Below, piece by piece: positions 1 through 64,000 of a stretch of 64,000 bases of DNA (positions are counted from its first letter, which is position 1; every line of letters begins with the position of its first letter). The translations under genes and the position numbers were made by a program. The notes beneath the pieces were generated by a model. The model searched no databases. It was not told the origin of the DNA and was given only the letters and a program-made list of their open reading frames with translations. Source of the stretch: Pseudomonadota bacterium (GTDB taxonomy: Bacteria; Pseudomonadota; Gammaproteobacteria; Xanthomonadales; Ahniellaceae); contig JALHNO010000001.1 of assembly GCA_022843465.1 (NCBI GenBank), positions 260,787 through 324,786 of the forward strand. Reading direction: 5' to 3'.

Positions 1-2
1 TC

Positions 3-692
3 GCCATGTCGTCCGACACCGACACCAGCACGCGGGCACAGCTGTTCGCGACCCGTGGCGGAACCTGGATCGAACTCGGCGACGGCGTGCGCGCCGAGCC
101 CGACCTGCGCGAAGCGCTGCGGCTGCGCAGCGAGTCCGGTGGCACGCGCTCCGGCCTGGCCTGGTTCACCCAGGTGCAACTCGGGCAGGCCCTGGCCCTG
201 CAGGGAAAAATCGACGAGGCGCACGCGCTGCAGTCAGAAGCTGCCGAGGAATTGCGCAAGCAACTCGGTCCGGACGCCTACCAGAACGGCATGGTTGCGC
301 TGCGTCGCGCCCAGACTTATGCGCTGGAGCAGGATTGGTTGCCGGCCGTGGTGCAGATGCGCGAGGCGGTGCGCCTGGTCGAGCGTACCTATGGGCGTGA
401 ACACTATGGGCACTTCTCGTGGTCGCTGGAACTCGCCAGCTTTCTGGGCCAACTGGAAGACGGCCATGCAGAGGCTGCCGAGTTGATCGATGATCTGCTG
501 GCGCGCTGGAGCGGCAAGGCCGAGATCGAGGCCGATTACGCGCGGCTGATCGCGTTGCGCTGCGATCTGCATGCGCGCGCCGGAAGACCGGCGGAGGCTG
601 CGCGGCTGGCACGCAATGCGCTGGCCAGGAAGGAACTGCAGGCCAGCGCTGCGCAACGGCAGGCGCTGGAACGCTACGCCGGGGGCAACTGA
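3..692 (+). CDS. TPR-repeat protein, C-terminal part (5' truncated by window edge)
   Basis: The frame is open back to the left edge, so the ATG at base 6 need not be the true start and this is probably the tail of a longer protein. The visible 229 residues are helical with TPR-like periodicity, for example LGQALALQGKIDEAHAL, AVVQMREAVRLVERTYG and AGRPAEAARLARNAL. Arrays of this kind form the C-terminus of TPR-tailed serine/threonine kinases and other signalling or scaffold proteins in this bacterial group. No catalytic domain is visible here, so the function of the whole protein cannot be stated. It is followed on the same strand, about 80 bases downstream, by a secreted surface protein gene; no terminator is seen between them. 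Confidence 0.6.
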   Translation, partial: AMSSDTDTSTRAQLFATRGGTWIELGDGVRAEPDLREALRLRSESGGTRSGLAWFTQVQLGQALALQGKIDEAHALQSEAAEELRKQLGPDAYQNGMVALRRAQTYALEQDWLPAVVQMREAVRLVERTYGREHYGHFSWSLELASFLGQLEDGHAEAAELIDDLLARWSGKAEIEADYARLIALRCDLHARAGRPAEAARLARNALARKELQASAAQRQALERYAGGN

Positions 693-775
693 CGCCCTGG
701 TGCAGCGACACCCCGGCGCGTTCGCTTGTCGGGTCCATCGACGTTCGTATCTTCAGCAACCTGGAGAACGTCGTG

Positions 776-3028
776 ATGCGCATCTGTCTGTCCGCTCTGC
801 TCGCCGTGCTGGTCACTGGACCGGTGTTCGCCACCCTGCTGGGCAGTTCGATCAGCGTGCAGGGTGTGCTCAGTGCCAATGGCCAGCCAGCCGATGGTGT
901 CTACGATCTGCGGATCACACCGTATCCCGATCCGGCCCTCGGCCCCGAGCTGGCTCCCGCGATTGAACTGGACAACGTTTTCTTCCTGGAAGGCGCTTTC
1001 ACAGCGCGCGTCGACTTCGGTCGCAGTCTGTTTCTCGGTGATGAAGTCTACTTCGAGATCGCGATCCGGCCCGGAACCGGTGGTGGCGACTACGAGGTGC
1101 TCAGCCCACGCCAGCTGGTGACCGCTGCTCCCTATGCGATGAAACCGGCAGCGGCCAGTGTGACCGATCTGGAGCTGGCAATGGACGCGGTGGGATCGCC
1201 GCAGATTCTGGATGGCAGCGTGCGCAGCGCGGAACTTGCCGATGCGGCGGTCAGCAGCCAGAAGCTTGTCGATGGCGCGGTCACTTCGAGCAAACTCGGC
1301 GATGGCGCCGTGGGCACGACAAAGCTCTCGGATGCGGCCGTTACCACCAGCAAGATCGATAGCGGCGCTGTGGCGACTGCCGCCTTGGCCGACGCTGCGG
1401 TGACCCAGTCGAAGCTGGCGCCCGACTCGGTGGACAGTGTGCGCATTGTCGATGGCAGCATTGCGGCAGCCGATCTGCAACCCGGCCTGTTGGCGTTGCC
1501 TTCGTGGAATCTCAACGGCAATGCCCTCGCCAGCGGTCAGTTCCTCGGCACTACCAATGCGACCGCGCTGGACTTGCGCAGCGATGCTGGCGTCACCATC
1601 AATGGCAGTCGTTTCAACAACAATACCGAGCTGACCATCCGCGGTTCGCCGACCACGGCGGAGACCAATGCCGATCTGACGCTGTGGCCGCGCGCCGGTA
1701 CGGCGTTCTTCAACCTCTCCGCGGTCGGCAATGATCCGGCCGCCAGCATGCTGGCGGTGAGTTCCGTGGGGACCAGCCCGTTTACCGGCTACGTGGCCCG
1801 GCTGATCCTCAGTTATTCAGGTCAGCTTGGCATCGGCGGCAGCGATCCCACGCCGGTGGCAACCGTGCACGCGACGCGCGCCGATCTCGGCGTCGATATC
1901 GGCGATCTGGCGGACAGCTATGAATTCATCGCCGAAGACGCCGATGCGCAGCTCGCCCTGCTCAGCAATACCAGTGGCGGCAGCGGATCGAGCCTGTTGC
2001 TCGGAGAGTTCAACGCCGGCACCTTTGTCAATGGCTGGGGCCTCTGGCGCGCGACCGGAGCAACGACCCGGGTACCGCTGAACATTGCGTACGGCTCCAG
2101 CAATGTCCTCACCGCCAATCCGAGCCGGCTGAGCTTGTACAACGATGGCGCCCTGTTTGTCGGCAATGTTGCACCGAGCGCGGCCCCGCAAAGCTCCTTC
2201 CTTTTTACCGACGCTTCATCGGTGTCGACCTTCAATACGTCTGCCGCCAATCAGTTCCTGATTCGGGCCGTCGGCGGCGTCGCCATCAACCGCACGCCTG
2301 CCTCATCGGCCATCGAGCTGAGCATTGCACCGTCGACAGCCGGTGGCAGCGCCGACCTGGTACTGGGGCCGACAGGCAGCAGCGCGGCAGACGCCAGCAT
2401 CACGATGGGTACGCCAGGTACCGAGACCGCATTTCGGGTCACGGCCGGCAGCTCGCCATCCGGCAACGGCTTTTTCACGGTGGCCAGCAGCAATTCGGCC
2501 ACGGCCGAGACGCCGGCCATGCAGATCATCACCAGCGGGTCCTCATTCACCCGGCAACTCAGTCTGTTCCGCGGCAAGTCCGATGGCAGCTATCTCCTGC
2601 CGACCTTCCCGATCCATGTTGGCGATTCGACGATTCCCAACAGTGGCAACGGTGCCCATCTGACCAGTGGCGGCAGCTGGGTCAATGGCTCCAGCCGCGG
2701 CTTCAAGCAGGATTTCTCCCGCCTCGACACCGCGGCGGTGCTCGATCGCCTGCTCGGACTGCCGATTCGCCAGTGGCGCTACAAGGGTGCAGATCACGAT
2801 CTGCACTATGGCCCGGTGGCCGAGGAGTTCAAGGCGGCGTTCGGGCTCGGTGGTGACGCACGCTATATCGCCACGGTGGATGCCGATGGCGTCGCGCTGG
2901 CGGCCATCCAGGGGCTCAATGCCAAGCTCGAGCGGGAGAATCAGCAGTTGCGCGAAGCGCTCACCGCACTTTCGGCGCGCATCGACCGGATCGAGCAGGG
3001 AAGGGGTGGTTCCGATGCATCCCGCTAG
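776..3028 (+). CDS. Secreted tail-fibre-like surface protein with C-terminal S74 intramolecular chaperone domain
   Basis: 750 residues. It opens with a signal peptide (RICLSALLAVLVTGPVFA). A GGAG ribosome site at 763-766 serves ATG 776, with a GTG directly before it. Residues about 120-240 hold degenerate short repeats of the form DGAVTSSKL / DAAVTTSKI / DAAVTQSKL, a pattern expected to make a trimeric beta structure. The last 110 residues match the S74 peptidase / endosialidase chaperone family: an SSRGFKQDF segment stands where tail spikes have SDxRLKxNI, then WRYKG, YGPVAEEF and a terminal coiled coil (LNAKLERENQQLREAL). In that family the domain drives trimerisation and is then cut off. 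Phage genes are absent nearby, so this is likely a cellular surface protein rather than a prophage remnant. The stop overlaps the start of the next gene. Confidence 0.75.
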   Translation: MRICLSALLAVLVTGPVFATLLGSSISVQGVLSANGQPADGVYDLRITPYPDPALGPELAPAIELDNVFFLEGAFTARVDFGRSLFLGDEVYFEIAIRPGTGGGDYEVLSPRQLVTAAPYAMKPAAASVTDLELAMDAVGSPQILDGSVRSAELADAAVSSQKLVDGAVTSSKLGDGAVGTTKLSDAAVTTSKIDSGAVATAALADAAVTQSKLAPDSVDSVRIVDGSIAAADLQPGLLALPSWNLNGNALASGQFLGTTNATALDLRSDAGVTINGSRFNNNTELTIRGSPTTAETNADLTLWPRAGTAFFNLSAVGNDPAASMLAVSSVGTSPFTGYVARLILSYSGQLGIGGSDPTPVATVHATRADLGVDIGDLADSYEFIAEDADAQLALLSNTSGGSGSSLLLGEFNAGTFVNGWGLWRATGATTRVPLNIAYGSSNVLTANPSRLSLYNDGALFVGNVAPSAAPQSSFLFTDASSVSTFNTSAANQFLIRAVGGVAINRTPASSAIELSIAPSTAGGSADLVLGPTGSSAADASITMGTPGTETAFRVTAGSSPSGNGFFTVASSNSATAETPAMQIITSGSSFTRQLSLFRGKSDGSYLLPTFPIHVGDSTIPNSGNGAHLTSGGSWVNGSSRGFKQDFSRLDTAAVLDRLLGLPIRQWRYKGADHDLHYGPVAEEFKAAFGLGGDARYIATVDADGVALAAIQGLNAKLERENQQLREALTALSARIDRIEQGRGGSDASR

Positions 3029-3293
3029 CAGTCGCACTCGCCTGCGCGGAGTGATCATGGTGCTGCTGGGCATCACCATGATGCCCGCATGGTCGGCCTT
3101 CCAGCTGCGCCGCGCCAGCCTGGACGCGGCCGGTGGCGGTAGCGCTGAAAGCGACAGCTACCAGATCGTGGTCGCCTACGGACAGCATGATGCCGACCAG
3201 GCCGCCTTCAGCGCGCACTACACCTGGCAGGGTGGTGTCTATGCGCAACTCCCGGGCAATGTGATCTTTGCCGATGGCTTCGAGGTCGACTGA
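3015..3293 (+). CDS. Small secreted protein with C-terminal IFADGFE-type tail
   Basis: 92 residues, starting at ATG 3015, 14 bases inside the end of the upstream S74 protein. AAGGGG at 3001-3006 serves as ribosome site, so the pair is likely translationally coupled. The N-terminus has a basic stretch and a hydrophobic segment (VIMVLLGITMMPAWSA) that reads as a signal peptide. The mature part is about 65 residues, with SYQIVVAYGQHDADQAAF and YTWQGGVYAQL, and the last residues read NVIFADGFEVD. Tails of the form IFxDGFE recur at the end of many exported Lysobacterales proteins; whether they are sorting signals is unproven. No enzymatic motif is visible. The most plausible role is as an accessory to the surface protein encoded just upstream. 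Confidence 0.6.
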   Translation: MHPASSRTRLRGVIMVLLGITMMPAWSAFQLRRASLDAAGGGSAESDSYQIVVAYGQHDADQAAFSAHYTWQGGVYAQLPGNVIFADGFEVD

Positions 3294-3359
3294 GCGAGCA
3301 GGCTCATGCAGGCGGGAGCGTAATGCCGCAGTGGAGCCATGCTGTTGGGTCGGACGCGC

Positions 3360-3971
3360 TCAACCCTCGGCAAGCGCAGGCTCGGCTGCGTAGACCAGCA
3401 GGGCGCTGCCCAGCCGACTGTTGAGGCCCTGGATCGGCATCAGCAGATAGCGGCTGGTCTCTGCGCCAGGGTGCACGCTGACCGTGGTGGCATCGAGCAG
3501 GTTGCCGGGAAAATGTTCGGTGAAAGCGGCGTCCTGCAGCTTGCGGTCGCTGGCCAGCACGATCCGGCCAGCGGGATCGACCAGCACCACGAGCTGAATG
3601 CGCTCATTGCGCACCAGATCGGCGAAGAACTCGTCGATCTGTCCGAGATTGCCGCGGATCATCTCGCCGCGGATCGACCAGGCCAGTGTCGTTCCCATCA
3701 GCACATGGGCGGCGTCGCTGTTCTGTCTGATGGCGGTATTGGCATTGCTGAGCAGGGTCGCGCGCTGGGCACTCGATTGCTCGGTCAGAGTTCGCATCCG
3801 GTTCTGCAGATCAGCTTCGACATTGCTGACGGCCGTCTGCTTCCAGACCAGCAACAGCAGGATGATCAATACGGCGACCAGAAGGGTCCAGACGGGTACC
3901 TGCATGGTCTGCAGTCGGGTCCAGGCGGATGCCTCGGAAGCGGGAGCGGTCACGGGGGCTTCGTTGTTCAT
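3360..3971 (-). CDS. Single-pass membrane protein with extracytoplasmic cache/PAS-like sensor region
   Basis: 203 residues from ATG 3971, chosen because AGGAGA lies 5 bases upstream. Longer readings of the frame begin in unconvincing sequence. After about 26 polar residues comes one transmembrane helix (VWTLLVAVLIILLLLVW), then a coiled-coil-like stretch and a domain containing LVNERIQ-like, VVLVDPAGRIVLASDRKLQDAAF and YLLMPIQGLNSRLGSALLVY segments. That pattern (ligand-sensor fold with VVxVDPxGRIxxASD) is typical of dCACHE or PAS-like periplasmic sensor domains, but no kinase, GGDEF or methyl-accepting output follows. It may be a stand-alone sensor or partner protein. It lies downstream of the DUF922 gene on the same strand, about 157 bases away. 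Confidence 0.6.
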   Translation of the reverse strand: MNNEAPVTAPASEASAWTRLQTMQVPVWTLLVAVLIILLLLVWKQTAVSNVEADLQNRMRTLTEQSSAQRATLLSNANTAIRQNSDAAHVLMGTTLAWSIRGEMIRGNLGQIDEFFADLVRNERIQLVVLVDPAGRIVLASDRKLQDAAFTEHFPGNLLDATTVSVHPGAETSRYLLMPIQGLNSRLGSALLVYAAEPALAEG

Positions 3972-4128
3972 GGGCGTCTCCTGTCGGGCAGGCGACAGCT
4001 CGCCGCCTGCGATGAGCGCGAATGTGCCTGTACAGATTACACCCGCCACCACAGTGGCGCGAGTCGGTGCCAGGGCTCCATTCAGTTTGAGTCGGCACCA
4101 GTCCGCGGAGCGTGGCGCCTGCAATCGC

Positions 4129-4731
4129 TCAGAAGTCGCTGCCCTGCAAGGCTCCGCGCTCGGTGCGGCGGTCATAGCTGTCGTTGCGCAGCAGCAGACG
4201 CATCTGTTCTCGGGTCTGCACATTGCTGGCCCTTTGCCGCAGCTCCTGGCAGCTCAAGGAGTCGGGCAACTGGGCGAGGTTGCGGGCGATTTCATGTGCT
4301 GCCGCGATGGCCAGTTCGCGATGCCCGCGTTCGTGCTCGACCAGGGCCCGATGCATGCGCTGCCAGGCGTAGCGCAGGCGGTCGCGCACCTGGCCACTGG
4401 GCTTCCATTCCGGCAGCGAGACGGTGATCTCCATCTCGACCGAGGCATCCTCCAGTCGACATCCCTGGTCGAGCGGCAGCAGGTCGTAGCGCGTGGTCAG
4501 CACGGCCTCGGTCAGCGCATGCGAGCGCAGGCCGTCGGCGCGCTGCGGTCGCCGCTCATCCAGTTGCGCTCGCAAATCGGCGTACTGCACCGCATCGACG
4601 ATGTAGCTGCGCGATTGCAGTGAAATCTGCACTGGTGGAATCGGCTGTGCGCCATCCGCCGCAGCCTGGGCGTTACCGACCAGTAGCCCGAAAACGATGG
4701 TGACGATCCTGCCGGGGTGTGGTGCTGGCAT
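4129..4731 (-). CDS. DUF922-type secreted putative Zn-dependent protease
   Basis: 200 residues from ATG 4731, preceded by GGAAG. An upstream extension to 4794 is open but lacks a signal peptide at its start. The N-terminus is a signal peptide (IVTIVFGLLVGNAQAAA). The key motif is HERGH inside VEHERGHRELA, an HExxH zinc site of gluzincin type. The flanking pattern (CRLEDASVEMEITVSLPEW before it and WQRMHRALVEHE leading into it) matches the DUF922 family of predicted secreted zinc proteases, which are about this size. Two cysteines (GCRLED and LSCQELR) could form a disulfide. Substrate is unknown. It is the first gene of a short minus-strand pair with the sensor-like membrane protein. Confidence 0.65.
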   Translation of the reverse strand: MPAPHPGRIVTIVFGLLVGNAQAAADGAQPIPPVQISLQSRSYIVDAVQYADLRAQLDERRPQRADGLRSHALTEAVLTTRYDLLPLDQGCRLEDASVEMEITVSLPEWKPSGQVRDRLRYAWQRMHRALVEHERGHRELAIAAAHEIARNLAQLPDSLSCQELRQRASNVQTREQMRLLLRNDSYDRRTERGALQGSDF

Positions 4732-4863
4732 GCAGTGCTTCCGAATCGGTGTGCTCAAGACAGGGACGTCGCGCAGCGCAAGTTCGTTGCACACCGAGCT
4801 GAAAAGTCAGCCGCGCCGCCAGATCGGCAATCCGGCGCTGGCCACGATCGCCATCGCGGTTTG

Positions 4864-7407
4864 TCAGACAGGATCGAACAGCGCGGCAATATCATCAGGG
4901 GTGATCGGCAGGGCTTCATCGCCGCTGTCGGCGAGCAGGGCATTGGCGAGGGCCGCCTTGCGGGTCTGCAGCGACTGGATTTTTTCTTCGACGGTGCCGG
5001 TGCAGATCAGGCGATAGACGAACACGGGCTTGTCCTGGCCAATCCGGTGCGCGCGATCGGTGGCCTGGGCTTCGACTGCCGGATTCCACCAGGGGTCGTA
5101 GTGGATCACGGTATCGGCTGCGGTCAGGTTCAGTCCGACACCGCCGGCACGCAGGCTGATCAGGAATACCGGAACCGCGCCTTCCTGGAAACGATGCACG
5201 GGTTCGTCGCGGTCGCGGGTGCTGCCATCGAGACGGACGAATTGGATCTGGCGTTCGCGCAGTTCCGGTTCGATCAGATCCAGCATCCGGGTGAACTGCG
5301 AAAACACCAGCACACGGCGGCCGGCGAGCACCAGTTCGTCGAGCATCTCGATCAGTCGTGACAGCTTGGCGGAATCTTCCACGTTGCGCGCGCTGTCGAG
5401 ATCGAGCAGGCGCGGATCGCAGCAGGCCTGACGCAACTTGAGCAGGGCATCCAGCACGATGATGCCGCTGCGGCCGACACCGCGATCATGGATCGCCTCC
5501 TGCACGCGCTGATGCTGGTGCAGGCGCAGACTCTCGTAGAGATCGCGCTGGGCGCCGGCAATCTCGATCGACTCGATGATTTCCGACTTGGTGGGCAGAT
5601 CGGCCGCGACCTGTTCCTTGGTCCGGCGCAGCAGGAACGGCTGGATGCGCCGGTTCAGACGCAGCTGACAGTCCTGGTCGGCAAGTTTTTCGATCGGCGT
5701 GCGGAACAGTCGGACAAAGCTCTTCTCGTCGCCAAGCAGGCCAGGCGCGGCGAAGTCGAGCAGGGACCACAGTTCGCCCAGATGATTTTCCACTGGCGTT
5801 CCGGTCAGGCAGAGTCGCTGCTGCGCATCCAGCGTGCGGGCGACGGTGGCTGCCAGCGACTTCGGGTTCTTGATCGCCTGCGCCTCGTCCAGCGCAACCA
5901 CACTGTAGGCCTGTTCGGCATGCATCTCGCGATCACGCACCAGCAGGGTATAGCTGGTCAGGATCAGGTCGAAGTCCTTCAGTGACTCGAAGTCACGCGC
6001 ACGCTGGGCACCATGCAGGGTGAGCACGCGCAGCTTCGGCGCAAAGCGTGCCGCCTCGCGGCGCCAGTTCGGCAGTACGCTGGTGGCAGTCACCACCATT
6101 GCGGGATGTTTCAGCGTTCCGGCCGCCTGCTGCGCGCAGACATGAGCGAGCAGTTGCACGGTCTTGCCGAGGCCCATATCGTCTGCGAGGATGCCGCCAA
6201 GTTCGTAGTGACGCAAGGCCGAAAGCCAGCGCAGACCCTCGGCCTGATATGGCCGCAACTCGGCATTGAAGTCCGCTGGCAGGACCGGCGGGCTGGGCAG
6301 GGCGAGTCCACGATAGCGTTCAGCGATGGCATGCAGACGCTCGCTGCCGATCAGGCGATGACTGGCCGCGATCTGATCGAGCAGGATCAGGGCACCTGCG
6401 CGAGCGCGTGGCAGTCGCAGCCTGCCGTCGGCATCGGGCTCGGCATCCATGGCAAGTTCGAGTACCGGCGCCAGCAGGGCGCGCAGTCGTCGCACCGGCA
6501 CCGCGACGCGACGGTGCTCATCGATGGGCGCAAACCACACCGTCTGATCGGTCTCGTGGGCGCCGGGTCGCAGTGGGAAGCTGGGTGTCTCCAGGGCGCG
6601 CAACAGGATCGGCAGCAACGGTACACGCTCGCCATCGACTTCGATGCCGAGATCGAAATTGAACCAGGAAGTACCCGCCGACTCATCCACGGTCGCGTAC
6701 AGCTGCGACGCGCTGGCGCTGACCTTGACCGGAAAATCGGCGGCCGTGGTGACCCGGAATCCATACTCGACCAGTTGCTCGCCCAGATGCAGGAACAGGT
6801 TGATCTGGTCGCTCGCCTGCCAGGTATCGAACACCCAGTCGTCGTCGCGCAGCTCTTCGTTCTCCAGCGCGCTGTAGCGCGCCACCCGCATCGGCGTCAG
6901 CCCGATCTTGCGCAGACGGGCGATCGCCTGGCGCTCGAACTCGTCATCGACCTCGGCATCCGGGCCAAGTGTCTGATAATCGAATGAGAGCCGCAGTGCG
7001 CACAGTTTCTCGTGCATGTCCTGACGTCGTACCCGCAGTTCGACGGCGGCAACCGGGCGTGCGCTCGGCCTGTGGTTGCGGGCGGCGCCGAGCTTTACGG
7101 TACGGCCGGCGACCGCGAGCAGGGCGGCAGCGTGCTTGCACCAGGCCATGGCCTGGCAGGTGCAGTGGGATTCGACGCTGCGCTTGCCATTGCTGCCGCG
7201 ACTGACGACTTCCACCAGCCAGGGTTCATCGCGGGCGCTGTCGACCGCGCCGTGCAGGGTGATCTGGCTGGGGCCTTCCTGCAGCGACCATTCGAGCACA
7301 GCATCGCGCGCCGCCAGATCCCGGCCGTGACTGAGGACGCTGGCCTGAAAGTACCGGTCCAGTTCGTCCAGCGAAAACGGGAAATGATGCTGACCCTGCA
7401 TGCGCAC
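4864..7407 (-). CDS. SNF2-family ATPase/helicase with N-terminal SWIM zinc finger
   Basis: 847 residues. Residues 82-92 carry a SWIM finger (C82, C84, C90, H92). The SNF2 engine follows: Walker A DDMGLGKT near residue 410, the DEAQ box (VVALDEAQAIKNP) near 505, LCLTGTPVEN, LLRRTKEQV, VLVFSQFTRMLDLIEPEL, and motif VI ATDRAHRIGQ near 785. These are the RapA/SNF2 bacterial class proteins that move along double-stranded DNA and remodel protein-DNA complexes; none is shown to unwind DNA. Length fits bacterial SWIM-SNF2 proteins. The start is GTG 7407 or ATG 7401; neither has a strong ribosome site. The gene stands alone between oppositely oriented neighbours. Partner or target cannot be inferred. 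Confidence 0.9.
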   Translation of the reverse strand: MRMQGQHHFPFSLDELDRYFQASVLSHGRDLAARDAVLEWSLQEGPSQITLHGAVDSARDEPWLVEVVSRGSNGKRSVESHCTCQAMAWCKHAAALLAVAGRTVKLGAARNHRPSARPVAAVELRVRRQDMHEKLCALRLSFDYQTLGPDAEVDDEFERQAIARLRKIGLTPMRVARYSALENEELRDDDWVFDTWQASDQINLFLHLGEQLVEYGFRVTTAADFPVKVSASASQLYATVDESAGTSWFNFDLGIEVDGERVPLLPILLRALETPSFPLRPGAHETDQTVWFAPIDEHRRVAVPVRRLRALLAPVLELAMDAEPDADGRLRLPRARAGALILLDQIAASHRLIGSERLHAIAERYRGLALPSPPVLPADFNAELRPYQAEGLRWLSALRHYELGGILADDMGLGKTVQLLAHVCAQQAAGTLKHPAMVVTATSVLPNWRREAARFAPKLRVLTLHGAQRARDFESLKDFDLILTSYTLLVRDREMHAEQAYSVVALDEAQAIKNPKSLAATVARTLDAQQRLCLTGTPVENHLGELWSLLDFAAPGLLGDEKSFVRLFRTPIEKLADQDCQLRLNRRIQPFLLRRTKEQVAADLPTKSEIIESIEIAGAQRDLYESLRLHQHQRVQEAIHDRGVGRSGIIVLDALLKLRQACCDPRLLDLDSARNVEDSAKLSRLIEMLDELVLAGRRVLVFSQFTRMLDLIEPELRERQIQFVRLDGSTRDRDEPVHRFQEGAVPVFLISLRAGGVGLNLTAADTVIHYDPWWNPAVEAQATDRAHRIGQDKPVFVYRLICTGTVEEKIQSLQTRKAALANALLADSGDEALPITPDDIAALFDPV

Positions 7408-7574
7408 GAATTATCAGGAAGGTTCAGCCCCCCAGCTTACGCAGTCTTGTCGATCATGTCGAAGGAAAACTGCGCCCGGTCTGCCATTGGCGCCGGATTC
7501 GCGGGCAGTCGTCAGAACATTGCGCCGGGACACGACCGCCGCTGCCTGTGGCCCGCTAAACTCTCCTCCTTTTG

Positions 7575-8504
7575 ATGCGGGGCTGCAGCGTGGGCGAGCA
7601 AGCGAATCTGCCGGGCTATGATTTTCCGGCCAACTATTTCCGCCACGGTCATGGCCACCGCCAGCACTATGTCGATGCCGGCCGGGGTGCGCCGGTGCTG
7701 ATGCTGCATGGCAATCCGTCCTGGAGCTACTACTACCGTCGTGTCATTGCGGCACTGAGTGTGGACCATCGCTGCATCGTGCCGGACCATATCGGCATGG
7801 GGCGATCAGACAAACCCGATGCCGCCCAGTACGACTATCACCTGAAGCAGCGGGTCGATGATCTCGACGCGCTGATGACGCATCTGATCGAGAACGAGGC
7901 GGCGCCAGTGACCGGTTGGACCCTGATCGTGCACGACTGGGGCGGCATGATCGGCATGGCCTATGCCTGTCGCCACCCGCAGCGGATCGCGCGGCTGGTG
8001 ATCCTCAATACCGGGGCATTTCCCAATCCGAAGGCGCTGAAGCTGCCGTGGACCCTGCGCCTTGCGCGCGACTCCTGGCTAGGCGCCCAACTGGTACTTC
8101 GCTGCAATGCCTTTGCCTGGGGCGCCAGTCGCTTCGGCGTCAAGCACAGGATGGACGCCGGTGAGCGCGCGGCTCTGCTTTCCCCTTACGACTCGCCTGC
8201 GCACCGCGTCGCCACGCTGAAATTCGTCCAGGACATCCCGCTGATGCCAGCCGATCGCGGCTATGACCTGGTCGCGGAAACCGGTGCGGCGCTCGCGCAG
8301 TTCGCGAATCGGCCGACGATGATTTTCTGGGGCAAGCAGGACTTCGTGTTTGACGATGCCTTTCTGCAGGTCTGGCGCCAGAAGTTGCCCGCCGCAGTCG
8401 TCCACGAGTACGCCGACGCCGGCCACTATGTCCTGGAAGACGCCCACGAGCGCATCATCCCGCTGCTGCGCGCGTTCCTCGCTTCCGGAACGGCTTCGGG
8501 CTGA
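7575..8504 (+). CDS. Alpha/beta hydrolase of the haloalkane dehalogenase / OleB group
   Basis: 309 residues counted from ATG 7575 (a TTG lies directly before it; the ribosome site is poor). The fold is a canonical alpha/beta hydrolase with an aspartate nucleophile: HGNPSWSYYYR (N47, halide-type oxyanion residue), VHDWGGMIG (D121 nucleophile, W122), MIFWGKQDFVF and a C-terminal AGHYVLED with the catalytic histidine. HGNP plus DW is the halide-binding signature of haloalkane dehalogenases. The same signature occurs in OleB, the beta-lactone decarboxylase of long-chain olefin synthesis in Xanthomonas. No oleA, oleC or oleD gene is adjacent, so the choice between the two is open. The next gene downstream is AMP nucleosidase, after a 195-base gap. 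Confidence 0.75.
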   Translation: MRGCSVGEQANLPGYDFPANYFRHGHGHRQHYVDAGRGAPVLMLHGNPSWSYYYRRVIAALSVDHRCIVPDHIGMGRSDKPDAAQYDYHLKQRVDDLDALMTHLIENEAAPVTGWTLIVHDWGGMIGMAYACRHPQRIARLVILNTGAFPNPKALKLPWTLRLARDSWLGAQLVLRCNAFAWGASRFGVKHRMDAGERAALLSPYDSPAHRVATLKFVQDIPLMPADRGYDLVAETGAALAQFANRPTMIFWGKQDFVFDDAFLQVWRQKLPAAVVHEYADAGHYVLEDAHERIIPLLRAFLASGTASG

Positions 8505-8699
8505 AGTCGCCAGGCCGGTGGTGCGGCGGGTCGGGTCGGCAATGCCCTGACATCGCCACGAGTCGTGACAGAACCCGCTTGACGGCGCAGCCGGGCGCGC
8601 GCAACGCTTGCGGATGGCCTGCGCCAGCGGGCGAACTGCGCTGCTGGTCCGAGCAGTCCGGCGTGCGTCACCAGAGCGTCCACAAGGACAAGAGGGTTC

Positions 8700-9479
8700 A
8701 TGAAAGACAAGCGAGAAATCGTCAGCAACTGGTTGCCGCGTTATACCGGCGTGCCCCTGACCGAGTTCGGCGAGTACATCCTGCTGACCAATTTCGGCCA
8801 TTACCTGAGCGTGTTTGCCGACATCATCGGCGGCGGCGAGATCCGTGGCATGGATCGGCCAATGCCCAGCATCACCTTCGATGGCATCACCCTGATCAAC
8901 TTCGGCATGGGCAGCGCGAATGCGGCGACGGTGATGGATCTGCTGTCTGCAATTGGTCCGAAGGCTGCGCTCTTCCTGGGCAAGTGTGGTGGCCTGAAGC
9001 GCAAGAATGCCATCGGCGATCTGGTACTCCCGATCGCGGCAATCCGCGGCGAGGGCACGTCCAATGACTATCTGTTGCCCGAGGTACCGGCCTTGCCGGC
9101 CTTCAGTCTGCAGCGCGCGGTGTCGACGATGATCCGCGATCTCGAACACGATTACTGGACCGGGACGGTCTACACCACCAATCGACGCGTCTGGGAACAC
9201 GATGTGCAGTTCAAGCAGTATCTGCGCAAGACCCGGGCCATGGCGATCGATATGGAAACCGCCACGGTGTTCTCGGCGGGCTTTGCCAACAGCATCCCGA
9301 CCGGCGCCCTGCTGCTGGTCAGCGATCAGCCGATGATTCCGGAAGGCGTGAAGACCGAGGCCTCCGACAAGCAGGTGACCTCAGGCTTTGTCGATCGTCA
9401 TGTCCGTATCGGCATCGAGGCGTTGCGCCTGATCCGCCGCCACGGCAAGAGCGTCAAACATCTGCGCTTCGACGAATAG
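8700..9479 (+). CDS. amn: AMP nucleosidase (short form)
   Basis: 259 residues, ATG 8700 with an AAGAGGG ribosome site. The enzyme cleaves AMP to adenine and ribose 5-phosphate and belongs to the nucleoside phosphorylase (PNP/UDP) superfamily. Recognisable parts are INFGMGSANAATVMDLL (phosphate/nucleotide loop), LGKCGGL, the AIDMETATVFSAGF segment that holds the ribose-contacting Met-Glu pair, and LLLVSDQPMIPEGVKTEASDK. At about 260 residues it is the short form that lacks the regulatory N-terminal domain of the E. coli enzyme; this form is common in xanthomonads and Bacteroidetes. It acts in cytoplasmic purine salvage. It appears monocistronic. Confidence 0.85.
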   Translation: MKDKREIVSNWLPRYTGVPLTEFGEYILLTNFGHYLSVFADIIGGGEIRGMDRPMPSITFDGITLINFGMGSANAATVMDLLSAIGPKAALFLGKCGGLKRKNAIGDLVLPIAAIRGEGTSNDYLLPEVPALPAFSLQRAVSTMIRDLEHDYWTGTVYTTNRRVWEHDVQFKQYLRKTRAMAIDMETATVFSAGFANSIPTGALLLVSDQPMIPEGVKTEASDKQVTSGFVDRHVRIGIEALRLIRRHGKSVKHLRFDE

Positions 9480-9529
9480 CGGCTTGCGCAGCCGCCCCGG
9501 TTGCGGCTGTCGCCGATCAGCGGGTCTCG

Positions 9530-9874
9530 TCAGAAGCCGAGTTGCAACAGGATCAGGCTGGGTGCGGCCTTGCCCTGCGGATCGGTCTGGACACGGCACA
9601 TGAAACCGCGCTTGGTCTCGCTGGTGAGGCCCTTGTCGACGGTAACCGTGGATTCGATGACCACGATGCCATAGTCCTCCTGGCGAATGGCCGCAGCGAA
9701 CTCCTTGGCGTTGCCCTCGAAGGGCTGATTGCCGATTTCAGCGGCGATGGCGTCCATGCATACCTTGGCGACCTTGGACTCGGTGCTGCCACCGCAGCCG
9801 GCGAGTGCAAGGACGAACACGGACAACAGGACGGATACTTGGTAGCGCTTGCGTGATTCGGTTGGCTTCTTCAT
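9530..9874 (-). CDS. Small hypothetical lipoprotein
   Basis: 114 residues from ATG 9874, preceded by a very strong GGAGGGG ribosome site. A basic N-terminus (KKPTESRKRY), a hydrophobic core and the lipobox L24-A25-G26-C27 mark a lipoprotein signal peptide. Aspartate is absent at +2 of the mature protein (it reads CGG), so outer-membrane targeting is likely. The mature domain (VCMDAIAAEIGNQPFEGN..., IVVIESTVTVDKGLTSETKRGFMCRVQ) contains two cysteines that may pair. It resembles no family I can name. It converges with amn, leaving about 50 bases between the two stops. Confidence 0.6.
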   Translation of the reverse strand: MKKPTESRKRYQVSVLLSVFVLALAGCGGSTESKVAKVCMDAIAAEIGNQPFEGNAKEFAAAIRQEDYGIVVIESTVTVDKGLTSETKRGFMCRVQTDPQGKAAPSLILLQLGF

Positions 9875-10111
9875 GGCCCCTCCCGCGATTGGAACTCAAC
9901 ATAGCGCAAGCAAGATGTGGTCTCAATGCGCGAAAACCCCCAGGCGATGTAAAGAATTCGTGCCGCGGCGCACTCAATTGCCCCCAGCCATCGCCGGAAA
10001 CGCCTTCAATACCCGTTTGACCGGCGTTATTCTAGTGGATTGCGAAGACCGTTCCCTGCAGCGCCCTGCTCGCCGGGCGCCTGCCCCTGCTCATGTGAAA
10101 GGAGTTCACCG

Positions 10112-12415
10112 ATGAAACCGACCCTGCTCAGTGTTGCCGTTGCGTTGGCCCTGTTGTCCGACGTTCAGGCCCAGCAGTTGCCAGACCCGGCCAGCGAAGC
10201 GACCGCCGCCGGCGCGAGCGTTCCGGTCACCCTGGTGTCGAGCAATGCGCGGGTGGGTCTGGGCATCAACCAGGATGGTGATATCCACGGTGAGGCGCGT
10301 GGCTTTTTTGCCGACGATGGCGACTCGATCTGGTTTGCCGAGGGCTGGGCCGCCGATGGCGGCGCTGGCGGTCTCAAGTTCGGCCTGAACTGGCTGTGGG
10401 GCGGCGCCAGCCGCGCCGACAGCATCGAGCGTCCGGACTCGGTCACGGTGGCCAAATCCTTTGTCGCGGTTGACCAGAATGATGGGCATGCGCGCAAGGC
10501 GAGCATCGGCATAGGTATGGAACGTGAGGCCTGGTATGGCGACATCTATCTCGCCGCCGGCATCACCGGCGACCGCCAGGTTGCAGAAAGCACCAGCATC
10601 GCGACCACGGTCCTCAGCGGCAGCGAGGGCGGGCGACCGTATACCCAGACCCAGACCATCGAATCCCTGCTGCGCGCCTTCGAGCATCCCTACGAGACCG
10701 GTGTCGGCGCCCGGATCGGACGCTTTTTTGATCCCTACCTGCTGCGTGTCAGCGGCGGGTTGGACTATGAGCGCGGCAAGTTCGACAGCAACCAGGTCAC
10801 CGTATCCGGCGGACTCGAGAAGTATTTCAGCAACTCGGGCCATAGTCTGGCGTTGAACGTCGAGCACTATGAAAAGGACGGCGATTTCGAGCTGGACAAG
10901 CGCGATACCCGTGCCTGGCTGACCTGGCGTTACGAGTTCGGCCTGCGTGCCCCGTTCCGTCCGGTGGCGCCGGAGCGTCTGGTTGAGGTACGCCGCGAAG
11001 TTTCCACCGATGTCAGCAGCGATCGACCAAAATCCGGCGTGGTACGCAATGAACTGGCGATCGACTCCAATGCCTTCTTCGCGTTCGACCGCTCCGAGAT
11101 CACGCCGGCCGGCGATGCCGCGCTCAGCGGTGTCATCGAGGCCATCCGTGGCGGCAAGCGGGTCAGCCGCATCCGCGTGGTCGGACATACCTGCGATATC
11201 GGCAGCAACGCCTACAACCAGGGCCTGTCCGAGCGGCGTGCTGCCAGTGTGCGTGACTGGTTCGTCGCGCACGGCATCGATGGCGCCGAGCTTGATGTAA
11301 CCGGCAAGGGCGAACTCGATCCCAAGTACCCCAATGACCGTGACAACCGGCACCGCAATCGGCGGGTGGACGTCAGCTTCCTGACCATCGAAGAAGAGAC
11401 GGTGGAAGTACCAGCGCCGCCCAAGGTCGAGACCATCGTCGAATGGGTGAAGGAACCGGTTGCCGTTCCAGCGGCCTGGATCGAGCGCGCGCTGCGCAAT
11501 CCGGCCGAACACAAGCGCACGGTGGATGTCTATCGCTTCGAGACGGTGGAGAACACCACCACGCTGGGGCCGCGCGTATTCAGCAATCGCGCACCGGTCG
11601 CCCAGAACGACAGCGCCAGCACGGCGCGCGGCACGGCAGTACTGATCAATGTGCTGGGCAATGACAGTGATCCCGATGGCGATGCGCTCAGCATCAGCGC
11701 GATCACGGCGCCGCAGAACGGCACCACCAGCCAGAGTGGCAGCCTGATCAGCTACACGCCTGCTGCCGGCTTCAATGGCACCGATACCTTCAGCTACACC
11801 ATTTCGGACGGCAGGGGCGGCACCGCCACGGCCGTGGTGACCGTCACCATCAGCGGCTCGCCACCGGTGGCCAATCCCGACAATGCCACCACGATCAGCG
11901 GTCAGGCAGTCACCATCAATGTGCTCGCCAACGACAGCGATCCCGATGGTGACGCGCTCAGCGTCCCGGCAGTCGGTACCGCCAGCAATGGCACGGTGAC
12001 CCTCAATCCGGACAGCACGGTGCGCTATACCCCGGCCAGCGGCTTCATCGGCAATGACAGTTTCAGCTACACCTTGCGCGATGCCACCGGGGCGCAGGCG
12101 ACCGGTCTGGTCACGGTGCAGGTGACCCCGGCCAACCGCGCGCCGGTAGCCAACAACGACAGCTACATGATGATGCGTGACGATCTGCTGGTGCTCGACA
12201 TCCTCGCCAATGACAGCGATCCGGATGGCGATCCGGTCACGGTGGTCGCCAATACCCAGCCCATCTATGGCGTGCTGTTGATCGGATCGGGCGGACAGTA
12301 CGCCTATCGCGCCCTGCCCGGGTTCGAGGACGTGACCGACACCTTTACCTACACGATCAGCGATCCGGGCGGACTGACCGCCACCGCCACCGTCTCAATC
12401 ATGATTGGCGATTGA
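10112..12415 (+). CDS. Outer-membrane protein: barrel-like N-terminus, OmpA domain, three cadherin-like repeats
   Basis: 767 residues from ATG 10112 with AAAGGAG at 10098-10104; the frame extends upstream to 10040 but without a signal peptide. The signal peptide ends at ALLSDVQAQ. Residues about 30-300 alternate aromatic and polar positions (LKFGLNWLWGG, WYGDIYLAAGITGDRQV, LLRVSGGLDYERGKF), suggesting a beta barrel. Residues about 317-430 are an OmpA-like peptidoglycan-binding domain (AFFAFDRSEITPAGDAAL, VVGHTCDIGSNAYNQGLSERRAASVRDWF, NRRVDVSF). Residues about 493-767 hold three tandem-95/cadherin-like repeats, each with APVAxNDS, NDSDPDGDxL and a FSYTxSD-type segment; the NDSDPDGD loops are likely calcium sites. 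Placing adhesin-type repeats C-terminal to OmpA is unusual. The last 21 bases overlap the end of the convergent transporter gene. Confidence 0.75.
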   Translation: MKPTLLSVAVALALLSDVQAQQLPDPASEATAAGASVPVTLVSSNARVGLGINQDGDIHGEARGFFADDGDSIWFAEGWAADGGAGGLKFGLNWLWGGASRADSIERPDSVTVAKSFVAVDQNDGHARKASIGIGMEREAWYGDIYLAAGITGDRQVAESTSIATTVLSGSEGGRPYTQTQTIESLLRAFEHPYETGVGARIGRFFDPYLLRVSGGLDYERGKFDSNQVTVSGGLEKYFSNSGHSLALNVEHYEKDGDFELDKRDTRAWLTWRYEFGLRAPFRPVAPERLVEVRREVSTDVSSDRPKSGVVRNELAIDSNAFFAFDRSEITPAGDAALSGVIEAIRGGKRVSRIRVVGHTCDIGSNAYNQGLSERRAASVRDWFVAHGIDGAELDVTGKGELDPKYPNDRDNRHRNRRVDVSFLTIEEETVEVPAPPKVETIVEWVKEPVAVPAAWIERALRNPAEHKRTVDVYRFETVENTTTLGPRVFSNRAPVAQNDSASTARGTAVLINVLGNDSDPDGDALSISAITAPQNGTTSQSGSLISYTPAAGFNGTDTFSYTISDGRGGTATAVVTVTISGSPPVANPDNATTISGQAVTINVLANDSDPDGDALSVPAVGTASNGTVTLNPDSTVRYTPASGFIGNDSFSYTLRDATGAQATGLVTVQVTPANRAPVANNDSYMMMRDDLLVLDILANDSDPDGDPVTVVANTQPIYGVLLIGSGGQYAYRALPGFEDVTDTFTYTISDPGGLTATATVSIMIGD

Positions 12416-13375
12416 GGGATCGGCTCCGGGGGGCGCGTCGCTGCTGACCACGCCGGCGCGCGCCCGCTGCGAGACGCTCGCCAGCAGTGAGCCGGCGATC
12501 ACCAGGCCGGCGCCAATCCAGCCCCAGAGCGCGATGCGCTCGGGGGCAATCAGCTGTGGCCAGATTGTGTGGGTGGCGGCAACGGCAGCGACGCACAGCA
12601 GAGGCGTCATCGCCAGCACCATGCCGACGCGCGAGGCTTCCCAGTGCGCCAGTGCCTCGGCGAACGCGCCGTAGGCGCCGAGGGTATTGACGCAGCAGAA
12701 CAGCAGCGCTGCGGCATGCAGGCCATCAAGCTTGACCAGTTCGGCAGGCTGCGCCAGCGGATAGAGCAGCAGCGCAGCGACTGCGTAGATGAACAGCAGC
12801 AGATGCTTTGAGCTGAGACGGTTGAGCAGTTGCTTCTGGATCAGCGCGTAGACCGCCCAGACCAGGGCAGCGGCGAGCACGATGGCGGCGCCCAGGCCGT
12901 AGTGGCTGGCGATACCGGTCGTCTGCCGGCTCTGGTCGCTGAAGAAGCTGATCAGCCCGGCGCCGACCAGTCCAAGACCGAGCCATTGCAGCGCACTGAA
13001 GCGCTCGCGGAAGATGAAGATTCCACCCAGCGCGAGCAGCAGGGGCGCTGCCTGGATCAGCAGCTGCGCGTTCGCCGGCGTCGTGTACTGCACGCCAAAC
13101 AGATAGCCGACAAAATTGCCCGTCAGCATCAGGGCAGCGATCGTCATCAGCAACCAGGTCTTGCGATCATGACCGCGATACTTGCCGAGCTCACCGCGCA
13201 GCATCAGCCAGATCAACAGGGCGACGGTTGCGGTGACGAAGCGCGCCCAGGTGATGGTCCAGGCGTCCAGAGTCTCCAGTGCGATCTTCAACGTGATCGG
13301 AAGGGTGGCCCAGAACCCTGCGGTTACCATGGCCAGCGCCATCCCGAGTTGCCAGCGGCCGCTGGTGGTGTGCAT
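12395..13375 (-). CDS. EamA/DMT-family membrane transporter
   Basis: 326 residues from ATG 13375. A TTG at 13381 is better spaced from GGGAGG and could be used instead. Ten hydrophobic helices form two EamA halves; PANAQLLIQAAPLLLALGGIFIF at the end of half one and the matching EASRVGMVLAMTPLLCVAAV in half two are the usual signature segments. Members of this drug/metabolite superfamily export or import small metabolites and amino acids; the substrate is not predictable here. The 3' end overlaps the convergent OmpA-type gene by 21 bases, so the two transcripts are antisense to each other at their ends. Confidence 0.8.
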   Translation of the reverse strand: MHTTSGRWQLGMALAMVTAGFWATLPITLKIALETLDAWTITWARFVTATVALLIWLMLRGELGKYRGHDRKTWLLMTIAALMLTGNFVGYLFGVQYTTPANAQLLIQAAPLLLALGGIFIFRERFSALQWLGLGLVGAGLISFFSDQSRQTTGIASHYGLGAAIVLAAALVWAVYALIQKQLLNRLSSKHLLLFIYAVAALLLYPLAQPAELVKLDGLHAAALLFCCVNTLGAYGAFAEALAHWEASRVGMVLAMTPLLCVAAVAATHTIWPQLIAPERIALWGWIGAGLVIAGSLLASVSQRARAGVVSSDAPPGADPSIANHD

Positions 13376-13526
13376 GGCCAAGACGGCCTCCCGATTGAGA
13401 AAGGAATGCGGCCGCCGACACTAGCAGTTTGACCGCGCAGCAGAATCTCCGCCTCCGCCCGTCCGGGTTAAGCCACAATTCACCGCTACAATCCCACACT
13501 GGTGGTGCTCGCTACGGGGAATGCTC

Positions 13527-14798
13527 ATGAAACGCGTCCTGGCACTGCTGTTCACCGTCCTGCTCTCCGGCTGCCTCACCTACGACAGCTACGGCTATCG
13601 CAGCGACGGTTACTACGAAGACCGCTACTACAGCGGCGGCCGCACCTATTACGACGGCTATTACAGCGGCTACGGCTCGGATTACGCCTACTGGAACCAC
13701 TATCCGGCCTATGTCTACGGCTCGGCGTACTACTCGGTGCTGTGGCCGGTCTATCGCGGTTACTACGATCCGTTCTACACGCCGGGCTTCTACTACGGCG
13801 TCACCTGGTATCCGCGCACCTATTTCGGTCTCGGGCACTCCTGGCACTCCTGGCCCTACTATCACCCGTATTCGCCGTATCGCTACAGCTATGCGGACGG
13901 CTACTACGATCATTGGGACCGGCGTCGTGCCCAGGTCAGCGACCGCGTGCGTCGTGGCCAGAGCGCCACGGTCAGTAACCCCTACCTCTATGGCAGCGCC
14001 CGCAACGAAGCCGAGCGGCTGGCGTATCAGAGTGGCATTGGCCGCAAGCAGCAAGGTCTCGAGCGGCCGGGTGTCCAGTACGACCCGTTCGCCGCGCAAC
14101 GCAGCAGCAGTCTGAGTCGCGATCTCGCGCGCAGCGAGGCCAATACACGCAGTCAGATGCCGGCGCGCTATCAGGGCGCAGAGGGTCGCGGTGAATTGCC
14201 AGCGCGCGCGCCCCTGCAGCGCAACTCCGAACCCTATCGGGCGCGCATCGACCGACCAGTGCGGTCCAGCGAGCCTGCGCGGGTGCAGCGTCAGGAGCGT
14301 TCCGCCGAGCAGATGCGTGGACGCGAATCCGGATGGGTCAGCGCCGCCCCGGGCAGCACGCCGGAGCCAGTCGGCGAAGCGCGCCTGCAGCGCAGCCGAC
14401 CCGCGCCCTATTATCGCGAGGTCGCCGGTAGTCAGGTTCCAATGACGCGGCCACAGGAGCTCGAACAGCCGCGGGCGGCGAGTGCGCCGCTGGAGCGCAG
14501 CCGGTCGCGTGTATTCAGCGACTACCCGTCTTCACAGCCGGCGCCGGACTATCGCAGCGAGCGTGGCTACCGCAATGAACTGCGGGCTGCGCCGGTGTTC
14601 CAGCCGCAGCAACAGCCGGTACGACAGTCCTACGAAGCGCGGCCGGCAATGCGATTCGAGTCCGCCCCGTCGAGTTCGCGGGCGCCCTCGTATCCATCGC
14701 GATCGCCGGATGTCGGCAGCTCGCGTCCGCAGCGCAGCGAATCCGGCAGCAGCGACTCGGCGCGTGCAGAGACACGGCGCAGCCGCGATGAGGACTGA
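13527..14798 (+). CDS. Tyrosine-rich lipoprotein with long disordered Arg/Ser-rich tail
   Basis: 423 residues. ATG 13527 is preferred over ATG 13521 because GGGGA at 13516-13520 then sits 6 bases upstream. The lipobox is L13-S14-G15-C16. The first 110 mature residues are extraordinarily rich in tyrosine (SYGYRSDGYYEDRYYSGG, YYDGYYSGYGSDYAYW, PYRYSYADGYYDHW), with Gly, Ser and Trp. The remaining 280 residues are low-complexity Arg, Ser, Pro, Glu and Gln with no hydrophobic core, thus probably disordered. No enzymatic motif is present. A role in envelope coating, adhesion or cation/dye binding is possible but unproven. It stands alone on the plus strand after the divergent transporter. Confidence 0.6.
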   Translation: MKRVLALLFTVLLSGCLTYDSYGYRSDGYYEDRYYSGGRTYYDGYYSGYGSDYAYWNHYPAYVYGSAYYSVLWPVYRGYYDPFYTPGFYYGVTWYPRTYFGLGHSWHSWPYYHPYSPYRYSYADGYYDHWDRRRAQVSDRVRRGQSATVSNPYLYGSARNEAERLAYQSGIGRKQQGLERPGVQYDPFAAQRSSSLSRDLARSEANTRSQMPARYQGAEGRGELPARAPLQRNSEPYRARIDRPVRSSEPARVQRQERSAEQMRGRESGWVSAAPGSTPEPVGEARLQRSRPAPYYREVAGSQVPMTRPQELEQPRAASAPLERSRSRVFSDYPSSQPAPDYRSERGYRNELRAAPVFQPQQQPVRQSYEARPAMRFESAPSSSRAPSYPSRSPDVGSSRPQRSESGSSDSARAETRRSRDED

Positions 14799-14857
14799 GG
14801 TCACGCCGACGCAATTGTCGCGGGTCTGATACGGCGCAGCGGCGCCGACGCGCGGGC

Positions 14858-14883
14858 AAAAAAAGAGGCCCCGACAGGGGCCT
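14858..14883 (-). terminator. Rho-independent terminator of the 64-residue gene
   Basis: Read on the minus strand: stem AGGCCCC, loop TGTC, stem GGGGCCT, then C and seven T. The 7-base-pair stem followed directly by a T run is a textbook intrinsic terminator. It lies 63 bases downstream of the small minus-strand gene and supports that gene being real. Confidence 0.8.
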
Positions 14884-14945
14884 TAATGGGAGGAGAAACC
14901 TTGGAACAGGGAACGCACCCGCAAAGCGGGTTTGCAGCAGAAACC

Positions 14946-15140
14946 TCAGGCAGCGAGTTGCGCCAGCGCGGCACTCAGCTTGGCGCGCTTGCAGGAGAGA
15001 CGCTCAACCTCGGCGTCCACCATCGAGTCATCACGAGTCATGACCTGGTCAAGAGCCATTTCCACCAAGCCGATCTCGATCAGAAGATCGTGGTGGACAG
15101 AAACCGGATCCATTCCCAGTGCAGCCATTTGTCCGTTCAT
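14946..15140 (-). CDS. Small helical protein (64 residues), possibly DUF465/YdcH-like
   Basis: The start is ATG 15140, with GAGG 6 bases upstream; an in-frame ATG at 15152 has no ribosome site. The protein is almost wholly helical: DPVSVHHDLLIEIGLVEMAL, a short acidic turn (TRDDSMVD), then AEVERLSCKRAKLSAALAQL. Helix-turn-helix hairpins with H..L...I and D.EVERL..KR..L resemble the DUF465/YdcH family of short coiled-coil proteins, but the match is loose. Three features argue for a real, regulated monocistronic gene: the ribosome site, a strong terminator at 14858-14883 and a CRP-like palindrome about 50 bases upstream of the start. Antisense frames on the plus strand have no such signals. Confidence 0.6.
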   Translation of the reverse strand: MNGQMAALGMDPVSVHHDLLIEIGLVEMALDQVMTRDDSMVDAEVERLSCKRAKLSAALAQLAA

Positions 15141-15189
15141 GATGAGCCTCATTCGCTAGCTTTTTGGTTACATTGGGTACCTAGCAGAA

Positions 15190-15205
15190 TGTGTGCCAGG
15201 TCACA
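15190..15205. promoter_or_regulatory. CRP/Clp-type palindrome
   Basis: TGTGT-N6-TCACA differs at one half-site base from the consensus TGTGA-N6-TCACA bound by CRP and by Clp, its xanthomonad relative. The outer bases (AA before, GAT after) are only partly consensus. It lies 50 bases upstream of the 64-residue gene (minus strand) and 448 bases upstream of mnmG, so the small gene is the more likely target. Confidence 0.4.
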
Positions 15206-15389
15206 GATCATTCAAAATCGAGTTGAGGAGCCCTTCGTCGCAATCGAACTGACACATTTGGTCGTGAGCTGACCCGCACCTGTCAGTTGTTACACGCAAT
15301 CGTCTGATTCTTGATCGCTGTCACGTTTTTACTATCAGGAGTGAGATTCACTTGGCTTGACGCGCGAGAGCACGCCAGGCAAACGGTCA

Positions 15390-15453
15390 CTGGCGCCCGG
15401 CACCAAAGGTCCTTAAGGATTCCCCCTGTTCCCTCAAGACCGCCGGGCGCCAG
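15390..15453. repeat. 12-bp inverted repeat with nested palindrome
   Basis: Arms 15390-15401 and 15442-15453 are exactly complementary, with a 40-base spacer that contains TCCTTAAGGA. No T run follows, so it is not a standard terminator. It lies about 200 bases upstream of mnmG. Confidence 0.5.
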
Positions 15454-15652
15454 CCTCTCTTCCCTGAGATAGGTCTGGCTCCAGTGCGTCCTTCGGCGGC
15501 GCGGTGTCAGCCCCTGAGCCTGACCGCAGCGTCACATTCGCCAGCGTGCCCGCCGAAGTGCGACACTCCCCGTGCAGAAACCACGCCAGCATTGGCCTGA
15601 AATCCTTTGCTTCACAATTGCTTGCATTCACCGTCGTTGAAGGCGCCGTGCC

Positions 15653-17535
<1,883 letters not shown>

Positions 17536-17539
<4 letters not shown>

Positions 17540-19395
17540 GCAATGGGCCCGTCGCGCCAGGGCCTGACCGTTTCCTGGTGGTCGCGTTCTGGCTGCTGTA
17601 CGTGGCGGCGGGTGCGCAGACCGGCATTGCCACCGACACCGCACGCGATCTGTTGGCAGCCTGGGACATCGTCCAGGGCGTGCACTATCCACTGCGCGGA
17701 CCCGAGCTCTATGCGACCTGGCACCTGGGCCCGATCTGGCATTACCTGCTGGCTTTGCCGCTGTGGTTGAGTCATAGCGCGGCCTGGACGGCGCTGCTGG
17801 TGGCCATGCTGGCGGGTTTGAAACTTCCGCTGGCGTACCGGCTCGGATTCCACTTTGGCGGACCGGCCTTGGCGCGACTGGCACTGATTGCGATCGCCTT
17901 GCCGGGCTGGTGGATGTTCGAGTGGCTGGTAGCCTCGCACACCAATCTCGCCGCCAGCTGCGTGCTGGGCTATGCCTTGTGCCTGCTGCACTGGTCGCGC
18001 CGTGACCGCATGATGTGGCTGGCCGGTGCCGGTCTGTTGTTCTCGCTGGCGCTGCATGCACACCCGACCGCCCTGTTCTGGGGCTGGCTTGTGCTCCCGG
18101 CGTTCTGGCAGCGTCAGCGTCAGGGCGGCATCCGCTGGACGCAGACTGTCCCGGCACTGCTGCTGTTTCTGCTGCCGTTCGCGCCGATGCTGGTCGACGA
18201 GGCCCGGCACGGTTGGCCGATGTGGTCGGGCACCCGCGCCTTCGTCGCCAGCCGCAGCGAGCTTGCCATCGCCTCGCGCGTATTGCCATTTCTGCGCGAT
18301 CTGCTGGTGCTCGATGGCGTGCGCATGCCGGCGCAGTTCATGCTGGGTCCACCCTGGCTTGCGCTCGCCTTGCATCTGCTGCAGTGCCTGCTGGTCCTGC
18401 TTGCCGTGGTCGGCTTGTGGGCGCGCAGAGTCGCGCATGCCCCGGCCGCGTGGCTGGCCGCCACCGCCCTGGTGCTGGCGGCCAGCTTTGTCGTGCTGCT
18501 CCGGCCCGAGGTCCCCTACTGGATGACCTACGCCCTGATGCCGGGTGTTGCGGCATTTCTGGCGCTGGGCTGGCATCGGCTGTATCTGGCGCTGGTCGCC
18601 CGGGCGCAGGACGGCGCACATCCGGCGCGCGCGTTGCCGTGGCGGCGCGCCCTGATTGCGGTTTGGGTCATTGCCGGACTGGCCTTTGTCACGCTGGCGG
18701 GTCAGCGCATCCACGCCTCCAGCCAGGGTTGGGTTGCCGTGCCCTACCGGGTGGTCGGCCGCTACGCCGATCCGGCAAAACGCGTGGATGACCGGGTTCC
18801 CAATGCGATCTATCCGGTGTTCGGGCAGGAACGGCTTACCCGCTGGCTGTGCGCGCAACAACAGCCGCCCAACCTGCACGGTGATGGTGCCGCGTTGCAA
18901 CGACTGAACCAGGGCAGCCTGCGCCTGCTGCACTGCGCGCAGGGTCCGCGGGCAGGCATCGGCGGCGACACCGGTGCGGCGCTGGCCTTGTACCCGGCCT
19001 TTCTCGTCCAGCAGGCCGGTCTGGACAGCGCGCCATCATTTGGCGCCATGCGAGAGGTGGCGGTGAAGCGGGTCCTGCATGCCGCCCAGCCTGAATCGGA
19101 TGAAGTGATCCGTGCTTACCCGCCCTGGCTGTTGACACAGCAGCCCGTGCACCAATTCGAAGTCGAGGTCCCCGCCGGCCACCAGATCGTGGCGATCAGC
19201 AATCTGCGTCCGGTGTTCAATGGCCTGGATGAGCCGCGCCTGCTGGTCGATGGTGCTGTGCGAGTCCCGGTAGCTCGAACCGCTGTCACCTGGCTGTTCC
19301 GGCTGCCTGCGGGCAGGCCAGGCCGGCTGATCGTGAAGACCGGGGACCCCGGACTGATCGAAGTGCTGGCATTGCGGGAAACGCCCCGCGGTTAA
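17536..19395 (+). CDS. Polytopic membrane protein of GT39/ArnT-like (GT-C) type
   Basis: 619 residues, starting in the 4-base ATGA overlap with mnmG, so the two are cotranscribed and probably translationally coupled. About ten hydrophobic helices are followed by a roughly 200-residue soluble C-terminal region. The first periplasmic loop contains [16 protein letters not shown], with the acidic pair expected at the catalytic site of GT-C transferases, then [22 protein letters not shown]; the helix-loop plan matches PMT/ArnT-like enzymes that move sugars from polyprenyl phosphate carriers. Acceptor and sugar are unknown. Linkage to tRNA modification has no obvious functional meaning and may be accidental. 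Confidence 0.6.
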
Positions 19396-19413
19396 AACAC
19401 CTGTTTCCAGTGT

Positions 19414-19439
19414 GGGCGCGCGCGCTACAATGCGCGCCC
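19414..19439 (+). promoter_or_regulatory. Hairpin with TACAAT box upstream of cytochrome c5
   Basis: GGGCGCGC (19414-19421) pairs with GCGCGCCC (19432-19439); the loop holds TACAAT, close to a sigma-70 -10 box. The expected -35 position (about 19403-19408) reads GTTTCC, which is weak. It could be a promoter for the cytochrome gene or a terminator-like hairpin for the gene before it. Confidence 0.25.
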
Positions 19440-19494
19440 TTTGTCATCCTGGTTTGCCCTCGTGCGAGCCGGAAAATCCTTCAAGGATGTTGCA

Positions 19495-20010
19495 GTGAAC
19501 AAGACCGATCTGACGTTTCTCAAGCACTTTGCCATGGTCATCGGCGGTCTCGTACTGCTGACACTGGTGCTGATTGCTGGCGCCTACTGGATCTACAGCG
19601 GCCATCAGCCCGAACCCAGCAAGATCGCCGCGAGCAGGACGGCGGCGCGCATTGCGCCCGTCGGTGATGTCTTTGCCGGCGAGACCGGACTGGCTGCAAT
19701 GGCCGCCGCCAAGGCGGCTGCCGAGGCCGCGGCCAAGGCACAAGTGGCCTATGACGGCACCCTCGACGGCGCTGTGATCTACGAGAAGTTGTGCTCTGCC
19801 TGCCACAAGACTGGTGCCGGTGGAGCACCCATGCTGACCAAGGCATTGTGGGCCAGCCGTATCACCCAGGGAACCGATGCCCTCGTGTTGCACGCGATTC
19901 AAGGCTATCAGGGCGAGGCCGGCGTCATGCCGGCGCGCGGTGGCAATCCCTCGCTCAGCGATGAGCAGGTCCGTGCCTCGGTCGAGTGGATGCTCGGCAA
20001 CCTGAACTAG
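19495..20010 (+). CDS. Membrane-anchored cytochrome c5-type monohaem protein
   Basis: 171 residues from GTG 19495, with AAGGA 7 bases upstream; in-frame sequence back to 19441 is open but gives a poor N-terminus. One transmembrane helix (MVIGGLVLLTLVLIAGAYWIY) anchors it, followed by an alanine-rich linker (AAMAAAKAAAEAAAKAQ) and a c-type domain with C100-S-A-C103-H104 and the distal methionine in VMPARGGNPSLSDEQV. GVMPARGGNP is typical of cytochrome c5 (CycB) proteins. It carries electrons in the periplasm, probably between quinol-oxidising complexes and terminal oxidases. The following gene, after 62 bases, encodes a secreted nuclease. Confidence 0.8.
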   Translation: MNKTDLTFLKHFAMVIGGLVLLTLVLIAGAYWIYSGHQPEPSKIAASRTAARIAPVGDVFAGETGLAAMAAAKAAAEAAAKAQVAYDGTLDGAVIYEKLCSACHKTGAGGAPMLTKALWASRITQGTDALVLHAIQGYQGEAGVMPARGGNPSLSDEQVRASVEWMLGNLN

Positions 20011-20072
20011 TGCGGCTGCCTGCCACGCGGCGCGGCAGCCTGCGGCGCCTTGATCCGCCCGAGTCCAACTAC

Positions 20073-21917
20073 ATGCGCCCAATCCGTTCACTTTGCCCGT
20101 TTGCGTTGCTGATCGCCGCGACGCTGCTGGCCGGCTGCGACAACGGGCAGCCGGGCGGTGTACCGCGCGCCTACGAGGGACCCCTGGAGTGTGGCGCTCC
20201 GGCTGCCCAGATTGGCGCGATCCAGGGCAGCGGTGCACTCAGTCCTGTGCTCGGGCGGACCGTTGAAGTCGAGGCCATCATCTCTGCGCGGTTCCTGGAT
20301 GGGCTGGGCGGGTTTTTCATTGCCTCGGCCGCTGACGAGAGCGACCAGAATCCCGATACCTCCGAAGGCATTTTTGTCCGCTACGAGTCCAGGCTGCCGC
20401 GGATGCCGCGGCATGCGCGGATCCGATTGCGTGCGCGGGTGGCTGAACTCGGGACTGCGCCCGATACCCAGACGGCCCTGATCGAGGTCAGCGAGCTGGT
20501 CCAGTGCGGCAAGGCCGATCCGTTGCTGCCAGTGCTCCTGAGTTCCGTGCCCGACGGGGCGACCGGCTGGGAGGCGCTGGAGAGCCAGCGCGTGCAGATA
20601 ACCGGTCCTCTCTCGGTGATCGGCAACGATGAGCTGGCCCGCAATGGCGAATTGCTGGTCTCGTTCGACGGTCGCGATTTTGCGCCGACCGAAATCAGTG
20701 CGCCCGGGCCGGCAGCGCAGCAGCGCGCCGACGCCAACCGGCGCACACGGCTCTGGCTGGACGACGCCCAACTCGATACCTATCCGCAGAAGCTCTGGTT
20801 CCTGCCCGAACCCTTGACCGCCGAGACCCCCTGGCGAGTCGACACCCAGGTCAGTGGCATCGAGGGAGTGCTGGAACAGCGTGATGGCCACTGGCGACTG
20901 CAGTTGACGAACCCGATCAAGTCAGTGACGCAGGCGCCGCGTCCGCTACAGCCGCCGGATCTTGATGGCGACCTGACGATCGCAAGCTTCAATGTCCTGA
21001 ATTACTTCAATGGCGATGGCAAGGGCGGCGGCTTTCCGACCGAGCGAGGGGCCAGCAGTCCGGCGCATTTTGCGCGCCAACGGGAGAAAATCATTGCTGC
21101 CCTCGGCCTGATCAAGGCCGATGTGTTGGCGCTGATGGAGATCGAGAATGATGGTTTCGCCGCGGACAGCGCGATCGCCGACCTGACCGACGGACTCAAC
21201 CGCAAGTTGGGCGCAAAGGAAGGCGACTATGCCTTCGTGACCGTGGAGGGCGGCAACCCGGGCAGCGACCTGATCACGGTCGCCCTGCTTTATCGCAAGA
21301 GCCGGGTGCTGCCGATCGGTCCGCCGGCCCTGCTGCTCGATGAGCCGTTCCTCGCAATCGGCCGACCCCCGATGGCCCAGACCTTCGAGGCCGAGGGCGT
21401 TCGTTTCACCGTGGTTGCCAACCATTTCAAGTCCAAGGGCGGCTGCGACGACGCGGATCCGTCCAATCGCGACCTGGGTGATGGCCAGGGCTGCTGGAAT
21501 GCCACCCGGGTGGCAATGGCGCGTACGCTGTGGAACTGGGTGCAGACCGACCCGACCGCCAGCGGCGACAAACGCGTGCTGATTGTCGGCGACCTCAACG
21601 CGTTGGGTGAGGAGGATCCGGTTCGACTGCTCAAGTCCAGCGGTCTGCGCGACCTCCTCGCTGAACATGCCGCCGAACCTGCCTACAGCTATGTGTTCCG
21701 CGGTGAGTCGGGTCGCCTGGACCATGCCCTCGCCAGCCCGGAACTGGCCAGTCTGGTCAGTCGAGCCGCCGAATGGCATATCAATGCCGATGAGTCCCCG
21801 GCGCTCGAATACGCCGCAGCCGGTTTTGACGCCCGGACACTGCGCAGCCGCTATCGACCTGACCCGTTCCGAAGCTCGGATCACGACCCCGTTTTGGTGG
21901 GTTTGAAGCTCAAATAG
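20073..21917 (+). CDS. ExeM/NucH-family extracellular endonuclease, lipoprotein
   Basis: 614 residues from ATG 20073, chosen because it gives a lipobox (L19-A20-G21-C22). The C-terminal 330 residues are an endonuclease/exonuclease/phosphatase domain: TIASFNVLNYFN, ALMEIENDGF, TVVANHFKSKGGCDD, LIVGDLNALGEEDP and RSSDHDPVLVGL, with the metal and catalytic Asn, Glu, Asp and His in place. The N-terminal half (IGAIQGSGALSPVLGRTVEVEAI..., GFFIASAADESDQNPDTSEGIFV) is the OB/LTD-like module typical of ExeM and NucH. Relatives degrade extracellular DNA for nutrition or biofilm dispersal. This copy is likely attached to the outer membrane by its lipid. Confidence 0.85.
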   Translation: MRPIRSLCPFALLIAATLLAGCDNGQPGGVPRAYEGPLECGAPAAQIGAIQGSGALSPVLGRTVEVEAIISARFLDGLGGFFIASAADESDQNPDTSEGIFVRYESRLPRMPRHARIRLRARVAELGTAPDTQTALIEVSELVQCGKADPLLPVLLSSVPDGATGWEALESQRVQITGPLSVIGNDELARNGELLVSFDGRDFAPTEISAPGPAAQQRADANRRTRLWLDDAQLDTYPQKLWFLPEPLTAETPWRVDTQVSGIEGVLEQRDGHWRLQLTNPIKSVTQAPRPLQPPDLDGDLTIASFNVLNYFNGDGKGGGFPTERGASSPAHFARQREKIIAALGLIKADVLALMEIENDGFAADSAIADLTDGLNRKLGAKEGDYAFVTVEGGNPGSDLITVALLYRKSRVLPIGPPALLLDEPFLAIGRPPMAQTFEAEGVRFTVVANHFKSKGGCDDADPSNRDLGDGQGCWNATRVAMARTLWNWVQTDPTASGDKRVLIVGDLNALGEEDPVRLLKSSGLRDLLAEHAAEPAYSYVFRGESGRLDHALASPELASLVSRAAEWHINADESPALEYAAAGFDARTLRSRYRPDPFRSSDHDPVLVGLKLK

Positions 21918-22051
21918 GGCGGTTCAGGGCGAAAAACGCGGCATGGCGCCTATTTTGACGCCGCAAGCATTCCGATTTTGCGCATCTTGAGGCATTCTTC
22001 GCCACCATCGTCTGTGCCAGGACATCCAGCAGACGCGATCAGGAGGATTCC

Positions 22052-23134
22052 ATGCTCAAAGTAGGCGACCCCGTTCCGGATTTCTCATTCTCCTCCGAGG
22101 CCTTTGGTTCCGTGTCCTCGGCTTCCCTGCGCGGCAAGCGCTACGTCATGTATTTCTACCCCAAAGACGATACTCCTGGCTGCACCCGTGAGGCCTGCGC
22201 CTTCCGCGACAATCTGCCGCGTTTCGGTACCCTGTCGGTCAAGGTGTTCGGAGTCAGCGCCGATGACGAGAAGTCCCACCTGCGTTTTGCGCGCAAGCAC
22301 TCGCTGAATTTCAAGCTGATCCCGGATCCCGATCACGTCATCTGCGAGGCGTTTGGAACCTGGATAGAGAAAAGCATGTATGGCCGCAGCTATATGGGGG
22401 TGGCGCGCAGTACGTTCGTCATCGGCCCGGATGCGCGGGTCGAAAAAATCTGGGAAAAAGTTTCGCCCGATGGACACGCCGAAGAAGTATTCGCCTGGTT
22501 GAATGGCGACCCAATTCCGGTGCCCGCCAAGCCGGCGCCGGTGGCCAAGCCTGTCGCAACGGTGCGTCCAGCCACGGTCGCGCAGGCCGCGACGGAGCCC
22601 TCGAGCACAACCACGATGGCCTCAACGGGATCGGCCGTGGGCGCGGGCGGCGGCAAGCTCCCGACCGGATCGTCCGGACCGATGAAATCGACCCGAAAGC
22701 CGGCGGCCAAGGCGGTTGCCGCTCCCGCATCCACCAGCAAGCCCAAGTCCGCGGCAAGCAAGGCAGCGGTGACCAAGTCTATGGCGAAGAAACAGCCGGC
22801 AAAGCCCGCAGCGGCCGGCAAGTCGGCAGCGAGGAAGCTCGCCAGCAAGAAATCCGCCGCAAAGAAAATACCTGCCAAGAAACTCGCCGGAAAGAAGGCA
22901 CCGGCCAAGAAGGCACCAGCCAAGAAGGTTGTGGCCAGGAAGCCGGCCGCAAAAAAGGTGAGCAGCGCCAAGCCGGCAGCGCGGGTTGCCGCCAAGCGCA
23001 GTGCCTCGGCGCGCAAATCGGCAGCGCGGGCACCGGCAGCACGCAGCAACCACGCACGACCGGCGACGGCCCAGGCTGCATCCCGGCGGCCGTCCGGCTC
23101 GAGCAAGGCGATCGGCGGCAAGTCACGGCGCTGA
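22052..23134 (+). CDS. PrxQ/BCP peroxiredoxin fused to a histone H1-like Lys/Ala/Pro tail
   Basis: 360 residues, ATG 22052 with AGGAGG. Residues 1-150 are a complete PrxQ (bacterioferritin comigratory protein) domain: FYPKDDTPGCTREAC gives peroxidatic C44 and resolving C49, followed by GVSADDEKSHLRFARKH and ARSTFVIGPDARVEKIW. Ordinary PrxQ ends near residue 155. Here about 205 more residues follow, built from PAKK, AAKK and SAAR-type units with a strong positive charge, like the tails of histone H1, AlgP or HupB. The tail should bind DNA, placing the peroxidase on the nucleoid. The open frame has no break at the joint, and the tail's GC-rich codon use matches its surroundings. Confidence 0.85.
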   Translation: MLKVGDPVPDFSFSSEAFGSVSSASLRGKRYVMYFYPKDDTPGCTREACAFRDNLPRFGTLSVKVFGVSADDEKSHLRFARKHSLNFKLIPDPDHVICEAFGTWIEKSMYGRSYMGVARSTFVIGPDARVEKIWEKVSPDGHAEEVFAWLNGDPIPVPAKPAPVAKPVATVRPATVAQAATEPSSTTTMASTGSAVGAGGGKLPTGSSGPMKSTRKPAAKAVAAPASTSKPKSAASKAAVTKSMAKKQPAKPAAAGKSAARKLASKKSAAKKIPAKKLAGKKAPAKKAPAKKVVARKPAAKKVSSAKPAARVAAKRSASARKSAARAPAARSNHARPATAQAASRRPSGSSKAIGGKSRR

Positions 23135-23185
23135 TCTTCGCATCAGGGGGCAACGGGCGCAGCCGTCGCCCTTTGCCCACTGGGC

Positions 23186-24223
23186 TCAGCGCTCCGAGTG
23201 GCCGGCCTCGTCGTAGTCGCGGCGCTGGAACAGCCCCGGCTTGATCAGATCGATGAAGGCGCGCGCCTGCGGGCTCAGGTACTTGCCCTTGCGCATCACC
23301 ACCCCATAGCTTCGCTGCGGGAAAAATGCGCGCATATTGCGCACTTCCAGCCGGTCGCTGGGCGCCAGGCAGATGCCGGTGACAATCGAGATGCCCAGAC
23401 CCATCGCAACATACTGCTTGATCACGTCCCAGCCGCCGACCTCGATGGCGACGGTGTAGGGAACGCGCGCCTGCTGGAAGATCAGGTCGACCAGCCGATA
23501 GGTGGTCAACCGCCTGGGCGGCAGAATCAGCCCGTAGGGACTGAGATCGCGCAGTCCAATCTCGGGCTTGGCTGCGAGCGGATGGTTGATCGGTGCAATC
23601 AGCATAGGATCGAACGCGTATACCGGCTCCCAGGCCAGATCGGCGGGCACATCCAGCATCGAGCCGACGGCGAAATCGACCTGGTCGGAGCGCATCATGG
23701 CCAGACCGTCGCTGCCAGTGACATTGTGCAATTGCAGGCGTACCGCCGGGTAGCGTTCGCGAAACGCCTGGACCAGGGCCGGCAGCAGATAGTGAATCGT
23801 CGACGACCCGGCAGCGATATTCAGCTCGCCCGCGTCCAGGCCCTGAAGTCGGCCCTTGAACTGCTGATCCAGGCTGTCCAGGTTTTCGATCAGGGGCAGT
23901 GCCAACTCGTACAGCATCTCTCCTGCCACGGTCAGCGTCACCCGACGCCCGGTGCGTTCCATCAGGTGCTTGCCGTAGTCGCGCTCGAGCGCGGCAATCT
24001 GCAGGCTGATCGAGGGTTGGCTCAGGAACAATGCCTCGGCGGCCCGCGACAGGGTGCCGAGCTTGGCGGTCATGCAGAAGGCGCGCAGCTGCTTGAGCCG
24101 GCTGCCCTTGTAGTAGAAGCGACCGGACTCAGTCGTGGGCGCGGAGACGTTACCGCCTGTCGCATCCTTCAAACGTTTGTTCGTCCTCGGCTTCGTCGGA
24201 CGCCGTGATTTTGGCTTTAACAT
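23186..24223 (-). CDS. LysR-family transcriptional regulator next to glyoxylate-shunt genes
   Basis: 345 residues from ATG 24223; no good ribosome site precedes it, and a TTG about 17 codons in is an alternative. A basic 40-residue extension (KPKSRRPTKPRTNKRLKD) precedes the winged helix (LKQLRAFCMTAKLGTLSRAAEALFLSQPSISLQIAALE). The effector-binding half follows (ELNIAAGSSTIHYLLPALVQAFRERYPAVRLQLHN..., GWDVIKQYVAMGLGISIVTGICL), of the CysB/Cbl subtype. It is transcribed divergently from aceB with a 138-base gap holding AATGT/ACATT inverted repeats, so it is a likely regulator of the malate synthase-isocitrate lyase pair and of itself. Confidence 0.85.
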   Translation of the reverse strand: MLKPKSRRPTKPRTNKRLKDATGGNVSAPTTESGRFYYKGSRLKQLRAFCMTAKLGTLSRAAEALFLSQPSISLQIAALERDYGKHLMERTGRRVTLTVAGEMLYELALPLIENLDSLDQQFKGRLQGLDAGELNIAAGSSTIHYLLPALVQAFRERYPAVRLQLHNVTGSDGLAMMRSDQVDFAVGSMLDVPADLAWEPVYAFDPMLIAPINHPLAAKPEIGLRDLSPYGLILPPRRLTTYRLVDLIFQQARVPYTVAIEVGGWDVIKQYVAMGLGISIVTGICLAPSDRLEVRNMRAFFPQRSYGVVMRKGKYLSPQARAFIDLIKPGLFQRRDYDEAGHSER

Positions 24224-24236
24224 TCAATCACTTGCG

Positions 24237-24250
24237 AATGTATTAACATT
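24237..24250. promoter_or_regulatory. Candidate LysR operator between lysR-type gene and aceB
   Basis: AATGT-ATTA-ACATT is a perfect inverted repeat within an AT-rich stretch, followed about 12 bases later by a second imperfect copy around TACATTGAAACATT. The position between two divergent starts is typical for the site that a LysR regulator uses for both autoregulation and activation. Confidence 0.4.
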
Positions 24251-24361
24251 GCTGAAGTGATACATTGAAACATTTGCTTTGTCAAACCATGCAATGCCGT
24301 CTAGTTTCGATAGTCGACGTCTGTTGGAGGGCAGAGCCGTCACTGCAGACAAGGAGCATTT

Positions 24362-25960
24362 ATGGCCGCTGTGCCCGAAACCGCCCGTACCCGCACTCGC
24401 CTCGCCGTCGATGCCGACGAAGCGAGCCGCCGGGTGTTGACTGACGAAGCCCTGGATTTGCTGATTGAATTGCATCAGCGCTTCGATCTGCGGCGGCAGG
24501 CACTGCTCGAGGCCCGGCGCCAGCGTCAACAACGTTTCGATGGCGGTGAACTTCCGGATTTCCTGCCTGAAACAGCCGCCATTCGTGCCGGTGACTGGAA
24601 AGTGGCAGCGATTCCCGCCGCCCTGCAGGACCGCCGCGTTGAAATCACCGGCCCGGTCGATCGCAAGATGATCATCAATGCGCTGAACTCCGGCGCGCGG
24701 GTGTTCATGGCGGATTTCGAGGATTCGTCGAGTCCCACCTGGGACGCAATGATCCAGGGCCAGATCAACCTGTACGACGCCAGTCGCGGCAACATTGATT
24801 TCACTTCGCCCGAAGGCAAGCGCTATGCCCTGAAGGAAGGCCCGCTGGCCAAGCTGATGGTTCGCCCGCGCGGCTGGCACCTGGATGAGAAACATCTGCT
24901 GGTCGACGATCAGCCCCTGTCTGGCGCCTTGTTCGATTTCGGGCTGTATGCCTTCCACAATGCCAGCGTGCTGGCGGCAGCCGAACGCGGACCGTATTTC
25001 TATCTGCCCAAGATGCAGAGTCACCTCGAAGCGCAACTCTGGGACGAGGTCATGGCGTTCACCGAGGTGCGCCTGGGTCTGCCGATCGGCACCATGAAGG
25101 CCACGGTCCTGATCGAGACGCTGCCTGCCGCCTTCGAGATGGATGAGATCCTGCATGCGCTGCGCGGCCGAATCGTCGGACTCAATTGCGGGCGTTGGGA
25201 CTATATTTTTTCCTACATCAAGACCTTCCGCGCACAGTCCGATCGCGTGTTGCCGGAACGCTCCCAGGTCAGCATGAGTGCGCCGTTCCTGAAGGCATAC
25301 GCGGATCTGCTGATCCACACCTGCCATCGCCGAGGTGCCTTTGCGATGGGAGGAATGGCAGCGCAGATCCCGATCGCGCGCGATCCGGCAGCCAATGAGG
25401 CCGCGATGGCCAAGGTGCGCGCCGACAAGCTCCGCGAGGTCAAGGCCGGGCACGATGGCACCTGGGTCGCGCATCCCGGACTGATACCGATTGCCCAGGC
25501 CATCTTTGACGAACACATGCCCGGGCCGAACCAGGTTCATGTCGAGCGCGCCGAAGTCGAGGTCGGTCGTGACCAGCTGATCACCCCGAGCGCCGGCAGT
25601 ATCAGCCGTGCCGGCTTCCTGAACAATATCGATGTCTGCGTTCGCTACGTTGCCGCCTGGCTCGATGGTCTGGGCTGCGTGCCGATCCATGACCTGATGG
25701 AAGATGCCGCGACCGCCGAGATCTCGCGTGCCCAACTCTGGCAATGGTTGCATGTCGGGGGCCTCAGGCTGGATGACGGCACGCCGCTCGACTTCGCGTT
25801 GTTCGACCAGGCGCTCGCCAGCATTGGCGACCGCGTTGATCGCGCCGGTCTGCCGGGCGAATCGCGCTTCGATGAAGCGGCGCAGTTGCTCGGCGAATGG
25901 ACTCGGGCCGACGAGCTGGTCGAATTCCTGACCCTGCCCTGTTACGAGCGCCTGAGCTGA
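24362..25960 (+). CDS. aceB: Malate synthase A
   Basis: 532 residues, the normal size for the A form; ATG 24362 with AAGGAG 6 bases upstream. It condenses glyoxylate with acetyl-CoA to malate, the second step of the glyoxylate shunt. The family signature [17 protein letters not shown] lies near residue 275, preceded by the metal-site glutamate segment ([23 protein letters not shown]). [16 protein letters not shown] and [14 protein letters not shown] are also characteristic. Isocitrate lyase follows after 76 bases that contain a short hairpin, and a LysR regulator lies divergently upstream. Confidence 0.95.
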
Positions 25961-25975
25961 CCCTTTGATTCTGTG

Positions 25976-25994
25976 CCACGGCGGAGGGCCGTGG
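25976..25994 (+). other. Hairpin in the aceB-aceA spacer
   Basis: CCACGGC (25976-25982) pairs with GCCGTGG (25988-25994) around a 5-base loop. No T run follows. It could stabilise an mRNA end or set the relative levels of the two products of the shared transcript. Confidence 0.35.
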
Positions 25995-26036
25995 ACGACA
26001 CCGCAAGACCCACCACCGACCCTACTGGAGACGCCG

Positions 26037-27326
26037 ATGAAAACCACCCTCCCGACCGCCGAACAGATCAAGCTCGATTGGCAGAACAGCCCGCGCTGGG
26101 CTGGCGTCAAGCGTCCCTACTCCGCCGAGGATGTGGTACGTCTGCGCGGCACGGTACACGTTGAGCACACTCTGGCGCGCAAGGGCGCCGAGAAGCTCTG
26201 GCATTACCTGCATACCGAGTCGTTCGTGAACGCGCTCGGCGCGATGACCGGAAACCAGGCCATGCAGCAGGTCAAGGCCGGCCTCAAGGCCATCTATCTC
26301 TCCGGCTGGCAGGTAGCCGCCGATGCCAATACCGCAGGCACGATGTACCCGGACCAGTCGCTGTATCCGGTCGATTCGGTACCCAATGTCGTGCGTGCCA
26401 TCAACAATACGCTCAAGCGCGCCGACCAGATCCATCATGCCGAGGGCAATGACGACATCGACTGGTTGCAGCCGATCGTGGCCGATGCCGAAGCCGGCTT
26501 TGGTGGCGTGCTCAATGCATACGAACTGATGACGCACATGATCGAAGCCGGCGCTGCCGGTGTGCATTGGGAAGACCAGCTCGCCAGCGCCAAGAAGTGC
26601 GGCCATATGGGCGGCAAGGTGCTGGTGCCGACCCAGGAAGCCGTGCAGAAGCTGATCGCCGCCCGCCTCGCGGCCGATATCGCTGGCGTGCCCACCCTGA
26701 TCGTGGCGCGCACCGATGCCATGGGCGCCGCCCTGGTCACCAGTGATGTCGATGCCAACGATCAGCCGTTCTGCAATGGCAAGCGCACCGTCGAAGGTTT
26801 CTACGAAACCCGCATGGGTCTCGACCAGGCAATCTCGCGTGGCCTGGCCTATGCGCCCTATGCCGATCTGATCTGGTGCGAGACCTCGACCCCCGATCTC
26901 GCCCAGGCCAAGCAGTTCGCCGATGCAATCCATGCCAAGTACCCGGGCAAATTGCTGGCCTACAACTGCTCGCCCAGCTTCAACTGGAAGAAGAACCTTG
27001 ACGAGGCGACGATCGCCAAGTTCCAGAAGGAAATCGCCAGCTACGGCTACAAGTTCCAGTTCATCACGCTGGCCGGCTTCCATGCGCTGAACTACTCGAT
27101 GTGGAAACTGGCCACCGGCTACAAGGATCGCCAGATGGCAGCCTATGTCGAGTTGCAGGAAGAAGAGTTTGCCAACGAGCGCAACGGCTATACCGCCGCC
27201 AAGCATCAGCGCGAGGTCGGTACCGGCTATTTCGACAAGGTGAACGAGGTGATCGCCTCGGGTCAGTCCTCGCTGTCGGCATTGAGCGGATCGACCGAAG
27301 AGGAACAGTTCCACCACGCTGCCTGA
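26037..27326 (+). CDS. aceA: Isocitrate lyase
   Basis: 429 residues from ATG 26037 with a GGAG site; a longer frame to 25965 lacks conserved sequence. It splits isocitrate into succinate and glyoxylate, feeding malate synthase encoded upstream and letting the cell grow on acetate or fatty acids. The catalytic loop [13 protein letters not shown] lies near residues 185-198, with the substrate and metal segments [49 protein letters not shown] and [13 protein letters not shown]. The C-terminus ends with [13 protein letters not shown] and a short tail, the typical short bacterial form. Transcription ends at a strong terminator 25 bases past the stop. Confidence 0.97.
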
Positions 27327-27350
27327 GCAAGATAGCGCCCGCCATTGGGG

Positions 27351-27386
27351 AACGAGGGGCCGCCGCGAGGCGGCCCCTCGTTTTTT
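27351..27386 (+). terminator. Strong rho-independent terminator after aceA
   Basis: AACGAGGGGCCGCC (27351-27364) pairs perfectly with GGCGGCCCCTCGTT (27369-27382) around a GCGA loop, and six T end at 27386. A 14-base GC-rich stem plus a T run makes this a confident call. Confidence 0.92.
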
Positions 27387-27411
27387 GGTGGCCAGCGACG
27401 TAGCGACGTTC

Positions 27412-27509
27412 GGCGCAATAACCGAAGGGCGCATCGCGCCGCATTGAACTGCGTCCCGACGTATGTGTGCGGGGACACATTCGGCGCCACGCCCTTCGGT
27501 TATTGCGCC
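27412..27509. repeat. REP/BIME-like inverted repeat pair
   Basis: GGCGCAATAACCGAAGGGCG at 27412-27431 has an exact complement at 27490-27509. Each arm also folds on itself through GGCGC/GCGCC bases. Palindromic units of this composition are scattered between genes in many proteobacteria, often as pairs in opposite orientation. This one sits between aceA and the tail of the P-domain gene. Confidence 0.5.
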
Positions 27510-27622
27510 CAACGATGCTGAGCCGCGCGATGTGCATGATCTTCGGAAGCGCCAGTTTCCTGTGGGCACAACCCGAGAACGTCACAATCTGCAGCCACGC
27601 CGATCCGCGAAAAGCGCGAAGA

Positions 27623-27648
27623 GAAAGGGCGCCCGAAGGCGCCCTTTC
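27623..27648 (-). terminator. Terminator-like hairpin after the two-P-domain protein
   Basis: GAAAGGGCGCC (27623-27633) and GGCGCCCTTTC (27638-27648) pair over 11 bases around a CGAA loop. Read on the minus strand the following bases are TCTTCGCGCTTTT, only weakly T-rich. A near copy (29985-30008) follows the paralogous gene. Confidence 0.6.
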
Positions 27649-27669
27649 GTGACCGCGCCGCTGCAACAA

Positions 27670-28427
27670 TCACTGACGGCGGCTGTAGGCACCAAAGCCG
27701 ATCAGGCCGAGGCCGAGGAAGGCCAGCAGCATCAGACCGCGCGCCCCTTCGCCCAGGGCCGGGACCGGAATGGGCGGTGCGCCGGTAGTGCCGGTCAGGT
27801 CGAAAGTGAACAGCTGGGCACCCGCCGAGCAATCGAGCACGCCGAGGAAGGTGCCGCTGACCAGGCTCGAGTAGGTGATCGTGGTGCTGGCTGATCCCCC
27901 GGCAGGTACCGTGAACATCAGCGGCGCAACCGTGAACTGGGTAGCCGCCGGTGCCGTGCAGGTGACGTCCACCGGCACCAGGCCCGGGTTCTGGAACGCA
28001 ACCGGCGCGGTAGTGGCGGGGCCAGCGAACGACTGCATCGGCAAGGTGATCAGCGAACCCGAGGTTGGGGTCGAAGTCAGCGGCACCACGGTCCCGGCTG
28101 GGCAGCTCAATTCAAAGGTGACCACGACCGGCGTACCGCCCTGATCCTCACTGCAGGTCAAGGCCTGGGTGACTGCGGCCGCACCGAGCGTGCAGGTGCC
28201 CGACAGCGGGCCGCCACTGATCGCGCCAGCACCTTCGGCCATGACCGTTTGACCGAAGCCGGCAAACGGTGCGGTGGGCGCCGTGCAGGTCGTGGTCGTG
28301 GTGTTCATGGCGCCCGTGCCCGAGCCCGGCGTGCCGATGCTGACATCGATGGTACCCGTCCCGGTCGAGCCGATCACGCCGCCACCGGTGAAGGCGACGG
28401 TTCCCAGCGGGGCCGGGTTGTAGGCGA
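27670..28427. repeat. Long direct repeat, copy 1 (C-terminal coding region)
   Basis: About 755 bases encoding the C-terminal region of the two-P-domain protein are closely matched by 30031-30788, including the sorting tail and a similar terminator hairpin just beyond. Most differences visible by eye are third-position changes, so the copies have been kept alike at protein level or arose recently. Confidence 0.7.
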
Positions 28428-29724
28428 AGATCGGCGGGCTGCTGGAGACGCCTGTGGTCACGTCCAGCGACCAGCTGTCGAGCGAGCCGCCATCACCGGC
28501 CAGATCATCGCTGATGGTGATGGTCCAGGTGCCGTTCGGGTCCTCACCCACAAAGGCGGACAAGGACTCCTCGACCACCAGCGGACTCGCCAGGGTCAGA
28601 TTGACATAGGCATTGTCAGTGGCAAGACCGTTGTTGGTGGTGTAGGGCACCTGGCCGGCCGGATTGGCCGAATCGGACCAGATCGTGCCATTGAAGACAT
28701 TGTCGTTACCCGCTCCATTGTCCGTGCTCAGCGTGACCACCGTGCCGGCGGGCGATTGCAGGGTCATGTCGAGGTCGGCCGCAAAGGTATGCGTGAGCGC
28801 AGTCGTCAGGTCCAGGCTGGTCAAGGCGGTTCCTGCGCCAGAGACCACCAGGGTGCTGGTGACGACCGCCGGGCCGGTGGGCACCGCGGTCGGCGTGGTA
28901 TTGCTGAACGTCGCCGTGGTTTCGGTCGGCGCGGCCGGAAGCGTGAATACGTCCAGCGTCCATGAATCCAGTGATCCGCCATCGCCAGCCAGATCATCGC
29001 TGATCGTGATGGTCCAGGTGCCGTTCGGGTCCTCGCCACGGAATGCGCCCAGTGACTCTTCCGGCACAAGGGGGCTCGCCAGGGTCAGATTGACATAAGC
29101 CTGGTCGGTGACCATACCGTTGTTGGTGGTATAGGGCACCTGGCCGGCTGGATTGGCCTGATCATCCCAGACCGTGCCGTTGAACACATTGTCATTGCCG
29201 GCGCCATTGTCCGTGGTCAGTGTGACCACGGTACCGGCAGGCGACTGAAGGGTGATGTCGAGGTCGGCGGCAAAGGTATGCGTCAGAAACGTGGTCAGAT
29301 CCACATCCCAGATATAGGGGCCGGCGCCCGCGACCACGACGGTTGACGTTACCACCGCAGGCCCTGTCGGGACTGCGGTCGGAGTGCTGTTGGTGACCGA
29401 GGTGGTGGTGATCACGCCGCCCGGAGGAGCCGGTGGCGCCGCGCGCACGGCTGCGCCGGGGCGACCCGGGGCGGCGCTCGCAGCTTCATGCATGGTGGTA
29501 GGGTCGTCGCCGCCCATCGACAACTTCAGCGCATTGAATTGCGCCTGCAGGTTGTCGTGTCGTTCCTGCTCGGAGGCAATGCCACGGATGGACTGCTGCT
29601 CCTGCGCGATCGCGCGCATCTGGGCATAGGTCGCCAGTTTGTCAACCTGGGCGAACGCCGGTGCAGCCAGCATGCCCGAACAAAGAACGAGGATGGTGCG
29701 GTAGGAACGATCAATGCGCTTCAT
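27670..29724 (-). CDS. Secreted protein with two P-domains and IPTL-CTERM tail
   Basis: 684 residues; ATG 29724 with GGAG 7 bases upstream. The signal peptide (TILVLCSGMLAAPAFAQ) is followed by a short helical segment and two near-identical proprotein convertase P-domains (each with TFAADLDITLQSPAGTVVTL-like sequence, GNDNVFNGT, PLVxEESL, and EDPNGTWTITISDDLAGDGGSLDSW). Next comes an approximately 240-residue Thr/Ala/Pro-rich region. The C-terminus is IPVPALGEGARGLMLLAF plus a hydrophobic run and RRQ, an IPTL-CTERM-type sorting signal. P-domains normally stabilise subtilisin-type proteases; no protease domain is present. The tail predicts exosortase-dependent (XrtH type) anchoring. The C-terminal region is nearly identical to that of the gene at 30031-31368. 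Confidence 0.75.
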   Translation of the reverse strand: MKRIDRSYRTILVLCSGMLAAPAFAQVDKLATYAQMRAIAQEQQSIRGIASEQERHDNLQAQFNALKLSMGGDDPTTMHEAASAAPGRPGAAVRAAPPAPPGGVITTTSVTNSTPTAVPTGPAVVTSTVVVAGAGPYIWDVDLTTFLTHTFAADLDITLQSPAGTVVTLTTDNGAGNDNVFNGTVWDDQANPAGQVPYTTNNGMVTDQAYVNLTLASPLVPEESLGAFRGEDPNGTWTITISDDLAGDGGSLDSWTLDVFTLPAAPTETTATFSNTTPTAVPTGPAVVTSTLVVSGAGTALTSLDLTTALTHTFAADLDMTLQSPAGTVVTLSTDNGAGNDNVFNGTIWSDSANPAGQVPYTTNNGLATDNAYVNLTLASPLVVEESLSAFVGEDPNGTWTITISDDLAGDGGSLDSWSLDVTTGVSSSPPIFAYNPAPLGTVAFTGGGVIGSTGTGTIDVSIGTPGSGTGAMNTTTTTCTAPTAPFAGFGQTVMAEGAGAISGGPLSGTCTLGAAAVTQALTCSEDQGGTPVVVTFELSCPAGTVVPLTSTPTSGSLITLPMQSFAGPATTAPVAFQNPGLVPVDVTCTAPAATQFTVAPLMFTVPAGGSASTTITYSSLVSGTFLGVLDCSAGAQLFTFDLTGTTGAPPIPVPALGEGARGLMLLAFLGLGLIGFGAYSRRQ

Positions 29725-29984
29725 CTTGCCACTCCAAGGGATCGAAAATCGGTTTTTGATCAGGGCAAATGCTGGCTACGGCGGAACAGCGAAACTCCCA
29801 CAACTAAATCCTAACACTTTTTGTTGCAATCGGAAGGGGCAGTCGACGCCCCGATGGAGGCGTCCGGTCCCGGCCGGGGTTTCGGAAGATTGCGGTCGCA
29901 CGGTCGCAGTAGCGCGACCGTGCGCATTCCGCCAATAATCCGATTCAGCTGGCGAAGCCGCGCTGGCTGAAATGCGACCATGGA
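29725..29984. other. Intergenic region between the two IPTL-CTERM P-domain genes
   Basis: No gene is visible. It should contain the promoter of the two-P-domain gene (transcribed leftward): an AT-rich stretch lies at about 29795-29830. A perfect hairpin lies at 29897-29924 (CGCACGGTCGC with its complement, 6-base loop). The terminator hairpin of the next gene follows at 29985. Confidence 0.4.
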
Positions 29985-30008
29985 AAAGGGCGCCCGCAGG
30001 CGCCCTTT
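29985..30008 (-). terminator. Terminator of the single-P-domain IPTL-CTERM gene
   Basis: AAAGGGCGCC (29985-29994) pairs with GGCGCCCTTT (29999-30008) around CGCA. On the minus strand the stem runs into TTTT. It is 22 bases past the stop of the gene at 30031-31368. Confidence 0.65.
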
Positions 30009-30030
30009 CATTTCCGTTCACCGCAGCGCG

Positions 30031-30788
30031 TTACTGGCGGCGGCTGTAGGCACCAAAGCCGATCAGACCCAGGCCGAGGAAGGCCAGCAGCATCAGACCA
30101 CGAGCGCCTTCGCCCAGGGCCGGAACCGGGATCGCGGGCGCGCCGGTGGTGCCGGTCAGGTCGAAGGTGAACAGCTGGGCGCCGGCCGAGCAATCGAGCA
30201 CGCCGAGGAAGGTGCCGCTGACCAGGCTGGAGTAGGTGATCGTGGTGCTCGCCGATCCCCCGGCAGGTACCGTGAACATCAGTGGGGCGACGGTGAACTG
30301 GGTTGCCACCGGTGCGGTGCAGGTGACATCCACCGGTACCAGTCCCGGATTCTGGAAGGAAACCGGCGCCGTGGTGGCCGGGCCGCCAAACGACTGCATC
30401 GGCATCGTGATCAGTGAACCCGAGGCCGGCGTGGAGGTGAGCGGGGTCGCGGTGCCTGCCGGGCAGCTGAGCTCGAAGGTGCGCACGACCGGCGTGCCAC
30501 CCTGATTCTCGCTGCAGGTCAGCGTCTGGGTCACGACGGCCGCACCCAGCGTACAAGTTCCTGACAACGGACCGCCGCTGATCGCGCCAGCACCCTCAGC
30601 CGTGACCGACTGACCAAAGCCCGAGAAAGGCGCGGTCGGCGCAGTGCAGGTGGTGGTCGTGGTATTGGCGGCACCGGTGCCCGAGCCGGGCGTGCCGATG
30701 CTGACATCGATCGAGCCGTTGGCCGTCGAACCAATCGCGCCACCGCCGGTAAAGGACACGGTTCCCATCGGGGCCGGGTTGTAAGCAA
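30031..30788. repeat. Long direct repeat, copy 2 (C-terminal coding region)
   Basis: Partner of 27670-28427. It covers the last ~250 codons of the single-P-domain protein. The similarity stops where the two proteins' different N-terminal domains begin. Confidence 0.7.
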
Positions 30789-31368
30789 AGACAGGTGGTG
30801 CATCGCCGGAAACATCGAGGTCGGCGGTGACGCTCCAGCTGGTCAGGTTGCCGAGATCCGCGGCCGCGCGATCGCAGACCGTAAGGGTGAACGTGCCCGG
30901 TGTGGCCAGGCCATTGAACGCAGTCAGCACATCGATCGGCTGACAGGTCGGGCCGGGCGGGGTCACGCAGTTGGCCGCTGTACCGCAATTGGTTACATCG
31001 GAACAAAGCAGGGCTGCGTCGCTGTCGACCAGGGCGTTAAGATTATCGCCGCTGCCATCAACGTTATTGACCAGGCGCACCGTGCCGCCGCCGCCGGTGT
31101 AGCTCAGGCCCACCTGGATATCCGAGCGCCAGGTCTGGGTCAGTTCGAGCGTCACATCGATGTCGGTGATCGTGCCCACTTCAGTGAACGCGATGGTGCG
31201 CGAGATCCCGCCCAGGCCGGTGCCATTGGTATCGTCGGTACAACCGTTGTCCGGAAGGACTGGAGTCGCTGCAGCATCGGTATTCGTTACAGTGGTGGTG
31301 CCGGCGCTGACCAGGCCGGCAGCGCCGAGGCCTGCGGCCAGCAACGCAACAGTGGTCGATTTGGACAT
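30031..31368 (-). CDS. Secreted protein with one P-domain-like region and IPTL-CTERM tail
   Basis: 445 residues from ATG 31368, preceded by GGGGAG. The signal peptide is STTVALLAAGLGAAGLVSAG. Residues about 30-190 form a P-domain-like beta sandwich (FTEVGTITDIDVTLELTQTWRSDIQVGLSY, DNLNALVDSDAALLCSD, PGTFTLTVCDRAAADLGNLTSWSV) with several cysteines. The remaining ~250 residues closely match those of the upstream-numbered paralogue and end in IPVPALGEGARGLMLLAF, a hydrophobic run and RRQ, i.e. an IPTL-CTERM-type signal. It is probably displayed on the surface after exosortase processing. The two paralogues seem to share a modular C-terminal anchor region joined to different display domains. Confidence 0.75.
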   Translation of the reverse strand: MSKSTTVALLAAGLGAAGLVSAGTTTVTNTDAAATPVLPDNGCTDDTNGTGLGGISRTIAFTEVGTITDIDVTLELTQTWRSDIQVGLSYTGGGGTVRLVNNVDGSGDNLNALVDSDAALLCSDVTNCGTAANCVTPPGPTCQPIDVLTAFNGLATPGTFTLTVCDRAAADLGNLTSWSVTADLDVSGDAPPVFAYNPAPMGTVSFTGGGAIGSTANGSIDVSIGTPGSGTGAANTTTTTCTAPTAPFSGFGQSVTAEGAGAISGGPLSGTCTLGAAVVTQTLTCSENQGGTPVVRTFELSCPAGTATPLTSTPASGSLITMPMQSFGGPATTAPVSFQNPGLVPVDVTCTAPVATQFTVAPLMFTVPAGGSASTTITYSSLVSGTFLGVLDCSAGAQLFTFDLTGTTGAPAIPVPALGEGARGLMLLAFLGLGLIGFGAYSRRQ

Positions 31369-31579
31369 GAGCAACTCCCCAGGGTGGACGTTGGATCTGA
31401 ACGGTGAATGAAGCGGAGGGCGAAACAATTGCCTTCGCATCCTAACCCACCCCCAAAGTCATGGCAATAACAAGTTGATCTCATTCGGAATTCACTGTCC
31501 CGTCCCGCTCTGGCACGGCATCCGCGATGGGCCCCGCTATCATGGTCGCTGAACTGGCTGGGTCGAGGTAGGCACAAGC

Positions 31580-33328
31580 ATGGATTACGATGTGGTGATC
31601 ATCGGTGCCGGCCCAGGCGGCAGCACCTGTGCGGCCCTGATCAGAAAATACGCGCCGGAGGCCAAGGTGGCCGTGTTCGATCGCGAAGCCTTCCCGCGCG
31701 AACATGTCGGCGAGAGCCAACTGCCGCAGATTGGCTACATCATCAATGAGATGGGTTGCTGGGACGAGGTTGAGGCGGCTGGTTTTCCGATCAAGATCGG
31801 CGCCACCTATCGCTGGGGCAACAACCCCAAGCTCTGGGATTTCGAGTTCACTCCGGCCGATGATTATGTCTGCGAGCCACGGCCACGCGCCTTCACCGAT
31901 CAGGCGCGGCAATTGGCGTTCCAGGTCGACCGCCGTGTCTATGATCTGATCCTGGCCGAGCGCGCGCGTGCACTGGGTGCCGAAGTGCATCTCGGCGTGG
32001 GCGTAAAGCAGATCGTCTCGCATGATGACGAAATCCAGGCCCTGCAACTCAGCGATGGCCGTCGCATCAGGGCGCGCTGGTATGTCGACGCGACCGGCAA
32101 CAGCGGCCTGCTGCGGCGTGCCATGCAAGTGGCTATCAGTGCGCCCACCAAGCTGCAGAACATCGCGTTCTGGGATTATTGGGACGACGCCGACTGGGCC
32201 GTGCGTGCCACCGGCGATGCGACCCGAGTACTGGTGCTGTCGATCGGCTGCGGCTGGATCTGGTTCATTCCGGTCAGCCAGACCCGAACCAGCATCGGTT
32301 TCGTCTGTCCGGCCAGCTTCTACAAGGAAGGTGATCGCAGTGCCGAGGAGCTCTATACCTGGGCGCTCGCCCAGGAGCCCCTGATCGGCAGCCTGACCAC
32401 CAGGGCACGTCGCTCGGGTGCGGTACAGGCGACCAGGGACTGGTCGTTTCTGGCCGATCGCATCACCGGCAGCAACTGGATGCTGGTCGGCGAGTCGGCC
32501 GGATTTGCCGATCCGATCCTGGCCGCCGGTTTGACCCTGACACAGAGCGGCGCGCGCGAGGCGGCCTATACGCTGGTCGCCCTGCTCAGACGCGAACACG
32601 ATCGCAGCTGGTTGCTCAAGCATTACAACGACAACCAGCGCGCACGCATCACCCAGCACATCCGTTTCGCCGATTTCTGGTATTCGGCCAATGGCGCCTT
32701 CACCGATCTTCAGGAGTACACTCGCGAGATCGCGCGCGATGCCGGGCTCAATCTGGATCCGCAGCAGGCATTCCAGTGGCTGGGCACCGGCGGATTCACC
32801 CACGATCAGCTCGGGCAGGCCGTCATCGGCGGTTTCGATCTGGGAGGCGTGCGTCAGCTGGCGCAGCGCCTGATCAATGCCGATGAAGACCTCTGGCAGA
32901 TCAGCCGGTTCAACCGCTTCCGCCTCGATTTCTCGAACGCCGAACAGGAAGACATCCCGGCCTATGTCGAGGGGCGCGTGCATCCGGTGCCCAGCATGCG
33001 CCGCGGCGGCTCCCGCCTGCCTCTGGTCGGCGCCTTCCGGATGGTCGTCGAAGCCCTGCAGAACGCCGAGCGCGCCGACCAGCTGCTGCAATACATGATG
33101 ATGCGCGCGCAGGAGCAGGCGGCCGCGATGCACCCCGACCTCGCGCTGCGACAGATCCTGATGTGCCTGGAACTGATGCTCAACGAGTCCTGGGTGCGCG
33201 CCGAGCTGGTTGCCGATGAGCCCTGCATCGTGATGCGCACGCCCAGGGAGGGTGGCTGCATCCACAGCAATGTCGATCTGGTCATGCGCAGTGGCGAACC
33301 CGCTGCCCGCCAGGTGCTGCCGGCATGA
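31580..33328 (+). CDS. Flavin-dependent halogenase-family protein, first of a tandem pair
   Basis: 582 residues. The FAD-binding loop GAGPGGST starts at residue 9. K72 in GFPIKIGATYRWG is at the place of the catalytic lysine of flavin halogenases, and W226-I-W228-F-I-P231 is a perfect WxWxIP motif, which in halogenases suppresses monooxygenase activity. The GESAGFADPILAAGLTLTQSGAREAA segment completes the FAD site. True halogenases use FADH2, O2 and chloride or bromide to make HOX that halogenates an aromatic or carrier-bound substrate. A distinctive C-terminal region of about 150 residues goes beyond the common core. The gene overlaps the next one by 4 bases (ATGA). No flavin reductase or biosynthetic gene lies near, so the substrate is unknown. 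Confidence 0.75.
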   Translation: MDYDVVIIGAGPGGSTCAALIRKYAPEAKVAVFDREAFPREHVGESQLPQIGYIINEMGCWDEVEAAGFPIKIGATYRWGNNPKLWDFEFTPADDYVCEPRPRAFTDQARQLAFQVDRRVYDLILAERARALGAEVHLGVGVKQIVSHDDEIQALQLSDGRRIRARWYVDATGNSGLLRRAMQVAISAPTKLQNIAFWDYWDDADWAVRATGDATRVLVLSIGCGWIWFIPVSQTRTSIGFVCPASFYKEGDRSAEELYTWALAQEPLIGSLTTRARRSGAVQATRDWSFLADRITGSNWMLVGESAGFADPILAAGLTLTQSGAREAAYTLVALLRREHDRSWLLKHYNDNQRARITQHIRFADFWYSANGAFTDLQEYTREIARDAGLNLDPQQAFQWLGTGGFTHDQLGQAVIGGFDLGGVRQLAQRLINADEDLWQISRFNRFRLDFSNAEQEDIPAYVEGRVHPVPSMRRGGSRLPLVGAFRMVVEALQNAERADQLLQYMMMRAQEQAAAMHPDLALRQILMCLELMLNESWVRAELVADEPCIVMRTPREGGCIHSNVDLVMRSGEPAARQVLPA

Positions 33329-35085
33329 CGGCAGCCAGTCAGCACTACGATGTTGCCATCATCGGTGGCGGCCCGGGTGGCAGCACGGCGGCCGGCATGC
33401 TGCGCAAGCATGCGCCGGAGCTGAGCGTCGCGGTCTTCGAACGTGAGCAGTTCCCCCGTGAGCATGTCGGCGAGAGTCAGCTGCCGCCAGTCGGTCGGGT
33501 GCTGGAGGAACTTGGTGTCTGGCCAGAGATCGAGCGGGCCGGATTTCCCATCAAGATCGGTGCCACCTATCGCTGGGGCAACAGCAGCAAGCTCTGGGAT
33601 TTCGAGTTCGTGCCGCCGACCGATTACGTCGAACAGCCACGGCCGCGCGCCTACGAAGGTCAGGCGCGTTATCTTGCGCTGCAGGTGGAGCGTGCCCAGT
33701 ACGATGAGATTCTGCTGCGTCATGCCGAGTCACTGGGGGCCGAGGTTCATCAGCGGACCGCCGTGCGCTCGGTTCAGCGCAGCGGCGATCGCGTCGATGG
33801 CCTGGTGCTGGATGACGGCCGGATCATCACCGCGCAGTGGTATCTGGATGCATCCGGCAACTCCGCCGTGCTGCGTCGTGCCATGGACGTTGCCATCGAA
33901 GCACCGACGCGACTGCAGAATGTGGCGTTCTGGGATTACTGGGAAAACACCGAATGGGCGTCCAAGTTCGATGGTGGAGCAACGCGCGTATTGGTGATGT
34001 CGATCGGCTGCGGCTGGATCTGGTTCATCCCGCTTGGCCCGACCCGAACCAGTATCGGCTTTGTCTGCCCGGCGAGCTATTACAAGCAGGGCGACAAGTC
34101 AGCGAGCGAACTCTACGAGTGGGCCCTGTCGCAAGAGCCGCTGATCGCCCAGCTGACCGCAAATGCGCGCCGCGATGGTGAAGTGCGCGCCACCAAGGAA
34201 TGGTCCTTCCTGGCGGATCGTTGCTGTGGGGAGAACTGGATGCTGGTCGGGGAGACGGCCGGCTTCGCCGATCCCATTCTCGCGGCCGGATTGACGCTCA
34301 CACACACCGGTGCGCGCGAAGCCGCCTATACCGTCAGTGCCCTGATCAAGGGCACACACGAGGCTGCATGGTTGCTCAAGCACTATGACGACAACCAGCG
34401 CAGTCGCATCCGCCAGCATATCCGCTTTGCCGACTTCTGGTACTCGGCCAACGGCGTATTCACCGACTTGCAGGAATACACCCGCGAGATTGCCCGTGAT
34501 GCCGGCATCGACCTCGATCCCCAGCAGGCCTTCCAGTGGCTGGGCACCGGCGGCTTCACCCACGATGTCCTGGGCCAGGCAGTGATTGGCGGCTCCGACC
34601 TCGGCAGCGTGCGCCAGATCGCCCAGCGCATGGTCGATCTCGATGAAAATCTCTGGCAGCTGGTCCGCTACAACCGGTTCTGGCTCAATCTTGACGATGC
34701 CGAATGCATCGATATTCCGGCCTACGCCAATGGCCAGATCCAGCGCGTTCCCTGTTATCTGCGCGCCGGCAAGCGACTGCCCAATGTCGGCATTTTCGCG
34801 ACCGTGATCAAGGCCGTCCGCCAGTGCAACGATCTACCGTCCTTGCTGCGCGCGATGACGGCGCAGACCGGCACCTTGAATGCCGCTGCACTCAGCGGTG
34901 ATCTGTTCTATCAACAGGTGCAGGCGATGGAATTGATGCTCAACGACGGCTGGCTGCGCGCCCGCCACGATCCGAAGTTCCCGACCCTCGATCTGAAAAC
35001 GCCACGAGAAGGCAAGTTCATCCACAGCAATGCCGGTGTGCATCCGGTGGCTGCGCCGGGGGCAGCGAACCCATCCGCTTTGTAG
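33325..35085 (+). CDS. Flavin-dependent halogenase-family protein, second of a tandem pair
   Basis: 586 residues, a clear paralogue of the gene just upstream and translationally coupled to it (ATGA overlap). It has GGGPGGST near residue 14, K77 in GFPIKIGATYRWG, and W231-I-W233-F-I-P236 (WxWxIP). The conserved block FADFWYSANGVFTDLQEYTREIARDAGIDLDPQQAFQWLGTGGF-like region (given here in parts: YSANGVFTDLQEYT, DPQQAFQWLGTGGFTHD) is shared by both. Divergence is concentrated in the C-terminal region, which suggests two substrates, two positions on one substrate, or a heterodimer. An alternative is that both are FAD monooxygenases or dehydrogenases of the same superfamily; K and WxWxIP argue against it. 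Confidence 0.75.
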   Translation: MTAASQHYDVAIIGGGPGGSTAAGMLRKHAPELSVAVFEREQFPREHVGESQLPPVGRVLEELGVWPEIERAGFPIKIGATYRWGNSSKLWDFEFVPPTDYVEQPRPRAYEGQARYLALQVERAQYDEILLRHAESLGAEVHQRTAVRSVQRSGDRVDGLVLDDGRIITAQWYLDASGNSAVLRRAMDVAIEAPTRLQNVAFWDYWENTEWASKFDGGATRVLVMSIGCGWIWFIPLGPTRTSIGFVCPASYYKQGDKSASELYEWALSQEPLIAQLTANARRDGEVRATKEWSFLADRCCGENWMLVGETAGFADPILAAGLTLTHTGAREAAYTVSALIKGTHEAAWLLKHYDDNQRSRIRQHIRFADFWYSANGVFTDLQEYTREIARDAGIDLDPQQAFQWLGTGGFTHDVLGQAVIGGSDLGSVRQIAQRMVDLDENLWQLVRYNRFWLNLDDAECIDIPAYANGQIQRVPCYLRAGKRLPNVGIFATVIKAVRQCNDLPSLLRAMTAQTGTLNAAALSGDLFYQQVQAMELMLNDGWLRARHDPKFPTLDLKTPREGKFIHSNAGVHPVAAPGAANPSAL

Positions 35086-35179
35086 CGAGCGGCAGCCAGC
35101 GACCGCGGCGTTCGGTGCTGGCGTCGGCAGCGTCGCTCAGCCGTCGGCCCCCTTGCAGCTAGTCAGGCCATCGACCAAT

Positions 35180-35208
35180 AAAAAAACCCCGGCGCGAGGC
35201 CGGGGTTT
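35180..35208 (-). terminator. Terminator at the convergent end of halogenase pair and DUF11 gene
   Basis: AAACCCCGGC (35184-35193) pairs with GCCGGGGTTT (35199-35208). On the minus strand the stem is followed by a run of seven T, so it ends the DUF11 gene. On the plus strand it is followed only by TTTCTGGTTT and may act weakly for the halogenase transcript. Confidence 0.8.
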
Positions 35209-35250
35209 CTGGTTTCACTTCGGGCGCGCAGGGCGCGCCTCTGGCATCGA

Positions 35251-36918
35251 TCAGACGGCCTGCCTGCGACGAATGACCGCGAACGCACCCAGTGCGATCA
35301 GCACCATCAGTGCTGCCGCGATCAGGCGACCCCACTCTCCCAGAGTCGGAACCGCAGTCGGCGGAGCGCCGGCCGTGATTGTGACCACCGTCGGGTCGGC
35401 GCCGCCGCCGACGGCCGGATCATCCGTGGTGGCGCTCGACTCATTGCTGCCATTGCCGTCACCGTCGAACGAGATCGTGCCCTGATTGCTGATCGCGCCA
35501 GTAAAGAAAGGCGAGATGGTGGCGGTGATCGTGATCGTTACCGAACCTGCGCTGGCGATGCTGCCATTCCATGTGACCGTGTTGGTGCCGATCGTGGCGA
35601 CCGCCGTTCCGGAGGTTGCACTTGCCGAGACCAGACTCAGCGAAGCCGGCAGCACGTCGGTGAACTCGTCGCCCGGATTGTCGCCCTGCGGACCGGTGCC
35701 ACCGTTATTGAGCACGATGGTGTAGGTCAGGGTGCTGCCGGACAGGAAGCTGCCCGCGGCGGTCTTGGTGCCGGTGACATTTGCTGCGAGCGCGGCAGTC
35801 AGCGTATTGGAATCCGTTGCCGAGTTATTGGCGGGATTGACTTCGATGACACCGCCGATGCCGGTAACCGTGGCCGTGTTGTCAAGTGTACCGGTGGCGC
35901 CAGAATTGATCGGGCACTGCGCGGTATACGTCACCGATCCGCCGTTCGGCAGGTTTACGGTGTCATTGATATTGCCGGCACCGTTGGCCGCACAAGTACC
36001 GCCACCGGCGCCCACGCAGGTCCAGGTCGGGCTGACACAGGCTGCCGGGAAGGTATCGGCCACGGTGGCGCCATTGACGTCGTTCGGACCCGCATTGCTG
36101 GCGGTGATCGTGTAGGTCGTCGTCGAGCCAGCGGGCACGCTGGCCACGCCATCGGTCTTGGTGATGCTGAGGTCGGCCATCGCGCCGCCATCAAGTGCGC
36201 AGGTACCTGCGGTAACCGCTACGGATACCGTGTACGGGCCCGCCGGGCCGGGAGGAGTTGCGCCGGTCGAGTAGCCATCCACGACGATGAAGTAGTCGGT
36301 GCCCGCGATGGCATCGAGAGAAACCGACTCTGCTACGCCGCCCACACCGGTGTCGTCAACGCAGGCGCAGTCGCTGAGCGAGCTGGAGCACTGGGTCTGA
36401 TACGCGATCAGCGCCATGTCTTCGGCTCCGGTCGGGTCCATCGTGATGTTCAAGGTGCAATTTGCCGTGGTGCGAATCTTGTAGGCAAAATCCGGTGCGG
36501 TGCCGGTGCCGGTGTAGATGGCACCACGTGGCAGCGAGCCCGCTGGTCCGGCGCCGGTACAGGTGGACGAGGCCGTGCAGGTCGGCGCGGTGGTATCGGC
36601 CGGCAGATCATAGTCATCGACCAGGCCAACTGTCGTTCCCGCAGCGTTGAACGGGAAGGTGCCGGTTTCAAAGGTCGCTGCCGGGCAGGTGTCATTGCCG
36701 ATGTTCGGCTCGGGCGGTGCTGCGGCGGCGCGTTCCGCCATCCACTGCGCCAGACGGATGCGGCGTTCTTCGAGCTGCTCAGGCGTAAGCTGATCGGCGA
36801 TGGCCTGCTTGATACGCACCTGATCGAGGTACGCCTCCCATCCTGCCACCTGTGCTTTCGCAATGCTGCTTAGGCCTGCAGCGAGGCCAACACCCACCAA
36901 TATCCTGCCGATCTTCAT
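35251..36918 (-). CDS. DUF11-repeat surface protein with IPTL-CTERM tail
   Basis: 555 residues from ATG 36918 with GGGAGAG upstream; the longer frame has no signal peptide at its start. After the signal peptide (ILVGVGLAAGLSSIAKAQ) comes a helical segment, then a cysteine-rich domain resembling bacterial pre-peptidase or pentraxin-like sandwich modules (NCTLNITMDPTGAEDMALIAYQTQC, TDYFIVVDGYSTG). Two DUF11 beta repeats follow (DLSITKTDGVASVPAGSTT, NVTGTKTAAGSFLSGSTLTY). The tail PTLGEWGRLIAAAL plus a hydrophobic run and IRRRQ is a canonical IPTLxxWG-CTERM signal. DUF11 proteins are large surface adhesins or wall-like structural proteins; this is a short one. It is the third IPTL-CTERM substrate in 10 kb. 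Confidence 0.8.
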   Translation of the reverse strand: MKIGRILVGVGLAAGLSSIAKAQVAGWEAYLDQVRIKQAIADQLTPEQLEERRIRLAQWMAERAAAAPPEPNIGNDTCPAATFETGTFPFNAAGTTVGLVDDYDLPADTTAPTCTASSTCTGAGPAGSLPRGAIYTGTGTAPDFAYKIRTTANCTLNITMDPTGAEDMALIAYQTQCSSSLSDCACVDDTGVGGVAESVSLDAIAGTDYFIVVDGYSTGATPPGPAGPYTVSVAVTAGTCALDGGAMADLSITKTDGVASVPAGSTTTYTITASNAGPNDVNGATVADTFPAACVSPTWTCVGAGGGTCAANGAGNINDTVNLPNGGSVTYTAQCPINSGATGTLDNTATVTGIGGVIEVNPANNSATDSNTLTAALAANVTGTKTAAGSFLSGSTLTYTIVLNNGGTGPQGDNPGDEFTDVLPASLSLVSASATSGTAVATIGTNTVTWNGSIASAGSVTITITATISPFFTGAISNQGTISFDGDGNGSNESSATTDDPAVGGGADPTVVTITAGAPPTAVPTLGEWGRLIAAALMVLIALGAFAVIRRRQAV

Positions 36919-37077
36919 TTCTGACTCTCCCGCCAATGAGTTGAATGTGTGATGCGCAGCACCCTTACGGCGCCTCGAGTTCCCAGCCCGAACGCCGAGT
37001 TTATCCTTCATTAACAATCCTGCCAATAGTCACGTCGGCCCACCGAGGACCTCCGTGCAGCCCTGAATCACTCGGTT

Positions 37078-37099
37078 ATATGTATGATTTGAAACATAT
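37078..37099. promoter_or_regulatory. Operator-like inverted repeat upstream of sulfatase-TPR gene
   Basis: ATATGT-N10-ACATAT lies in an AT-rich stretch of an otherwise GC-rich spacer, 73 bases before the sulfatase start and 160 before the divergent DUF11 start. It might be a regulator site or the core of a promoter. Confidence 0.3.
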
Positions 37100-37171
37100 T
37101 TATGGAGGGCGCGCGGATCTGCAAGGTGTCTTCTATTGCCAGTTCGCGGTCGGCCTGCAGATACTTGACTC

Positions 37172-39220
37172 ATGTCCAATACTCTCGTTGATTCCGATCT
37201 GCGTCGCTGGCTGGGCGGCTTGTTCGTGCTGTGCGCAGTCGCCGCCTGTGCCGCCCCGGAGTCCCCTGACCTGGTTCTGATCAGTCTGGACACAGTGCGT
37301 GCCGATGCGTTCAGAACTGTTGCAAAGCACAATCCCGTGCTGCGCGACCTGGTGGCCGATTCGGTCGGATTCCGTGCGGGCTCGACGCCAACGCCACTGA
37401 CCTTGCCTGCCCATGTCTCGTTGATGAGCGCGCTCGATCCGAACCGGCATGGTGTACGCAACAATGGCCAGCGACTCGGTGAAGCGCCGACCCTGCTGGC
37501 CGAGCGGCTGCGCGATGCCGGTTATGCCACCGGTGCCGTGGTAAGTGCTTTCCCGCTGGACCGGCAATTCGGTCTCTCGCGCGGCTTCGCTCACTACGAT
37601 CAGCCAGCGGCGCCGTCAGCAATGAACTCTGACTTTGTGACACTGGAGCGCGGCGCGCATGAATCGGTTCAGAGTGCGGTCAATTGGTTGAGCGAACATC
37701 CCGAGCGCGCCTTTCTGTGGCTGCATCTGTTCGATGCCCATGCCCCCTATGCTGCACCCGGAGCTGATCGCGCAGGATCGCCACGCGAGCGCTATCTTGC
37801 CGAGATCGACTACATGGGCCGCGCGCTCAAGACTCTGATTGATGCGCTGGAGAACCGCGGCCGGCCCTTTGTTCTGGTCGTCGTGGCCGATCATGGCGAG
37901 GGACTGGGGGACCATGATGAGCTGGATCATGGTCTGCTGCTTTATGACAGTACCTTGCTGGTACCCATGTACTGGTACGCGCCCGAGCACTGGAAGCCGC
38001 GCCAGATCGATCAGGTTGCGCGCCTGATCGATGTTGCCCCGACCCTGCTGGAAATCGCCCGTGCAGAACCACTGGAAGCGGTCGACGGGGTCAGCCTGCT
38101 GCCGCTGCTTGAAGGCAAGGCGATGCAGCTGCCGGAAGCCTATGCCGAGACCTACTACCCAAGCCTGGCCTACCATCGCCAGCCGCTGCGGAGCATTCGT
38201 TCAGGTCAGTGGAAATCGATCGGCACCATCGACGTCGCGGAACTGTTCGACGTCTACGGTGATCCTGCTGAAACCATCGATCAAGCCGGCGAACACGTGG
38301 AGCGCCTGGCTGCTCTGCAGCTGCAGGCCTGGAACCGTCCCGAACCCACTGCACCCGAGGCAGCGCGCGCGGAGGCTGCGCGCGCCCTGCAGGGACTGGG
38401 CTATCTTGCGGCGGGCAGCAGCTCCAGCGTCCCGCTTGGACATCCGGGCGAAGTTGTGGCATCGCACCGGCGACTGGTCGAACTGCAGAATCTGATGGCG
38501 GAAGGCGATGGTGATGCGGCACTGGCGGCTGCCCAACGGCTGGTCGTGGACGAACCGGACAATGGCTTTGCGGCCTATGTGCTGGGTGCGCTGCTGCTGG
38601 ATCGCGGGCAGATGGCCACCGCCATTGTTTCATTGCAGCGCGCGGTTGAACTGGACCCGACCAATCCGCAATCGCGCTTCAAATTGGCCGAATCGCTGCT
38701 GAGGAGCCAGCGCTTTCTCGACTCGCTGCCGCACTGGCAGGCTCTGGAGCTACTGGACCCCGAACGCGTTGCCGTCTGGACCAATGAGGCCGCGGCGCTG
38801 GCCGCGCTAGGCAACTGGAAAGAGGCGCACATTGCGAGCCAGCGCGGACTGGAACTTGCGCCGGACGACGTGACCGCACTGGACAATGCTACGGTCATTG
38901 CCGAGCGCCTGGGCCGCTGGGAGGAAGCATCGACTCTGCTCGTTCGGCAGGCAAGCCTTGAAGGAGAGAGCTTTCGGCAACTGGGTCGATTGAGCCTGCT
39001 GCTGGCGCGTGCAGGGCAGTATGAACAGGCACGCAGGGTCGCGGACAAAGTCGAGCCGACCGCCGCCGATCATCCTCTGGCGGAATTGGCGCGTGCCCTG
39101 GCCTGGCACCATCAGGGCAAGATTGACCAGGCACAATCGATCATGCGCAGTCTGCACTCCGCCAGCCCACAGCTGCACGCGCTGGCACTGCGCCAGTTCC
39201 CTGAGCTGAAAGGTGATTGA
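37172..39220 (+). CDS. Sulfatase-superfamily lipoprotein with C-terminal TPR repeats
   Basis: 682 residues. The N-terminus has a hydrophobic signal with a weak lipobox (V23-A24-A25-C26). The alkaline-phosphatase-superfamily core is clear: LISLDTVRADAF (metal Asp40), LTLPAHVSLMSALDPNRHGVRNN with Thr77 as probable nucleophile, and VVVADHGEGLGDHDELDHG for the second metal site. The nucleophile motif is not C/SxPxR, so formylglycine maturation is not expected; Thr nucleophiles occur in phosphotransferases of this superfamily. Residues about 430-682 are TPR units (AYVLGALLLDRGQMATAIVSLQRAVELDP). It acts in the periplasm or on the outer membrane; substrate unknown. It is a paralogue of the convergent gene at 39258-41084. 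No clear ribosome site precedes ATG 37172. Confidence 0.75.
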   Translation: MSNTLVDSDLRRWLGGLFVLCAVAACAAPESPDLVLISLDTVRADAFRTVAKHNPVLRDLVADSVGFRAGSTPTPLTLPAHVSLMSALDPNRHGVRNNGQRLGEAPTLLAERLRDAGYATGAVVSAFPLDRQFGLSRGFAHYDQPAAPSAMNSDFVTLERGAHESVQSAVNWLSEHPERAFLWLHLFDAHAPYAAPGADRAGSPRERYLAEIDYMGRALKTLIDALENRGRPFVLVVVADHGEGLGDHDELDHGLLLYDSTLLVPMYWYAPEHWKPRQIDQVARLIDVAPTLLEIARAEPLEAVDGVSLLPLLEGKAMQLPEAYAETYYPSLAYHRQPLRSIRSGQWKSIGTIDVAELFDVYGDPAETIDQAGEHVERLAALQLQAWNRPEPTAPEAARAEAARALQGLGYLAAGSSSSVPLGHPGEVVASHRRLVELQNLMAEGDGDAALAAAQRLVVDEPDNGFAAYVLGALLLDRGQMATAIVSLQRAVELDPTNPQSRFKLAESLLRSQRFLDSLPHWQALELLDPERVAVWTNEAAALAALGNWKEAHIASQRGLELAPDDVTALDNATVIAERLGRWEEASTLLVRQASLEGESFRQLGRLSLLLARAGQYEQARRVADKVEPTAADHPLAELARALAWHHQGKIDQAQSIMRSLHSASPQLHALALRQFPELKGD

Positions 39221-39257
39221 CCGCCGAATCAGGCGACCGGATGCGGTTGCAGCGACG

Positions 39258-41084
39258 CTATTTCGGTAGCCGCGATAGCCTTGCCCGGGCCTGGCGGCCT
39301 ACGCGTTGTGCATCAATCTGCAGCGCCATCTGATAGGCGGCGCGAGCCGCCGCTACATCCCTCGCCACCACGGCGAGATCGCCCCGCACGATCCATACGC
39401 CACCGTGCCGCGGGTCCAGTCGCATAGCCTCCGCAATCAGATCGCTTGCCTCGTCGGTACGCTGCCCCATGACCGCCAATTGCGCCTGCAGCAGCAGGGA
39501 GTCGGCGTTCGGCCGCACCGCATTTACCTGTGTGATATCGCGTATCGCCTCTTCGGTTCGGCCCAGGCTGGCCAGCAGGCGTGCGCGAAGATAGAGGGCG
39601 CCGCGAGCGTGCGGGACCTCTTCGAGTGCGCTATCAAGATGAGCGACGGCTTCCGCCAGCCGGCCTGCGGATGCCGCCTCGGCAGCCTGCTGATGCGCGG
39701 CGACCAGGGTCACGGCATCCTTCGGGTCGCTGAGCTCACCACCGAGCTCCGACCCGGAAAGATAGCCCAGCGAGCGCAGCCGCTCGATCACCGAAGCGTC
39801 CTGGACATCGGCAGTGTCAGGCTCCGCATCGACGGCTGGCCATCCCAGCAGGTGGGCGCCAAGCAACTCCGAGAGCCGCGCTGCCTCGGCATCATGGGCG
39901 GCGCCTGCTTCGAGCAGATTGCGCAGCTCCGACGGATCGGTCGCAAGTTGATAGAACTCAGGGCGTGGAGCTTCGATGTACTTGCCCGTTTCAGTGCGCA
40001 GGGCGTGCAGGGAGGACAGTCGAAAATCGAAATACGGCAGCGTGGTTTCCATATATACCGACTGCCCATGTGCCCGAGCTGACCGCAGCAGGCTTTGGCC
40101 ATCGATGTCCGCGAGCGGGTCCACGCCGAGTGCGTCCAACACCGTCGCAGCGAGGTCGACCTGACTGACCAGTGCCGGTGAATGCCGCGGCCGCAGTCCT
40201 GGCGCGGTGATGATCCAGGGGATCGCCACCGTGCTGTCATAGACGAACAGTCCGTGCGTGCGTTCGCCGTGCTCTCCCAAGCTCTCGCCATGATCGGCAA
40301 GCAGCATCACCAGACTGTCGTTCCAATCCACATTGGTGGACGCCAGGAGCCGACCTATCTGGCGATCGATCTCGCTGATCTCGGCCACATAACGCTGTTC
40401 ATCACTGGCGTCAGCGCTCAGATCGTGACCCAGGTAAGGCGCATGGGCATCAAAATAATGCAGCCACAGAAAGAGTGGCTGCTCTTGTTTGTGTGCCTTC
40501 AAGTAGGTCAGCGCGGCTTCGGTGACCTCCGACGCGCTGCGTTCGTTGCCACTGCTGGCAAATGCACCGGCGAGTGCGGAGACATGGTCGTCGTAGTGTT
40601 CAAAGCCCTGGGCGAGGCCGAATCGGCGATCGAGCACGAAAGCGGAAACGAACGCTGCTGTCTGGTATCCCTCGACGCGCAGCGCTTCAGCCAGCGTGGA
40701 TTGCTCGTCGGCGAGCTTGCGCTCACCGTTGTAGCGGGCACCGTGTCGCGGCGGGTAGCGGCCGGTCATCATGCTGGCGTGCGCGGGCAGAGTGACGGGT
40801 GCCACGGCCAGTGCCTGATCCAGCCGCAGGCCACGGGCGCACAGGAGATCGATATTCGGCGTAGGCGACGGCCTCTTGCCATAGCAGCCGATATGGTCGC
40901 GCCGGGTGGTGTCCAGGGTGATCAGCACGACATCACGCCCGCGCGCGGAGCCGGGCGCGATCGCCATCACCGCATCGGGATCCGGGCCTGGCTGACAGCC
41001 GGCAAGAGAAATCAGCAGCAGGCTGGCGCCGATGCCGAACCGCTTGCTTCTTCGTTGCGGCAAAGTGTAACGCGGCGTAGTCAT
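39258..41084 (-). CDS. Sulfatase-superfamily lipoprotein with C-terminal TPR repeats, last gene of a four-gene operon
   Basis: 608 residues. The start ATG 41084 lies in the ATGA overlap with the upstream gene and gives a good lipobox (L27-A28-G29-C30); longer readings of the frame antisense or overlap other genes and lack a signal. Core motifs are VVLITLDTTRRDHIGCYG (Asp58), VTLPAHASMMTGRYPPRHGARYN (Thr98 as probable nucleophile) and LLADHGESLGEHGERTHGLFVYD. Like its neighbour it lacks the formylglycine motif. Residues about 430-608 hold TPR-type helices (EAIRDITQVNAVRPNADSLLLQAQLAVMG). It likely transfers or removes a sulfate, phosphate or phospho-alcohol group on an envelope polymer or lipid. 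Confidence 0.78.
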   Translation of the reverse strand: MTTPRYTLPQRRSKRFGIGASLLLISLAGCQPGPDPDAVMAIAPGSARGRDVVLITLDTTRRDHIGCYGKRPSPTPNIDLLCARGLRLDQALAVAPVTLPAHASMMTGRYPPRHGARYNGERKLADEQSTLAEALRVEGYQTAAFVSAFVLDRRFGLAQGFEHYDDHVSALAGAFASSGNERSASEVTEAALTYLKAHKQEQPLFLWLHYFDAHAPYLGHDLSADASDEQRYVAEISEIDRQIGRLLASTNVDWNDSLVMLLADHGESLGEHGERTHGLFVYDSTVAIPWIITAPGLRPRHSPALVSQVDLAATVLDALGVDPLADIDGQSLLRSARAHGQSVYMETTLPYFDFRLSSLHALRTETGKYIEAPRPEFYQLATDPSELRNLLEAGAAHDAEAARLSELLGAHLLGWPAVDAEPDTADVQDASVIERLRSLGYLSGSELGGELSDPKDAVTLVAAHQQAAEAASAGRLAEAVAHLDSALEEVPHARGALYLRARLLASLGRTEEAIRDITQVNAVRPNADSLLLQAQLAVMGQRTDEASDLIAEAMRLDPRHGGVWIVRGDLAVVARDVAAARAAYQMALQIDAQRVGRQARARLSRLPK

Positions 41085-41863
41085 ACCAGCTTCCAGCGCC
41101 AGCGCAGCCATAGCGACAGCACGGTCATTACCAGCAGAAAAGGCGCGATCCAGCCGCGCAGCCAGTCGGGACCAAACGGCAGAATCTGCAGCGTGGGCAG
41201 TTGAAACCGGATCAGATCGATCTCTCCTCCGGCCGGCAGATAGCCCAGCGGATTGCCAAACGCCCGGTTCCACCAGCGACGCTGATGGATGACGGGGATC
41301 GCCGAGGTCAGTGGCAGTTCGATCAGGGCGGTATCGTTTGCGACCAGCGCAGCGCCTGGCTGTGATTTCGGCCACCGGAGCTGTCGGCAGCCGGCAGCGT
41401 CCGGGGCGCCCATCCAGTTGACGCCGCGGGCCTGCAACTTGGCGGCAACGGCATGCGGTTCGACGCAGATCGAGACGAGTTCATCTGGCGCCGGTTGCGC
41501 GGCATCGAATTGGTTGGACATCCACGACAGCAGAAACAACAGCGGCAGCGCAACCAGCAGGGACGGCCACAAGGTCATCCAGACCTGGGCAGCACCGAGG
41601 CGCAGGCTGTGACCCGAGCGTCGCAGCAGTTCGCCAAAACCAATGTCGTCGACGAGCATCTGCTGCTGCGAAGCGCGCAGGCGGCGCCGCAAGGCCTGCA
41701 GGCGTCGCTGCCGAGACAGGCGCGCATACAGCCACATGCCGAGCCAGGCGGCGAGCACTGCGTACAGCAACACCCGAGCCAGCACGGGCAGAGCGGTCGC
41801 GAGCAGCCGATCGATGCCGTCGAGCAACGGGGCGGCAAGATCAAAAAAGCCGGCGTCGCTCAT
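41081..41863 (-). CDS. Three-helix membrane protein with EMC3/YidC-like topology
   Basis: 260 residues; ATG 41863 overlaps the stop of the upstream phosphodiesterase gene (ATGA) and its own stop overlaps the next start. Topology read from sequence: TM1 (VLARVLLYAVLAAWLGMWLYA); a basic coiled coil (RQRRLQALRRRLRASQQQM); TM2 (LLVALPLLFLLSWM) reached through a tryptophan-bearing amphipathic entry; a roughly 110-residue extracytoplasmic domain with two cysteines; then TM3 (WIAPFLLVMTVLSLWLRW). The TM-coil-TM-TM plan recalls the Oxa1/EMC3/DUF106 insertase superfamily, where the coil binds the substrate or ribosome. This is shape-based and not proven by motif. Its place between two envelope hydrolases or transferases suggests a partner that assembles or anchors them. 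Confidence 0.55.
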   Translation of the reverse strand: MSDAGFFDLAAPLLDGIDRLLATALPVLARVLLYAVLAAWLGMWLYARLSRQRRLQALRRRLRASQQQMLVDDIGFGELLRRSGHSLRLGAAQVWMTLWPSLLVALPLLFLLSWMSNQFDAAQPAPDELVSICVEPHAVAAKLQARGVNWMGAPDAAGCRQLRWPKSQPGAALVANDTALIELPLTSAIPVIHQRRWWNRAFGNPLGYLPAGGEIDLIRFQLPTLQILPFGPDWLRGWIAPFLLVMTVLSLWLRWRWKLV

Positions 41864-43812
41864 GGTGAGTCCTGCGTTGGGCGGGCGTCGTCGACAATCA
41901 GCCTGGAAACATCCGCGATGCCGTCGATGGACAAGGCCGGCTGGAAATTGCTCATCAGGATTCCCGGTACCAGGGCGCTGTCCACGCAATGGTCGCCGCT
42001 CCAGTTCTGCAGGTTGTCATCGATCAGACTCGTGGGTGCGGCGCCCAGTGTCGTCTGCCACGAGGCTCGATAGCCGGAGGCGTAGCCGAGCACCAGGTCA
42101 GGCCTGTGGCCGTCGGCTGCACTCGGGTAAATGTCATCGGCATCGTGCACGGCGGCGAACACCGGGCTGCCGTCCTGATCGCGCCAGCCCAACAGCGCGC
42201 TCGCCAACTCGGTCTTGAGTGCGGCCATGTCGCTGGCTTCAACCACGCCCTGAGATTCGCGGCCGCGACGATTGACAAAGAGGCTATTGAGACCGAGTGC
42301 GTAGGCGCGTGACCGCGACCAGTCGACACCGTCAAACAGATTGCCCGCCAGCTTGTGCTCCGGCTTGAGCGTCAGATAACCATGCTCGATCAGCCAGCGG
42401 TTGATATGGACCGCACGCCGGAAACTGGTGAATCCGTGGTCACTCAACACGATCAATCGATCGTCGGGTCCGAGCCGGCTCTGGATCTCGCCAAGCACAC
42501 GATCCGATTCGCGATAGATCCAGGCGATGGCGTCACGCGCGAGCAGGCTGCTCTGCGCGTGCAGTGGATGTTCCTTATCAAGGCCGCGCCAGAACATGTG
42601 ACTGACCCGGTCCGGTTGCACAAAAACCTTGATCACCAGCTCACTGTCGCCGCGATCGAGGCTGTCGTAGAGCATCGCCTCGCCTTCGCCCAGCGTGGTC
42701 GCCACCATATCGAGCCAGCCCTGCTCGTCCATATGACCCTGGTTGAACGCCCAGGTTTCCTCGGGCATGCCGAGCGTGTGAAAGCGTCCGATCCGCATCG
42801 CCAGAGCGGTAGCAGCATGTTCGGGTGCGCTGACTTGAAAGGCGGGATCCAGTGGATCGACCTGGGCCGGGCTGACATAGAGCCTGAGCTTCGGGAATCC
42901 GGAAATCAGGCGCAGCCGAACCATGCCGGGAATCCGGCCGACGCCCAGAAACCGGTAGCGCATCGGGATCCACTCGCTCCAGTCGCCCGTGCTCAACTGG
43001 GCCCGCACGCCATCCAGCTCCACTACGACTTGCGAAGGCTCAGGGGTTCGAATGATCCGGATCGGTAACGCCAGCGAATCGCGGGGATACAGAGGGTGCG
43101 CCGGCCCCGGGACACTGGCGGTGATGTTGCCGTCCTCACCCGCAGCCTGCAGCACAACATGACCTCCGCTCTCCGCGGCCGGCACCAGATGGTTGGCGAT
43201 CAGCGTATAGCTGCCTTGGGTGCCGAGGAGATCGGGCACGCCCATGCCGGAAATCATCTGTTGGACCGGCTCGGGCGGAAACGTCACCGGCACGCGCATC
43301 ACGCTGGCGCGCTGCCCGGTGGCTTCGGCCGTCGACCAGAAGCTGGTACCGGAACGACCGCTGTCCAGTTTTGCGTCGCCAAGCGGCAGGGTCATGCCGA
43401 GAAAGTCGACGGTCTCCACCGGCTCGCTGCGTGCAATCGAAAACTCGGGCGCATAGTGCTGGGCGTCCCGATGCAGAAAATCAAAGATGCCATGCGCGCC
43501 CGGATCAAGCCCGGTCGCAAAGCTCGACCAGGCCACCGGCGACTGCGCCGGCTCGGTGCTGGCTAGCTTCTGGTAATGACCCTGGGCTTTCAATGCTGCG
43601 AAATGCGGCAGAGCACCGGCGACCATCCAGCGCTCCAATAAAGCCGGGTCCATGCCATCAAAGCCGATCACCACGGTGCGCTGCTTGGCCTTGCTACCGG
43701 GCGCTGCCGTAAGCAGTTGACGCTCGTGCCACTTGCTGTAGCCAAGGGCCGCGAGTGCGACCACCACCAGCCCGGCCAACAGAGAGCGAAGCGGCCGCAC
43801 GTCTGGTCTCAC
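41860..43812 (-). CDS. Type I phosphodiesterase / nucleotide pyrophosphatase-family protein
   Basis: 650 residues from GTG 43812, which overlaps the stop of the preceding small gene (GTGA). The open frame continues far upstream to 45189, but that part is antisense to the sulfotransferase and is rejected. One N-terminal transmembrane helix (LLAGLVVVALAALGYS) anchors a periplasmic domain: TVVIGFDGMDPAL (metal Asp), QSPVAWSSFATGLDPGAHGIFDFLHRD (nucleophile Ser or Thr, probably S91), VFVQPDRVSHMFWRG and LIVLSDHGFTSFRRAVHINRWL with the second metal site. This is the alkaline phosphatase-like family of membrane phosphodiesterases. Substrate is unknown; the operon suggests an envelope glycolipid or polymer. 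Confidence 0.78.
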   Translation of the reverse strand: MRPDVRPLRSLLAGLVVVALAALGYSKWHERQLLTAAPGSKAKQRTVVIGFDGMDPALLERWMVAGALPHFAALKAQGHYQKLASTEPAQSPVAWSSFATGLDPGAHGIFDFLHRDAQHYAPEFSIARSEPVETVDFLGMTLPLGDAKLDSGRSGTSFWSTAEATGQRASVMRVPVTFPPEPVQQMISGMGVPDLLGTQGSYTLIANHLVPAAESGGHVVLQAAGEDGNITASVPGPAHPLYPRDSLALPIRIIRTPEPSQVVVELDGVRAQLSTGDWSEWIPMRYRFLGVGRIPGMVRLRLISGFPKLRLYVSPAQVDPLDPAFQVSAPEHAATALAMRIGRFHTLGMPEETWAFNQGHMDEQGWLDMVATTLGEGEAMLYDSLDRGDSELVIKVFVQPDRVSHMFWRGLDKEHPLHAQSSLLARDAIAWIYRESDRVLGEIQSRLGPDDRLIVLSDHGFTSFRRAVHINRWLIEHGYLTLKPEHKLAGNLFDGVDWSRSRAYALGLNSLFVNRRGRESQGVVEASDMAALKTELASALLGWRDQDGSPVFAAVHDADDIYPSAADGHRPDLVLGYASGYRASWQTTLGAAPTSLIDDNLQNWSGDHCVDSALVPGILMSNFQPALSIDGIADVSRLIVDDARPTQDSP

Positions 43813-44033
43813 GGAGCCGCAGAATCGCGCAGTGCGCGCTGCTTGCGACGGCGTTTGAGCCAGGCGCGCACTGGCCAGGCCAGGATGGCGCCGATGACGA
43901 CCACGATGCTGACCAGAACCGAGATCAGCGCACTGAAAAAGCTGATACCGGAGCCGGGCCCGCTGTAGGCTTGCGTCGATAGCGCCACCAGAGACAGTGT
44001 CAGCACTGCCAGGACCCTTGCAAACACGTGCAT
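43809..44033 (-). CDS. Small exported membrane protein with GPGSG motif, first gene of the operon
   Basis: 74 residues, ATG 44033. A signal peptide (LAVLTLSLVALSTQA) leaves YSGPGSGISFFSALISVL followed by a transmembrane helix (VSIVVVIGAILAWPVRAW) and a very basic tail (LKRRRKQRALRDSAAP). Tiny proteins with a YxGPGxG start and a Trp-Pro-rich helix occur in my recollection near sulfatase/phosphodiesterase genes, but no function is known. It overlaps the phosphodiesterase gene by four bases (GTGA) and so probably sets translation of the whole operon. 73 bases separate it from the divergent sulfotransferase gene, where the promoter must lie. Confidence 0.65.
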   Translation of the reverse strand: MHVFARVLAVLTLSLVALSTQAYSGPGSGISFFSALISVLVSIVVVIGAILAWPVRAWLKRRRKQRALRDSAAP

Positions 44034-44106
44034 ACCGTAATTCCCCTGATCGAAAGACCCAGAGTATATCGGCGGAACGCCCGTAGCCTGGCAGCCCGGC
44101 GCAAAG

Positions 44107-45207
44107 ATGATGTCCGCGGGCGCTGACTGGAAGCTGCCGTGGCCGGATCGCTTCGGCGTGTTCTGGCAACGGACCTGGCCGCGACTCGGACCGTGGCTGG
44201 CGCGTCAGGAGAACCGGCTGCTCGCCGATGAGATCGCGACCACGGCGCTCGATCGTCCGGTTTTCATCGCCGGCTTGCCACGTTCGGGCAGCACCATCCT
44301 GCTGCAGATGCTCGCGACGGCGCCGGGATTTACCGCCCAGCGCTATGCCGATCTGCCCCTGCTGTGGACGCCTTACGCGTGGAACTGGCTGTTGCAGCGT
44401 CTGCCGCTGGGCTCGGCGGCGGTGGTCGAGCGTTCGCATCGTGACCGCGTCCTGGTCAACCGGGACAGCCCGGAGGCACTCGACGAGCCGCTCTGGCAGC
44501 ACTTCTTTCCGTCTCTGCACCAGGAGCAGCAATCCGAATTGCTCGTGGCCGAGCTTCAGCACCCGGCCTTCGAGTCTTTCCTGCGGGCGCACATGGCCAA
44601 GTTGCTGCGGGTACGCGCGGCGCGCCGCTACGTTGCCAAGAGCAACTACGGGCTGCAACGCCTGGCCTATCTCGGACGATTGTTTCCGGATGCGCGCTTC
44701 GTTGTGCCCTACCGTTCGCCACGTGCGCATCTGGCCTCGTTGCTGAAGCAGGAGCAGCTGTACGCCGGTGCGCCGGACCGCGTGCTTCGACACATCGGTG
44801 CGATCGGCCATCACGAATTCGGTCGCCAGCGGCGCATCCTGCATCTGGGCGACAGCGAATTGCTGGCGCAGCTGCGCGCCGAGTTCGCTTCCGGCAATCT
44901 GGCGCAGGCCTGGCTGCGTCTGTGGATCCGCGCCTACGCGCTGATGCTGGACACCGCGGCCGGCGATGCGCAGCTGGCGGCACGCATACACCGGGTAGAC
45001 TATGAACGCCTCTGCGCTGAGCCCGGCGCCAGCTTGGACAGCCTGTTCGAGCACTGTGCTGTTGAGGTCGCAGATCGGCCGGCGCTGGTGTCCGAATGGC
45101 AGCCGCGCCTGAGTGCACCGGATTACTATCAGGCGGCCCTGCCCGACTCGATCGACCCGGAGCTGTGGCGGCAGGCGGATGCGCTGCATGCCCGCCTGCA
45201 GAAATGA
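44107..45207 (+). CDS. Sulfotransferase family protein
   Basis: 366 residues; ATG at 44107 and 44110, without a strong ribosome site. The 5'-phosphosulfate-binding loop for PAPS is clear (FIAGLPRSGSTILLQML, G56-S62), followed by the 3'-phosphate region in RRYVAKSNYGLQRLAYLGRLFPDARFVVPYRSPRAHLASL, with the conserved Arg-Ser pair. Such enzymes move sulfate from PAPS to hydroxyl or amino groups of carbohydrates, lipids or peptides; related bacterial Sulfotransfer_3 members modify surface glycolipids. It is transcribed away from an operon containing a sulfatase-like gene and a phosphodiesterase, suggesting that the region makes and edits a sulfated envelope molecule. Confidence 0.8.
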   Translation: MMSAGADWKLPWPDRFGVFWQRTWPRLGPWLARQENRLLADEIATTALDRPVFIAGLPRSGSTILLQMLATAPGFTAQRYADLPLLWTPYAWNWLLQRLPLGSAAVVERSHRDRVLVNRDSPEALDEPLWQHFFPSLHQEQQSELLVAELQHPAFESFLRAHMAKLLRVRAARRYVAKSNYGLQRLAYLGRLFPDARFVVPYRSPRAHLASLLKQEQLYAGAPDRVLRHIGAIGHHEFGRQRRILHLGDSELLAQLRAEFASGNLAQAWLRLWIRAYALMLDTAAGDAQLAARIHRVDYERLCAEPGASLDSLFEHCAVEVADRPALVSEWQPRLSAPDYYQAALPDSIDPELWRQADALHARLQK

Positions 45208-45236
45208 GTCTGCGCCGCTCGTTCTGGCGGTTGCCT

Positions 45237-48125
45237 TTACTCGGCAACCTCGACACGATTGCGGCCGTTGGCCTTGGCGCGATAGAGCGCGGCATCGGCG
45301 CGACGGATCAGATCCTGTGGCTGCTGCGAATCAGCTGCAGCGGAAATCATGGCGACACCGATGCTGACGGTTATGCCGCCCGCCTTGACGGCGATGTCTG
45401 CCCGCAGTTGTTCGGCCAGCGCCGTCGCGGCATCGAGCTGGTGATCGCGACACAGCACGGCGAATTCCTCGCCGCCGAAGCGTGCCACCAGGATCGTGCT
45501 GCGCGCCACCTCGGCCAGCTGCTGGGCGACATCGCGCAGCACGGCATCACCGGCCAGATGGCCGTGGCGATCGTTGAATTCCTTGAAGTGGTCGACATCG
45601 ACAAACAACAGGGCAAGCGGAAAGGCCTCGGCCTGCGCCATCCACTCGCTCAGCACCTGATCAAAGCGGCGACGGTTGGCGACGCCGGTCAGGCCGTCGA
45701 GTTCGGCGAGATCGCGCAGGAGCCGGTTGGCATGCGCCAGCTCCTCGGTGCGCAGTGCGACCTGGGCATCCAGCTCGACGTGGCGCCGATCCATTGCCCG
45801 CATCTGGCTGCGATGGCGGAAACTGATCAGGCGGGCGAATCCCAGCAGGATCAGCGCCGCCATCAGCGCCTGTACCCAGGATCGCTGATACCAGTGCGGA
45901 AGCTTTTCGATCGCGACGGTGGGCAGCCCGAAGATCACCCCCGGACCGCGCTGCGCGCGCGCCTCGAAGCGATAGCTGCCGTGCCCGAGTTCGGCGTAGT
46001 GAAAGCTGGCAACAGGCGCCCATTCGCTCCACTCGTCGGCCAGACCCTGCATGCGCACCTGGAACGAGGGCGGTGGTCCCGGTCCATAATCGGTGAGTCC
46101 GAGTTCCAGATTCAGACTGCCCTTGCCTGCGGGAAGCACGAGTCGATCACCCAGTGGCAGGCTGCGCGCCGGTTGCCCCGGCACTTCAAGACTGATCCGC
46201 GACAGCCGCAGCGCACCCGGCTTGCGGTCCTCGGCAATGGCTGCGTAGCGATAACGGATCAGGCCGGTGCTGGTGGCGACATATCCGCCGTCAGCTTCGG
46301 CGAGCAGGGTATCGATCACACCGCCCTCAGTGGGTTCCAGCGGAACCAGAAACCAGTCGCCCTGTTCACCGCGGCGATAGACCGAATCGTAACCAAAGGC
46401 GAGCAGACCTTGGCGACCATCGCTGACGATGCGCAATGTGTCGCCAGCGCGCTTGAGTTGCGCCAACCCGGACATATCCGCTCCGACAAAGCGGTCGCCT
46501 TGCCAGACATGCAAACCCTGCGGCGTACTTGCAAACCACTGATCCTGGTACTCGAACAGAAAGGTTTCACCAACGTCGCCAGTGCTCAGGCCGTCGGCTG
46601 GCCCAAGTGCACGCGCCTGCCGCAGCTGACCGTTCTGCGGATCAAGATCGATGCGCCACAGTCCGCGATCGGCGCTGCTGACCAGCAAGGCATCGGCCGC
46701 GAGTTCGGTGATGCCGGTGACGCGGATGTTCAATTCGTCGTGGTGTGCCAACACGCGCCAGCCATCCACGCCCTTGTGCGCCAGCGCCAGTCCGACCTCG
46801 GTGCCAATCCACAATCGTGCCGGATCGAATCTGGAGGGCAGCAATTCCCGCGGGTACAGATCGGACGGGCCGATCCGCGAAGTTTTTCCTTCGGTGTAGG
46901 CGTACAGGGCGTGGGCTTCGGCGAACAGCAGCGCGTCGTCATCGACCAGCAGGTTCCAGACATCCTGATCGGCACCGGGCAGACGCGCGAAAGCGGATAT
47001 CGCGCCATCGTCCGTCCTGCGCGCGCCGAACACCCCGCTGTAGCCGACCGCCAGCAAGCGCTCATCGTCGGCAATCAGTCGGCGCACACCGCCGAATCCG
47101 ATGCTGTCGTCGGCCAGATTTTCGAGCACCGGCGGCCAGTGCAGCCGGCTGATCGCCTGATCGCTGAGCACGAGCAGGGCGCCGTCCAGATCATGCTTCA
47201 GACCCGACTGGAACGAGGTGTCGAGCGCGATCTGGCGGAGCCCGCCGCTGGTCGGATCGTAGATGCGCAGAATGCCATCGTCGCCGGCAATCGCAATCTC
47301 GCCGTTGCGCAGAGCCAGCAGATGCTGCAGTCGGAGGTGCAGCGCGGCGTCAGCAAGAAACGGCGCCTCACGATGTTGACCGTTCTCGACGATCACCAGT
47401 CCCGGTCGGCGATCGACCGCGAGGAAGCTCTGCGCATTCAGCTCGATCGCATCGATCAGCATATGCTGACCGAAGAAAGGATCCTCGCTGAAGCGCTCCA
47501 GTTTGCCGGCGACCAGGCGGTACAGCCCGTCATCGCGACGCTGGATCAACAGCTCGCCGGCGAATACGAACACCGCACCGAAGCGGCCCTGATGCTGAAA
47601 ATACCCGGTGCGCTTGCCGCTCCGCGGATCGATCACGAACAGCTCACGCAGCGAGCGGAACACCAGACCCTGCGGAGACTCGATGATGCCCCAGGTATCG
47701 GGGAAACGCGCAGGGCCGAGCACGTCATCGAACTGGCCACTGACATCGATCACGCGATCGGAGCCATCGGCCTGACGTTCCAGAAAACCGAACCAGCCGC
47801 TGCCGCCCGCCCAGAGCCGGCCGTGGCTGTCGCGCTGCAATTGCCGGACCGGACCCGGGCGCGGAACCTCCAGTCGCAGCCAGCGCTGTCCGTCATGGCG
47901 CAGGATGGCGTTCTTGCTGCCGACGTACAGCAGTCGATCCGACGCCTGTTCAATCGCAAAGAACTGGGGAAATGTCTGGCTGTCGTGCGCGATCCGTCGG
48001 GTCAGTGGCCCGGAGGCCCAAAGCGCCGGCGCGACCAGTGCCAGCGCCGCGAGCAATGCAGCGAAGACGAAGCGTGTCCGGGGCTTGCCGGCTGTGCTCC
48101 CGATGCGGGCCATATGGCTGGGCAA
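45237..48125 (-). CDS. Diguanylate cyclase with periplasmic two-component-type beta-propeller sensor
   Basis: 962 residues. TTG 48125 has AGGGGA 7 bases upstream, a better site than ATG 48113. A signal anchor (FVFAALLAALALVAPALWA) is followed by a propeller of about 600 residues (blades such as RDSHGRLWAGGSGWFGFL, PDTWGIIESPQGLVFRSL), a Y_Y_Y-type Ig module (LNLELGLTDYGPGPPPSFQVRMQGLADEWSEW), one TM helix (WVQALMAALILLGFARLISF), a coiled coil and a GGDEF domain: DLAELDGLTGVANRRRFD, VDVDHFKEFNDRHGHLAGD, then RFGGEEF. GGEEF is a competent active site. The I-site position five residues before it reads RSTI instead of RxxD, so product inhibition should be lost. It should make c-di-GMP in response to a periplasmic ligand. 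Confidence 0.85.
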   Translation of the reverse strand: MPSHMARIGSTAGKPRTRFVFAALLAALALVAPALWASGPLTRRIAHDSQTFPQFFAIEQASDRLLYVGSKNAILRHDGQRWLRLEVPRPGPVRQLQRDSHGRLWAGGSGWFGFLERQADGSDRVIDVSGQFDDVLGPARFPDTWGIIESPQGLVFRSLRELFVIDPRSGKRTGYFQHQGRFGAVFVFAGELLIQRRDDGLYRLVAGKLERFSEDPFFGQHMLIDAIELNAQSFLAVDRRPGLVIVENGQHREAPFLADAALHLRLQHLLALRNGEIAIAGDDGILRIYDPTSGGLRQIALDTSFQSGLKHDLDGALLVLSDQAISRLHWPPVLENLADDSIGFGGVRRLIADDERLLAVGYSGVFGARRTDDGAISAFARLPGADQDVWNLLVDDDALLFAEAHALYAYTEGKTSRIGPSDLYPRELLPSRFDPARLWIGTEVGLALAHKGVDGWRVLAHHDELNIRVTGITELAADALLVSSADRGLWRIDLDPQNGQLRQARALGPADGLSTGDVGETFLFEYQDQWFASTPQGLHVWQGDRFVGADMSGLAQLKRAGDTLRIVSDGRQGLLAFGYDSVYRRGEQGDWFLVPLEPTEGGVIDTLLAEADGGYVATSTGLIRYRYAAIAEDRKPGALRLSRISLEVPGQPARSLPLGDRLVLPAGKGSLNLELGLTDYGPGPPPSFQVRMQGLADEWSEWAPVASFHYAELGHGSYRFEARAQRGPGVIFGLPTVAIEKLPHWYQRSWVQALMAALILLGFARLISFRHRSQMRAMDRRHVELDAQVALRTEELAHANRLLRDLAELDGLTGVANRRRFDQVLSEWMAQAEAFPLALLFVDVDHFKEFNDRHGHLAGDAVLRDVAQQLAEVARSTILVARFGGEEFAVLCRDHQLDAATALAEQLRADIAVKAGGITVSIGVAMISAAADSQQPQDLIRRADAALYRAKANGRNRVEVAE

Positions 48126-48415
48126 CGCACGATCCCCTGGGCGATGCCCGACGTCAGTGTGCTGTTGCGCACTATACGACAGGGTGCCCGACTCCGGGGT
48201 GTTGATCCATTTCCCGCCCGGGTCTCCCGTGCAGGCGGCGATCCGCGCCGCGCAAGAGAACCGAATCCGCCAATTTCAGCGGCTGGCTGGCGGGCTTGCG
48301 AGGCCCGCCCCGGATGCGCGCCGTCATCGCATCAGCGCCAGGGCCGCCGCGATGGAGCAGAAAGCCGGTGGCAACCGTGGCAGACTCGGCGACCCTGCCC
48401 ACAGTCACCGCGCCC

Positions 48416-49525
48416 ATGTCCCTGTCCGATCTGCGTCAACAACTCGATGCGCTCGATCAGCAATTGCTGGAACTGATCGGTCAGCGTCAGCGCACCATTG
48501 CCGCCATCGGCGAGATCAAGCGCGGCATGGGCAAGCCGCTGCGCGACTTTGCCCGCGAGAAGGAAGTGCTGGAACTCGCCGGCGCCAATGCCGCCGCACG
48601 GGGCCTCGATCCTGGTCTCGCGCACGAACTGATGAAGCTGCTGATCCAGCATTCGCTGACCACCCAGGAGAACGAGCAGATCCGTGCCGAGGCCCGTGGC
48701 GATGGGCGGCGTGCCCTGGTGATAGGCGGCGCCGGCCAGATGGGGCGCTGGTTCGCGCGCTTTCTCGACTCGCAGGGTTTCCTGGTCGAGATTGTCGATC
48801 CCGCCGTGGCCGCAGGCGCTGGTCGCAGCAGCGAGGGCTTCGCCCAGCGATCCGGCATCGAGGACGGCGCACTCGACCACGATCTGATCCTGGTTGCGGC
48901 CGGCATCCGCGCCAGCAACGAAGTGATGAAGCAGTTGGCATTGTTGCAGCCGCCCGGCGTGGTGATCGACGTCGCATCCATCAAGGCGCCGCTTGCCGAA
49001 GGGCACCAGGCGCTGCAGGCCGCCGGCGTCGCGGTGGCATCACTGCATCCGATGTTCGGCCCGGCGGCGGTGCTGCTGGCCGATCGCCATGTGGTGGTGA
49101 TCGACCTCGGCTTTCCGCGTGCGACCCAGTTGGCGCGCCAGCTGTTTGCGGCAACTACCGCCGAAGTGGTGGAGATGTCACTGGCAGAACACGATCGCCT
49201 GATGGCCGAAGTGTTGGGACTCTCGCATGCGGTCAACATCGTGTTTGCCGCCGCGCTGGCGGCGGGTGGCCAGGACGAGGGTCGGCTCGATCGCATCTCG
49301 AGTGCAACATTCAATGCGCAGACCCGGGTCACCCGTGCCGTGGTCAATGAGAACCCGCATCTCTATTACGAGATCCAGTCGTTCAATCCCAATAGCAGTG
49401 AGGCGCTGGAACGACTTGCCAGTGCGCTGGAGCGCCTGCGCGCCGCGGTCCGCGAAGAAGACCGTGAGGCATTCGCCGAACTGATGCAGGCCGGCCGCAG
49501 GCAACTGCAGGCTGCTTCGGTCTGA
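48416..49525 (+). CDS. tyrA: Bifunctional chorismate mutase / prephenate dehydrogenase (T-protein)
   Basis: 369 residues from ATG 48416; the frame is open to 48296 and a GTG between them is possible, as no start has a strong ribosome site. Residues 1-95 are an AroQ chorismate mutase helix bundle (LRQQLDALDQQLLELIGQRQRTIAAIGEIK). A Rossmann fold follows with VIGGAGQMGRWFARFL near residue 100, VIDVASIKAPL, and SLHPMFGPAA, whose histidine is the prephenate-dehydrogenase catalytic residue. It makes 4-hydroxyphenylpyruvate for tyrosine in the cytoplasm. Size and fusion order match enterobacterial TyrA. It appears to be monocistronic. Confidence 0.9.
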   Translation: MSLSDLRQQLDALDQQLLELIGQRQRTIAAIGEIKRGMGKPLRDFAREKEVLELAGANAAARGLDPGLAHELMKLLIQHSLTTQENEQIRAEARGDGRRALVIGGAGQMGRWFARFLDSQGFLVEIVDPAVAAGAGRSSEGFAQRSGIEDGALDHDLILVAAGIRASNEVMKQLALLQPPGVVIDVASIKAPLAEGHQALQAAGVAVASLHPMFGPAAVLLADRHVVVIDLGFPRATQLARQLFAATTAEVVEMSLAEHDRLMAEVLGLSHAVNIVFAAALAAGGQDEGRLDRISSATFNAQTRVTRAVVNENPHLYYEIQSFNPNSSEALERLASALERLRAAVREEDREAFAELMQAGRRQLQAASV

Positions 49526-49742
49526 GCCGCCCAGCGCATTGGCACGTGCCCGCCAACAGCCAGGGCGAGGCAAACGGCCGACAAACGTGATCCCGGATCA
49601 CCGGTTTGCGCAACTAGACTCGCTGCCGGGGCACCGGGCGCGCAGTGCAGACCCGTAGCCACAGTGTGATCGCCTTCTCGCCGCGCCGGCGCGCACAGGC
49701 GTATCGTCCGACATCCGCAGCATTCCGTTTCCGGGGAACCCC

Positions 49743-52043
49743 ATGCGCATTTTCTACGGTCGTCCGCTGACTCTCCTGGCGCTTTTGACAGCGCTGTTCG
49801 CCGCAGCCGACGTCACCGCGCAATGCACCGATCCCTGCCTGATGCGCGACGGTCTGGAGAATGAGTACAGCGTCGCGGCGAGCGATGCCGAAGCCGCGCG
49901 ATTTCTCAATCAGGCCACCTTTGGCGCCACCGCCACCGACATTGCCGCCGTGCGCAGTCAGGGAATAGGCGGTTGGTTGAGCCAGCAGTTCGCGCTGCAG
50001 CCGACACTGGCGCGGCCGTTCCTGGAGTCGGTAGCGCGCGTGCGCCATGACGCCGATCGCACCCTGAGCCAGGACGACCGCATCCATCGCTGGTACGACA
50101 CCGCAGTAAAGGCCCCGGATCAACTCCGTCAGAAGATGGCCTATGCGCTCGGTCAGATCATCGTGGCTTCCGATCGCAATGATGGTCTATCCGGCGAAGT
50201 GCTGCAGATGGCGGAATGGAATGATCTGCTGGTACGCAACGCCTTCGGCAATTACCGGCAACTGCTGCAGGAGGCCAGTTTCAGTCCGGTCATGGGCCGT
50301 TATCTGACCCATCTGCGCAATCGCCGCTACGAACTCAATCCCACCTTCACCACCCAGACCGGGCCGCCGGTCACCTACACGATCACAGGCTATGTCGCCG
50401 ACAACAACGGCAGCGAGCCGGACGAAAACTACGCACGCGAAATCATGCAGCTGTTCTCGGTGGGTCTGCTGTCGCGCAACCCGGATTTCTCGCTGATCGA
50501 TATCGATCCGGGGACGCCGGGCGTGCAGACACAGTCGACCTACGACCAGCAGATGATCCGCACGCTGGCGCGTGTATTCACCGGCCTGGCGTTCGATTGC
50601 AATCCGACGACCACGGTACAGGGCATCACGGTGCGGCAAAACTGCACGGGCACGCGCAACACCGATGCGCCGCCAACGCCGGCCTGCACCGGCACCGAGT
50701 GTCGCTTCTATAACCGCACCAATCTGTTCGGCCAGAGTCCACCACGGGCGCGGCTCCCCACCGTGAATGCAGACAGCAGCCTGATCCATCCGGACTGGTA
50801 TCGCCCCATGGTCTGCTACCCGCATTATCACGACAATGGCCGCGACGTTGATCGCTTCCAGCTGTCGGGACAGGGGCCGACCAATCCGGTAGCGACCACC
50901 ATCAACCCTGGTGTGACCATTCCGGCGGGTGCGCCCGAGCGCACCAAGTCATTGATCCTCAGCGACACCCTGCTGGCGACCGAACAGGAATTTCAACCCG
51001 GTGTCTCCAAAGAGACCGTGCTCAATTGCAGCCCGTCCACGGGGCAGAACATTCTGACCGCCAGTCAGCGCGCCGAGTGCATCGCCTATTGCGAAGACGG
51101 TATCCACGCGGCGGTCGACCTGCTGTTCTACCACCCGAACCTGCCACCGATGGTCGCGCGCCAGCTGATCCTGCGCTTCGTGTCCAGCAATCCAAGTCCG
51201 CAGTACATCGAGCGGGTTGCGCAGAGGTTCATCAACGATGGCAACGGTGTGCGCGGCAACCTCGCATCCACGCTCGATGCCGTGTTGACCGATTCCGAGG
51301 CGCGGCAGCCCTTTGCCGGCCAGTTCGGCAAGCCGCGCGAACCGCTGCTGCGCCTGATCTCGGTATGGCGCCATTTCGGTGCGATTTCCGGCGGCAACAC
51401 CTGCCGCAACGCCAGCGGTGGCAGTACGGTGGGCAATGGCAATATCGCCTGCTGGGGCAGCGGCTCGCCACAGACGGCCTTTCTGCAGCGCCCGCTTGGC
51501 GCCAACTCGGTGTTCAATTTCTACGAGCCTGACTACCAGCCACCCGGCGCAATCGCCGACGCCGGTCTGTTCGCGCCGGAGTTCCAGATCATCAACGAAA
51601 ACGCCGCGATTCTTGCCGCCAATGACCAGTATCGGTACATCTGTGAAAGTTATGGCAGCGACAACTGCAATGGAGCATTCGCCGCGACGCCGTCGACCAA
51701 TGTCGCGCATATTCCGCCGGCTATTCTCGACGCGCTGCCCGGCATGGCCTGCGGCTCCGATGTCGTCAATGGCTGCAGTGGCGTCGAGGACATGAATCTG
51801 ATCGAAGCCCTGAATCTGCGCATGCTGGGCGGTCTGATGAGTGGTCAGGTCGCGGCGCCAGCATTGTGCAGCGACCCCGGCAACTTCGGCATGAAGAGTG
51901 TGTTGCACAATCTGTTGAAGTGCGGGCTGATCGGCAATCTCGGCCAGACCGGTGGCACCGCCGGGCGCGATGCGCGCAGACGCAAGGCGCTGTATCTGAT
52001 CCATCTGATCTCGATCTCGCCCGAATTCGCCCATCAGCGCTGA
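49743..52043 (+). CDS. Exported DUF1800-family protein
   Basis: 766 residues, ATG 49743 with GGGGA upstream. The signal peptide (LTLLALLTALFAAADVTAQ) leads into the DUF1800 pattern: ARFLNQATFGATATDIAAV, WYDTAVKAPDQLRQKMAYALGQIIVAS, LLQEASFSPVMGRYLTHLRNR, DENYAREIMQLFSVGLLSRNP and RQLILRFVSSNPSPQYIERVAQRF. The N-terminal QCTDPCLMRDGLENEYS carries two cysteines. The molecular role of this family is unknown; its genes are almost always followed by a DUF1501 gene, as here, 10 bases downstream. The pair is thought to work on a shared extracytoplasmic substrate. Confidence 0.85.
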   Translation: MRIFYGRPLTLLALLTALFAAADVTAQCTDPCLMRDGLENEYSVAASDAEAARFLNQATFGATATDIAAVRSQGIGGWLSQQFALQPTLARPFLESVARVRHDADRTLSQDDRIHRWYDTAVKAPDQLRQKMAYALGQIIVASDRNDGLSGEVLQMAEWNDLLVRNAFGNYRQLLQEASFSPVMGRYLTHLRNRRYELNPTFTTQTGPPVTYTITGYVADNNGSEPDENYAREIMQLFSVGLLSRNPDFSLIDIDPGTPGVQTQSTYDQQMIRTLARVFTGLAFDCNPTTTVQGITVRQNCTGTRNTDAPPTPACTGTECRFYNRTNLFGQSPPRARLPTVNADSSLIHPDWYRPMVCYPHYHDNGRDVDRFQLSGQGPTNPVATTINPGVTIPAGAPERTKSLILSDTLLATEQEFQPGVSKETVLNCSPSTGQNILTASQRAECIAYCEDGIHAAVDLLFYHPNLPPMVARQLILRFVSSNPSPQYIERVAQRFINDGNGVRGNLASTLDAVLTDSEARQPFAGQFGKPREPLLRLISVWRHFGAISGGNTCRNASGGSTVGNGNIACWGSGSPQTAFLQRPLGANSVFNFYEPDYQPPGAIADAGLFAPEFQIINENAAILAANDQYRYICESYGSDNCNGAFAATPSTNVAHIPPAILDALPGMACGSDVVNGCSGVEDMNLIEALNLRMLGGLMSGQVAAPALCSDPGNFGMKSVLHNLLKCGLIGNLGQTGGTAGRDARRRKALYLIHLISISPEFAHQR

Positions 52044-52053
52044 GGAATCCGCC

Positions 52054-53637
52054 ATGAAGAACTCCAGATACTCGCGCCGTGATTTCATCAAGGGCTCCAG
52101 CTGCATGCTCGCCGCCGGCGGCATCAGCTCCTTCGTCCCCAAGCTCAACCTGATCGGTGAGGCGATCGCGCAGTCCGGTTCCGGTACCGGTTACAAGGCC
52201 CTGGTCTGCGTCTACCTTGGCGGCGGCAACGACTCCTGGAATCTGGTGATCCCGACCGGCACCAATGCCAGCGGCCAATTCAGTCACGAGGAATACCGGG
52301 TCGCCCGCAACGATTACTACACCGGTGCCAATACGGCCGGTCTGGCCATTCCGCGTGCCACGGTCTCCGGCGCCTTGCCGCCGGCGCTGGCGCTCAATCC
52401 GGTCGGCGGCAACGTCGGTGCCGGCAATGTCGGCATGAACCCGTTTGCGCCGGAACTGCGCGACCTGTTCAATAACGGCCGCCTCGCTGTCATTGCCAAT
52501 GTTGGCACCCTGTACGAGCCGCTTACGCGGGCAACTTATAACGCGCGGCGCAAACCGCCCCAGCTGTACTCGCATAACGACCAGACCAATCTCTGGCAGA
52601 TCGGATCGAGCAGCAATTCGACGATCCAGCAGGGCTTCGGTGGCAAAATCGCCGGCTTCACCCAGCAGAACAATCTGGTTGGCCTGTCCTCGGCGATCTC
52701 GATCACCGGACAGACTCGCTTCCTGGTTGGTGAGACCCTGGCAAACGGGGCAGTAATCCCGTACCAGTTGACGGAAAACGCCGGCACGCCGGCGGCGGTA
52801 CTGACCAACTACAGCACCGGTTCGAGTACCCAGGGCGAGGCGCAGCGCCGCGGCGCGCTGGAGCAGCTGTTCAATCTTACCTATCCCGAACTGTACTCGC
52901 GGGAATACAAGGACATCTTCAGTCGCTCGCTGCAGATGTCGACCATCATCAATTCCGAGATGACGACGAACGGAACATTGAGCACTGCATTTCCGGCCAA
53001 CAGCCTCGGCGATCAGTTGCGCCAGGTGGCGCGCATGATCAAGATCAGCCGGCCGGCTGCGGTGGGTGGGCCAGGTATGATCGGCGCCAATCGACAGGTC
53101 TACTACGTCAATCTGGGCGGCTTCGATACCCACGACCTTCAGATCACTTCGACCAATCAAGCCCAAGGCCATCATCTGCTGCTGCAGCGGCTATCGCAGG
53201 CTGTGGCGGCATTCAATGCCGCGATGACCGAGATAGGCGCGGCCAATGAAGTGACCTTGTTCACCATGAGTGACTTCTCGCGCACCATCAATTCCAATGG
53301 CAATGGCACTGATCACGCTTGGGGCAGCCTGCAGTTCGTTACCGGTGGCGCGGTGACCGGTGGCAAGGTGCTGGGGCGTTATCCGCGCATGGTGCTGAAC
53401 CTGCAGGGCGACAACAACGGCGAGTGCTTCAGTCGCGGCCAGTTCCTGCCGACCACATCGGTCGATCAGCTGGGCGCCACCCTGGCGCGCTGGATGGGGG
53501 TCGATGATGGCAATCTGCCGTTGATTTTCCCGAACATCGACAACTTCACCAGTGGGCCGTTTGCCAATGCCGGCGCCTCGCCGACGTTCGCAAATTTCAA
53601 TCGGGTGATTCCGGGTCTGTTTTCTGGAATCAGTTGA
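52054..53637 (+). CDS. Tat-exported DUF1501-family protein
   Basis: 527 residues, ATG 52054 with GAGGA. SRRDFIKGSSCMLAAGG is a twin-arginine signal, so the protein is folded, perhaps with a cofactor, before export. The body shows LVCVYLGGGNDSWNLVIPT, YVNLGGFDTHDLQ and LFTMSDFSRTINSNGNGTDHAWGS, with metal-type His and Asp residues like those of the alkaline phosphatase superfamily to which DUF1501 is distantly related. It is cotranscribed with the DUF1800 gene and with a cytochrome c gene after it. Enzymatic activity and substrate are not known. Confidence 0.85.
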   Translation: MKNSRYSRRDFIKGSSCMLAAGGISSFVPKLNLIGEAIAQSGSGTGYKALVCVYLGGGNDSWNLVIPTGTNASGQFSHEEYRVARNDYYTGANTAGLAIPRATVSGALPPALALNPVGGNVGAGNVGMNPFAPELRDLFNNGRLAVIANVGTLYEPLTRATYNARRKPPQLYSHNDQTNLWQIGSSSNSTIQQGFGGKIAGFTQQNNLVGLSSAISITGQTRFLVGETLANGAVIPYQLTENAGTPAAVLTNYSTGSSTQGEAQRRGALEQLFNLTYPELYSREYKDIFSRSLQMSTIINSEMTTNGTLSTAFPANSLGDQLRQVARMIKISRPAAVGGPGMIGANRQVYYVNLGGFDTHDLQITSTNQAQGHHLLLQRLSQAVAAFNAAMTEIGAANEVTLFTMSDFSRTINSNGNGTDHAWGSLQFVTGGAVTGGKVLGRYPRMVLNLQGDNNGECFSRGQFLPTTSVDQLGATLARWMGVDDGNLPLIFPNIDNFTSGPFANAGASPTFANFNRVIPGLFSGIS

Positions 53638-53690
53638 CCAGCGCAGCCTGTACGCTGTCACTGCAACAGGCAATGGTCCAGGATCAGCGG

Positions 53691-54248
53691 ATGTCGAGTG
53701 GATTCGGTCAACGGGCGAGGACAGGTGCGCATTCGCGCAGATGGCCGCGCCTGTTGCTGCTTGCTGGTCTCGTGAGCCTGCCCGCTGCCGCCGACATGGG
53801 TCAGCCTACGGCGACAGGCTGCATGGATCTTTCGGGTACGCCGATCCGGCCATCGGTCAGCTGGCAGGATGATGTCAAGCCGATCTTCAATGAGCTGATC
53901 AGCCCGACCGGGCGCTGCACCAGCTGCCACAGTTTCGACGCGCCTGCTGGCGGTCTCGATCTCAGCGACACCTTCATCGATGCGATCTACAAGATCGTCG
54001 GTGATCCGGTGGTGCCGGGCAATCCGCGCGGCAGCCGGCTGTTCAACAAGATCAATTGCAGCGAGCCCGACCAGGGCAGCCAGATGCCGCTGGGCGGTGT
54101 GCCGCTGAGCGTGACCGAGCGCGAGCTGATCTACGACTGGATCGAGCAGGGCGCCTATGGCGAGGACCCGAAGAGCTCCGAGGGCGCCATCTTTCGCGAC
54201 TTCATGTTCCGCGACGGCGCCGAGACCCTGCGCATCATGCGTCCCTGA
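53691..54248 (+). CDS. Exported c-type cytochrome-domain protein, third gene of the DUF1800-DUF1501 set
   Basis: 185 residues from ATG 53691 (AGGA 7 bases upstream). ATG 53673 and a TTG at 53634 overlapping the previous stop are in the same frame. A signal peptide (RWPRLLLLAGLVSLPAAA) precedes a domain with one haem motif C76-T-S-C79-H80 and the flanking pattern VKPIFNELISPTGRCTSCHSFDAPAGGLDL. This resembles the planctomycete-type cytochrome (PSCyt1) modules in which SCH and LF.KI..GS.MP..G recur; here SQMPLGGVPLS supplies the methionine. It probably transfers electrons to or from the neighbouring exported proteins. The non-coding repeat island begins right after its stop. Confidence 0.7.
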   Translation: MSSGFGQRARTGAHSRRWPRLLLLAGLVSLPAAADMGQPTATGCMDLSGTPIRPSVSWQDDVKPIFNELISPTGRCTSCHSFDAPAGGLDLSDTFIDAIYKIVGDPVVPGNPRGSRLFNKINCSEPDQGSQMPLGGVPLSVTERELIYDWIEQGAYGEDPKSSEGAIFRDFMFRDGAETLRIMRP

Positions 54249-54317
54249 CGCAGGCGGCGTAGGCTGTGCTTCGGCCAACTGCCGAAGCGCATCAATTCAG
54301 GCAGATTCGATATCGTT

Positions 54318-54416
54318 CGAACCTGTCGAACCTGTCGAACCTGTCGAACCTGTCGAACCTGTCGAACCTGTCGAACCTGTCGAACCTGTCGAACCTGTCG
54401 AACCTGTCGAACCTGT
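54318..54416. repeat. Nonamer tandem array, 11 perfect copies of CGAACCTGT
   Basis: Eleven uninterrupted 9-base units (99 bases) are followed by a variant copy CGAACTCGT and later by shorter decayed runs (CGAACTCTT near 54635, CGAACTCGT near 55025). The unit preserves frame, so all three frames stay open across it, which creates false proteins of repeated EPV or SNL. Confidence 0.95.
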
Positions 54417-54423
54417 CGAACTC

Positions 54424-54960
54424 GTCACGAAGATCCAGAGCCAGCTTGCTCCGCAAGCGTCATCGCTGCGCGCCGACACAGAGCTTTCGCCGCTTGCGCT
54501 TTGCCCCCTTCGCCCGCTTGCGGGAGAAGGGCCGGGGATGAGGGCGGCGCTGCGATTCCGCTCGATCGACGCCGGAATCGTAGGATGTGCTGAGGCCGCA
54601 GGCCGAAGCGCATCAATTGTCGGAAACTCGGTACTCTTCGAACTCTTCGAACTCATCTCCAAGATCCAGAGCCAGCTTGCTCCGCAAGCGTCATCGCTGC
54701 GCGATGCCACAGAACTCTCTCCGCTTGCGCTTTGCTCCCTTCGCCCGCTTGCGGGAGAAGGGCCGGGGATGAGGGCGACGCTGCGATTCCGCTCGATCGA
54801 CGCCGGAATCGTAGGATGTGCTGAGGCCGCAGGCCGAAGCGCATCGATCCACTGCGCGCCGCCACTGAACTTTCACCGGTTGCGCTTTGCCCCCTTCGCC
54901 CGCTTGCGGGAGAAGGGCCGGGGATGAGGGCGACGCTGCGATCCCGCTCGATGGACGCCG
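54424..54960. repeat. Direct repeats of a mixed unit of about 230 bases
   Basis: The block containing AAGATCCAGAGCCAGCTTGC, then CTTGCGGGAGAAGGGCCGGG, then GTAGGATGTGCTGAGGCCGC recurs: the middle element is at about 54519, 54748 and 54903. Copies 1 and 2 are offset by about 229 bases; copy 3 is shortened to about 155. A fourth partial copy begins near 55063 and an inverted copy lies at about 55788-55962. Confidence 0.85.
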
Positions 54961-55377
54961 GAATCGTAGGATGTGCTGGGGCCGCAGGCCGAAGCGCATC
55001 AATTGGCGGAAGATCGGTACTGTTCGAACTCGTCGAACTCGTCGAACTTGTCGAATTCGTCACGAAGATCCAGGGCCAGCTTGCTCCGCAAGCGCCGTCG
55101 CTGCGCGCCGACACAGAGCTTTCACTCGCTTACGCGAGCGAGTCACTTTCTCTTGCGTGGCCAAGAGAAAGTAACCAAAGAGAAGGCCACCCCACAGCGC
55201 CGCCCTTCAGGCATCCTGCCTTCCGGGTTCGTGCTCGGTGGCCGCGGTCGACGATTGCACGTCCATGTGCAAGCGTCGCCTGAGCGACATCCTGTCGCTC
55301 ACCCTTCGGGCTCACCGTCCACCGATCACCGGCGCAGAGGGGCCCCGTTGAAGAGCGCGCGCTTCCTGCGCGCAGAA

Positions 55378-55473
55378 GCCAAAGCCAAAGCCAAAGCCAA
55401 AGCCAAAGCCAAAGCCAAAGCCAAAGCCAAAGCCAAAGCCAAAGCCAAAGCCAAAGCCAAAGCCAAAGCCAAA
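55378..55473. repeat. Hexamer tandem array, 16 perfect copies of GCCAAA
   Basis: 96 uninterrupted bases. One reading gives Lys-Ala repeats and the reverse gives Leu-Trp repeats, but no frame here has a ribosome site or domain. It occupies the centre of the large palindrome. Copy number is likely to vary between strains. Confidence 0.95.
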
Positions 55474-55755
55474 GCCATGATCCCGGCTGCCTCGCTCTGC
55501 TCCTGAGCTTCTGCGCGCCGGGAGCGCGCTTCTTTTCCCAGGGGCCCCTCAGCGCCGGTGATCGGTGGTCGCGATCAGCACGCAGTGTGGCCGCATGGAT
55601 GCGGCCAGTCGGCGATCGCACAGGGCGAGCGCATGGATGCCCGAGGTAGAGCAACGCAGGAGCAGTTGCCGAATGCCGGGCCGGGCGCCGTCCACCAGGG
55701 ACGGTTTGCGAAGCGCCGTTCGGAACGAAACCAGCGTGGGGTGGCCTTCTTTTGG

Positions 55756-55789
55756 GTTACCTTTTCTTGGCCACGCAAGAAAAGGTAAC
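55756..55789. repeat. Perfect 14-bp hairpin in the right palindrome arm
   Basis: GTTACCTTTTCTTG (55756-55769) pairs with CAAGAAAAGGTAAC (55776-55789) around GCCACG. A related 11-bp hairpin in the left arm is at 55145-55172 (ACTTTCTCTTG, loop CGTGGC). These are the hairpin elements often mis-annotated as short proteins in this bacterial group. Confidence 0.8.
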
Positions 55790-55991
55790 TCGCTCGCGTA
55801 AGCGAGTGAAAGCTCTTTGGCATCGCAGAGCGATGACGCATGCGAAGCATGCTGGCTCTGGATCTTCGTGATGAGTTCGACGAGTTCGACGAGTTCGAAC
55901 AGTACCGATCTTCCGCCAATTGATGCGCTTCGGCCTGCGGCCTCAGCACATCCTACGGTTCAATCGTAGAGCAGACGGCATCGCAACGTCG

Positions 55992-56184
55992 CCCTCATCC
56001 CCGGCCCTTCTCCCGCAGGCGGGAGAAGGGAGCAAAGCGGCCCTCATCCCCGGCCCTTCTCCCGCAGGCAGGAGAAGGGAGCAAAGCGGCCCTCATCCCC
56101 GACCCTTCTCCCGCAGGCGGGAGAAGCGGGCAAAGCGGCCCTCATCACGGGCCCTTCTCGCGCAGGCGGGAGTAGGGAGCAAGG
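55992..56184. repeat. Four tandem copies of a 49-base hairpin unit
   Basis: Units run 55992-56040, 56041-56089, 56090-56138 and a partial, diverged 56139-56184. Each starts CCCTCATCCCCG and contains CCCTTCTCCCGC, two bases, then GCGGGAGAAGGG or a near variant, a 12-base-pair stem. The copies end about 90 bases upstream of the permease start and could shape its transcription. Confidence 0.9.
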
Positions 56185-56274
56185 CCGAGACTTCCTTGCC
56201 CCTGTACTTTGGTACGGTGTGAATAAGTCGTGGGGTTGGGGACACTTGCCGGAGTCTTATCTGAGCAAGCCTGC

Positions 56275-57672
56275 ATGTCCCTGTTGATCGTTCTTGCCGC
56301 GCTCAGTTTCCTGATGATCGTGGCCTACCGTGGCTACAGCGTGATCCTGTTCGCGCCGGTCGCCGCGCTCGGTGCTGTGCTGCTGGTCGATCCGTCCCTG
56401 GTCGCGCCGATGTTCACCGGCCTGTTCATGGACAAGATGGTCGGGTTTCTGAAGCTGTATTTTCCGGTGTTTCTGCTTGGGGCGGTGTTCGGCAAACTGA
56501 TCGAGATCTCGGGCTTCTCGAAGTCGATTGTTGCTGCGACGGTGCGCGTGGTCGGCGCCAGCCGGGCCATGCTGGCGATTGTCCTGGTCTGTTCGGTACT
56601 GACCTATGGTGGCGTCTCGCTGTTCGTGGTGGTGTTCGCGGTGTATCCGTTCGCGGCCGAGATGTTCCGTCAGAGCGGGATTCCCAAGCGGCTGATACCG
56701 GGCACGATCGCGCTCGGCGCCTTCACCTTCACCATGGACGCCTTGCCGGGTACGCCGCAGATCCAGAACATCATCCCGACCGCATTCTTCGGCACCAATA
56801 CCTGGGCCGCGCCCTGGCTGGGTACGATCGGCGCCATTTTCATTCTTGCGCTGGGCATGAGTTACCTGGAATGGCGCCGCCGCGCCGCGCTCAGGGCCGG
56901 CGAGGGCTATGGCGACAATCTGCTCAACGAGCCCGCCGAATTCAGCGGCGGCGGCCTCGCCAATCCGCTGATCGCGATCCTGCCGCTGGTGCTGGTCGGT
57001 GTGGCCAACAAGGTATTCACCCTGCTGATACCGCGCCACTACGGCAGCAGTCACGAGTTCATTCCGAGTGTGGTCGGTACGCCCGCGCCGGTGGTCCAGG
57101 AAGTGAGCAAGATTGCCGCAATCTGGGCGGTCGAAGGCGCCTTGCTGGTCGGCATCGCCAGCGTCCTGTTGTTGGCCTGGAAACCGGTACTCAAGAGTTT
57201 TGCAGAGGGGACACGCAGCGCAATCAGCGGCGCCATGCTGGCCGCAATGAACACCGCGTCCGAGTACGGCTTCGGCGCCGTGATCGCGGCGCTGCCCGGA
57301 TTTCTGGTAGTCGCCGAAGCGCTGTCGGCAATTCCCGATCCGCTGGTCAATGAGGCGATCACCGTCACCGCGCTGGCGGGTATTACCGGCTCGGCGTCGG
57401 GCGGCATGAGCATCGCGCTCGCCGCGATGTCGGAGACCTTCATCAGCAATGCCCAGGCGGCGAGCATTCCGATGGAGGTGCTGCACCGGGTAGCGGCCAT
57501 GGCATCGGGCGGCATGGACACCCTGCCACACAATGGCGCCGTCATCACTTTGCTGGCGGTGACCGGGCTGACCCATCGTCAGGCCTACAAGGACATTTTC
57601 GCGATCACCCTGATCAAGACCCTGGCGGTGTTCGTCGTCATCGCGACGTTCTACCTGACCGGTTGGGTGTAG
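56275..57672 (+). CDS. GntP-family permease
   Basis: 465 residues from ATG 56275; the frame starts earlier at 56230 but MSLLIVLAALSFLMIVAYRG is the usual GntP beginning. About 12-14 hydrophobic helices, with PVFLLGAVFGKLIEISGFSKSIV, TYGGVSLFVVVFAVYPFA and SASGGMSIALAAMSETF as conserved pore segments. GntP carriers import gluconate and related organic acids by proton symport; some bring in D-3-hydroxybutyrate. That second option fits the PHB-depolymerase-like enzyme encoded 2.4 kb downstream. The upstream ribosome site is weak. The next gene, a TonB receptor, starts 110 bases past the stop. Confidence 0.85.
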   Translation: MSLLIVLAALSFLMIVAYRGYSVILFAPVAALGAVLLVDPSLVAPMFTGLFMDKMVGFLKLYFPVFLLGAVFGKLIEISGFSKSIVAATVRVVGASRAMLAIVLVCSVLTYGGVSLFVVVFAVYPFAAEMFRQSGIPKRLIPGTIALGAFTFTMDALPGTPQIQNIIPTAFFGTNTWAAPWLGTIGAIFILALGMSYLEWRRRAALRAGEGYGDNLLNEPAEFSGGGLANPLIAILPLVLVGVANKVFTLLIPRHYGSSHEFIPSVVGTPAPVVQEVSKIAAIWAVEGALLVGIASVLLLAWKPVLKSFAEGTRSAISGAMLAAMNTASEYGFGAVIAALPGFLVVAEALSAIPDPLVNEAITVTALAGITGSASGGMSIALAAMSETFISNAQAASIPMEVLHRVAAMASGGMDTLPHNGAVITLLAVTGLTHRQAYKDIFAITLIKTLAVFVVIATFYLTGWV

Positions 57673-57782
57673 TCGGAAACCTTTCATCACCTTGCCGCGG
57701 TCCCGATTGGACCAAGGTACAAGTGCCCGAGCCGGGCCCAAAAGTTAAAGTCCCGTTGCACCTTCACCTGAGGATACCGATC

Positions 57783-60008
57783 ATGCGCCACGCCCGTTTG
57801 CCCCTGACCCTGGCCATCAGTTCGGCCCTGCTGCTGTTTGCTTCGTTGAATGCGAGCGCGCAGGATGCTGCCGCGGATGCCGAGGCCGACAAGAAGAAGG
57901 AAGCCAGTCAGAGTGAGCCCAGCCAGCTCGGCGCGATCACGGTATCCGCCCGCAAGCGCGAAGAGACCCTGCAGGAAGTGCCGGTCGCTGTGACCGCATT
58001 CAATGAATACGCGCTCGAGAACCTCAATGTGCGCGATCTCTCCGACATCGATGCCCAGGTGCCCAACCTGACCATCTACGCGGCCCGCGGTTCCAGTTCG
58101 ACGGTGACCGCTTATATCCGTGGCGTCGGCCAGTCCGATCCGCTCTGGGGCGTCGATCCCGGTGTCGGTGTCTATATCGATGACGTCTACATCGCCCGCC
58201 CGCAGGGTGCGCTGCTCGATGTTGTCGATGTCGATCGCATCGAGGTGCTGCGCGGCCCCCAGGGCACGCTCTATGGCAAGAACACCATCGGCGGCGCGAT
58301 CAAGTACCTGACCAAGCCGCTGAGCAATGAATTCGGTGCCACCGCCCAGGTCACCTTCGGCAGCTATACGCAGGCCGATGTGAAGGGCAGCGTCAATGTG
58401 CCGCTCGGCAGCGACGCCGTGATCGCGCGCTTCAGCGCCGCTTCGCTGAGCCGCGATGGCTATGGCGACAACCGCTTTACCCAGCAGCAGGTCAGCGACA
58501 AGGAAATCCTGGTCGCCCGCGGCACGCTCGGGTTCTATCCATCGGAAGACCTCAACTTCGTGATCTCGGCCGATTGGCTCGACGACCAGTCCGGTGTTCG
58601 CGGCGCCCAGCGTCTGAATCCGTTCAATGCCTTCGATCCGGCGCGCACGCCGCCACTGGATGATCGCTACGACATTCTCAGCGGCATGCCCAATGTCAAC
58701 GACACCCAGATGAGCGGCGCCGCCTTCACTGCCAACTGGACCGTCAATGACAGCTGGTGGTTCAAGTCGGTCACCGCCTATCGCGAATCCGATACCGATA
58801 CCTATATCGACTTCGACACACTGCCCAACAAGATCGTCGATGTGCGTGCGCTCTACGCCGATGAGCAGCTGTCGCAGGAGTTCCAGCTCAACTACCAGGG
58901 CGATCGGCTCTACGGCGTGTTCGGCCTGTATCTGTTCGATGGTGAAGCCGGCGGTACGGTGTTCAACAACTTCCGCAATCTCAGTTTCGGCACTACCAAT
59001 GGCGTGGTCTATACCAAGTCGGCAGCGGTCTACGGTGAAGGCACCTGGAGCTTCAGTGACAGTCTCAGTCTGACCGCCGGACTGCGCTTCACCGATGAAT
59101 CGAAAGAGGCTGACGTTCTCAATCAGGCCTATGCCAACGCCAACTTCACCACGCCGATCTTCACCTCGTCCGATTTCCGCGACAAGGTCAACTTCAGCAA
59201 TGTGTCGCCCAAGCTCTCGCTCGACTACACCCTGGACGATGGCACCCTGCTGTACGGACTGGTCAGTCGTGGCTTCAAGAGCGGCGGCTTCAATATCCGT
59301 GCCAATGTCGCGGCGGTGCCGGACTCGGCCAATCCGTTTGATGATGAGGTCGTCACCAGCTATGAGGTCGGCGTCAAGACCGCGTTGATGGATCAGACCC
59401 TGTTCCTCAATGCGGCCGCGTTCTACAACGACTACGAGGACATCCAGCTGTCGGTGTTCAGCGCCTATGATTCCAACGGCGACGGCACCAATGATGCATT
59501 CTTCGGTGACTTCACCAATGCCGGTGCCGCAACCGTGACCGGTCTGGAGACCGAGTTCCAGTGGATGCCGAACGAGCGCTGGAGTGTCCAGGGAAATCTC
59601 GCCACGCTCGATGCCTCGTACGACGAGTTCATCACCCGCGGCGTCGACGTCTCCGATGCGCAGAAATTCACCAATGCGCCCAAGCTGTCCGGCGCCCTCT
59701 CGGTGCAGTACAACATGGATGCCCTCGGCGGCACGCTGTCGGCACGGCTGGGCATGAGCTACCAGGACAAGGTCTATCCGACCACCGACCTCAGCGAAGA
59801 TATCGCGCAGAAGGACTATGCGGTCTACAACGCCGGCGTGATCTGGCGCAGCCCGGACAGCCCGTGGACGGTCTCCCTGCAGGGCAGCAACCTGTTCGAC
59901 AAGGACTACCGCACCACCGGCTACAACATCCCGGTGCTCGGCATCGTGACCGGTTTCTACGGTGCGCCGCGGACCTTCTCGCTCGGCGTCGGCTACCGCT
60001 GGGATTGA
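57783..60008 (+). CDS. TonB-dependent outer-membrane receptor
   Basis: 741 residues from ATG 57783, with TGAGGA upstream. The signal peptide is LPLTLAISSALLLFASLNASAQ. The plug domain is complete: GAITVSARKREETLQEVPVAVTAF (TonB-box/plug start), IRGVGQSDPLWGVDPGVGVYIDDVYIARPQGAL, and VDRIEVLRGPQGTLYGKNTIGGAIKYLT. The barrel follows and ends APRTFSLGVGYRWD. The subtype (SARKREETLQEVPVAVTAF) is the large group found in proteobacteria for sugars, aromatics and other non-siderophore ligands. Its place between a GntP permease and a secreted esterase suggests uptake of the breakdown product of that esterase. A strong GC hairpin lies just after the stop. Confidence 0.9.
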   Translation: MRHARLPLTLAISSALLLFASLNASAQDAAADAEADKKKEASQSEPSQLGAITVSARKREETLQEVPVAVTAFNEYALENLNVRDLSDIDAQVPNLTIYAARGSSSTVTAYIRGVGQSDPLWGVDPGVGVYIDDVYIARPQGALLDVVDVDRIEVLRGPQGTLYGKNTIGGAIKYLTKPLSNEFGATAQVTFGSYTQADVKGSVNVPLGSDAVIARFSAASLSRDGYGDNRFTQQQVSDKEILVARGTLGFYPSEDLNFVISADWLDDQSGVRGAQRLNPFNAFDPARTPPLDDRYDILSGMPNVNDTQMSGAAFTANWTVNDSWWFKSVTAYRESDTDTYIDFDTLPNKIVDVRALYADEQLSQEFQLNYQGDRLYGVFGLYLFDGEAGGTVFNNFRNLSFGTTNGVVYTKSAAVYGEGTWSFSDSLSLTAGLRFTDESKEADVLNQAYANANFTTPIFTSSDFRDKVNFSNVSPKLSLDYTLDDGTLLYGLVSRGFKSGGFNIRANVAAVPDSANPFDDEVVTSYEVGVKTALMDQTLFLNAAAFYNDYEDIQLSVFSAYDSNGDGTNDAFFGDFTNAGAATVTGLETEFQWMPNERWSVQGNLATLDASYDEFITRGVDVSDAQKFTNAPKLSGALSVQYNMDALGGTLSARLGMSYQDKVYPTTDLSEDIAQKDYAVYNAGVIWRSPDSPWTVSLQGSNLFDKDYRTTGYNIPVLGIVTGFYGAPRTFSLGVGYRWD

Positions 60009-60018
60009 TTGCACAACG

Positions 60019-60059
60019 GCTGCGCCGCGACTCCCGCCGGGGCGGGGTCGCGGCGCAGC
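60019..60059 (+). terminator. GC-rich hairpin after the TonB receptor gene
   Basis: GCTGCGCCGCGAC (60019-60031) pairs perfectly with GTCGCGGCGCAGC (60047-60059). No T run follows, so termination would need Rho, or the hairpin protects the 3' end of the mRNA. Confidence 0.45.
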
Positions 60060-60084
60060 GCCCTGTTGAGGCAGATACCCCGCC

Positions 60085-61149
60085 ATGGACGCGATACCGG
60101 CAATGAACACAGCGCACTGCGGCGGCCAGGCGATGTCGGGCGGGTGCGCGAACTTGGCCGGCGTATCGGCAATGCTGATCTGTCTGGGCTTGTCGGCATG
60201 TTCCGAACCCGGACCTGGCTTGCCGGCACTGCGCATCGATCCTGAGCGGGTCAGCGTCTCGGGCATTTCCTCGGGCGCCTACATGGCGCATCAGGTCCAT
60301 CTCGCATTCTCTACGCGCATTGCGGGCGCCGGTCTGATTGCCGGCGGCCCCTATGCCTGCGCAGGCGGTGATCTGTCACGCGCGCTGGAGCAGTGCATGC
60401 AGACCCGCGACAGCGGTCCTGAGGTCACGGCACTCTCGGATATTGCGCGGACGCGGGCCGCCGCTGGCAGTCTGGATCCGCTCTCGGGACTTGCCGGAGA
60501 TCGTGTATGGATCTTTCACGGCGATGCCGATTACACGGTTGCCGCGGGCGTTACTGCGACGGTTGCGCCGCTGTATGCCGCGCTCTCGGACTCCGTGCAG
60601 GTGGAACAGGTATCCCGGGCCGGTGTCGCGCATGTTTTTCCAACCGACGCTGCCGGCGGCGACTGCGACCAGACCGCGGCGCCCTTTGTCGGCAACTGTG
60701 GTTTCGATGCGGCCGGTGCGATCTTTACCGCCGTGGTCGGTGCCGCTGGCGCTCCGGCGGCGGCGCACGAGGGCACGCTGACCGCCTTCGACCAGAATCT
60801 GGTGATGGTCGACGGCAGCGACAGCACCCTGGCGGATCAGGGCTATCTCTATGTCCCCCGGCGGTGTCGCGACCAGGTGTGCGGACTGCACATCGTGTTC
60901 CATGGTTGCCAGCAGTCGGCGGAATCCATCGGCACCGAATTCATCGACAGCAGCGGCTACCCGCGCTGGGCAGATCTCGCCGACATCGTGCTGGTCTATC
61001 CGCAGACGCGATCCAGTCTGATGCCGCTCAACCCGAAGGCCTGCTGGGACTGGTGGGGCTACACCGGTGCCGACTACGACACCCGGACGGGTGCCCAGAT
61101 CGCCTGGGTCGGCCGTCTGCTGGACCACTTCGGTGTGCGCGGGCCCTGA
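60085..61149 (+). CDS. Secreted PHB-depolymerase-like esterase (lipoprotein)
   Basis: 354 residues counted from ATG 60085; ATG 60103 and 60133 are also in frame and the last gives the neatest signal peptide. All lead to the lipobox L36-S37-A38-C39. The catalytic domain has the lipase box VSVSGISSGAYMAHQ (nucleophile S62 in GISSG), a VWIFHGDADYTV segment with the catalytic Asp, and CGLHIVFHGCQQSAESIG, typical of extracellular short-chain polyhydroxyalkanoate depolymerases (PHB_depo_C) and related feruloyl-type esterases. A substrate-binding domain is absent. It may release 3-hydroxybutyrate oligomers outside the cell, matching the GntP permease and TonB receptor encoded before it. Confidence 0.75.
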   Translation: MDAIPAMNTAHCGGQAMSGGCANLAGVSAMLICLGLSACSEPGPGLPALRIDPERVSVSGISSGAYMAHQVHLAFSTRIAGAGLIAGGPYACAGGDLSRALEQCMQTRDSGPEVTALSDIARTRAAAGSLDPLSGLAGDRVWIFHGDADYTVAAGVTATVAPLYAALSDSVQVEQVSRAGVAHVFPTDAAGGDCDQTAAPFVGNCGFDAAGAIFTAVVGAAGAPAAAHEGTLTAFDQNLVMVDGSDSTLADQGYLYVPRRCRDQVCGLHIVFHGCQQSAESIGTEFIDSSGYPRWADLADIVLVYPQTRSSLMPLNPKACWDWWGYTGADYDTRTGAQIAWVGRLLDHFGVRGP

Positions 61150-61266
61150 ACGGACCGCTGACCGGCTGGGCCCATTGCGCCGGGCCTGGCGACCGCGTGT
61201 GGCGGGGATTCTTGCGGGCGGCTGGCCTTGCCCCGGTCGACCCCGCCCAGCGATTACACTCGTCGC

Positions 61267-64000
61267 ATGATTTCAACCGCAGCGGTATTGCTCGCGGGCC
61301 TGCTCTGGGTCGCGGTGCTGTTTGGTGTTGCCGTATACGGGGAGCGCCGAGCCGACCGCATGGCCGCAAACTGGGCGCCGATCTATGCGCTGTCGCTGGC
61401 GGTGTACTGCACATCGTGGACCTTCTACGGCACGGTCACCCAGGCGGCGCGCTGGCAGACCTGGCTGCCGCCGACCTTTATCGGCACCATCCTGCTGTTC
61501 GTTTTCGGCGGAGGTTTCCTGGCCCGGCTGGCGGCCTTGGCGCGCAGCGAAAACAGCGCCTCGCTGGCGGATCTGATTGCGGCGCGCTTCGGCAAGCATC
61601 GTGGCCTGGCCTCGGTCATCACCGGCGTCGCCGTGTTCGGCATGGTGCCCTATGTGGCACTTCAACTGAAGGCCGTGGCGATGAGCTATGCCCTGCTGAC
61701 GGGTGGTGGCGTTGGTGCGCCGCCGGCCTGGCAGGACGCGGCATTCTGGGTGGCCGTCACGATGGTGGCATTCGCCCTGCTGTTCGGCACCCGTCGCGCC
61801 TCGGCGACCGAACACAACCGCGGATTGATCCTGGCGATCGCATTTGAATCCCTGTTCAAGCTGGCCGCCCTGCTCGCCGTCGGCTGGTTTGCGCTGAGTG
61901 GCACCGCTGTCGTGGCCGACAACGCGCCGGTGATGCCGGTGACGCAACTCATTGGTCGACCCGATGGCGGCTTCGTCGCCCTGGTGGCGCTCGGCGCGCT
62001 GGCGATGTTCACCCTGCCGCATCAATTTCATGTCGGCACGGTGGAACTGCGAGAACCGGGGCATCTGCGCACTGCGCGCTGGATGTTTCCGCTCTATCTG
62101 CTGCTGATGGCGCTGCCGATTCTGCCCCTGGCCCTGATCGGCCGCGCCACACTCGGGGCTGAATTTCCGTCCGACCTCTATACCCTCGGGCTGCCGCTGA
62201 CCGCCGAGCAGCCGATGCTGGCCCTGGTGACTTTTCTGGGCGGCCTGAGCGCGGCCACCGGCATGGTGATCCTGGCGGCGATCACCCTGTCGATCATGAT
62301 TGCCAATCACTGGATCGCGCCGCGCGCACTGAAGGCAGCGACCCAGTCCGGCGACACCGATCTGCGCCCGGTGGTGCTGGGTCATCGCCGGCTTGGCATC
62401 GTGCTGGTGATCGGCATGGCCTACGGCTACAGCCGGGCGATGGGCGCCAGCGATGCCCTGGCCGATATCGGCGCGCTTTCGTTCTCCGCACTCGCCCAGC
62501 TGGCGCCGGCATTGATTGCGGCGGTGTACTGGCCGCAGCTCGGCGCCCGAGCCGTGCTCAGCGGCATCCTCTGCGGAGCGATGATCTGGATCTGGCTGCT
62601 GCTGGTGCCAGTCGCCATGCAGGCGGGGGTCGTGCCCGATCTGCGGCAGTGGGGCGCGCCGGCATGGCTGACGCCGCAGCAGTTTCTTGGATTGGGCGCC
62701 TGGGACCCGCTGGCCCGTGGCGTTTTCGTCAGTCTGCTGGCCAATGCCCTGACGATCCTGTTCGCGGCCCGCGCCTGGCAACCGCAGGTGCGCGTCAGTC
62801 ATGCTGGCATCAGCGTCGGCGTACTCGGAGATCTGGCGCGACGCTTTGTGCCAGCGCGCCAGTTGGTCCATCTCTTCAGCCTGCATGATCGCGCCGACCT
62901 GGCACCACCCGCCCTGGTGGAAGCCTGCGAGCGTGAACTCGCCGCCGTCGTCGGTGCCGCCAGCGCGCGCCTGCTGGTCGACGCGGCGCGTGGCGGCAAC
63001 AGTGCTCCGCTGGAGACGGTTGCCACCCTGGTCGGCGAGGCCTCGCAGGCGCTGCGCTTCAATCAGCAGCTGCTGGAGGCTGCCCTGCAGAACATGAGTC
63101 AGGGCATCAGCGTGGTCGACAAGGATCTGCGACTGGTCGCCTGGAACGATCGCTATGTCACGATGTTCGGCTATCCCGAATCACTGCTGCGGGTTGGTCT
63201 GCCGATCGAGGAACTGGTCCGCTTCAATGCCGAGCGCGGATTGCTCGGGCCTGGCGACCTTGAACAGCTGGTCCGGCGGCGCATCCAGCATATGCGCCAG
63301 GGTACGCCCTATGTTTCCGAGCGTCACCTTCCCGATGGCAGCGCGGTCGAGATCCGCGGCAATCCGATGCCCGGTGGCGGATTCGTTGCGACCTTTACCG
63401 ATGTGACTGCCTTCCGTGCCGCCGAGCTCGATCTCAAGCGCATCAATGAGACGCTCGAACAGCGGGTCGACGAACGCACCCACGAATCGGAAGCCGCGCG
63501 CGCCGAGGCCGAACGCGCGAACCTGGCCAAGAGCCGCTTCCTCGCCGCCGTCAGCCACGATCTGTTGCAGCCGGTGCATGCCGCGCATCTGTTTGCGCAC
63601 GCCCTGTCGGAACAGTTACGGCATCCGCAGTATCAGGCCGCGGTGCACAACATCGAAGGCGCGCTTACCTCGGCGGAAGGGCTGCTGGGCGGCCTGCTCG
63701 ATATTTCGCGGCTGGACGCCGGCGGCATGACGCCCGACATCAAGGACTTCTGCATCCACGATCTGCTGCACAGTCTGGCCAGCGAATATTCCGTCCTGGC
63801 CGGAGAGCGCGGCCTGTTGCTCAGGGCCGTGCCCAGCCGGGCCTGGGTGCGCAGCGATCCGCAACTGCTGCGTCGGGTTCTGCAGAACTTTCTGGCCAAT
63901 GCCGTGCGCTATACCGAGGACGGCAGCATCCTGCTCGGCTGCCGCCGCAGCAGACAGGATCATTCTCAGCATCTGCACATCGAAGTCTGGGACACCGGGC
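61267..64000 (+). CDS. Sodium-solute-symporter-linked PAS histidine kinase (3' truncated by window edge)
   Basis: 911 codons are visible and the frame runs off the right edge. Residues 1-500 form a SSS/PutP-type transporter domain of about 13 helices (SWTFYGTVTQAARWQTWLPPTFIG, FTLPHQFHVGTVELREP). Then come a PAS_7-type domain (QNMSQGISVVDKDLRLVAWNDRYVTMFGYP), a coiled coil (RINETLEQRVDERTHESEAARAEAERANLAK) and a histidine kinase: FLAAVSHDLLQPVHAAHLF (H-box) and LLRRVLQNFLANAVRYTEDG (N-box). The plan is that of CbrA-like kinases, which couple nutrient transport to gene control. A receiver domain may follow outside the window. It likely senses a nutrient linked to the preceding transport genes. 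Confidence 0.88.
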   Translation, partial: MISTAAVLLAGLLWVAVLFGVAVYGERRADRMAANWAPIYALSLAVYCTSWTFYGTVTQAARWQTWLPPTFIGTILLFVFGGGFLARLAALARSENSASLADLIAARFGKHRGLASVITGVAVFGMVPYVALQLKAVAMSYALLTGGGVGAPPAWQDAAFWVAVTMVAFALLFGTRRASATEHNRGLILAIAFESLFKLAALLAVGWFALSGTAVVADNAPVMPVTQLIGRPDGGFVALVALGALAMFTLPHQFHVGTVELREPGHLRTARWMFPLYLLLMALPILPLALIGRATLGAEFPSDLYTLGLPLTAEQPMLALVTFLGGLSAATGMVILAAITLSIMIANHWIAPRALKAATQSGDTDLRPVVLGHRRLGIVLVIGMAYGYSRAMGASDALADIGALSFSALAQLAPALIAAVYWPQLGARAVLSGILCGAMIWIWLLLVPVAMQAGVVPDLRQWGAPAWLTPQQFLGLGAWDPLARGVFVSLLANALTILFAARAWQPQVRVSHAGISVGVLGDLARRFVPARQLVHLFSLHDRADLAPPALVEACERELAAVVGAASARLLVDAARGGNSAPLETVATLVGEASQALRFNQQLLEAALQNMSQGISVVDKDLRLVAWNDRYVTMFGYPESLLRVGLPIEELVRFNAERGLLGPGDLEQLVRRRIQHMRQGTPYVSERHLPDGSAVEIRGNPMPGGGFVATFTDVTAFRAAELDLKRINETLEQRVDERTHESEAARAEAERANLAKSRFLAAVSHDLLQPVHAAHLFAHALSEQLRHPQYQAAVHNIEGALTSAEGLLGGLLDISRLDAGGMTPDIKDFCIHDLLHSLASEYSVLAGERGLLLRAVPSRAWVRSDPQLLRRVLQNFLANAVRYTEDGSILLGCRRSRQDHSQHLHIEVWDTG

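Follow-up and report, generated by a model that had tools for sequence, protein, structure and literature searches.

The question raised by this locus is what an apparent relative of the Oxa1/YidC insertases is doing in an operon with enzymes of the alkaline phosphatase superfamily, next to a sulfotransferase gene. The window, by which we mean the whole stretch of 64,000 nucleotides analysed, carries on its minus strand the genes for proteins A (43809..44033), B (41860..43812, with a GTG start at 43812), C (41081..41863) and D (39258..41084). Neighbouring genes overlap by four bases: GTGA between A and B (43812-43809), ATGA between B and C (41863-41860), and ATGA between C and D (41084-41081). 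Gene E (37172..39220) is on the plus strand and convergent with D. Gene F (44107..45207), also on the plus strand, diverges from A across 73 bases (44034..44106), which are presumed, from the coordinates alone, to carry both promoters. The operon described in an earlier note on this DNA is borne out, with every gene at its claimed position. The same note read a fixed stoichiometry from the overlaps, which instead suggest translational coupling. The overlaps, whose conservation the note proposed to check, recur in part: among 33 loci of the order compared for overlap and gene order, ten have the four-base B-C overlap, but the C-D overlap is not general and the gene order varies.

Protein C is caught by no Pfam or NCBIfam model. 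Its predicted structure (pLDDT 93.3) has helices at residues 27-49, 52-71, 76-119 and 239-256, and is modelled as three transmembrane (TM) helices; TM1 and TM2 are separated by a coiled coil, TM2 and TM3 by a β domain of roughly 100 residues. The Oxa1/YidC superfamily is defined, in the available part of PMC8675477, by a three-TM core with a helical hairpin or coiled coil between TM1 and TM2. A profile built on the C of the window and 55 of 58 candidates matches archaeal MJ0480 with E 1.2e-10, the next PDB match being at 0.064. The match spans TM1, the coiled coil and TM2, with a weak collinear match to TM3 besides. Repeated locally, it scored 42.5 bits; of 500 segment shuffles, 495 gave a score and none exceeded 9.2. 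The gamma-side rows by themselves gave 41.3 bits (best shuffle 11.0). The planctomycete-side rows by themselves gave 14.0 bits (E 0.22), which is not significant, so that the kinship of these proteins is supported by the C profile, which they match, and by their gene context. The proline spacing in TM2 is 7 in C, as in MJ0480, and 6 in YidC2, to which MJ0480 has a weak match (E 0.022). The profile match and its shuffle control strongly support C as a putative bacterial member of the Oxa1/YidC superfamily, of the three-TM type, and the earlier description of it as EMC3-shaped was well chosen.

Structure comparison of the C model with VIA ranked 7tut_8, a chain of the multipass translocon, first (Z 11.4, 137 aligned residues, rmsd 3.4; next Z 7.4), although for helical folds a Z below about 13 may arise by chance. 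Judged by its length, this chain is probably TMCO1. Foldseek alone gave no match under E 0.8 with the same model. EMC3 and TMCO1 chains were absent among the sequence matches. PF01956 (EMC3_TMCO1) matched neither the C of the window nor that of locus L144, and a search of the genome from which the window comes gave no match to it even at E up to 10. YidC chains did not match the C profile at E up to 10. YidC proper, with its five-TM core, was rejected as an identity for C, the model having three TM helices. A charged hydrophilic groove and insertion of membrane proteins are other hallmarks of the superfamily. C is recorded in Pseudomonadota, Planctomycetota, Kiritimatiellota and Eiseniibacteriota. 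A plasmid search gave one partial match, in Paroceanicella profunda (34% coverage).

Protein B matches PF01663 (E 9.6e-32). Its predicted structure (pLDDT 92.9) has one N-terminal TM helix and a large β-rich insert, and the fold is close to that of Xac NPP (2gsn_A; VIA Z 26.8 over 331 residues) and phosphonoacetate hydrolase (1ei6_D; Z 26.5 over 356 residues). In the 61 sequences of the B profile (60 of 89 candidates plus the B of the window), D52, D401, H405, D458, H459 and H608 are invariant and S91 is conserved in at least 90%. These are the putative metal ligands and nucleophile, the ligands being placed by sequence alignment with NPPs. Sequence and model together strongly support the family, and B is thus predicted to be an NPP-type phosphodiesterase or transferase of the alkaline phosphatase superfamily, with a putative two-metal site and a serine nucleophile. 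A single-protein query of viral_contigs returned no viral relatives of B.

Protein A is a 74-residue member of an 'AYIGPGAG' family, with a signal-peptide-like start, one further TM and a basic tail. The motif Y-x-G-P-x-x-G, including Y23, is invariant in an alignment of 23 sequences. The tyrosine has no acidic neighbours in the order, and is retained in lineages without F. In Phycisphaerae, the A-B fusion lacks the extra TM, so that one B protein (B1) is predicted to be cytosolic, while the adjacent B2 has a signal of its own; the topology is therefore not uniform across lineages.

D and E are lipoprotein-like proteins of the alkaline phosphatase superfamily, and both match PF00884 followed by TPR repeats, as the earlier note's term sulfatase-TPR implies. 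Its first half is misleading. Formylglycine sulfatases carry the signature Cys/Ser-x-Pro/Ala-x-Arg, whereas the nucleophile motif is T-L-P-A-H in both proteins (that of E being read from its sequence), with T98 at the nucleophile position of D. The corresponding column of the D-family alignment, into which 61 sequences were entered, has Thr in 57 and Cys in 2 of the 59 rows with a residue there. This alignment-based count was used because a pattern search found no motif in 11 D-like open reading frames. D and E were accordingly rejected as formylglycine sulfatases. Phosphoethanolamine transferases are alkaline phosphatase superfamily enzymes with a Thr nucleophile, and head-group transferases of the EptA/LtaS type join a multi-TM N-terminal domain to the catalytic one. 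This architecture was also rejected: B has one N-terminal helix, and D and E have short, lipoprotein-like N-termini. A relative of E with 52% identity lies beside D, F, A, B and C in genome G062 (locus L036). A group of TPR 'sulfatases' without the sulfatase nucleophile is likely to be misannotated.

Protein F matches PF13469 (Sulfotransfer_3) above the cut-off (E 1.6e-20), and its nearest solved relatives are TPST1 (E 3e-12) and TPST2 (E 8e-9). The 5'-phosphosulfate loop (RSGTT-like) and the 3'-phosphate motif are conserved in 18 sequences and aligned with TPST1. Assignment of F to the PAPS-dependent sulfotransferases is strongly supported at the level of family. Bacterial RaxST stands with TPST1 and TPST2 among the closest known systems. 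The genome of the window also has an APS kinase. Two observations favour a role for sulfate, as the earlier note had it: F co-occurs with C in the order (below), and in Acidobacteria and Victivallales B has CysD- or CysN-type neighbours, which lie upstream of it and share its strand in L120, L121, L123, L124, L131 and L142. Against it, 9 of 44 proteobacterial C loci and all 15 other C loci show no F within the locus DNA, many of the contigs being short. On the planctomycete side, 15 genomes were searched and 12 encode PF13469 proteins at some place, but the loci themselves contain no F-profile match. The family is absent from five of six tested genomes with B but no C (Acidobacteria type and others), most of which have CysD/CysN beside B.

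The distribution of these genes was counted in 250 genomes of the order, with a strong F defined by E < 1e-100 and B by E up to 1e-100, weaker relatives of B lying outside the count. C is present in 34 genomes, B in 32 and strong F in 31. B occurs only in C-bearing genomes (32/32; Fisher p 2e-38), as does strong F (31/31; p 2e-36), which exceeds chance, the p values being uncorrected for phylogeny. The co-occurrence holds where the genes are unlinked or distant (G010, G082, G037, G027). C is found without B in G025 and G113, and without strong F in these two and G112; the C of G113 is weak (E 1.3e-8) and that of G025 covers 110 of 260 residues. Weaker F matches (3e-52 to 5e-67) in G007, G018, G035, G086, G165 and G180 were left uncounted, and there B and C are absent at the thresholds used.

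Seven families of the order (f1, f4, f7, f8, f9, f10 and f12) have the gene set, as do genomes beyond it; uniqueness to one genome, which the earlier note had named as refuting its proposal, does not apply. The order A-B-C is common across loci. (Alignments A1 to A4 are based on subsets of the order loci, and clusters of at least four loci were looked at.) Of 80 loci, 23 have A and B in a single open frame and seven have B and C so joined. In three of the B-C fusions (L101, L108, L110) C is complete (E 1e-70 to 1e-81), in one (L073) it lacks the β domain, and in three (L103, L104, L106) it is weak and degenerate. Because of these shared frames, A, B and C very probably form one complex, and the fusions place the membrane proteins with the phosphodiesterase, as had been claimed. 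Among 18 B genomes searched, some of which may be incomplete, five had C. All 11 of the Acidobacteria, Victivallales, Omnitrophota and Nitrospirae types lack a C match, B there having an A-like anchor or standing alone, and so do the genomes of L094 and L126. C is therefore not obligatory for B.

On the basis of these observations, we hypothesise that the locus encodes a complex for sulfo and phospho head groups of the envelope, with C as its Oxa1-like membrane subunit. We give this whole explanation a probability of about 45%. A, B and C would assemble into one inner-membrane complex, in which C provides a membrane groove and a β domain at the outer face, and A is a small TM subunit that anchors B to the membrane and links it to C. 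In the window's group B would lie at the periplasmic face, as a two-metal enzyme of NPP-like type whose nucleophile is a serine. F, which would be cytosolic in this group, would use PAPS to sulfate a membrane-bound acceptor (a lipid head group, a lipid-linked molecule or a membrane protein). The modified head group would reach the outer face via the groove of C, where B would cleave or transfer a phosphodiester, and D and E, with their Thr nucleophiles, may act downstream of B. The substrate, the groove, the passage of the head group, the sidedness and the order of steps are what we infer within this explanation. C would represent a previously unrecognised bacterial branch of the three-TM (archaeal and ER type) Oxa1 superfamily. 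It is possible, but rather doubtful, that this branch has left protein insertion, and that its groove carries head groups (lipid-linked, and sulfated or phosphorylated) to a tethered transferase of the NPP type or exposes them to it.

A somewhat unlikely alternative makes C a dedicated insertase or membrane chaperone, a bacterial equivalent of EMC3, TMCO1 and MJ0480, that serves A-B itself or a few envelope proteins, the enzymes being merely fused or linked clients. Members of the superfamily are mainly described as insertases in the available parts of PMC8675477 and PMC13261788, and C keeps the architecture of three TMs and a coiled coil as well as the proline spacing of MJ0480. However, a general insertase would hardly be expected to be fused to B or to co-occur with a single enzyme and a single sulfotransferase, and B with an A-like anchor is also found in genomes without a C match. 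Less likely again is nutrient scavenging or nucleotide clearing, with B hydrolysing phosphodiesters or sulfo-nucleotide by-products, D and E hydrolysing esters, and CysDN and F reflecting only sulfur metabolism. The closeness of B to NPPs and phosphonoacetate hydrolase would fit, as would CysD/CysN beside B in Acidobacteria that mostly lack the PF13469 family, but the Oxa1-type C, the fusions and the co-occurrence of F would be left unexplained.

We consider it improbable that F sulfates tyrosine, for example the invariant Tyr of A, or that the complex handles tail-anchored proteins of the IPTL-CTERM kind, even though F is nearest to tyrosylprotein sulfotransferases and Y23 is invariant. The surroundings of that tyrosine and its retention in lineages without F argue against the former. 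For the latter, CTERM-like proteins adjoin some loci, in a genome where exosortase (PF09721) had no match at E up to 0.001, and IPTL-CTERM is found in 30 of 34 C-bearing genomes and 95 of 216 others. These 95 genomes show that C is not required, and the association is confounded by phylogeny; exosortase/CTERM sorting was rejected as the main function on the missing PF09721 match in the window's own genome and the same 95 genomes. Four-base overlaps are common in bacterial operons and the C-D overlap is not general, so that the genes could be taken for unrelated neighbours brought together by chance in a single lineage, but recurrence, fusions and the co-occurrence of distant genes refute it for A-B-C and leave it a negligible probability overall.

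The neighbourhood bears on the substrate of the proposed head-group complex. In four sets of 10 picked neighbours, two of the proteins being B- or C-like, Pfam scans of the remaining 38 or so found no glycosyltransferase and one sugar-precursor enzyme, a UDP-glucose/GDP-mannose dehydrogenase in L100, adjoining CysD/CysN-type genes. A polysaccharide cluster was rejected on these grounds, and the editing of an envelope polymer or glycolipid, proposed earlier, is likewise something that we infer.

A literature search for the gene set found nothing relevant, and the pairing of a phosphodiesterase-type enzyme with an insertase relative seems to be undescribed. According to the available part of a review (PMC7618853), bacterial insertases have five TMs and archaeal and ER ones three, and the ancestral core is left open; that of PMC13261788 gives the EMC no obvious bacterial homologues. 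A bacterial three-TM member in four phyla bears directly on which core was ancestral. If C does serve an enzyme and not nascent proteins, this would mean that the Oxa1 fold can take on a new role, which might be the movement of lipid head groups. Oxa1 proteins would then be a chassis for envelope chemistry, and A-B-C would offer a small complex for testing such repurposing.

Compared with known systems, C resembles MJ0480 (DUF106, YidC-like), EMC3 and TMCO1, the last also described as a calcium channel (PMC12385146), in its three TMs and its coiled coil between TM1 and TM2. It differs from them in being bacterial, in its β domain, in its genetic association and occasional fusion with an NPP-type enzyme, and in being missed by their Pfam model. 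By way of MJ0480 it would share a superfamily with the YidC/Oxa1/Alb3 insertases, but with three rather than five core TMs. B is like the NPP/phosphonoacetate hydrolase branch in fold, metal-ligand pattern and nucleophile position, and is set apart by Ser at that position, the large β insert, the A-type anchor and its partner C. D and E share the catalytic domain of the PF00884 sulfatases and of the phosphoethanolamine and lipoteichoic-acid transferases (EptA, LtaS), but have Thr for Cys/Ser, a TPR tail, a lipoprotein-like start and no multi-TM domain. F has the 5'-PAPS and 3'-phosphate motifs of TPST1 and TPST2 in identical order, but is remote from them and, in the order, accompanies A-B-C.

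Four of the genes considered here run on the minus strand and are joined by four-base overlaps, GTGA between A and B and ATGA at both B/C and C/D. A (44033..43809) is a 74-residue membrane protein of the GPGSG type, B (43812..41860) an NPP-type phosphodiesterase (Pfam PF01663, E 9.6e-32), C (41863..41081) a three-TM Oxa1-like membrane protein, and D (41084..39258) a TPR lipoprotein-like protein of the alkaline phosphatase (AP) superfamily, matching PF00884 and TPR. E (37172..39220), with the same PF00884 and TPR matches, is convergent with D, and the PAPS sulfotransferase F (44107..45207; PF13469, E 1.6e-20) is divergent, 73 bases upstream of A-B-C-D. No Pfam or NCBIfam family was over its cut-off for A or C, nor any NCBIfam family for B or F. 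An earlier note, made from the sequence alone, had placed all six genes at exactly these coordinates. It had also read the overlaps as implying a fixed stoichiometry; this is not implied, and four-base overlaps suggest translational coupling. A GGDEF protein with weak propeller matches is encoded on the minus strand at 45240-48125, convergent with F, and locus L163 has a further GGDEF gene in the vicinity of B and F.

The earlier note suggested looking for the gene set in other genomes, and it is conserved. A search with C found it in 34 of 250 genomes of the order, the source genome included. Of the other 33 loci, several of which stop at contig ends, 30 yielded A, 29 yielded B, 28 yielded F and 21 yielded D-type genes. 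The gene order is shuffled: F may be divergent from A-B-C with D beyond it, and D-B-F-A-C and F-A-C-B also occur, while in G062, of the same family as the source (locus L036), E, D, F, A, B and C are all adjacent.

B and strong F match C almost perfectly in their phyletic distribution. With an E value of 1e-100 or below, B occurs in 32 of the 250 genomes, and strong F in 31, in every case among the 34 that carry C (Fisher p 2e-38 for B and 2e-36 for F, not corrected for relatedness, with a spread over seven families). The exceptions among C-bearing genomes are G025 and G113, without B and F, and G112, without F. A further six genomes carry different sulfotransferases that match F more weakly, and both B and C are missing from them. 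The co-occurrence persists when the genes are far apart. G010 splits the set between two contigs, one with A and C and the other with B and F. In G082, C has a weaker B relative at a distance of about 7 kb, the closest one being on a different contig. The distance is about 16 kb for F in G037 and about 10 kb for B and F in G027. Few genomes across the phylum have C (9 of 398, again counting the source). At L059, in G025, which belongs to the same genus as the source, a 45-residue piece of F directly abuts a 106-residue piece of C (about 4137-4586), and neither A nor B was matched at this locus; either most of the cluster was lost together, or the assembly joined the two pieces.

Beyond the order, a scan with an alignment of B gave 86 relatives, and the best 80 of these, on named contigs, were taken as loci. 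Within the DNA covered around B, A and C were each found at 59 of the 80, D at 45 and F at 39. Among the 52 grouped as proteobacterial, in which the unclassified HR40 is counted, C is found in 44, F in 39 and both in 35; among the remaining 28, C is found in 15 and F in none. A quick tree of C, midpoint rooted and with one long branch flagged, separates a planctomycete-side from a proteobacterial-side branch. In the Planctomycetota loci L117, L122, L133-L137, L141 and L143-L147 there are two B genes in tandem, B1 then B2, usually followed by C. B1 is here an A fusion and has no further TM, so that its domain is predicted to be cytosolic, and the start of B2 is mostly lipoprotein-like.

At some of these loci the parts are joined in one open frame. 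A is fused to B in 23 of the 80 loci, from Phycisphaerae and other Planctomycetota, Kiritimatiellota, Eiseniibacteriota, Woeseiaceae and related gammaproteobacteria, and one Omnitrophota record; by eye, Acidobacteria and another Omnitrophota record have a related Y-I-D-P-G anchor ahead of B. B is fused to C in seven. Three of these have a full C (L101 and L108 from Alphaproteobacteria, and L110 from HR40), and L073 (Tahibacter soli) lacks the beta domain and keeps the three-TM core. In L103, L104 and L106 (Alcanivoracaceae) the fused C is weak and degenerate with its middle missing, and a normal standalone C gene precedes B with this second C-like tail, suggesting that C-C' pairs may form; L111 has a similar weak tail. 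On all this evidence, one complex very probably has A, B and C as its subunits, and we consider it highly likely that they associate.

Several methods bear on the identity of C. A profile of C run against PDB sequences finds the archaeal MJ0480 (5c8j) at E 1.2e-10, the next sequence being at 0.064, and no YidC chains are among the matches. The match covers TM1, TM2 and the coiled coil between them, and TM3 matches weakly but in collinear order. When MJ0480 is shuffled within its three segments, no scored trial exceeds 9.2 bits, compared with 42.5 unshuffled (500 trials, 495 scored). A profile from gamma-side rows only scores 41.3 bits (11.0 for the best shuffle), and one from the 15 planctomycete-side rows only scores 14.0 bits (E 0.22), which is not significant. 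The two TM2 prolines are spaced by 7 in both C and MJ0480 and by 6 in YidC2. AlphaFold models C (pLDDT 93.3) with three TM helices, a beta domain that separates TM2 from TM3, and a coiled coil. Foldseek alone found no match for this model and the EMC3_TMCO1 model does not detect C. In a VIA second look, rank 1 was chain 8 of the multipass translocon 7tut, with Z 11.4 over 137 residues (next 7.4), although such Z values are not decisive alone for helical folds. Chain 8, with its length of 177, is probably TMCO1. We conclude that C is a bacterial three-TM protein of the Oxa1 superfamily, an assignment about which we have little doubt, and the description of C as EMC3-shaped in the earlier note was right.

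The model of B (pLDDT 92.9) superposes on Xac NPP (Z 26.8, 331 residues) and on phosphonoacetate hydrolase (Z 26.5, 356 residues). In 61 sequences the residues at the presumed metal-ligand positions are invariant and S91, at the presumed nucleophile position, nearly so. In place of the C/S-x-P-x-R of formylglycine sulfatases, D and E have T-L-P-A-H (the aligned site being seen for D), and the nucleophile position in the D family is Thr in 57 of 59 aligned rows and Cys in two. The solved proteins nearest to F are tyrosylprotein sulfotransferases (TPST1, E 3e-12), a kinship that points to PAPS chemistry and says nothing about the acceptor; the source genome encodes an APS kinase.

It is worth adding that the source genome has a second B gene outside the window (G000:C1:205563-207428, locus L162), which scores 1011.6 bits against the B profile, the window's B scoring 992.9. 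It is convergent with another AP-TPR gene, and no match to A, C or F was found in 17 kb around it. Secreted-type proteins with CTERM-like tails (VPTLGEWG..., IPVPALG...) are found near both B genes, at 35254-37026 and 30037-31458 on the minus strand of the window and at L162:11880-12785. The genome has three IPTL-CTERM matches over the cut-off and no exosortase match at E up to 0.001.

As regards a link to sulfate, strong F occurs in the order only together with A-B-C. Six loci from Acidobacteria and Victivallales (L120, L121, L123, L124, L131 and L142) carry a gene of the CysN or CysD type upstream of B and in its orientation, with one unlabelled frame between the two in L124, and CysD/CysN-like genes are also near B in L100, L112 and L129. 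Compared with NCBIfam models, the L142 CysN is below the TIGR02034 cut-off and the L121 CysD is above that of PRK05253 and below that of TIGR02039; the others were assigned by clustering. Against the link, C is found in none of 11 B-only genomes of the Acidobacteria, Victivallales, Omnitrophota and Nitrospirae types, a PF13469 protein is absent from five of six genomes of this kind, and planctomycete-side loci have C without F. In L120, L121, L124, L142 and similar Acidobacteria loci, B has a Y-I-D-P-G-S anchor and follows the CysD/CysN-type genes; these loci seem to form a branch of their own that lacks C, with an AMP-ligase-type gene recurring downstream.

Our preferred reading is an envelope-modification complex, and we give the whole proposed chain a probability of about 0.45. 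The complex, the enzyme families and the co-occurrence are strongly supported; we infer the acceptor, the sidedness, the movement of the head group and the order of steps. F would sulfate a membrane-bound acceptor in the cytosol, the Oxa1-type groove of C would be the route for the head group to the outer face, B, kept in place by A and C, would cleave or transfer a phosphodiester, and D and E would act on its product. Insertases may scramble lipids, according to a passage of one review (PMC13261788), which makes the groove idea plausible and no more.

No description of this gene set, or of a bacterial EMC3-like protein, was found among the search results from a library of open-access papers, a scope that leaves out most subscription papers and all bioRxiv preprints. 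In the excerpted parts of the sources, EMC is without obvious bacterial homologues (PMC13261788), and the Oxa1-superfamily members described are archaeal, of the ER, or bacterial with five TM helices (PMC8675477, PMC8887752, PMC9630114, PMC13261788, PMC7618853).
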